This document shows positions 1-25,739 of a stretch of 25,739 nucleotides of DNA, piece after piece. Made by a program: the position numbers and the translations under genes. The notes beneath the pieces were generated by a model, which had not been told where the DNA came from, made no database searches, and saw only the letters and a list, made by a program, of their open reading frames with translations. Origin of the DNA: a virus; the IMG/VR virus record IMGVR_UViG_3300009164_000321, positions 1-25,739 of that record. One strand, written 5' to 3'. The stretch's first letter is position 1. Every line of letters starts with the position of its first letter.

Positions 1-12
1 ATACTACAACGA

Positions 13-27
13 AACCTTTAAATCAGA
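13..27 (+). repeat. 15-nt direct repeat, copy 1
   Basis: The sequence aacctttaaatcaga occurs here and again at 113-127, exactly 100 bp away. This copy lies 5 nt before the ATG of a possible 25-codon ORF; copy 2 abuts the ATG of the next small ORF. It may be a repeated translation-start leader or protein-binding site. It has no Shine-Dalgarno character. Confidence 0.6.
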
Positions 28-32
28 ATAGA

Positions 33-110
33 ATGGAAATGTTTGTATCTAATGTATGTTTAATATATATCAGTATTATATTAACACGAATTTATCTTAA
101 TAAGAAATAA
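33..110 (+). CDS. Possible 25-aa hydrophobic peptide
   Basis: A short open frame begins MEMFVSNVCLIYIS and ends KK, with one hydrophobic stretch that could span a membrane. The frame is open upstream to the window edge, so it could also be the tail of a gene starting outside. Support is limited to the leader repeat it shares with the next small ORF. No function is recognised. Confidence 0.25.
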   Translation: MEMFVSNVCLIYISIILTRIYLNKK

Positions 111-112
111 TT

Positions 113-127
113 AACCTTTAAATCAGA
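113..127 (+). repeat. 15-nt direct repeat, copy 2
   Basis: Identical to 13-27. Its last base is the A of the ATG of the small ORF at 127, so it forms that gene's immediate leader. Confidence 0.6.
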
Positions 128-258
128 TGAATAAGAATAGAAGAAGAAAACACGAAAAGCATCCGTTTTTAAAACGTACTTGGCAAAGAGCAACTAATTA
201 TGTATTGAGTTGGGTGTATCAAGATACTGCATTTGAGAAATTAAATCCTGAAGAATAA
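127..258 (+). CDS. Small basic hypothetical protein (43 aa)
   Basis: The ORF starts MNKNRRRKHEKHPF and ends in TAA just before the PhoH gene (4 nt gap). The first half is very rich in Arg, Lys and His; the second half is a possible amphipathic helix with three Trp in all. Such small basic phage proteins often bind nucleic acid or host proteins, but nothing specific is recognised. Position and spacing suggest cotranscription with phoH. The ATG is preceded directly by the repeated leader at 113-127. Confidence 0.5.
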   Translation: MNKNRRRKHEKHPFLKRTWQRATNYVLSWVYQDTAFEKLNPEE

Positions 259-262
259 ATAT

Positions 263-931
263 ATGGCAATAAAAAAACAAAACATCGAGAAATCACCACC
301 AAAAGGTGAGATAAAATATTCGATAACGTTATCTGAAGAACAGAAGATAGCAAAGGAAAGAATTATTGATACTCCTTATAACTTCATAATAGGTCAAGCA
401 GGTTCAGGAAAGACTCTTTTAGCAGTACAGATAGCATTAGATATGCTTTTCAAAAGGAGAGTAAATAAGATAGTTATTACAAGACCAACAGTATCAACAG
501 AGGACAACGGGTTTCTGCCTGGCACAGAGAAGGAAAAGATGGAGCCGTGGCTTGTTCCAATCAAGTCTAACATCAAGAAGGTATACGATAAGCCAGAGAC
601 ACTAACAAAGCTTGAGAACACAGAGGCATTAGAACTTGTATTACTTACTCACTTTCGTGGAAGGACATTTGAGGACTGCGTATGTATCATAGATGAGTTT
701 CAGAACTTAACTAAGGCACAACTACAGATGTGTTTGGGTAGGCTTGGTCATAATGGGATAATGATTTTTACAGGAGATACACATCAAATTGACCTTAAAT
801 TTAAAAATGAATCTGCCATTCATGATCTAGCAAAGTTAGAAAAGTCTAAGTATGTGTTCAAGGCATTGCTAAAGGACAACCACAGACATAAGGCATTGAA
901 CGAGGTATTGAGATTGTTGAACGAGTACTAA
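263..931 (+). CDS. phoH: PhoH-like P-loop ATPase
   Basis: This 222-aa protein matches the PhoH ATPase domain, related to the N-terminal part of superfamily 1 helicases. Visible motifs are Walker A GQAGSGKT (residues 44-51), the ITRP segment (72-75), Walker B CIIDEFQN (141-148) and the FTGDTHQID motif (169-177). Short PhoH proteins are very common in phages, including crAss-like ones; RNA-related or phosphate-starvation roles are proposed, but the phage function is not established. The length fits a stand-alone PhoH domain without the KH or PIN domains of some bacterial forms. The stop codon overlaps the next ATG (TAATG), indicating translational coupling. Confidence 0.93.
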   Translation: MAIKKQNIEKSPPKGEIKYSITLSEEQKIAKERIIDTPYNFIIGQAGSGKTLLAVQIALDMLFKRRVNKIVITRPTVSTEDNGFLPGTEKEKMEPWLVPIKSNIKKVYDKPETLTKLENTEALELVLLTHFRGRTFEDCVCIIDEFQNLTKAQLQMCLGRLGHNGIMIFTGDTHQIDLKFKNESAIHDLAKLEKSKYVFKALLKDNHRHKALNEVLRLLNEY

Positions 932-1098
932 TGATAAAAACTATGGAAAAAGAATGCTGTCCAAACTGTGGTGAATGTGAAAACATTCATGCTAATTTAG
1001 ACTTGAGTCAGGAGCATAGACCTGTAGAAGAATATCTGTGTAATGAATGTGGAACTTATTTTAAACCAAAAGATAGGCACTATACACATAAAGATTAG
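931..1098 (+). CDS. Zinc-ribbon microprotein (55 aa)
   Basis: The 55-aa ORF contains two Cys pairs, CPNCGEC near residues 10-16 and CNEC at 37-40, arranged as in small zinc ribbons: the first knuckle is CPxCG-like and the second CxxCG. It starts on the last base of the PhoH stop codon and ends 23 nt before the helicase gene. It could bind nucleic acid or act as a protein adaptor; no named family is recognised. An in-frame second ATG lies four codons in. Confidence 0.65.
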   Translation: MIKTMEKECCPNCGECENIHANLDLSQEHRPVEEYLCNECGTYFKPKDRHYTHKD

Positions 1099-1121
1099 AT
1101 AATTAAAAAATTAAAATTACT

Positions 1122-1286
1122 ATGGCAAAAATTAAATATTGGGACAAACTAAAGCAGAATATTGAAAGAGGTAAGCAAGGATTAAATACTGGAATTCCTT
1201 TCCACGGCTTTACTACGTTAAGTAATCACATCAAGAATATACAGCAAGGGAGATATGATTTGATATTTGCAGGTACTTCTGTCGGT
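1122..1286 (+). CDS. dnaB: DnaB-type replicative helicase, exon 1
   Basis: This 55-codon first exon begins MAKIKYWDKLKQ and ends AGTSVG, the start of a RecA/DnaB Walker A box. Without splicing, reading would give one more codon (AAG) and then TAA. Joined to the exon at 2321 it gives GTSVGKTAF, a complete P-loop with catalytic Lys56. The 5' splice site follows a U, as group I introns require. The spliced protein is about 358 aa and lacks the N-terminal primase-interaction domain of bacterial DnaB, as in many phage helicases. The ATG follows an A-rich leader. Confidence 0.88.
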
Positions 1287-1303
1287 AAGTAAACAATTTT
1301 TCA

Positions 1304-1311
1304 TATATTTG
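1304..1311 (+). promoter_or_regulatory. Bacteroidota -7 box before homing endonuclease 1
   Basis: TATATTTG is an exact match to TAnnTTTG, the -7 element of Bacteroidota primary sigma factor promoters. It ends 3 nt before the endonuclease ATG at 1315, so a transcript would be nearly leaderless. A -33 TTTG is not clear (only a weak TTCTG about 22 nt upstream). The same arrangement occurs before the GIY-YIG gene of intron 3. Confidence 0.4.
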
Positions 1312-1314
1312 TCT

Positions 1315-2130
1315 ATGGCAAATCAATATACAAAATCTGAAATTAATTTGGAAGCAGTCCAAAAATACACAAATAAACAAGGAACTTTAAATTCGATTGC
1401 TTTAGAATACTCTGTTAGTAGAAAAATATTAACAAGATGGGTAAAACAATCAGGAAATACAGTTCTGCCTAAAAAACAGCTTGAATATGATGAAACTTTC
1501 TTTCAAAAGATAGATTCTGAAGAAAAAGCATATTGGCTAGGGTTTATTTATGCAGACGGCTGCATATCTGATTCAAATCGTTTTGAACTTTCTTTAGCTT
1601 TAAAAGATTATTCTCATTTAATAAAATTGGGAAAGCTTTTAAATAAAGAAATTACAAAAGATAATTTTAGGTGTAGATTAAGTATTAATAATAAAACTTT
1701 TGGAGAAAGCTTAAAAAATTATGGAGTTATTCCTAGAAAAAGTTTGATCTTAAAATTTCCTAAAACAATTTTACCTGAATTTATTTCTTCTTTTATAAGA
1801 GGATATTTTGACGGAGATGGATGTATTTATTATGGAAAAAAGGATTTGACTAGTAGTAGTCAAGCAGTTTCTTTAATAGGCACTGGGGATATGCTAACAA
1901 CAATTTTAAAATATACAAAAATTGTAGTTAAATTATCTCATGATGCTAGGCATCATAAAGATTGTTATTTTATAAGAATAGGAAAAACAAAAGATATTAT
2001 TAAATTCTTAGATTATTTGTATAAAGATGCAGAAGTTTATTTAGACAGAAAATATGAAAAATATTGCCGTCTAAGGCAGAAATGCTTTAGATTATTAGAG
2101 GGTAAAAACGGTGAAAGGTGTGATTCCTAA
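1315..2130 (+). CDS. LAGLIDADG-type homing endonuclease (intron 1)
   Basis: The 271-aa intron-encoded protein has two LAGLIDADG-like helices, AYWLGFIYADGCIS and FIRGYFDGDGCIYY, each with the acidic metal-binding residue, so it can act as a monomer. An N-terminal helix-turn-helix-like region (SIALEYSVSRKILTRWV) precedes them. It would cut intronless copies of the helicase gene and drive intron homing. The start was set at MANQYTKSEI because the longer frame begins inside the helicase exon. The 3' end of the gene overlaps the start of the ribozyme core. Codon use is more A/T-rich than in neighbouring genes. Confidence 0.88.
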   Translation: MANQYTKSEINLEAVQKYTNKQGTLNSIALEYSVSRKILTRWVKQSGNTVLPKKQLEYDETFFQKIDSEEKAYWLGFIYADGCISDSNRFELSLALKDYSHLIKLGKLLNKEITKDNFRCRLSINNKTFGESLKNYGVIPRKSLILKFPKTILPEFISSFIRGYFDGDGCIYYGKKDLTSSSQAVSLIGTGDMLTTILKYTKIVVKLSHDARHHKDCYFIRIGKTKDIIKFLDYLYKDAEVYLDRKYEKYCRLRQKCFRLLEGKNGERCDS

Positions 2131-2320
2131 TACCGTGCTAAGACAATAGATTACGAAAGGCTATTGGACAGTGTAACGCATAGGAGATGAATAAATATAA
2201 TTCTCCCACGAGTATCCTCCACCTAAACAAGTAATGTTGTAGGTGAAAATGTATGCTGAGCTATGACGAATAAGAAGTCATAGAACTAAGGGATAAAAAG
2301 CCTTTAGGGTAACATAACTG

Positions 2321-3232
2321 AAAACCGCGTTCGTTAATAGTACCTATGTTTATGGAGCCATAGATTTTATACAATCAAATCCTGGTTATATTCACGATAT
2401 TGAGATTATTTATTACTCATTGGAGATTCCTCCTGAGCATCAAATTGCTAAACATATTGCAGGTCTAATTTGGAAAGAGTATGGTATTCTTACTTCTATG
2501 GATGAGATTTTATCAAAGGGCAATTTACAAATTCGTCCTGAAGTAGAAAGATTGATTCCTGTGTATGAGGAAAGGATGCAAGAAATTCAGAATAAATTTC
2601 TTCATTACCGTAGTAGCTTGAATCCTGACTTTCTGTATAAAGATTTAATCACTTATGCAGAGAAGCGAGGAACAGTAGTAAGGAATGAGGATAATTTAAT
2701 TGTAGAATATATTCCTAATAATCCAGGGTTGATTACTCTTGTGGTCATAGACCATATAGGCTTAATCAATTACAATGGTTATAAGGATTTAAAGGAGGCA
2801 ATTGATCGAGCTTCTCGAACTCTTGTCTTTTTTCGCAATATGTTCAATTTTAGTCCTGTGGTAATATCACAAATTAATCGTGGTAGTGAGCAAATGGATC
2901 GGAGAGAGAATGATAGTTGGATGCCTATGTTAAGTGATATCAAAAATACAGGTAATGTTGCAGAGGATTGTAATACTGCAATAGGTTTAGCTTCGCCATT
3001 TTATTATGGTGTGGAAAAATGTATGGGTTTTGATATCACAAAATATAAGAATCGCTATCGATTAGCTAAAATCTGTAAAAATCGTGACGGTGATGTAAAT
3101 CTTCTAGTAAACTTTCTATTTATCGGCGAGTACGGGGGTTATTATCAATTACCAAAAGCTGATGAGGTGATAGGAAAGCCTGAAGAATTACGCAAGATCG
3201 ATGATTACTATAAAACGCAAATAAACAAATAG
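2321..3232 (+). CDS. dnaB: DnaB-type replicative helicase, exon 2
   Basis: The second exon runs AAA ACC GCG TTC, completing Walker A as GKTAF, and encodes residues 56-358. Walker B is LVVIDHIGLI (Asp near 199). The DnaB motif VVISQINRG (about 236-243) contacts DNA and senses the neighbouring subunit's nucleotide, and LSDIKNTGNVAEDC (about 259-272) matches the DnaB segment LSDLR..G.IEQDAD. The protein should form a hexameric 5'-3' helicase at the replication fork. A TTG at 2420 could be misread as a start, but it is an internal leucine. The gene ends in TAG 2 nt before the next ATG. Confidence 0.88.
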   Translation, partial: KTAFVNSTYVYGAIDFIQSNPGYIHDIEIIYYSLEIPPEHQIAKHIAGLIWKEYGILTSMDEILSKGNLQIRPEVERLIPVYEERMQEIQNKFLHYRSSLNPDFLYKDLITYAEKRGTVVRNEDNLIVEYIPNNPGLITLVVIDHIGLINYNGYKDLKEAIDRASRTLVFFRNMFNFSPVVISQINRGSEQMDRRENDSWMPMLSDIKNTGNVAEDCNTAIGLASPFYYGVEKCMGFDITKYKNRYRLAKICKNRDGDVNLLVNFLFIGEYGGYYQLPKADEVIGKPEELRKIDDYYKTQINK

Positions 3233-3234
3233 TT

Positions 3235-3702
3235 ATGCCAATAGTAAAACAAGTAAAAGGAAATCTTGTAAAGATGTTCCAAGATGGAGAAGTGATGTTA
3301 ATTGCTAATTTCATGGATTGTATGGGGAAAGTTCCCAAAGAAATTGCGGAAGCATTTCCTGAAGTAATAGAGGTAGACAAAAGTTTTCCGTTACCTACGT
3401 TATATAGGTTAGGAGATTACTCTGTAGTGCCTACTGCTTCTGGAAGTATTCTAAATTTCTATACGCAATTAAGAGGAATTGATACTTTTGAATTTAGTGC
3501 TTTAAAAGCATGTTTAAAAAAGTTATCAATGGAAGCAATTAAAGCAGGTTCTTATTTTGAATTAGCAGTATGCCTTGACGGTATAAATGCTGATTTTATA
3601 GAACTCACAAAAAAGATTTTGAATTTCCAAGAGTATTTATTAATCACAATTGTCGAGAATGATAAAGGAGAAGTACGAATGGGTGAAGAACAAACTAAGT
3701 AA
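3235..3702 (+). CDS. Divergent macro-domain-like protein
   Basis: The 155-aa protein follows the layout of phage macro (Appr-1''-p processing) domains: an opening VKGNLVKMF, a strand MLIANFMDC, a FPEV segment (41-44), LGDYSVVPTASGSILNFYTQ (59-78), and a helix ALKACLKKLS. Active macro domains have an N-C-x(n)-MGAGIA loop and a GCGLAGG loop that hold ADP-ribose; here these are reduced to MDCMGKVPKEIAEA and AVCLDGINAD. It may therefore bind another ligand or none. The family call rests on pattern and order only. It is translationally linked to the helicase (2 nt gap). Confidence 0.55.
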   Translation: MPIVKQVKGNLVKMFQDGEVMLIANFMDCMGKVPKEIAEAFPEVIEVDKSFPLPTLYRLGDYSVVPTASGSILNFYTQLRGIDTFEFSALKACLKKLSMEAIKAGSYFELAVCLDGINADFIELTKKILNFQEYLLITIVENDKGEVRMGEEQTK

Positions 3703-3952
3703 GCACCCTGAACTTCGAGATTCTAATGAAAGACTGTATTATCATTATCTTTTAGATATAGGATATGATATTACTAAGCCTTTTAAAGAAGCATTAAAAG
3801 ATATGGAGGGGAGAGTTATCCCCTTCATTGATTCTATCGCTAGAGCGTCTCGTAAAGTACAAGAAGAACATCCTCATTTAAGAGGAAAAACTTATGGTAA
3901 AAGAAAAGCAAAATCTGAGGATATTAAACAAGAAATCAGAGATTTAACTTGA
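3659..3952 (+). CDS. Hypothetical protein (97 aa)
   Basis: This charged, probably helical small protein begins MIKEKYEWVKNKLSKHPEL. The region with ASRKVQEEHPHLRGKTYG is basic and looks like a conserved phage motif, but I cannot name a family. The ATG at 3659 was preferred over an in-frame TTG at 3650; either way the gene overlaps the end of the macro-like gene by about 45 nt in another frame. It ends in TGA just where the -33 element of the next promoter lies. Confidence 0.7.
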   Translation: MIKEKYEWVKNKLSKHPELRDSNERLYYHYLLDIGYDITKPFKEALKDMEGRVIPFIDSIARASRKVQEEHPHLRGKTYGKRKAKSEDIKQEIRDLT

Positions 3953-3979
3953 TTATATTAATAGATTTTCTTATCTTTA
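3949..3979 (+). promoter_or_regulatory. Bacteroidota-type promoter upstream of sak4
   Basis: TTG at 3949-3951 and TATCTTTA at 3972-3979, with a 20-nt spacer, match the Bacteroidota consensus TTTG-N19-21-TAnnTTTG except for the last base. Transcription would begin around 3986, leaving an A-rich leader of about 27 nt before the ATG at 4013. This promoter would drive the Sak4/SSB unit that ends at the terminator near 5960. Confidence 0.5.
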
Positions 3980-4012
3980 CTAAGTAGAAACAATCAAAAA
4001 ACAATTTATTTC

Positions 4013-4687
4013 ATGGCTCAATTAGTATTCCTAGTCGGAAAGAGTGGGATGGGTAAGTCTACCTCCCTGAGAAACCTCAATCATGAGGAAACTGTGATCA
4101 TTAACACTGATCAAAAAGCACTTCCTTTCAAGAACTTTAACTTGAAATACAATGAAGAAAAACGTAATTATCGTAAAACTTCTGATGTAAATATAGTTAT
4201 TGCTACTTTAAAGAAAGTAAATGACCTTTCTCATGTGAAAACTGTGATCGTAGATACTTGGTCAAGAATTATGACTGATGCTATCATGAATCCTAGTTTT
4301 CGTGCAGAGAAAGGTTTTGATAAATGGGGGAAAATGGCATCTGCTCAATATGATTTGATAAACTTTATCAATGATTCTATGAGAGATGATATTATTGTCT
4401 ATTTAATGGCACATCCTGAAACACATTATGATGAAGCAGGTTTTGCTTCTGAGCGTATTGGTGTACAAGGCAAGATGTTAGAGAAATTTGTACCAGAGTC
4501 TTTTAGTACTATTGTACTTTATGCAGAAATTATTAAAAATCCTGGGCAAGCAAATCAACATGTATTTCGTACTGTATCATCAGGTTCGGATACTTGTAAA
4601 ACTCCTCTAGAAATGTTTGAGGCTGATACTATTCCTAATGATTTAGTAGAAGTTAATAACGCTATTAGAGAATATTATTCAATTTAA
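4013..4687 (+). CDS. Sak4-like RecA-fold recombination ATPase
   Basis: The 224-aa P-loop protein has Walker A GKSGMGKST (9-17) and Walker B VKTVIVDTWSRI (about 76-87). A short sensor strand follows (IIVYLMAHPETHYDE), in the position of the motif used by Sak4/AAA_24 phage recombinases. Sak4 proteins are minimal RecA/Rad51-core ATPases that promote strand annealing together with a phage SSB, and two SSB-like genes follow directly. Sak4-type genes are regular members of crAss-like replication blocks. The gene has its own predicted promoter. Confidence 0.8.
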   Translation: MAQLVFLVGKSGMGKSTSLRNLNHEETVIINTDQKALPFKNFNLKYNEEKRNYRKTSDVNIVIATLKKVNDLSHVKTVIVDTWSRIMTDAIMNPSFRAEKGFDKWGKMASAQYDLINFINDSMRDDIIVYLMAHPETHYDEAGFASERIGVQGKMLEKFVPESFSTIVLYAEIIKNPGQANQHVFRTVSSGSDTCKTPLEMFEADTIPNDLVEVNNAIREYYSI

Positions 4688-4715
4688 TTAATAATTAATA
4701 AACAAAAAAACAAAA

Positions 4716-5282
4716 ATGGAAGATTTAATTTGGGACGCGGTTCCTGCGCAAAGAAAGAGAAAAGAGGAACAATTTATTACACCTGTAGTTACTATGTCAT
4801 CACTTGAGAAAGTAGGTGCTGGACGTAAGTTTACATTTAATAAAGCTGCACAAGAGCTTTTAGGAATTGTTGGAGAAGATAGAGTATCTTTTGGTTTTCA
4901 ATCTTTAACAAAAAGTATTTTTATTAAGAAAGCTTCTGGAGATGCAGGTTTCAAATTGACAAAAACTTGTACTCTTAGTGATAAAAGAACTTATGAGTTT
5001 ATTTCTAAAATGTTAGAATTGAACAATGATGTTGAGAATCACTTTGATCTTGCTGCAAGTGCTATTGGACAAGGTGTAGTAGGAATGACTCTTATGGTTA
5101 CAGATAATGTAGTTATTGAAGAGCCTGCAATTGTTTTTGAAACTCGTGATTTAGGAGAAGTAAGTGAAGAGAATCCTTATGAGGAAAAAGAAGTTGTTGC
5201 TCAAGAAGAAACAGTAATGTCTGCACCAGAAGTAGCAGAAGTTGCAGAAGTAGAAGGATCTACTGAAGAAGATGTGTGGTAA
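4716..5282 (+). CDS. Putative ssDNA-binding/accessory protein with acidic tail
   Basis: The 188-aa protein has a compact N-terminal two-thirds (to about residue 135) with beta-rich patterning (RKFTFNKAAQELL, RVSFGFQSLTKSIFI, GFKLTKTCTL). An acidic, low-complexity Ala/Glu/Val tail follows, ending EEDVW. Acidic tails with a terminal aromatic residue are the protein-recruiting tip of SSBs. The next gene ends in the same way (EGDEW), and the Sak4 ATPase is upstream. No family is recognised for the core. It has a leader with long A runs (acaaaaaaacaaaaATG), typical of highly translated Bacteroidota genes. Confidence 0.6.
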   Translation: MEDLIWDAVPAQRKRKEEQFITPVVTMSSLEKVGAGRKFTFNKAAQELLGIVGEDRVSFGFQSLTKSIFIKKASGDAGFKLTKTCTLSDKRTYEFISKMLELNNDVENHFDLAASAIGQGVVGMTLMVTDNVVIEEPAIVFETRDLGEVSEENPYEEKEVVAQEETVMSAPEVAEVAEVEGSTEEDVW

Positions 5283-5315
5283 TAAATAATTAATAATTTA
5301 AAAAAGAAAAAACAA

Positions 5316-5903
5316 ATGTTTAATTTAAATGATTCGTCTTTTGACGCTAAAGAAGCAGCAGTAATTTTTAATAACGGAGAAGCTGGTATTGCCGAGAATG
5401 TAACTTTAACAGTTAACAAAAAGAAACCAGAGGATAAAGAAGGTTCTCCTGATTACAAATTGACTTTTACTGATGAGAATGGTGGAAGTTGTAACAGCTC
5501 TTTCTGGTATGTTGAGAAAGCTACTGATTATGCTTCTATTGAAGAGCAAGTACAAAAACAAGGTAAAGTGATGAAACACATTATCCATTGTATTTATGGA
5601 GATAAAATGCCTGCAGTTAGTGGTGATACTTCTCGTGCATTCCTTGATTCTTGTATGAAAGCTATCCGTGATGGTTTAGCTCAAGGAGGTAAATTTAGAA
5701 TCTTTGCTAACTATGGTTCTACGCAATCTGTTAAGCAATATATTCAACCTCGTTCTTGGGTTCCATTTATGGAGCGTATGACTGTATCTCTTGCAGATTC
5801 TCGCTTAAAAGTATCTAACATCGATGCGATGGCTCGTATTGAGAAAGATACTGTAAGTGCTCCTGCAACTGCAGACAGCATCATCGAGGGGGACGAGTGG
5901 TAA
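5316..5903 (+). CDS. Putative single-stranded DNA-binding protein
   Basis: The 195-aa protein has an N-terminal region that reads as OB-fold-like strands (GIAENVTLTVNKKK, DYKLTFTDENGGSCNSSFWY) and a helical middle. Its C-terminus is acidic and ends SIIEGDEW, resembling SSB tips (acidic residues plus a terminal aromatic). Its place after the Sak4 gene and before a strong terminator fits a phage SSB made in quantity. Its leader resembles that of the gene at 4716. The assignment rests on context and tail; a conserved core motif was not identified. Confidence 0.55.
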   Translation: MFNLNDSSFDAKEAAVIFNNGEAGIAENVTLTVNKKKPEDKEGSPDYKLTFTDENGGSCNSSFWYVEKATDYASIEEQVQKQGKVMKHIIHCIYGDKMPAVSGDTSRAFLDSCMKAIRDGLAQGGKFRIFANYGSTQSVKQYIQPRSWVPFMERMTVSLADSRLKVSNIDAMARIEKDTVSAPATADSIIEGDEW

Positions 5904-5924
5904 TTAGAAACTAATTAACTTTAC

Positions 5925-5960
5925 AGAGAGGAGTGTTTTTATACTCCTCTCTTTTTTCTT
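5925..5960 (+). terminator. Strong intrinsic terminator before primase
   Basis: A perfect 10-bp stem AGAGAGGAGT (5925-5934) / ACTCCTCTCT (5943-5952) can extend by two inner pairs and is followed by a T-rich tract to 5960. It should end transcripts of the Sak4/SSB unit. The primase ATG is the next base (5961), leaving no room for a separate leader, so primase expression must depend on readthrough or processing. Confidence 0.9.
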
Positions 5961-6962
5961 ATGAAAGAAATTAATCTAAATTCAATTGCATTTAATAGCT
6001 TAATTACAAGAGAAGATATTCTAAAATTTGTTACACAAGAAGATGTATTTTCTTTTTATTTAGGACAAGACATTAGTTCTTTAGGAGTATATCATAGTCC
6101 ATTGAGAGAAGATAATATTCCATCATTTGCTCTATACTTTCATAGAATAAATCGAAATGTTTTAATGTTCAAAGACTTTGCTACAGGTATCTGCGGAGAT
6201 TTTGTAGTGTTAGTTATGAAAATATTCGATTTATCTTATGGGGAAGCAATGAAAAAAATTGCTTTTGATATGGGATTATCTCAATTTAATGTAGTAGCCA
6301 ATAAACAAATAGCTAACTATACAAGAATCATAGAGAGAAATAGAGTAGAATTAGGAGTAAAGTTTCGTCCGTGGATGACTAGAGATAAGGTATATTGGTC
6401 GTCTTTTGGTATTAAAAAATCAACTTTAGAGAAGTTTAATGTTAGACCTATTGATTATATATTTTATAATGAAAGTGGTGTAAAAGCGCACCAATATGCG
6501 TATGCGTACATAGAATATAAGGATAATCGGGTTAGCTATAAAATCTATCAGCCTTTGGAAACAAGGATTAAAAAGTGGATAAATAATGCGGATTCTACCG
6601 TGCATCAAGGGTACACACAATTGCCTAAATCTGGAGACCTACTAATTATTACAAAGTCTTTGAAAGATGTGATGTCAATACACGATTGCTTAAACATTTC
6701 TGCTATAGGCCTTCAATCAGAATCTATTATGATGAAAGATTCTGTTATGGATGAGTATAAGCAAAGATTTAAAAGAGTAATCTGTTTATTCGACAATGAT
6801 GAGCCTGGCGAGGCTTTAGCAATAAAATTCGTAGAAAAATATAACATTCCATATATCTCAATTCCTAAAATGCCAAAAGTAACCGACTTTTCGGACCTTG
6901 TAAAAGCAGTAGGCATACAGGAAGCGAGTACAACTGTGGAAAAAATTATTAAAACTTTATAA
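5961..6962 (+). CDS. DnaG-type phage primase (degenerate Zn-binding domain plus TOPRIM)
   Basis: The 333-aa protein starts with a CHC2-like domain: YHSPLREDNIPSF (44-56) matches the CPFHxExxPSF motif, and FKDFATGICGDFVVLVMKI (70-88) matches the C..C.GGD segment. The zinc-ligand cysteines are mostly replaced. A TOPRIM domain follows: LLIITKSLKDVMSI (227-240) stands where the conserved Glu normally lies, and LFDNDEPGEALA (276-287) is the DxD metal motif. It should make RNA primers for the helicase encoded upstream. The ATG abuts the terminator; no other Met lies before residue 69. It ends 2 nt before the next gene. Confidence 0.8.
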   Translation: MKEINLNSIAFNSLITREDILKFVTQEDVFSFYLGQDISSLGVYHSPLREDNIPSFALYFHRINRNVLMFKDFATGICGDFVVLVMKIFDLSYGEAMKKIAFDMGLSQFNVVANKQIANYTRIIERNRVELGVKFRPWMTRDKVYWSSFGIKKSTLEKFNVRPIDYIFYNESGVKAHQYAYAYIEYKDNRVSYKIYQPLETRIKKWINNADSTVHQGYTQLPKSGDLLIITKSLKDVMSIHDCLNISAIGLQSESIMMKDSVMDEYKQRFKRVICLFDNDEPGEALAIKFVEKYNIPYISIPKMPKVTDFSDLVKAVGIQEASTTVEKIIKTL

Positions 6963-6964
6963 AG

Positions 6965-7182
6965 ATGAATAAAGTAGAAATGCTAGCAAAAGCTAGTAAA
7001 GATTTAATGTTGAAAGAGCCCTATTACGGGTTCTTTTTGATTCAACTAAATAAGTTTTGGTCTGAAAAAATCCCCACTGCTGGTGTAGGTAAAAATGGTA
7101 TCAATTATCAATTGATTATTAATTCTAACTTTTGGGAAGAATTAAATGATGACCAGAGATTGGGTATTTTAAAACATGAGCT
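6965..7182 (+). CDS. Zincin-like/VWA (DUF2201-type) protein, exon 1
   Basis: The first exon codes for 72 residues plus two bases of codon 73, ending LGILKHE-CT. Splicing to 8284 gives HELLHIAFGH, a HExxH metallopeptidase-like motif at residues 71-75 with a third His at 80. Unspliced reading gives only Leu-Ser-Val and then TAG. The exon ends in U, and GAGCU (7178-7182) pairs with GGCUC at 7192-7196 with a U-G wobble at the splice site, the standard P1 helix. The gene starts 2 nt after the primase stop. Confidence 0.88.
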
Positions 7183-8283
7183 TAGTGTATAGGCTCCTTA
7201 TACAGTAATGTATATGTAAAATGTCTTAAATTGACGGGAAACTCCTTAGAGCTTAATCTACTAACTTATAATGGCGACATATATAAGGGCTGAAGTAATT
7301 ACTCAGGTATAGTAAAAAAGATTAAGATTGGAAAATCCGCAGCCAAATTTCTTGGTATAACAAATAATATTTGGTATATTGCAATAAAAATAATTGCATA
7401 TTATGTTAAATATAGAAAAGGAAATAGTTAATAAATATACTATAGATAAAATATCTGCTCCAAAAATTGCTAAAGAATATAGTAAAAATGTAAAAACTAT
7501 ATGGAAAATATTAAAAGCAAATAATGTGAAAACAAGAACAATTTCTGAAGCAAGTATGAAATATACTTGTAATGATAACTTTTTTAATGTGATAGATACA
7601 GAAGAAAAAGCTTATTGGTTAGGAGTGTTATACGCTGATGGAAATATTTCTAAAAAAGCTAGCAAATCAGGACAAATATTTTTAACATCTGTAGATTTAA
7701 AATGGGTAGAAGACTTTATGAAAGCTATATCATCAAGTAATAAGCCTAGATCAGAAACGCATAAAAAATTTAATAAAATTATATGGAAAGCACAAATAAC
7801 TTCGGCTCAGATGTATAATGATTTAAATTATTTAGGATGCACCCCAGTAAAAACTCATACTATAAGATTACCTTTAATTAATGATGAATTATTGCACCAT
7901 TTTATTAGGGGTTATTTTGATGGAGATGGTACAGTAGGTATTTACCAAAACTTAAAAAGTGATAATTGGAAAATATTGAAATCTGGATTTTGTTCTGGTT
8001 CTAAAAATTTTATAGAAGATTTATTACAAGTACTACCTGTAAAAAACAAAACAATTAGATATTCTAGTGTATATATTACCCAGTTTTCTTTAAATGACAG
8101 CATTGCATTATATAATTATATGTATAAAGATGCTACTATATATTTAAAAAGAAAAAAAGATAAATTTACTGAATATTTAGACTCTTACATACCAAGAAAG
8201 AGGTTCAACGACTATAATAGACCATCCTAATAAGGATGAAGGGATAGTCTGATCTTACATGAAAATGTAAGTTAACAAAAATG
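7183..8283 (+). ncRNA. Group I intron 2 (inside HExxH motif)
   Basis: This is a 1101-nt self-splicing intron. Its P1 pairs exon GAGCU with GGCUC (7192-7196). Core segments before the endonuclease are ttgacgggaaactccttagagc (P4/P5 type) and aatccgcagcc (P6 type). Core segments after it are gttcaacgacta and ggatagtctga (the P7 strands), then a P9 hairpin cttacat/atgtaag. The intron ends ttaacaaaaatG. An 11-bp perfect stem, tttcttggtat (7348-7358) with ataccaagaaa (8189-8199), closes the loop holding the endonuclease gene. All group I splice rules (U at exon end, G at intron end, frame kept) are met. Confidence 0.92.
7403..8230 (+). CDS. LAGLIDADG-type homing endonuclease (intron 2)
   Basis: The 275-aa protein has two LAGLIDADG-like motifs, AYWLGVLYADGNIS and FIRGYFDGDGTVG, and an N-terminal helix-turn-helix-like region (SAPKIAKEYSKNVKTIWKIL). 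It resembles the intron 1 enzyme in layout (EEKAYWLG.. and ..FIRGYFDGDG). It should cleave intronless alleles at the HExxH-coding site. The ATG at 7403 was chosen over an in-frame TTG at 7394. A short inverted repeat (tgcaat/attgca) lies just before the start. The last 14 codons or so encode the P6-closing strand and the first P7 strand of the ribozyme, so protein and RNA structure share sequence. Confidence 0.88.
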   Translation: MLNIEKEIVNKYTIDKISAPKIAKEYSKNVKTIWKILKANNVKTRTISEASMKYTCNDNFFNVIDTEEKAYWLGVLYADGNISKKASKSGQIFLTSVDLKWVEDFMKAISSSNKPRSETHKKFNKIIWKAQITSAQMYNDLNYLGCTPVKTHTIRLPLINDELLHHFIRGYFDGDGTVGIYQNLKSDNWKILKSGFCSGSKNFIEDLLQVLPVKNKTIRYSSVYITQFSLNDSIALYNYMYKDATIYLKRKKDKFTEYLDSYIPRKRFNDYNRPS

Positions 8284-9244
8284 ATTACACATTGCATTTG
8301 GTCATTTATCTATTGTGTTTAAGTTCTCTGATAGAAAGCTTGCTAATATCGCAATGGATATGGAAATCAATCAATATATTCCTAAAGATTGGCTCCCTGA
8401 AAACGGCATATTTATTGAAAACTATCCAGATTTAAACTTAGATACAAAAGCAGGCTGTCGTTATTATTATGATAGACTAAGACTTGCTAAGGATCAAAAG
8501 GATCAAACAGGAACTTCTGGTGATAGTAATTTTGATAAACTATGTGATCAATTAGATCAAGGTGAAGGAGATCCTGATCACAGCACGTGGGATGAATTTG
8601 AAGATTTATCTGAGGCAGAACAAAAGCTTATTGATAAGCAGGTTCAGAGAATTTTATCTGAAGCTAAAGAACAAACTTTGAAAAAACAGGGACATGTTCC
8701 TGGAGAAATTGATGGTCTAATCATAATCGATGAGATACTTGCTCCTAAATTTAATTGGCGAGCTTATCTCCGTAGGTTTACAGGAATATCTACTAAAATT
8801 TTTACTAAGAAGCTTAGAAGAAAAGATAATAAGAGATATTCTGATAATCCTGGATTAAAGATTAAGATGCGTCAAAAGATGTTGCTAGCAATAGATACAT
8901 CAGGTTCTGTTAGTGAAGATGAATTAAAAGAATTTATGAATGAGATTTATCATATTCATAAAGCAGGTGTAGATATTACAATAATACAATGTGATACGCA
9001 GATTACATCTATTGAAGATTACAAAGGTAAATTTGAATTAAAAGTATCTGGTAGAGGAGGAACATCATTTGATCCTGTATTAGAATATTTTGAGCAAAAT
9101 CGTCAATTTACAAGTTTAATCTATTTTACCGACGGTGAGTGTTTTACTCATAAAAAACCGTCAGGGAAAATTTTATGGGTTTTATCTGAAAGATCCAACA
9201 TGAATGAATCTCTTCCTGGAAGAGTAATTAAACTCGAACTTTAA
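8284..9244 (+). CDS. Zincin-like/VWA (DUF2201-type) protein, exon 2
   Basis: This exon completes codon 73 and encodes residues 74-392. The zincin-like N-terminus continues LHIAFGHLSIVFKFSDRKLANIAMD. A charged linker follows, then a VWA-like domain with the MIDAS residues: DTSGSVS (277-283), the Thr of GRGGTSF (about 333) and FTDGE (354-358). This is the DUF2201 pattern, a metallopeptidase-like domain joined to VWA, and such proteins pair with MoxR AAA+ ATPases; the next gene encodes one. Likely roles are chaperone-like remodelling or metal insertion; the phage target is unknown. A GTG at 8315 could be mistaken for a start. Confidence 0.87.
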
Positions 9245-9255
9245 AAAATTAATAA

Positions 9256-9675
9256 ATGAATCAAGTAAAATTAAATGTAGACGAGTTAAAGAACTTCGTC
9301 AAACACATGGTGAGCAATAATCAAGCTATTCAAGCAGAAGGTAAAGTGCCTGTAACTGTGAATATCGCTGGCGATGCGGGGCTCGGTAAAACTTCCGCAA
9401 TACTTCAGTTGGGAGAAGAATTAGGATTATCTGTTGTAAAACTAAATCTATCTCAAATAGAAGAGTTAGGTGATCTTATCGGTTTTCCTATTAAAGAATT
9501 TAAAGTTAAGAATGCTGAAGGTAAAACTCTATGGATTACTGAGCAAGAAATTGAAACAGCAAGTTCTAAAGGTTATAAAGTAGTAGACAAACGAATGTCT
9601 CATGCTGCGCCAGAATGGATTCAGGGTAAAGAAGAAGGCGGGATTTTAATTTTAGATGATTTTACTCGTGCGGAT
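9256..9675 (+). CDS. MoxR-type AAA+ ATPase, exon 1
   Basis: The 140-codon first exon carries Walker A GDAGLGKT (39-46) and Walker B GILILDDFTRAD, with Asp134/Asp135. The exon ends after GAT (Asp140), and an intronic TAA follows at once, so unspliced translation stops exactly at the splice site. Joined to 10724 it reads DDFTRADPRFMQATME, the continuous MoxR/dynein-like AAA+ sequence. It is the ATPase partner expected for the VWA protein upstream (11 nt gap). The 5' splice site follows U9675, and GCGGAU pairs with the guide GUCCGC at 10489-10494. Confidence 0.9.
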
Positions 9676-9719
9676 TAATAAAATATGCAGTCTAGTAGTG
9701 TTAGTGTGAATAATTTAAT

Positions 9720-9727
9720 TATCTTTG
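9720..9727 (+). promoter_or_regulatory. Bacteroidota -7 box before GIY-YIG gene
   Basis: TATCTTTG matches TAnnTTTG exactly and ends 4 nt before the endonuclease ATG (9732). Transcription would start at or very near the ATG, giving a leaderless messenger. No clear TTTG lies at -33. Confidence 0.4.
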
Positions 9728-9731
9728 TGAT

Positions 9732-10481
9732 ATGGAAAAATTAAACATGCAAACACTTAAGATAGCATTAAAGAGTATAGGAATCTATAAAATTAAAATT
9801 AATGATAAAGAGTACATTGGTAGCTCTTGTAATATTGGTCATAGATTAAAACATCATTTGTGGTCTCTTGAAAATTTAAAGCATCATAATAGAACAATGC
9901 AAAATTTATACAATAAGTATGGTAAAGATGAAATTTACTTTAATATTGTAGAAGAGTGTAATGATGATGTATTAATAGAAAGAGAAGCATATTACATTAG
10001 TACACTTAAACCTTATATAAATCATATATTGGATCCTCAAACTTTAGTTAGAGATGATGTATATAAACAAAGAATAAGTGATGCTAAGAAAAAAGCTTAT
10101 GCAAATGGTTTAAAACCTCACAATCTTAAAGCAGTGTACAAATATTCACTTGATAATGGAGAATATTTAGAAAGTTTTGAATCTCTCACAGCTGCTGCTA
10201 AATCTATTAATGCTAAAAGTATTAATAGTATTAAAGCAGTATGTAATAGTAAACAAACTTCTGCAGGAGGATATGTATGGTCTTATAACAAAGTTGATCT
10301 AGTTTTTACTAGGGAAAAGAAATATAAGCTAGAACCAGTATTACAATATACTACTAATAATACTTTTATCAAAAAATGGGAGTCTATTACTGCAGCAAAA
10401 AAAGAATTAGGTATTGCTAATATTAATAGAGCAATATCTAAAAATTTAACTGCTGGTGGGTATAGATGGAAAAAAGCATAA
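9732..10481 (+). CDS. GIY-YIG homing endonuclease with NUMOD1-like repeats (intron 3)
   Basis: The 249-aa protein starts with a GIY-YIG nuclease domain: GIYKIKINDKEYIGSS (17-32) carries both signature parts, with Arg38 of the helix and the catalytic Glu85 in EREAYYIS. After a linker come two NUMOD1-type DNA-binding repeats, about 138-186 (VYKYSLDNGEYLESFESL..SAGGYVW) and 205-249 (VLQYTTNNTFIKKWESI..TAGGYRW). It should cut intronless copies of the MoxR-like gene. It sits in the P1 loop of intron 3, with a -7-like box directly before the ATG. Confidence 0.92.
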   Translation: MEKLNMQTLKIALKSIGIYKIKINDKEYIGSSCNIGHRLKHHLWSLENLKHHNRTMQNLYNKYGKDEIYFNIVEECNDDVLIEREAYYISTLKPYINHILDPQTLVRDDVYKQRISDAKKKAYANGLKPHNLKAVYKYSLDNGEYLESFESLTAAAKSINAKSINSIKAVCNSKQTSAGGYVWSYNKVDLVFTREKKYKLEPVLQYTTNNTFIKKWESITAAKKELGIANINRAISKNLTAGGYRWKKA

Positions 10482-10723
10482 ACGGGTGGTCCGCAATAAA
10501 TCATGTGAATTCAGGGAACCTCCAGAGATGGACAATCCTGAGCCAAGCCTTATAGGGATATAAGGAAGGTGCAACGACTAGTGTATGGAGTCTAGAACAG
10601 ACAGTAAAACACCAAGAGCGCATGACACATAGAAATATGTGATGATATAGTCTGAACTGTGTGTATAATCTAATAATAAAGACACAGAACTATGGGATAA
10701 AGAGCCTATAGGATAACAAAATG

Positions 10724-11473
10724 CCCCGTTTTATGCAGGCAACAATGGAAATCTGTGATAGACAAGAATATATTTCATGGAAACTTCCTAAAAATTGGCA
10801 TGTTATTTTGACTACTAATCCTGACAATGGTGATTACAATGTAACTACACTTGACGTAGCTCAACAGACTCGTTTTATTTCTGTAGAATTGAAATATGAC
10901 GTTAACGTATGGGCTAAATGGGCAGAGGAAGTAAAGATTGATGGTCGTTGTATTAACTTTATGTTGATGAATCCTGAGTTAGTAACTCAAAGAGTAAATC
11001 CAAGATCGATTACTACATTCTTTAATGCAATTAGTTCTATTCCAAAATTTGAAGATCAATTGCCGTTGATTCAAATGATCGGTGAAGGTTCTGTGGGTAC
11101 AGATTTCTCTGGGATGTTTACTATGTTTATCAATAACAAACTTGATAGAATTATAGGGCCAGAAGATATCTTGACAAAAGATGAAGGCTATGTGATTGGA
11201 GCATTGAAAGATATGATAGGAGAAGATGATGACTTTAGAGCGGATATTTCTAGTATTGTAGCAACTCGTGTGGTAAATTTCTCTTTAAATATGGCGAAAA
11301 CTAAAAGTATTCCTGATGCTATGATTCAAAGACTCGTTAAGCTAACTACTGATACTAAAGTGTTTACCGAAGATTTGAAATATTACATTGTCAAAGAATT
11401 ACTTAATGGCAATAAACCTAAGTTTAGTAAATTAATGTTAAACCCGCTTGTCGTAAAGATGGCAATTAAATAG
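10724..11473 (+). CDS. MoxR-type AAA+ ATPase, exon 2
   Basis: The second exon continues PRFMQATMEICDRQEYISWKLP (residues 141-162), then the sensor-1 segment HVILTTNPDNGDYNVTTLD (Asn172), QTRFISVEL with a likely arginine finger (Arg190), and a helical lid. The spliced protein is 389 aa, usual for phage members of this family. An ATG at 10721 spans the intron end and first exon base and is not a true start. The protein likely works with the VWA/zincin-like protein upstream as a remodelling ATPase pair. Confidence 0.9.
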   Translation, partial: PRFMQATMEICDRQEYISWKLPKNWHVILTTNPDNGDYNVTTLDVAQQTRFISVELKYDVNVWAKWAEEVKIDGRCINFMLMNPELVTQRVNPRSITTFFNAISSIPKFEDQLPLIQMIGEGSVGTDFSGMFTMFINNKLDRIIGPEDILTKDEGYVIGALKDMIGEDDDFRADISSIVATRVVNFSLNMAKTKSIPDAMIQRLVKLTTDTKVFTEDLKYYIVKELLNGNKPKFSKLMLNPLVVKMAIK

Positions 11474-11481
11474 TAGAAATT

Positions 11482-12651
11482 ATGGGATTAGAAAAAGGAC
11501 AGTACCTGTATCTTACTGTAGATATGCAAACAGATGATAATACTTCTAGAGAAATTACTTTTTGCAAAATTGGAATAGACAGTAATTTATATATGGATAA
11601 TTATGATCAAGTGATTAATATCAAACATCATGATTATACTCCGCAGATAGGAGATAAACTATATTTTATGCCTGGCGTAAATATTCCAAGGATTAAACTA
11701 AAAGATTTAGCAATAAATTATAATACTAAAACTGTTAGAGATCCTTTAGAAGCTAATGTAATTTTTGCAGGAACTAATACTGCTGCAAAAATGACTGATA
11801 CAGCTTGGGAATATTCTATTCCTACAGATTTGTTTAAAGATTTTATTGATGTAGCAGAAGAGCATTTAGATGAGCATGATAAAGAAAAAGTAAAAACTGC
11901 TTTAGAATTTTATGATAAACCTATCATATTAACTAATTGGGGTACTTGTAATACTTTGAGTTATGAACATTTTAAAATTTACAAAAATCAAATTATAAAT
12001 ACAGGAATTGCTATTAGAGCAGCAAGAGAATCTCATAGAGTTTATAAAATTAATAATGAAGATTTTGCATTATATGATAAAGTAAAAGATTTAGAACTTT
12101 ATTCTGAAACTGCATTATTAGATAAACTTAATGGTAAAGATTCTGTTATTATCAACTCTGAAGTATACGATCAATTAGAAGCAATGTTAAAAAGTAGTGA
12201 TGAAGACAATCACACTATGGCTATGGAAATTATGGCTAACTGTAATTATCGTGAAAGCTTGTTATATTTAGAGTTTCTCTTTAAAGAATATTCTTATAAG
12301 TTTGCCAATTGTTCTGCAAAAAATCATGTTAACTTTAAAAGTCTTCTTGCTTATTTAGGAAAAGATAGAACTTCTATGGGCACATCTATTGATGAAATTA
12401 TGGATAGTTTGATAGATAAAAACGTTCTTACTGAAGATAAAGTAGAAGAAATTCTAAAAAGATATTCTTATGAAATTAGTCAATACGGAGATAAAAAATA
12501 TTTTAAAGTAAAATCTATTACTCTGCAACAAGAAACTCTTACACTTTTAAATGCTAATTATGTACATGAGACTGTACAAAATTTTATTCCTGTAGAAGTA
12601 GAAATAATCGAAGCGCCTGTTGAACAACAAGAGGAAGTAAAATGGACATAA
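11482..12651 (+). CDS. Hypothetical protein (389 aa)
   Basis: No family is recognised. The protein is acidic and appears folded, with no signal peptide or membrane segment. The N-terminal 110 residues look beta-rich (QYLYLTVDMQTDD, KIGIDSNLYM, GDKLYFMPGVNIPRIKL); the rest is mostly helical, and the C-terminus is acidic (VEQQEEVKWT). It sits between the MoxR gene (8 nt gap) and the resolvase-like gene (3 nt gap), so it belongs to the replication/recombination operon. A terminal acidic stretch with a near-terminal Trp loosely recalls the SSB-like tails upstream. Confidence 0.85.
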   Translation: MGLEKGQYLYLTVDMQTDDNTSREITFCKIGIDSNLYMDNYDQVINIKHHDYTPQIGDKLYFMPGVNIPRIKLKDLAINYNTKTVRDPLEANVIFAGTNTAAKMTDTAWEYSIPTDLFKDFIDVAEEHLDEHDKEKVKTALEFYDKPIILTNWGTCNTLSYEHFKIYKNQIINTGIAIRAARESHRVYKINNEDFALYDKVKDLELYSETALLDKLNGKDSVIINSEVYDQLEAMLKSSDEDNHTMAMEIMANCNYRESLLYLEFLFKEYSYKFANCSAKNHVNFKSLLAYLGKDRTSMGTSIDEIMDSLIDKNVLTEDKVEEILKRYSYEISQYGDKKYFKVKSITLQQETLTLLNANYVHETVQNFIPVEVEIIEAPVEQQEEVKWT

Positions 12652-12654
12652 ATT

Positions 12655-13161
12655 ATGGTGAGTGAATTGAAACTAGAGTTTCCGCAATTTATCACGCATA
12701 TACCACAAAGTCAGAAAGTATGGATCAAAATTGGTTACAATAAGATCCATGCTTCTGTACATTACACTACAAGGGCTGCGCTAATTGCAGCAATGCACGG
12801 ATATATTGAAAAGAATATCCCTGATAATCTTACAATACAAGGTCCTGTGGAAACAAAATTGACGGTATTTGCACCTTTAAATTTCGGGACTATGAAAATG
12901 TTATTAGACAAACAAACGAAAAAGCGAAGAGTTAGTTGGAATCCTGCTCCCGTAGGATATAAACCTAATTGGGATATAGGTAATTTGGCTTTAATTTGGC
13001 TAAAGTGTTTAGATGATGTGATGGTAAAGAAAGGGATTCTTCCCGATGATACTGTTGAATATCTTCAAAGAACTACTTATGAGTATATTCCAATTGATGA
13101 CTTTGCTAACAGAAAATTAGTTTACAGAATTAAAACAATTAAAAAGCATGGAAGATTATAG
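12655..13161 (+). CDS. RusA-like Holliday junction resolvase
   Basis: The 168-aa protein matches RusA in its C-terminal half: NWDIGNLALIWLKCLDDVM (106-124) followed by KKGILPDDTVEYLQ (125-138) parallels RusA RDLDNLQKAAFDAL and GFWLDDAQV. RusA is a dimeric, metal-dependent resolvase that cuts four-way junctions from phage recombination. Asp107 and Asp131/132 are kept, but the second Asp of DxDNL is Gly109 and the following Lys is shifted, so activity may be altered. The gene overlaps the next one by 14 nt, linking it to the PD-(D/E)XK nuclease. Confidence 0.6.
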   Translation: MVSELKLEFPQFITHIPQSQKVWIKIGYNKIHASVHYTTRAALIAAMHGYIEKNIPDNLTIQGPVETKLTVFAPLNFGTMKMLLDKQTKKRRVSWNPAPVGYKPNWDIGNLALIWLKCLDDVMVKKGILPDDTVEYLQRTTYEYIPIDDFANRKLVYRIKTIKKHGRL

Positions 13162-14182
13162 AGATATCAAGAAAGTGAATCAAAGCTCTTTAAAAAAGAT
13201 TCTTACAAGCCCTAAAGCATATCTACAAGCAGTAGACAGAATGAAAAATCAGGATGATGATATGACACCTGACCATTTTATCTTTGGCAGTGTAGTAGAT
13301 ATTATGTTGATGGGAACAAGAGAAGATTTTGAGAAGAGATTTGTAAAGATTCCTGATGAAACAAAATGTAGTGAGACTGTACAAGCAATTGTTGCGCAAG
13401 TATTTGCCTGGGCAATAGAAGAAAAACAAGAAGATGATCTAATATTTGGATTATCTGCTTACAATGATTTTATCTCTGATGCTTGTATTACTTTTAATTA
13501 TCAATCAAATTGGAAGCCAGAGACTAAGGTTGCTAAAATTATCGAGCAAGGTAGTGAGTATTTTAATTTACTCAAGACAATGGTTGGTAGAACACCAGTG
13601 ACTGAAACAGAATACGCTAATGCGGTAAATTGTGTTATGGCTCTTAAAGCAGATACTTATACTAAACAATTTGTAGACGCTAAATTCGATAAGAATATGG
13701 AGTTTATTAATAGGTTTATTGTGGAATTTGAAATAGAAGGAGTAGAGATGAAAGGGGAGTTAGATCGTGTAGCTATAAATCACGAGACTAAAAGAATCTT
13801 TCCTATAGATTTCAAAACTACTAGCAAACCTGTAACAGGATTTGAGTATGAGTTTTGGAAGTATCGCTATGATTTTCAAGCTGCAACTTATGGTTATGGT
13901 TTAAACAGAGATCCTCGTATTCAAGAGTTACTTGCTAAAGGCTACACAGTGGTACCGTTTCTTTATATTGTAGTAGAAAAACAACTTAATAATAATCCTA
14001 TGGTATTTGCAGTAAGCAATGAAGCAATGACTGTAGGATTTGTAGGCGGTGAAGCTCATGGAAGAGAATATGAAGGTCTAAAACAAGCATTATTGCGTTA
14101 TAATTATGCAGTAAAAAATAATGCTTGGGAATATCCTATGGAGTATTATGACAATGAAGGTAGTATATTTATAAGAGTATGA
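13148..14182 (+). CDS. PD-(D/E)XK nuclease, RecE/Cas4-like exonuclease
   Basis: The 344-aa protein shows the core of phage PD-(D/E)XK exonucleases: QSSLKKILTSPKAYL (12-26), HFIFGSVVDIML (43-54), MKGELDRVAI (201-210) and PIDFKTTS (219-226, Asp221 and Lys223). YDFQAATYGYGL (241-252) contains the trailing Gln-Tyr helix motif. With Sak4 and SSB it forms the exonuclease/annealase/SSB set of phage recombination. It overlaps both neighbours (14 nt upstream, ATGA 4 nt downstream), so all three genes are translationally coupled. Confidence 0.82.
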   Translation: MEDYRDIKKVNQSSLKKILTSPKAYLQAVDRMKNQDDDMTPDHFIFGSVVDIMLMGTREDFEKRFVKIPDETKCSETVQAIVAQVFAWAIEEKQEDDLIFGLSAYNDFISDACITFNYQSNWKPETKVAKIIEQGSEYFNLLKTMVGRTPVTETEYANAVNCVMALKADTYTKQFVDAKFDKNMEFINRFIVEFEIEGVEMKGELDRVAINHETKRIFPIDFKTTSKPVTGFEYEFWKYRYDFQAATYGYGLNRDPRIQELLAKGYTVVPFLYIVVEKQLNNNPMVFAVSNEAMTVGFVGGEAHGREYEGLKQALLRYNYAVKNNAWEYPMEYYDNEGSIFIRV

Positions 14183-14796
14183 AAGAATTAAAATACACAT
14201 ATACCGCAACTTTTTTGTTTCCAATGTTACAAGTACCTAAAGCATTCTTTGATTGTGATGTCAAAGACATGTTTGGTAGATTGCAGTTTAAAACTAGATT
14301 TATAAATGCGTATTTATCTGATACTTGTGTTACAAAATATAATAATGAGAATTATATATTTGTATTATTGAGAAACTATAGAGATGTGAATTTTGATGTA
14401 TTTTATTCTACACTTCAAGCATTTCCTAATTATGTGGATGATTATGATAATAAAGAATGTCTAATAGTAGTGTTCAGGGTTCCTGAAGAGACTATGGAAG
14501 ATTATCAGCTATTACTAAATGGCGGATATTCTATGATCAGTAAAGATGCTAAAGCTTTAATTCTAAAGCATAGTTTTTTCAGCGGTCAGCCTATGACTCT
14601 TCCATTAATTTTACACAAATCTGATGTATTAAAAGAAAGTTGGGAAACTAGGTTAAGTACTCTTGGTTCACCTGCTAATCTTTATGATCAGGAAGTTTGG
14701 CCTATTATAGACAGAGAGAAGGAAGAATTGAATCAATCAATTATAAATTCACAATGTAAAAAGAAGCATTTATCACCAACAGAGGAGGGCTTTTAG
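14179..14796 (+). CDS. Hypothetical protein (205 aa)
   Basis: No family is recognised. The protein is soluble with a mixed alpha/beta pattern; segments such as ENYIFVLLRNYRDVNF and ECLIVVFRVPEETMEDYQLLL look like a small alpha/beta domain, and the C-terminal 40 residues are charged and helical. The start overlaps the nuclease stop (ATGA). The stop codon lies in the loop of the terminator at 14778-14812, so the gene is the last of this transcription unit. Confidence 0.85.
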   Translation: MKELKYTYTATFLFPMLQVPKAFFDCDVKDMFGRLQFKTRFINAYLSDTCVTKYNNENYIFVLLRNYRDVNFDVFYSTLQAFPNYVDDYDNKECLIVVFRVPEETMEDYQLLLNGGYSMISKDAKALILKHSFFSGQPMTLPLILHKSDVLKESWETRLSTLGSPANLYDQEVWPIIDREKEELNQSIINSQCKKKHLSPTEEGF

Positions 14797-14812
14797 TCCT
14801 CCTTTGTTTTTT
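14778..14812 (+). terminator. Intrinsic terminator ending the nuclease operon
   Basis: AACAGAGGAGG (14778-14788) and CCTCCTTTGTT (14798-14808) form an 11-bp stem with one G-U pair and a 9-nt loop, followed by a run of T to 14812. The stop codon of the preceding gene is in the loop. Confidence 0.9.
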
Positions 14813-14890
14813 AATTAGGAAAACTATATTATATAGTGACGACAAGGGCTCTGAAATATGGGCCATTGTTATTTTATTAAAACTAGACTA

Positions 14891-15757
14891 ATGGAAAAAA
14901 TCGTAAAATTTGTTAATAGAAAAAGTTTTATAATAAGACATTCTGGTAGATCATCAGATTATATAACTCCCTCATTTGGCTACGGCTGTTTACTAGACTG
15001 TTCGTATTGCTACATGAAACGCCATAAACCTAAAGGTTTAGATGTGGCTAAAAATATTGGAGATATTTTGACTAGTATTAATAACCATGCTTATTTTGAA
15101 AATCGAGTAGAAAAGCCAAATCAAACGGATCCTGAGTTTGTAACTTATGATATTTCGTGCAATGAAGACTTTGCATTACATGCTAAGTTTTATGATTGGC
15201 AAAGAATTTTTGATTTCTTTAAACAACATCCAGTTGCTAAAGCTACTTTTGCAACTAAAATTATTCCAGAGATTTTCTTAAACTATGATCCTGAAAGAAA
15301 AGTAAGGATTAGATTTAGTTTAATGCCGCAGAGACTATCAGATATCTATGAGCCTAATACTGCTAAGATTATTGATAGAATAAAAGCTATTGATGGTTTT
15401 ATCGATGCAGGGTATGAGGTGCATGTAAATTTTAGTCCTGTAATTGTCTATGATAATTGGCTAAAAGATTATGAGGAATTGTTTTATATGATGAGTAATT
15501 ATGTAGACAACAAAGATGAAGTACTTGCTGAGGTTATTTTTATGACCCATAATATTAAGAAGCACGAAGAAAATCTTATGAACAATCGATTAGGAGAGAA
15601 GTTATTATGGATCCCAGAATTACAAGAAGGTAAAACTTCACAGTATGGCGCGGAAAATGTAAGATATCGCTATGATTTAAAAGCTAGATATATTAAAGAG
15701 TTCACTGAGCTTCATGATAAAATTATCCGTTGGAACACTATTAGGTATATATTTTGA
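14891..15757 (+). CDS. Radical SAM protein, spore-photoproduct-lyase-like
   Basis: The 288-aa protein has the radical-SAM cluster motif CX3CX2C in GYGCLLDCSYCYMKRH (Cys33, Cys37, Cys40), in a context like that of spore photoproduct lyase and its phage/bacterial relatives. Those enzymes use a 5'-deoxyadenosyl radical to reverse a thymine lesion in UV-damaged DNA. Further family-like segments are VTYDISCNEDFALH, KATFATKII, RIRFSLMPQ and VHVNFSPVIVY. The ATG at 14891 was preferred over one 11 codons upstream because the intervening bases look like an AT-rich leader. A weak promoter (TTTG 14803, TATATTAT 14825) may lie upstream. The UDG-like gene follows 2 nt later. Confidence 0.8.
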   Translation: MEKIVKFVNRKSFIIRHSGRSSDYITPSFGYGCLLDCSYCYMKRHKPKGLDVAKNIGDILTSINNHAYFENRVEKPNQTDPEFVTYDISCNEDFALHAKFYDWQRIFDFFKQHPVAKATFATKIIPEIFLNYDPERKVRIRFSLMPQRLSDIYEPNTAKIIDRIKAIDGFIDAGYEVHVNFSPVIVYDNWLKDYEELFYMMSNYVDNKDEVLAEVIFMTHNIKKHEENLMNNRLGEKLLWIPELQEGKTSQYGAENVRYRYDLKARYIKEFTELHDKIIRWNTIRYIF

Positions 15758-15759
15758 GT

Positions 15760-16434
15760 ATGAAGACAAAAGATTATTGGGTAAACAAATTAGGAGAAGG
15801 TTGGACTATGGCTTTAAGAAATCTCTTAAAGTCAAAGTACATGGATAAACTAGAAATGTTTCTTGCTATTGAATACAGCATGAAAGACGTTTTTCCTGAA
15901 GATCAATCTATAGTATTTAATAGTTTGAAATTATGTCCTTATGAAAAACTTAAAGTAGTAATTATAGGGGAGGAACCTTCTAGAACTCATGGTACTGGAC
16001 CATTAGCCTTCTCTGACGCTTCTACTATTTCTATAAATTGCTGCGCATCTGCTATTCGTAATTCTTTTCCTGACTTACATTTAGGGTTTGACACAAGCTT
16101 TTCTCCTTGGGCAGAGCAAGGAGTATTAATGTTAAATAGAAGTCTTACATGCTTGCAAAATGAACCAAAAAGTCATAAATTGCAATGGAAGAAATTCTTT
16201 GGTAGTGTGTTGCTTCATATTTTAGTAGAAAAACCTAATGTAATCTTTTTATTATGGGGAGAAGAGGCTCAAAAATACATACCTTTTTTAGAGTCTCATG
16301 CAGTTTTTACTTGCGATAGTCCCTATCAATATGGTAAAGTAGGCAACAAATGGATTTGTCCTAATTGGGAACAAGTAAATATATTTTTAGAACAAATTTA
16401 TGGAAAGGGAACTAACAATATCATTCAATGGTAA
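15760..16434 (+). CDS. Family 1 uracil-DNA glycosylase homologue, altered active site
   Basis: The 224-aa protein aligns along family 1 UDG: [22 protein letters not shown] (64-85) matches [37 protein letters not shown] matches the WAxQGVLLLN motif, [10 protein letters not shown] matches the FxLWGxxAQ strand, and the end resembles VLANQWLEQRG..IDW. Key residues differ: GQDPYH becomes GEEPSR (catalytic Asp to Glu, thymine-excluding Tyr to Ser), and the HPSPLS loop becomes CDSPYQ (catalytic His to Cys). It may have changed specificity or a structural role, like the poxvirus UDG processivity subunit. The ATG at 15760 was preferred over an in-frame TTG at 15754. Confidence 0.8.
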   Translation: [224 protein letters not shown]

Positions 16435-16786
16435 ACAAGTAATTAAAAAATATTCTAAAGGAAGAAATCATTATACTAGAACGAGTTTTCCTAAATCAAT
16501 GCTTAAACTAATAGTTCATGATGCACTATTTAATCGTATGAAAACTAAGATTATATGTGTTAAATATAATATTTCAGAAGAAACTTTAAATGAAATAATT
16601 TTTACTTATAAAATTACAGGAGGAACCTTTAATGAGCGTATAGAAGATATCCCTATACTAGGATGTAAAGAAGAGTCGTATTATACTGAGGAAGAATTAT
16701 TAAATTTGCCTTCCCAGTATTCTTGGGATGAGGTATCAGAAACAGAAAAACAATTTTATTTTAATTATGGAAGAAACAACAGTTAA
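16400..16786 (+). CDS. Hypothetical protein (128 aa)
   Basis: No family is recognised. The N-terminus is basic (GKQVIKKYSKGRNHYTRTSFPKS). A segment KTKIICVKYNISEETLNEIIFTY has the pattern of a helix-turn-helix, so DNA binding is possible. The C-terminal third is acidic. The gene overlaps the UDG-like gene by 35 nt and the MazG-like gene by 20 nt in other frames, which argues for coupled translation. Confidence 0.7.
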   Translation: MERELTISFNGKQVIKKYSKGRNHYTRTSFPKSMLKLIVHDALFNRMKTKIICVKYNISEETLNEIIFTYKITGGTFNERIEDIPILGCKEESYYTEEELLNLPSQYSWDEVSETEKQFYFNYGRNNS

Positions 16787-17225
16787 CAGAGAAGATGTAG
16801 TAAGTATGGTAAAACATTGGAGTCATATATTCCATTTACCTATTTTAGATTATCCTAAGTTCCCAGAAAAAGAACGTATTAATTTAGCTATGGAATTAAT
16901 CCGTGAAGAATTAGCAGAAATACATGAAGGAATTAGTAAAAGGGACATTCGTGAAGTGCAAGATGGTCTTGGAGATTTACTATGGGTAGCTCTCCGTGCT
17001 ATGATGGAATTCGGAGTTGACCCTGTTAAGACTATTGATGCTATTTATGAATCTAATATGTCAAAGGCTGATTATACTATAGAAGCAGCAATGGAAACAA
17101 AAAAGAAGTATAATGAGCAAGGCATACAAACTTATATAAAAATACGGCATGATGCATATATAACACACCGTGCTGGAGATAATAAAGTATTAAAATCTAT
17201 TAACTATAAAGAGCCAAAGCTATGA
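16767..17225 (+). CDS. MazG-like nucleotide pyrophosphohydrolase
   Basis: The 152-aa protein carries the all-alpha NTP pyrophosphatase pattern: REELAEIHEG (46-55) is the EExxE metal motif and VQDGLGDLLWVAL (64-76) supplies the second acidic pair. ESNMSKAD (95-102) is the typical closing motif. Such enzymes hydrolyse (d)NTPs or alarmones to monophosphates, and phage copies may clean the nucleotide pool or blunt host (p)ppGpp signalling; the substrate cannot be told here. The start MEETTVNRED was chosen because the 13 extra upstream codons lie within the previous gene. Its TGA overlaps the next ATG. Confidence 0.82.
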   Translation: MEETTVNREDVVSMVKHWSHIFHLPILDYPKFPEKERINLAMELIREELAEIHEGISKRDIREVQDGLGDLLWVALRAMMEFGVDPVKTIDAIYESNMSKADYTIEAAMETKKKYNEQGIQTYIKIRHDAYITHRAGDNKVLKSINYKEPKL

Positions 17226-17401
17226 ATGTAGAGATACTTAAAAGTTTAAAAGAGCAAAAAGCTCATTTAGAATTTAAAGTTTATCAAAGTAAAATCAATG
17301 ATCATTTTGTCGATGCTGAAAAGTATCAACAAGAATTAGACGATGTAGAGTTTTTAATTACCACTTATAAACAAAGACATGAAAGTAGGCAGCAAAGTTA
17401 G
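17222..17401 (+). CDS. Small coiled-coil hypothetical protein (59 aa)
   Basis: The ORF begins MNVEILKSLKEQKAHLEF and continues as two probable helices with heptad-like spacing (ILKSLKEQKAHLEFKV, YQQELDDVEFLITTYK). It overlaps the MazG stop (ATGA) and the next gene's first 23 nt, as expected in a packed phage operon. Function is unknown; small paired helices often mediate protein-protein contacts. Confidence 0.65.
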   Translation: MNVEILKSLKEQKAHLEFKVYQSKINDHFVDAEKYQQELDDVEFLITTYKQRHESRQQS

Positions 17402-17711
17402 ATGCATAGATGATACTGTTAAATTAGGGATGGAAGAGTTTGTAGCAAATGCTTATCAGAATTGGGTTAAGGAAGGTGAAGATTACATTGTAAGGGATGT
17501 GTTTGAAAATGGAGGAATAGTAGATGGTATAGTACTTGAAGGGCTCTATAATTTGCCTATTTACCAATCTCTAATATGTGCTGTGCAAGAACCTGCTTTT
17601 AGGGCTACTCGATTTGCAGAATTAGAAGAGTATATTGAAGAGGCTATAACAGAAGAATCTATTATGAGAGATTTTATTCAAGAATTTGCTACTGTAATAG
17701 AAGGGTTATGA
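17379..17711 (+). CDS. Hypothetical protein (110 aa)
   Basis: The N-terminal half looks like a small beta-barrel: MKVGSKVRCIDDT, EGEDYIVRDVFENGG and GIVLEGLYNLPIY, a pattern seen in many phage proteins of unknown role that open with a K-x-G-x-x-V-R-C strand. The C-terminal half is an acidic helix (AELEEYIEEAITEESIMRDFIQEF). No function is recognised. It overlaps both neighbours (23 nt before, ATGA after). Confidence 0.75.
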   Translation: MKVGSKVRCIDDTVKLGMEEFVANAYQNWVKEGEDYIVRDVFENGGIVDGIVLEGLYNLPIYQSLICAVQEPAFRATRFAELEEYIEEAITEESIMRDFIQEFATVIEGL

Positions 17712-18091
17712 CAGGAGAATTAAAAGAATTAGAAGAAGGATCTGTGACATATATTATTATGTTAGCAGCATTTCAAGTAGTATTAAATTGTCAGTTAGAA
17801 TTAAAAGGTACTATCTACGATCAGAGCCCTGTAGCAAATAAAGTACGCGAAGCAGTAAACATGCTGAATCTTAAAAACAGCCGTAATCGAGATAGGATTT
17901 GGCAAGTTGATGATAAGAAAGCCGCAGATATGATGTTTAGTATTGAAAAAATAGCAAAACTAATATCTAAATCTGATGGAGTAGCAATATGTGCTATTGC
18001 AGATTTGCTGAGAAAAAACTTAGATTTTAGTAAAGTTTTAATTAGTGAACTTTCTGATGAAGAATTAGAAAAAATAAAAGCCACTATGTAA
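17708..18091 (+). CDS. Hypothetical protein (127 aa)
   Basis: This mostly helical, soluble protein is the last rightward gene. The hydrophobic segment VTYIIMLAAFQVVLNC near the N-terminus could be a buried or membrane helix, but charged residues flank it closely. A second helix pair (KAADMMFSIEKIAKLIS, VAICAIADLLRKNLDF) follows. No family is recognised. The stop codon lies inside the hairpin at 18077-18104. Confidence 0.75.
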   Translation: MTGELKELEEGSVTYIIMLAAFQVVLNCQLELKGTIYDQSPVANKVREAVNMLNLKNSRNRDRIWQVDDKKAADMMFSIEKIAKLISKSDGVAICAIADLLRKNLDFSKVLISELSDEELEKIKATM

Positions 18092-18104
18092 AAATAGTGG
18101 CTTT
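18077..18104 (-). terminator. Terminator between converging gene blocks
   Basis: A perfect 11-bp stem AAAGCCACTAT (18077-18087) / ATAGTGGCTTT (18094-18104) has a 6-nt loop. On the minus strand it is followed by a T-rich tract (ttttatttttt), giving a good terminator for the giant genes. On the plus strand only three T follow before an A run, so rightward termination would be weaker. Confidence 0.85.
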
Positions 18105-18121
18105 AAAAAAAATTTGGCGTT

Positions 18122-21100
18122 CTAATTGAATCCGTTATCCTCTTCTGTTTCCTCCTGAAGACTGTCTACAATAATTTTCATATTCTCATCTTCTGTATCT
18201 TGATCAGAAGCTAATCCTGTAGGAATTAACCAATTTGATGTTAGTCCTTTATTTGTCACACTGTTTACTTGATCAGGAGACATCCAGTCGTAGACTTTAG
18301 AATCTACTAGATTTTTAATAAATCTATTTTTTAATTCTGGATACTGCATTTCATAAAGGTTTTTAAACGGTTGTTTTCTAAACCAATATTTTTCTGCATG
18401 TGTTGCTCCTTTATACATACCTGATTCATATACTTTACCGCTGAATGCTTCAGAGATATCTAATAAATCTTTAATCATTTTTGCTCCTCCTACAGGCTCA
18501 TCAATCATTTGGATAAGCTCTGCTGGCGACCATGCTGCTCCTTGTTCTAATAATAATCGATTCATTTGGTAAGCGGCATATTGTGTAGTCCAATCGTCAT
18601 CGTCGGATCCGTCTGCAGCAAGATTTACCATAGAAGCAAGTACTGCGACAATGTTTAAGTAAAGCAAATCTAATGCTGTTTTAGCTACTCCTCGTTTTTT
18701 AGCAGGAGATAAAGTATTCCAAGTAGCAAAAGATGCTTGTAATCCTGCACGATCTTTTACAAGAGTTTTAAAGAATTGTCTGAAGATAAAATCAAAACTT
18801 GCTCTGTAAGTTCCTATTTCCTCTTCTTCTGTAATCATATTAGTTCCTTCACGTCTGAATCTTGTATCTACCATTCCGATAAACCATCCACGGTGCATTA
18901 GTAAGAAATCTCCTGCAATGCTTCTAGAAAGTTTTCCTTTATCGGTTTTACTCATGGTACCGTCTACATAAGTAGTAACATTCTCAATCTTACCTGCAGC
19001 ACTGTTTAGTATTGCTGGTGTAACATATTTTTCAAATTCTGGTTTTACTACAAGATTTCCATCTACAACATCATGGGCATTGTATAAACTTTTTTCACGT
19101 AGTTGTGACCATTCTTTTTTAAATTCCTTTTGAGTTTTGCTAGGATCTTCAGCCTGACGTAATTTAAAATAAGTAGCTCTTGTTATAAATTGATTGTTGT
19201 ACAAACGATAGTTATCATAGATAGCTAAAGCAATACGTCCTTTAATGCCGTAGTCACCTGTAGCAAAAGTTGCATACATTAAATCACGATTAGCAATCTT
19301 TCTAATAGCCCTATTTTTAGTAGTTTCATAAAGCATTCTTTCTAACTCTACTACTCCTGCTTGTTGTAGCATTAAGTGCATTTTGTTAGTTTGTTTTGCT
19401 TTCCCCATTTCTCCTACTACTTGAAAAAGGTTAGAGAAAAATTCTCCGCGGGCCCAGTTTTTACTTTCTGTAGTAGTGTAGACACCGATAGCATCTTCTA
19501 TAATACTATCACCTGATCCTTTTAACCATCCTGATATACTAGTAGGAATGTTAAAAGCTAAGTTGTTGTTTCTAATAAAAGTAGCAAATCTTTGTGAAGC
19601 TTTTGTCCATGAAAATTGTTTACCTGCAATACCTAAAGCGTTTGTGATTTTATTTTCTGGTAAAGGTTTAGTAGCTAATGTATCACGCTCAATGCCGAAA
19701 ACATGTGAATCTAAAAGTATTTCTAGTGCTTTGTACTCATTAGTTTCAATACCTTTTTTACGTTGGCCTTTTTTATTTACATAGTTTCTTTCTGCTAATG
19801 CATATTGTATAGATCCTAAGTCTCCAGCAATTTTATTCATTTCCTGGAAGTTTTCTGCCATCTCTGAAAATAAAGTAACACTTCTAGCTATATCATAAGA
19901 TAAATCTTTTGTAGAATCTAATTCTCCTGTAAAATAAATAGGAACCATTTTATTATTCAAAGGATTTAACTGTCCAAATTGTGTTTCATCCTGATTAATA
20001 AATAAAGATTCTGAAGCAAGAGTAGCCATAGTTCCCATAAAAGATTTGGCTCCTTTAATTTGTGCTACTCTATCTAGTGTAGATTTTAGCATTGGTGGCA
20101 CCATATAAACTAATCTTTGCGTTCTATATGCCAAAGGAAGTTTATTTATTGCTTCTGTTTTAGTTTTTATCAATAATTCATAATAAGCTTTTGTAGCAGG
20201 GTTCTGCATTGCCTGTTCGAACTTTTGACTTTTATAAGAATCATTAGGAACTTTAACTTTTACTCTTGAAACTCCGTTAGAAGTTTTAGAAATAACAACT
20301 TGTTCTTTAGTATTATTTTTAAAGAATTCTGACCATAGTTTCTTTTTAATTTCTATTTGATCTTTTGTAAGGAACATTGGTTGAATGTCATTGTAATCAT
20401 CAAATCCTAAAGCTTTGGCTATTTCTTCTTTTGTCTTAGCCATTGTGCGGTAATATTTACCCATATCGTACTCTTGTACAAAATAGTGGCCAAGATTACC
20501 GTCTTCTCCTACTTCAATTAAATCATCGATTTTACCTCCTGATTTTAACATTGCTTGTTGTGCAGATAATAAATCATTTGCAGTTTTTGTAGCAAACCTT
20601 TTGATTCTTTGAATAGAATCAAATATAATTTTATGTGCAGCTTTGATTAATTTAGAATCTGCATATTTGTAATTACCCACTTCTAGCCTCCAAGCACTAA
20701 CATCATCAGAAGTTTCTTTTGCTACCATGTCTGGATCAAAAGCAGGATCAATAGGATTACCATTAGCATCAGTATTTGCTTCAGTAAGTACTCCTCTTGT
20801 AACTCTGTCGATCAAACTTTTGTTTAAACTTTTTGTATCTCGTATTTCGATAGCAATATTGTGAATTTGCTTACGTAATTCTTCTGTTTCTTCTACAGGA
20901 ATATTATTATCGTACATGGACTCCACAAACTTGTTAAAGATATTATCATACATGTTTAAGAAGTCTTGGGAACTTTTAATAATACCTGAATTAATTACTC
21001 CTGATTGTCGAGCATTAATTAAAGTTTTTGTTATACTGGCAATTTCACTTGATGCTAATTCTATGAATCTAGAAATTGCTAAATCCATTTCTCCTTTAGC

Positions 21101-22327
21101 AATGTTTTGATTGATTCTATTTAACTCTGAATCAATAGCATTAATAACACTAACACTTTTTAAACCTGCTTTAAGTTTCTTCATTCTAGCTTGAAGCTGG
21201 AATACAGCTTCTTCTAAGAATTTCTTTTTGTTTTCTATAATAGGATCTGGTACTGGTACTTCCTCTTCTTCCTCATCTTTATCTAATTGATAGAGCAAGT
21301 TAGCATCTACAGGAATTGCATCTAAAGTACCTATTTTCTCATTATTTAAAATGCTTATAGCTAAAGGTTTTAATATAGTTTCAAGTTCTTGTCGAGCAGT
21401 AGTTTTAGAATTAAAATTAGCTTTTACCCACTTAACAAATTTTTCTTTGATAGCTTTTAAGTATGCCCAAAATCCTTTTTCTTCTGCGTTCTCATTTTTA
21501 TGAGCTTTAACTAGCTCTTGCGCTAGTATCTTTCCTACTGCTTCTTTTCTAAAATCTTCTTCAGCCTTGTAGATATCTTTGTAATCCTCTTTTACTATGC
21601 CGTAAATTTCTGTTTGATCTACAGTCTGTAAAGCGCGCATAACGGAAGGATCGTTCTTCATTAACTCAATAGCAAAGTGAGCAATCTCTTCAGGAAGAGT
21701 ATCTATTTTAGCATCATCAGCTAGGCCTATTAAAGCATTTGCAAAATCTGCTACTCCTAAAATACCTCTCTCATAGCGTCCTTCAAATCTTTCTAATAAA
21801 GAATCAATTGCTTCAATAGAAATACCGTGGGTTTTTGCCCAAGCATAAAGTTTTTTATTTAGATTTTCATCTGCTGCTTCAGAACTTTCAGAAGCTGTTT
21901 GTCTAAACATTCCGTTGGCTTCTGGAGAATAATATCCTTCCATAGTAACAGGTCGGTTTTTATATCCTGCTACGTACCATTTATTAGTAGCGCTACGACG
22001 TAAATGCCAATCTACATCTCCTATTTGACGGGAGATTTGTTGTAATGCTTTATTGATATATTCTATTTCTTCTTTGTCTCTACGCTCATCAAGATCTTGA
22101 TTATACACATAATCAAAATAAATTTCTTTAGCTTGTTCTTGATAGTAGTTTAACTTTTCTTTTTGATACAAAACATCATTAGTAGTAAGTTCCTTTGCGC
22201 TAGGAAATCTTTCATCACCGTTTTGATCCATCCATAAACTAATCTTTGCTTTTAGTACGTCTGGATGTAGATTAGTAGAATTTTCTAAAGCTTTATAATC
22301 GGGATGAGAAATATTTATACAATGCAT
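18122..22327 (-). CDS. Giant putative virion protein (1401 aa), crAss-like transcription block
   Basis: This large leftward gene starts 4 nt after the RNA polymerase gene's stop and ends just before a terminator, so both share one transcript. No catalytic domain is recognised with certainty. Near residues 205-222, KIDTLPEEIAHFAIELM resembles the metal-site helix of zincin-like domains in large phage polyproteins, but the first His of HExxH is Glu. The middle is long, charged and helical with coiled-coil character (380-500). A hydrophobic stretch LLYLNIVAVLASMVNLAA lies near 1221-1238, followed by DGSDDDDW. In crAss-like phages, giant proteins next to the RNA polymerase are thought to travel in the virion and be ejected into the host; this is inferred from position. 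Confidence 0.85.
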   Translation of the reverse strand: MHCINISHPDYKALENSTNLHPDVLKAKISLWMDQNGDERFPSAKELTTNDVLYQKEKLNYYQEQAKEIYFDYVYNQDLDERRDKEEIEYINKALQQISRQIGDVDWHLRRSATNKWYVAGYKNRPVTMEGYYSPEANGMFRQTASESSEAADENLNKKLYAWAKTHGISIEAIDSLLERFEGRYERGILGVADFANALIGLADDAKIDTLPEEIAHFAIELMKNDPSVMRALQTVDQTEIYGIVKEDYKDIYKAEEDFRKEAVGKILAQELVKAHKNENAEEKGFWAYLKAIKEKFVKWVKANFNSKTTARQELETILKPLAISILNNEKIGTLDAIPVDANLLYQLDKDEEEEEVPVPDPIIENKKKFLEEAVFQLQARMKKLKAGLKSVSVINAIDSELNRINQNIAKGEMDLAISRFIELASSEIASITKTLINARQSGVINSGIIKSSQDFLNMYDNIFNKFVESMYDNNIPVEETEELRKQIHNIAIEIRDTKSLNKSLIDRVTRGVLTEANTDANGNPIDPAFDPDMVAKETSDDVSAWRLEVGNYKYADSKLIKAAHKIIFDSIQRIKRFATKTANDLLSAQQAMLKSGGKIDDLIEVGEDGNLGHYFVQEYDMGKYYRTMAKTKEEIAKALGFDDYNDIQPMFLTKDQIEIKKKLWSEFFKNNTKEQVVISKTSNGVSRVKVKVPNDSYKSQKFEQAMQNPATKAYYELLIKTKTEAINKLPLAYRTQRLVYMVPPMLKSTLDRVAQIKGAKSFMGTMATLASESLFINQDETQFGQLNPLNNKMVPIYFTGELDSTKDLSYDIARSVTLFSEMAENFQEMNKIAGDLGSIQYALAERNYVNKKGQRKKGIETNEYKALEILLDSHVFGIERDTLATKPLPENKITNALGIAGKQFSWTKASQRFATFIRNNNLAFNIPTSISGWLKGSGDSIIEDAIGVYTTTESKNWARGEFFSNLFQVVGEMGKAKQTNKMHLMLQQAGVVELERMLYETTKNRAIRKIANRDLMYATFATGDYGIKGRIALAIYDNYRLYNNQFITRATYFKLRQAEDPSKTQKEFKKEWSQLREKSLYNAHDVVDGNLVVKPEFEKYVTPAILNSAAGKIENVTTYVDGTMSKTDKGKLSRSIAGDFLLMHRGWFIGMVDTRFRREGTNMITEEEEIGTYRASFDFIFRQFFKTLVKDRAGLQASFATWNTLSPAKKRGVAKTALDLLYLNIVAVLASMVNLAADGSDDDDWTTQYAAYQMNRLLLEQGAAWSPAELIQMIDEPVGGAKMIKDLLDISEAFSGKVYESGMYKGATHAEKYWFRKQPFKNLYEMQYPELKNRFIKNLVDSKVYDWMSPDQVNSVTNKGLTSNWLIPTGLASDQDTEDENMKIIVDSLQEETEEDNGFN

Positions 22328-22331
22328 CGTA

Positions 22332-25300
22332 TTAACAATTTTTTAGTTGTTCTATTATTCTTTCTTGCTCGTCTAAAGGTAAGGCAATAAATTCACTTTG
22401 AGGCATTTTACCTCCTAATTCTTGGTAATCTTTCCAATTTAAACTTTGAAATAATCCAAATTTTTGAGTGCCTTCTTGATCCATCATAGCCGCTCTTCTT
22501 GATTTAGGAGTAGTAGCTGGCGTTATTGAAGCAGGTACTGTGGTTGGCGCAGTAGATCCAGTAATTGATCCTAAAGTTTGTCCTAATTCTGCTGGTAACA
22601 TACCTGATTCAATTTCTGCCCGCATTGCTGCTTCAATAGCATCTTGTTCTGCAGCTAGTTGATTCGCCATTGATTGTTTTGCTACAGTAGGATTAGGAGT
22701 TCCTTTAATTTTATCTAAAATAGAATTTTGAATATCATTATCAAAATCGTACTCTAAAGTAAAATTAGGAGTTCCTAAAGAACTAATAGGTTTGTAAGTT
22801 ATTGTGTTAATGTAATTTCTATTGTCAAAATCTGCAGGATTCTTCTTATCATAAGCAGTTTCAATGTGTTCATAGAATTTAACTTTACCTTGTACGTATC
22901 GTTTAATATATTTTACAGGACGGCCGTCGATAATTAAATGCTGATTCTTAGATTCATTAATAACTAAATATCCTTTAGATGTAAGAACTACACCTCCTTT
23001 AGAACTGTAAGCTTCTCTTGTGACAACATTGTTAATATTCTCCGCTGTAGTTCCTTCTTTTTCTTTTTTAAGAGCTACATCTTCTTTAACCGTCATTAAG
23101 AATGGCTCTTTATCTCCGTTATTTCTAATGAATTGATTAATGAATCTTGTCTTCCAAGGAGCAGAATCGCCTAGTAAATTCTTTTCCCATAATGCATTCT
23201 TTAAAAACTCATTAAATGGACGGCCCACGCTGTCTACTATATTGTTTGCTAATTGGTATTCATTTGTCCAGAATTTTACTGGCACCATATTAGCAAAGCT
23301 ATAAGGACCAAATCCGTACCCATTTGTAAAGTAAGTGTATTTAACAAGGTCTTGTGCTAATTGTTTTACTGCAGGATCGGTATCCTCCAACATTCGTTGC
23401 CATGCATATTTTAATTGCTGTGTTTCAATTGGCGTTTTACCTGTGGAATAAAATTCTATTCTTCTAATAGGAGAATATTTATTCTTTTCTACTACATAAA
23501 GTTTGTCAATAAAAGGTTTGTACGGCGCAAACTTGTCCATAGATTTTTTAAAGTCTAACAATCTTTTTGGAGTATTGCCTATGATATCTTCTGCTTGAGA
23601 ATATTTGAAGAACGGAAACTTACTTGCGATAAAATTCATAAAATGAATATCAACCATGTGAGCCTCTTTTTCTGATAAATATGCTGTAGCCTTTTGTGCA
23701 GCAAATTCATTTTTTAATTCTCCTAGTACAGAGAAATTTACTTCGCCATTAATATTGACTTCTCCGATTGATGGGTAGATTTTATTTAGTATATTAATAG
23801 GACCTTGCAATCCGTATTTAGTAAATGCAGGTACTATTAATTGATTAGATCCCCCTAAGAAAACTTCTTCTAATCCTATTACTCTGTTAGTGTTTTTTCT
23901 GTTTTTAGCAAGTATTCTTTGTTGGCCACTAATCATTACGTAGTTAGTCCCACTTGTAGGCCCGACACCTACTGTGTCAACTTTAGATGCACCAATTCCT
24001 TGAGCAAGATCTGCAGCTGTTCCATAAAAATCCTCAAAAGAAGTAAGAGCTTTTAACTGCACTTTATAGTAATCTACAGAGCCATCTGGTACTAGATTTT
24101 TTTCTAATAATTCCTGAGTTAAACTAACATCAGATAGATCTTTTTCATCTATGCCTTCTTCTTTTAATTTATCTTTTAGTAAAGATTTCCACTTGCTTGA
24201 GATTTGTGCAAACTGTTTATCATTACTTAATGAACCTCTTTCATTGAAATACTTTTGAGTTAATTCCAAAATTACAGGTTGATTCATTAGTGCAAAAATA
24301 GTAGGCTCATTGACGCCGAGTCTCTGTAACATTGCGACAGTGTTCGCTGTAAATGTGTTTAGATTCAAGAATGAAGAAATAGGCTCTTTTGCATTATCCA
24401 CTACTGCTGCTAATGAAGATGCAAGTAATTTAGAAATTCTTTCTCCTTTACTATTATAAACTCTATTTAATTCTAAGAATTGTTGTCCATCTAATTCTAT
24501 ACTAGATACTAATGATAAATTAGTATATTGAGATTTAGCATGGTGAGTATTGTGGTTAGCAAAAACCCCAATCAACTGTTTACCTGTCATGTTACGACGG
24601 TAAAGTTCTAACTGTGTAGAAGGATAGTTGATATTAAAATCTTGATTATCTAAAGAGTCAGCGGCTTTAATTAAGTCTTTGCCTTTTAGACTATTTGCCT
24701 CAGCAACTTTTCCTGCTTGCAATAATCTTATTCTACTAGAAGCAACTTTTAAATTATCAAAATTTCCAGGATTTACAATTGCTGCTGTTGTATTAGAGTT
24801 TTCTAGAATTCCTTGAATAATGTCTAACTTTTTATTGTCTCTTGCTTGTTTAGTGTTGTACTCAACAGTATTGATATTTTTGCCAAGTTTAGTTTTAACA
24901 AATGCTACAGCACTTTTAACAGCTTCTTGACTCATCACATCATCTTGAAAAGGAATAAACTCTTCTCTCAATAATTCATATTGAGCATCGATAGTTTTCT
25001 GTATGAAATCTACCATTGGAGAATTCATTTTCTTTGCTGCTTTTAACTCTACTTTTAAATTTTTTAAAGATTCGTAGAGAGCAGCATTTTCTTTTTTAAA
25101 CTCAGCTTTTTCTTCTAATTGCTTCTCAATAAGTTCTCTTTGTATTTCTAGTTTCTTTTCTTGTTCTTTTGGATTTGAGACATTTTTTAAAATAAACGCT
25201 CTGTAGTCTTTAAAGCTTCTAAAAATATTAGCAGCAATCTCATCAGGATCCTCAGTGTATTTAATTGCTTTAGGATTGCCTTTAGCCGTTAGACTAAATG

Positions 25301-25739
25301 CCCTAGACATAAAATACAATTTATCAATATCGAAGTCAAGCCCTGCAATAGTAGTAATTTCTACAGGAAGTATTACTGTTCCTCCCATTGACGGCGGAGT
25401 AAAACCTACTATTTCTATATTGAACATAGAATATTTATCCTCTGTTGGGATCCTGTATCCTATTATTCTCAATAACTCTGGAGCATTTTGTTTTATACCT
25501 TCTAAATCTACTTCACCATTTTTATCTTTAGGGAAGAATTTTTTAGAAGTAGCTGGCAACATTGCTTGGTAAGTAATTGCTTTTGTCTTAGGGTCTACAA
25601 TCATTTTTAGATGTTCAGAAACACCAAATGATGTAGTGTTGATTAAATTACCTCCGTTAATTTTTTGTTTAGTAATTCTATTTTTAAAGAAAGAGTTCAT
25701 CAATGATTCCATTTTGTATGAAATCAATGGGTGATATAA
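22332..25739 (-). CDS. Giant crAss-like virion RNA polymerase, C-terminal part (partial)
   Basis: At least 1131 codons are seen, and the frame stays open to the window edge, so the N-terminal part lies outside. LPVEITTIAGLDFDIDKLY contains DFDID (coordinates 25323-25337), the three-Asp metal-binding motif of the double-psi-beta-barrel in the crAss-like virion RNA polymerase (phi14:2 gp66 type), related to YonO and eukaryotic RNA-silencing polymerases. Upstream, SLMNSFFKNRITKQKINGGNLIN fits the polymerase region preceding the active site. The polymerase is packaged and injected to transcribe early phage genes. A TTG at 25727 is not a real start. Near the C-terminus there is a Pro/Thr/Ala-rich linker (PTTVPASITPATTPKS). 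Confidence 0.85.
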   Translation of the reverse strand, partial: LYHPLISYKMESLMNSFFKNRITKQKINGGNLINTTSFGVSEHLKMIVDPKTKAITYQAMLPATSKKFFPKDKNGEVDLEGIKQNAPELLRIIGYRIPTEDKYSMFNIEIVGFTPPSMGGTVILPVEITTIAGLDFDIDKLYFMSRAFSLTAKGNPKAIKYTEDPDEIAANIFRSFKDYRAFILKNVSNPKEQEKKLEIQRELIEKQLEEKAEFKKENAALYESLKNLKVELKAAKKMNSPMVDFIQKTIDAQYELLREEFIPFQDDVMSQEAVKSAVAFVKTKLGKNINTVEYNTKQARDNKKLDIIQGILENSNTTAAIVNPGNFDNLKVASSRIRLLQAGKVAEANSLKGKDLIKAADSLDNQDFNINYPSTQLELYRRNMTGKQLIGVFANHNTHHAKSQYTNLSLVSSIELDGQQFLELNRVYNSKGERISKLLASSLAAVVDNAKEPISSFLNLNTFTANTVAMLQRLGVNEPTIFALMNQPVILELTQKYFNERGSLSNDKQFAQISSKWKSLLKDKLKEEGIDEKDLSDVSLTQELLEKNLVPDGSVDYYKVQLKALTSFEDFYGTAADLAQGIGASKVDTVGVGPTSGTNYVMISGQQRILAKNRKNTNRVIGLEEVFLGGSNQLIVPAFTKYGLQGPINILNKIYPSIGEVNINGEVNFSVLGELKNEFAAQKATAYLSEKEAHMVDIHFMNFIASKFPFFKYSQAEDIIGNTPKRLLDFKKSMDKFAPYKPFIDKLYVVEKNKYSPIRRIEFYSTGKTPIETQQLKYAWQRMLEDTDPAVKQLAQDLVKYTYFTNGYGFGPYSFANMVPVKFWTNEYQLANNIVDSVGRPFNEFLKNALWEKNLLGDSAPWKTRFINQFIRNNGDKEPFLMTVKEDVALKKEKEGTTAENINNVVTREAYSSKGGVVLTSKGYLVINESKNQHLIIDGRPVKYIKRYVQGKVKFYEHIETAYDKKNPADFDNRNYINTITYKPISSLGTPNFTLEYDFDNDIQNSILDKIKGTPNPTVAKQSMANQLAAEQDAIEAAMRAEIESGMLPAELGQTLGSITGSTAPTTVPASITPATTPKSRRAAMMDQEGTQKFGLFQSLNWKDYQELGGKMPQSEFIALPLDEQERIIEQLKNC

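Follow-up and report, generated by a model that had tools for sequence, protein, structure and literature searches.

The RNA polymerases (RNAPs) of the phages phi14:2 and crAss001 are components of the virion that enter the cell alongside the DNA and then transcribe the early genes (PMC7886860, PMC10172136, PMC10136315). Mass spectrometry of virions detects g065-g067 of phi14:2 and gp47, gp49, and gp50 of crAss001 (PMC10172136). RNAPs of up to ~6000 aa have been described in the literature (PMC10136315). In the convergent layout of the phi14:2 genome, the replication genes occupy one strand and run towards g065, g066, g067, and the structural genes, which occupy the other.

The window analysed here is the entire 25,739-base IMG/VR record IMGVR_UViG_3300009164_000321, which ends at 25739 (Table 1). 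A leftward frame ends in a single terminal stop and is open up to the contig end. It encodes the peptide GLDFDIDKLY at 25314-25343 (minus strand). The initial annotation had placed the DFDID motif of this peptide in a leftward frame open to the window end, and its coordinates, strand, and open frame were all borne out. D135, F136, D137, D139, and K140 were invariant in all 66 aligned sequences, many of which had been picked by the GLDFDID pattern. The differences from the nearest relative (L004) at the three codon positions were 0.32/0.22/0.46, indicating that the frame is under coding constraint. A TTG start listed at 25727 is mechanical because homology begins at the first codon and continues far upstream in the relatives.

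Table 1. Features of the window and the basis of their assignment.
Feature	Coordinates	Strand	Basis or remark
C-terminal 1135 codons of a crAss-like (phi14:2 gp66 / crAss001 gp50-type) DNA-dependent RNA polymerase	22332..25739	-	5' end cut by contig end
DFDID, the DxDxD catalytic motif, aligned to the gp66 DFDID starting at residue 1361	25323..25337	-	motif scan and PDB alignment
Residues 24-324, structurally aligned (predicted model) to the catalytic beta'-type subunit of phage and cellular RNAPs	24768..25670	-	Z 9-10 for AR9/PhiKZ and cellular chains
Low-confidence linker near the C-terminus, probably disordered (residues 1052-1099)	22443..22586	-	pLDDT under 50
1401-aa partner, homologue of crAss001 gp49 and phi14:2 gp65 (RNA polymerase-associated protein)	18122..22327	-	E=4e-36 to gp49, E=3e-11 to gp65
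Convergent replication/nucleotide block: PhoH, DnaB-type helicase, Toprim primase, VWA protein, others	263..18091	+	placed as in phi14:2

Sequence, profile, predicted structure, synteny, and phylogeny agree in supporting the fragment as a crAss-like RNAP of the phi14:2 gp66 family, as the initial annotation had claimed from the likeness of DFDID to the catalytic centre of these enzymes. A single-sequence search of the PDB (phmmer) found phi14:2 gp66 (6vr4) at E=1.1e-16 with DFDID placed on DFDID, and a profile made from the 66 sequences matched 6vr4 at E=2e-85, spanning gp66 residues 1224-2130. Further evidence comes from the AlphaFold model of the fragment (mean pLDDT 85.2, pTM 0.77). The initial annotation had proposed a structural search around DFDID, and a match to 6vr4 does exist there: it was the sole Foldseek match at E<=0.001 (E=6.6e-28), and VIA-align aligned 753 residues with Z=23.4 and an rmsd of 4.5. 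The runner-up chain in VIA-align had a Z of 9.8, and that tier consisted mostly of beta'-type subunits of phage and cellular RNAPs.

Could DFDID be an acidic string that arose by chance in some unrelated large structural protein of the phage? The giant proteins of the relatives do contain other D.D.D strings by chance, but a degenerate 30-base pattern for the 10-residue context had a single match in the window and none in 100 shuffles, and homology and the fold match to 6vr4 extend over ~900 residues. This reading carries next to no probability, as it is excluded by the structure alignment and the profile match to 6vr4.

The assignment to the crAss-like RNAPs is also reflected among phage records, 126 of which match the fragment at E<=1e-5. 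The top ones are annotated 'putative RNA polymerase', and the records belong mainly to Bacteroides, Flavobacterium, Cellulophaga, and uncultured crAss-like phages. In an RNAP tree (quick method, SH-aLRT support), the window forms a pair with L004 (93), and this pair belongs to a set of 18 rows (98) and to one of 22 rows (99). Neither Pfam nor PHROGs yielded an RNAP or zincin call, whether for the fragment or for a full-length relative. A scan of genome contigs found no relative that would point to a host. The best explanation overall, with a probability of about 0.95, is that the frame encodes the C-terminal beta'-like half of a single-chain two-barrel DNA-dependent RNAP of an uncultured crAss-like phage. 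In other words, the enzyme is a divergent addition to a known RNAP family.

The neighbourhood of the fragment follows the same pattern. The gp49/gp65 homologue adjoins the RNAP fragment, as expected of a crassvirus transcription block, and the layout is the same as that of phi14:2, with the plus-strand replication block converging on the RNAP and partner genes. RNAP and TerL were on the same strand in all of the relatives in which TerL was found (8/8). The partner protein has EEIAH at residue 213. The EE..H at this site is kept in ten compared relatives and in crAss001 gp49, and phi14:2 gp65 has HEIMH at the site in the same alignment. The EEIAH site may be a degenerate zincin site.

Several genes elsewhere in the window appear to be interrupted. 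The VWA-domain gene is split into 6965-7192 and 8315-9244, and the interruption (7190-8315) contains a LAGLIDADG-type ORF (7394-8230) that is flanked by weak group I intron matches at 7232-7391 (E=0.13) and 8116-8271 (E=0.00039). This element may be a widely mobile intron because bases 7190-7241 are 90% identical to part of the RNAP beta gene of Staphylococcus phage Machias. Another LAGLIDADG ORF (1267-2130) lies upstream of the C-terminal ORF of a DnaB-type helicase. Bases 2102-2213 are 85-91% identical to unannotated stretches of the gut crassviruses cr131_1 and cr7_1, and the element at ~1267-2420 is probably a mobile intron shared with them. Rfam showed no group I match there. Likewise, a GIY-YIG/NUMOD1 endonuclease ORF (9732-10481) lies in the gap (9679-10720) between ORFs 9256-9678 and 10721-11473, which look like two halves of one AAA ATPase. 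This gap is likely a third intron in the window.

How much of the RNAP lies beyond the contig end? In ten distinct close relatives whose frames are complete, the frame spans 2960-3678 codons, counted from stop to stop so that the true starts are possibly later, and DFDID lies at 1964-2513. Residue 1 of the window is matched at position 1830-2380 in these relatives, and from these frame lengths ~1,830-2,380 residues would be missing here. The initial annotation had anticipated a long N-terminal part beyond 25739, a prediction that the ten frames support with ~1,830-2,380 further codons. Before the matching point, there are ~1,223 residues in gp66 and ~1,345 in crAss001 gp50, and the relatives' part is longer than both. 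The relatives match gp66 from ~residue 800 onwards within one chain. Judging from them, the missing part, which includes the N-terminal half outside the record, would hold the beta-like barrel. An intron is also possible in the missing part because the window's own genes are interrupted.

The N-terminal part of the relatives' RNAPs contains an additional module. In 41 RNAP frames, a G...HE[AG]FH motif, with a conserved EE downstream, was found 1,216-1,549 residues N-terminal to DFDID. The HE..H and the downstream EE were present in 42 of 42 sequences (the 41 frames, all from relatives and not from the window, and crAss001 gp47), a set picked by HE[AG]FH in which the independent evidence is only the EE and the flanking conservation. 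The HEAFH region is homologous to the C-terminus of crAss001 gp47 (BLAST, e.g., E=6e-13 to L011), in which HEAFH starts at residue 2157. A model of the HEAFH slice was of low confidence (mean pLDDT 68, pTM 0.41) and gave no significant structural or profile match. The zincin call rests for this reason on the motif and the gp47 homology, which make this a candidate gluzincin-type metallopeptidase-like module. Within the supported clade of 22 rows to which the window belongs, 19 of 19 relatives reaching far enough carry the module N-terminal to the RNAP. Because the window sits inside this module-carrying clade, its phage likely carries the module on its RNAP as well, in the N-terminal part outside the record.

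The arrangement of gp47 differs among these phages. Dulem virus 41 has its gp47-like protein, RNAP, and gp49-like protein as three separate collinear genes, and the gp47-like protein (2474 aa) has GTVYHEAFH at its C-terminal end. In the L025 contig, gp47 is divided: the RNAP frame opens with its C-terminal part, and its N-terminal half is encoded by an independent frame of 1313 codons immediately upstream. A separate 1369-codon frame in the L019 contig matches the N-terminal half of gp47. The gene boundary in the window's clade therefore appears to fall inside gp47. The chances are somewhat better than even that this phage and its clade have a chimeric virion RNAP: the polymerase would carry on its N-terminus the C-terminal metallopeptidase-like module of the cargo protein gp47, and a separate gene would encode the remainder of gp47. 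The fused label needs several changes on the RNAP tree, and the fusion is accordingly not traced to a single origin.

Other HExxH domains were observed in this family. L006 and L010 have a second HExxH domain C-terminal to the RNAP (near residues 3229-3238). That of L006 matches phi14:2 gp65 residues 244-353 (E=6e-8), which looks like another case of a module moving between adjacent giant genes. Flavobacterium phage Fpv1 (L096; KU599877 34368-47573) has a crAss-like RNAP gene of ~4,400 codons that is annotated only as 'structural protein'; it contains GLDYDIDKE and an HExxH near the C-terminus.

Fusions of this kind have been annotated before. CrAssphage LMMB has an 'RNAP associated protein/zincin protease fusion protein' and an 'RNAP catalytic subunit/RNAP subunit fusion protein', and 'Rudgehvirus jaberico' carries a ZnMc_tr note. 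A zincin-RNAP fusion is not counted as new on account of these annotations and of the very large RNAPs already published (PMC10136315). Since Crassvirales annotations already include fusions of zincins and of RNAP subunits, the relatives' fusion is a variant arrangement. A search of the literature on crAss-like phages with zincin or metalloprotease found nothing relevant. A split gp47 with its C-terminal module on the polymerase was not found in the literature, which is weak evidence of absence as key papers were outside the search.

From the phi14:2 and crAss001 homologues, we infer that this RNAP is a virion enzyme. It would be made late and packaged in the head with partner proteins, and would then enter the cell with the phage DNA and transcribe the early/replication genes; its catalytic metal would be held by DFDID. 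Going by the relatives, the missing ~1,800-2,400 residues would supply the beta-like barrel and, N-terminal to it and in cis, the gp47 C-terminal metallopeptidase-like module. The module may process the giant chain or help its packing or ejection. A processing/ejection role for a protease domain has been proposed for N4-type enzymes (PMC5512222). Processing or ejecting the giant chain is favoured over a structural or host-directed role, at about even odds.

A different reading is that this homologue of the crAss-like RNAPs has lost its role as an active virion enzyme, the gene being decayed or truncated, or the RNAP serving only inside the cell. It is true that the 5' end is outside the record and that the packaging and activity of this enzyme are predictions. 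However, the 1135 codons run without a stop and under coding constraint relative to L004, the catalytic motif and the adjoining partner gene are intact, and homologues were found in virions (PMC10172136). The loss of virion function is therefore improbable, and a virion-type RNAP remains the preferred reading.

The RNAP places an uncultured contig firmly among the crAss-like phages and adds a divergent virion-type enzyme with many IMG/VR relatives. It also raises a testable question, namely whether the HEAFH module, which is on gp47 or on the polymerase depending on the crassvirus, processes or helps eject giant cargo proteins, in line with the N4-type proposals. If the chimeric RNAP is real, the unrelated virion RNAP of N4, with its own zincin fusion, is a parallel case, and having a protease in cis would seem to be favoured repeatedly when a giant polymerase has to be packaged or ejected.

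Among known systems, phi14:2 gp66 (PDB 6vr4) resembles the window in its homology over residues 1224-2130, fold, DFDID, neighbours, and convergent layout. However, identity is ~25% over the best BLAST stretch, and gp66 (2180 aa, ~1,223 residues before the matching point) is without a HEAFH module. crAss001 gp50 (Steigviridae) is 27% identical over ~1,100 residues (E=3e-79), and a gp49 homologue follows the RNAP as in the window. Unlike the window, it has DFDVD in place of DFDID, and the crAss001 RNAP genes run with the replication genes; unlike in the relatives, its HEAFH module is in a separate, oppositely oriented gp47. The nearest uncultured IMG/VR relatives, L004 (57%) and L013 (51%), are near full-length orthologues of the fragment and the partner gene. 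Their N-terminal part is present, with the HEAFH module fused to the RNAP, whereas the window lacks that part. The virion RNAP of coliphage N4 is comparable only in how it works, as a giant packaged single-chain RNAP with a zincin-like HExxH domain in cis (PMC5512222, PMC12633501). It is a single-subunit (T7-like) enzyme, not a two-barrel one, and is not homologous, and its HExxH domain is C-terminal to the polymerase, whereas the module of the crAss-like relatives is N-terminal.
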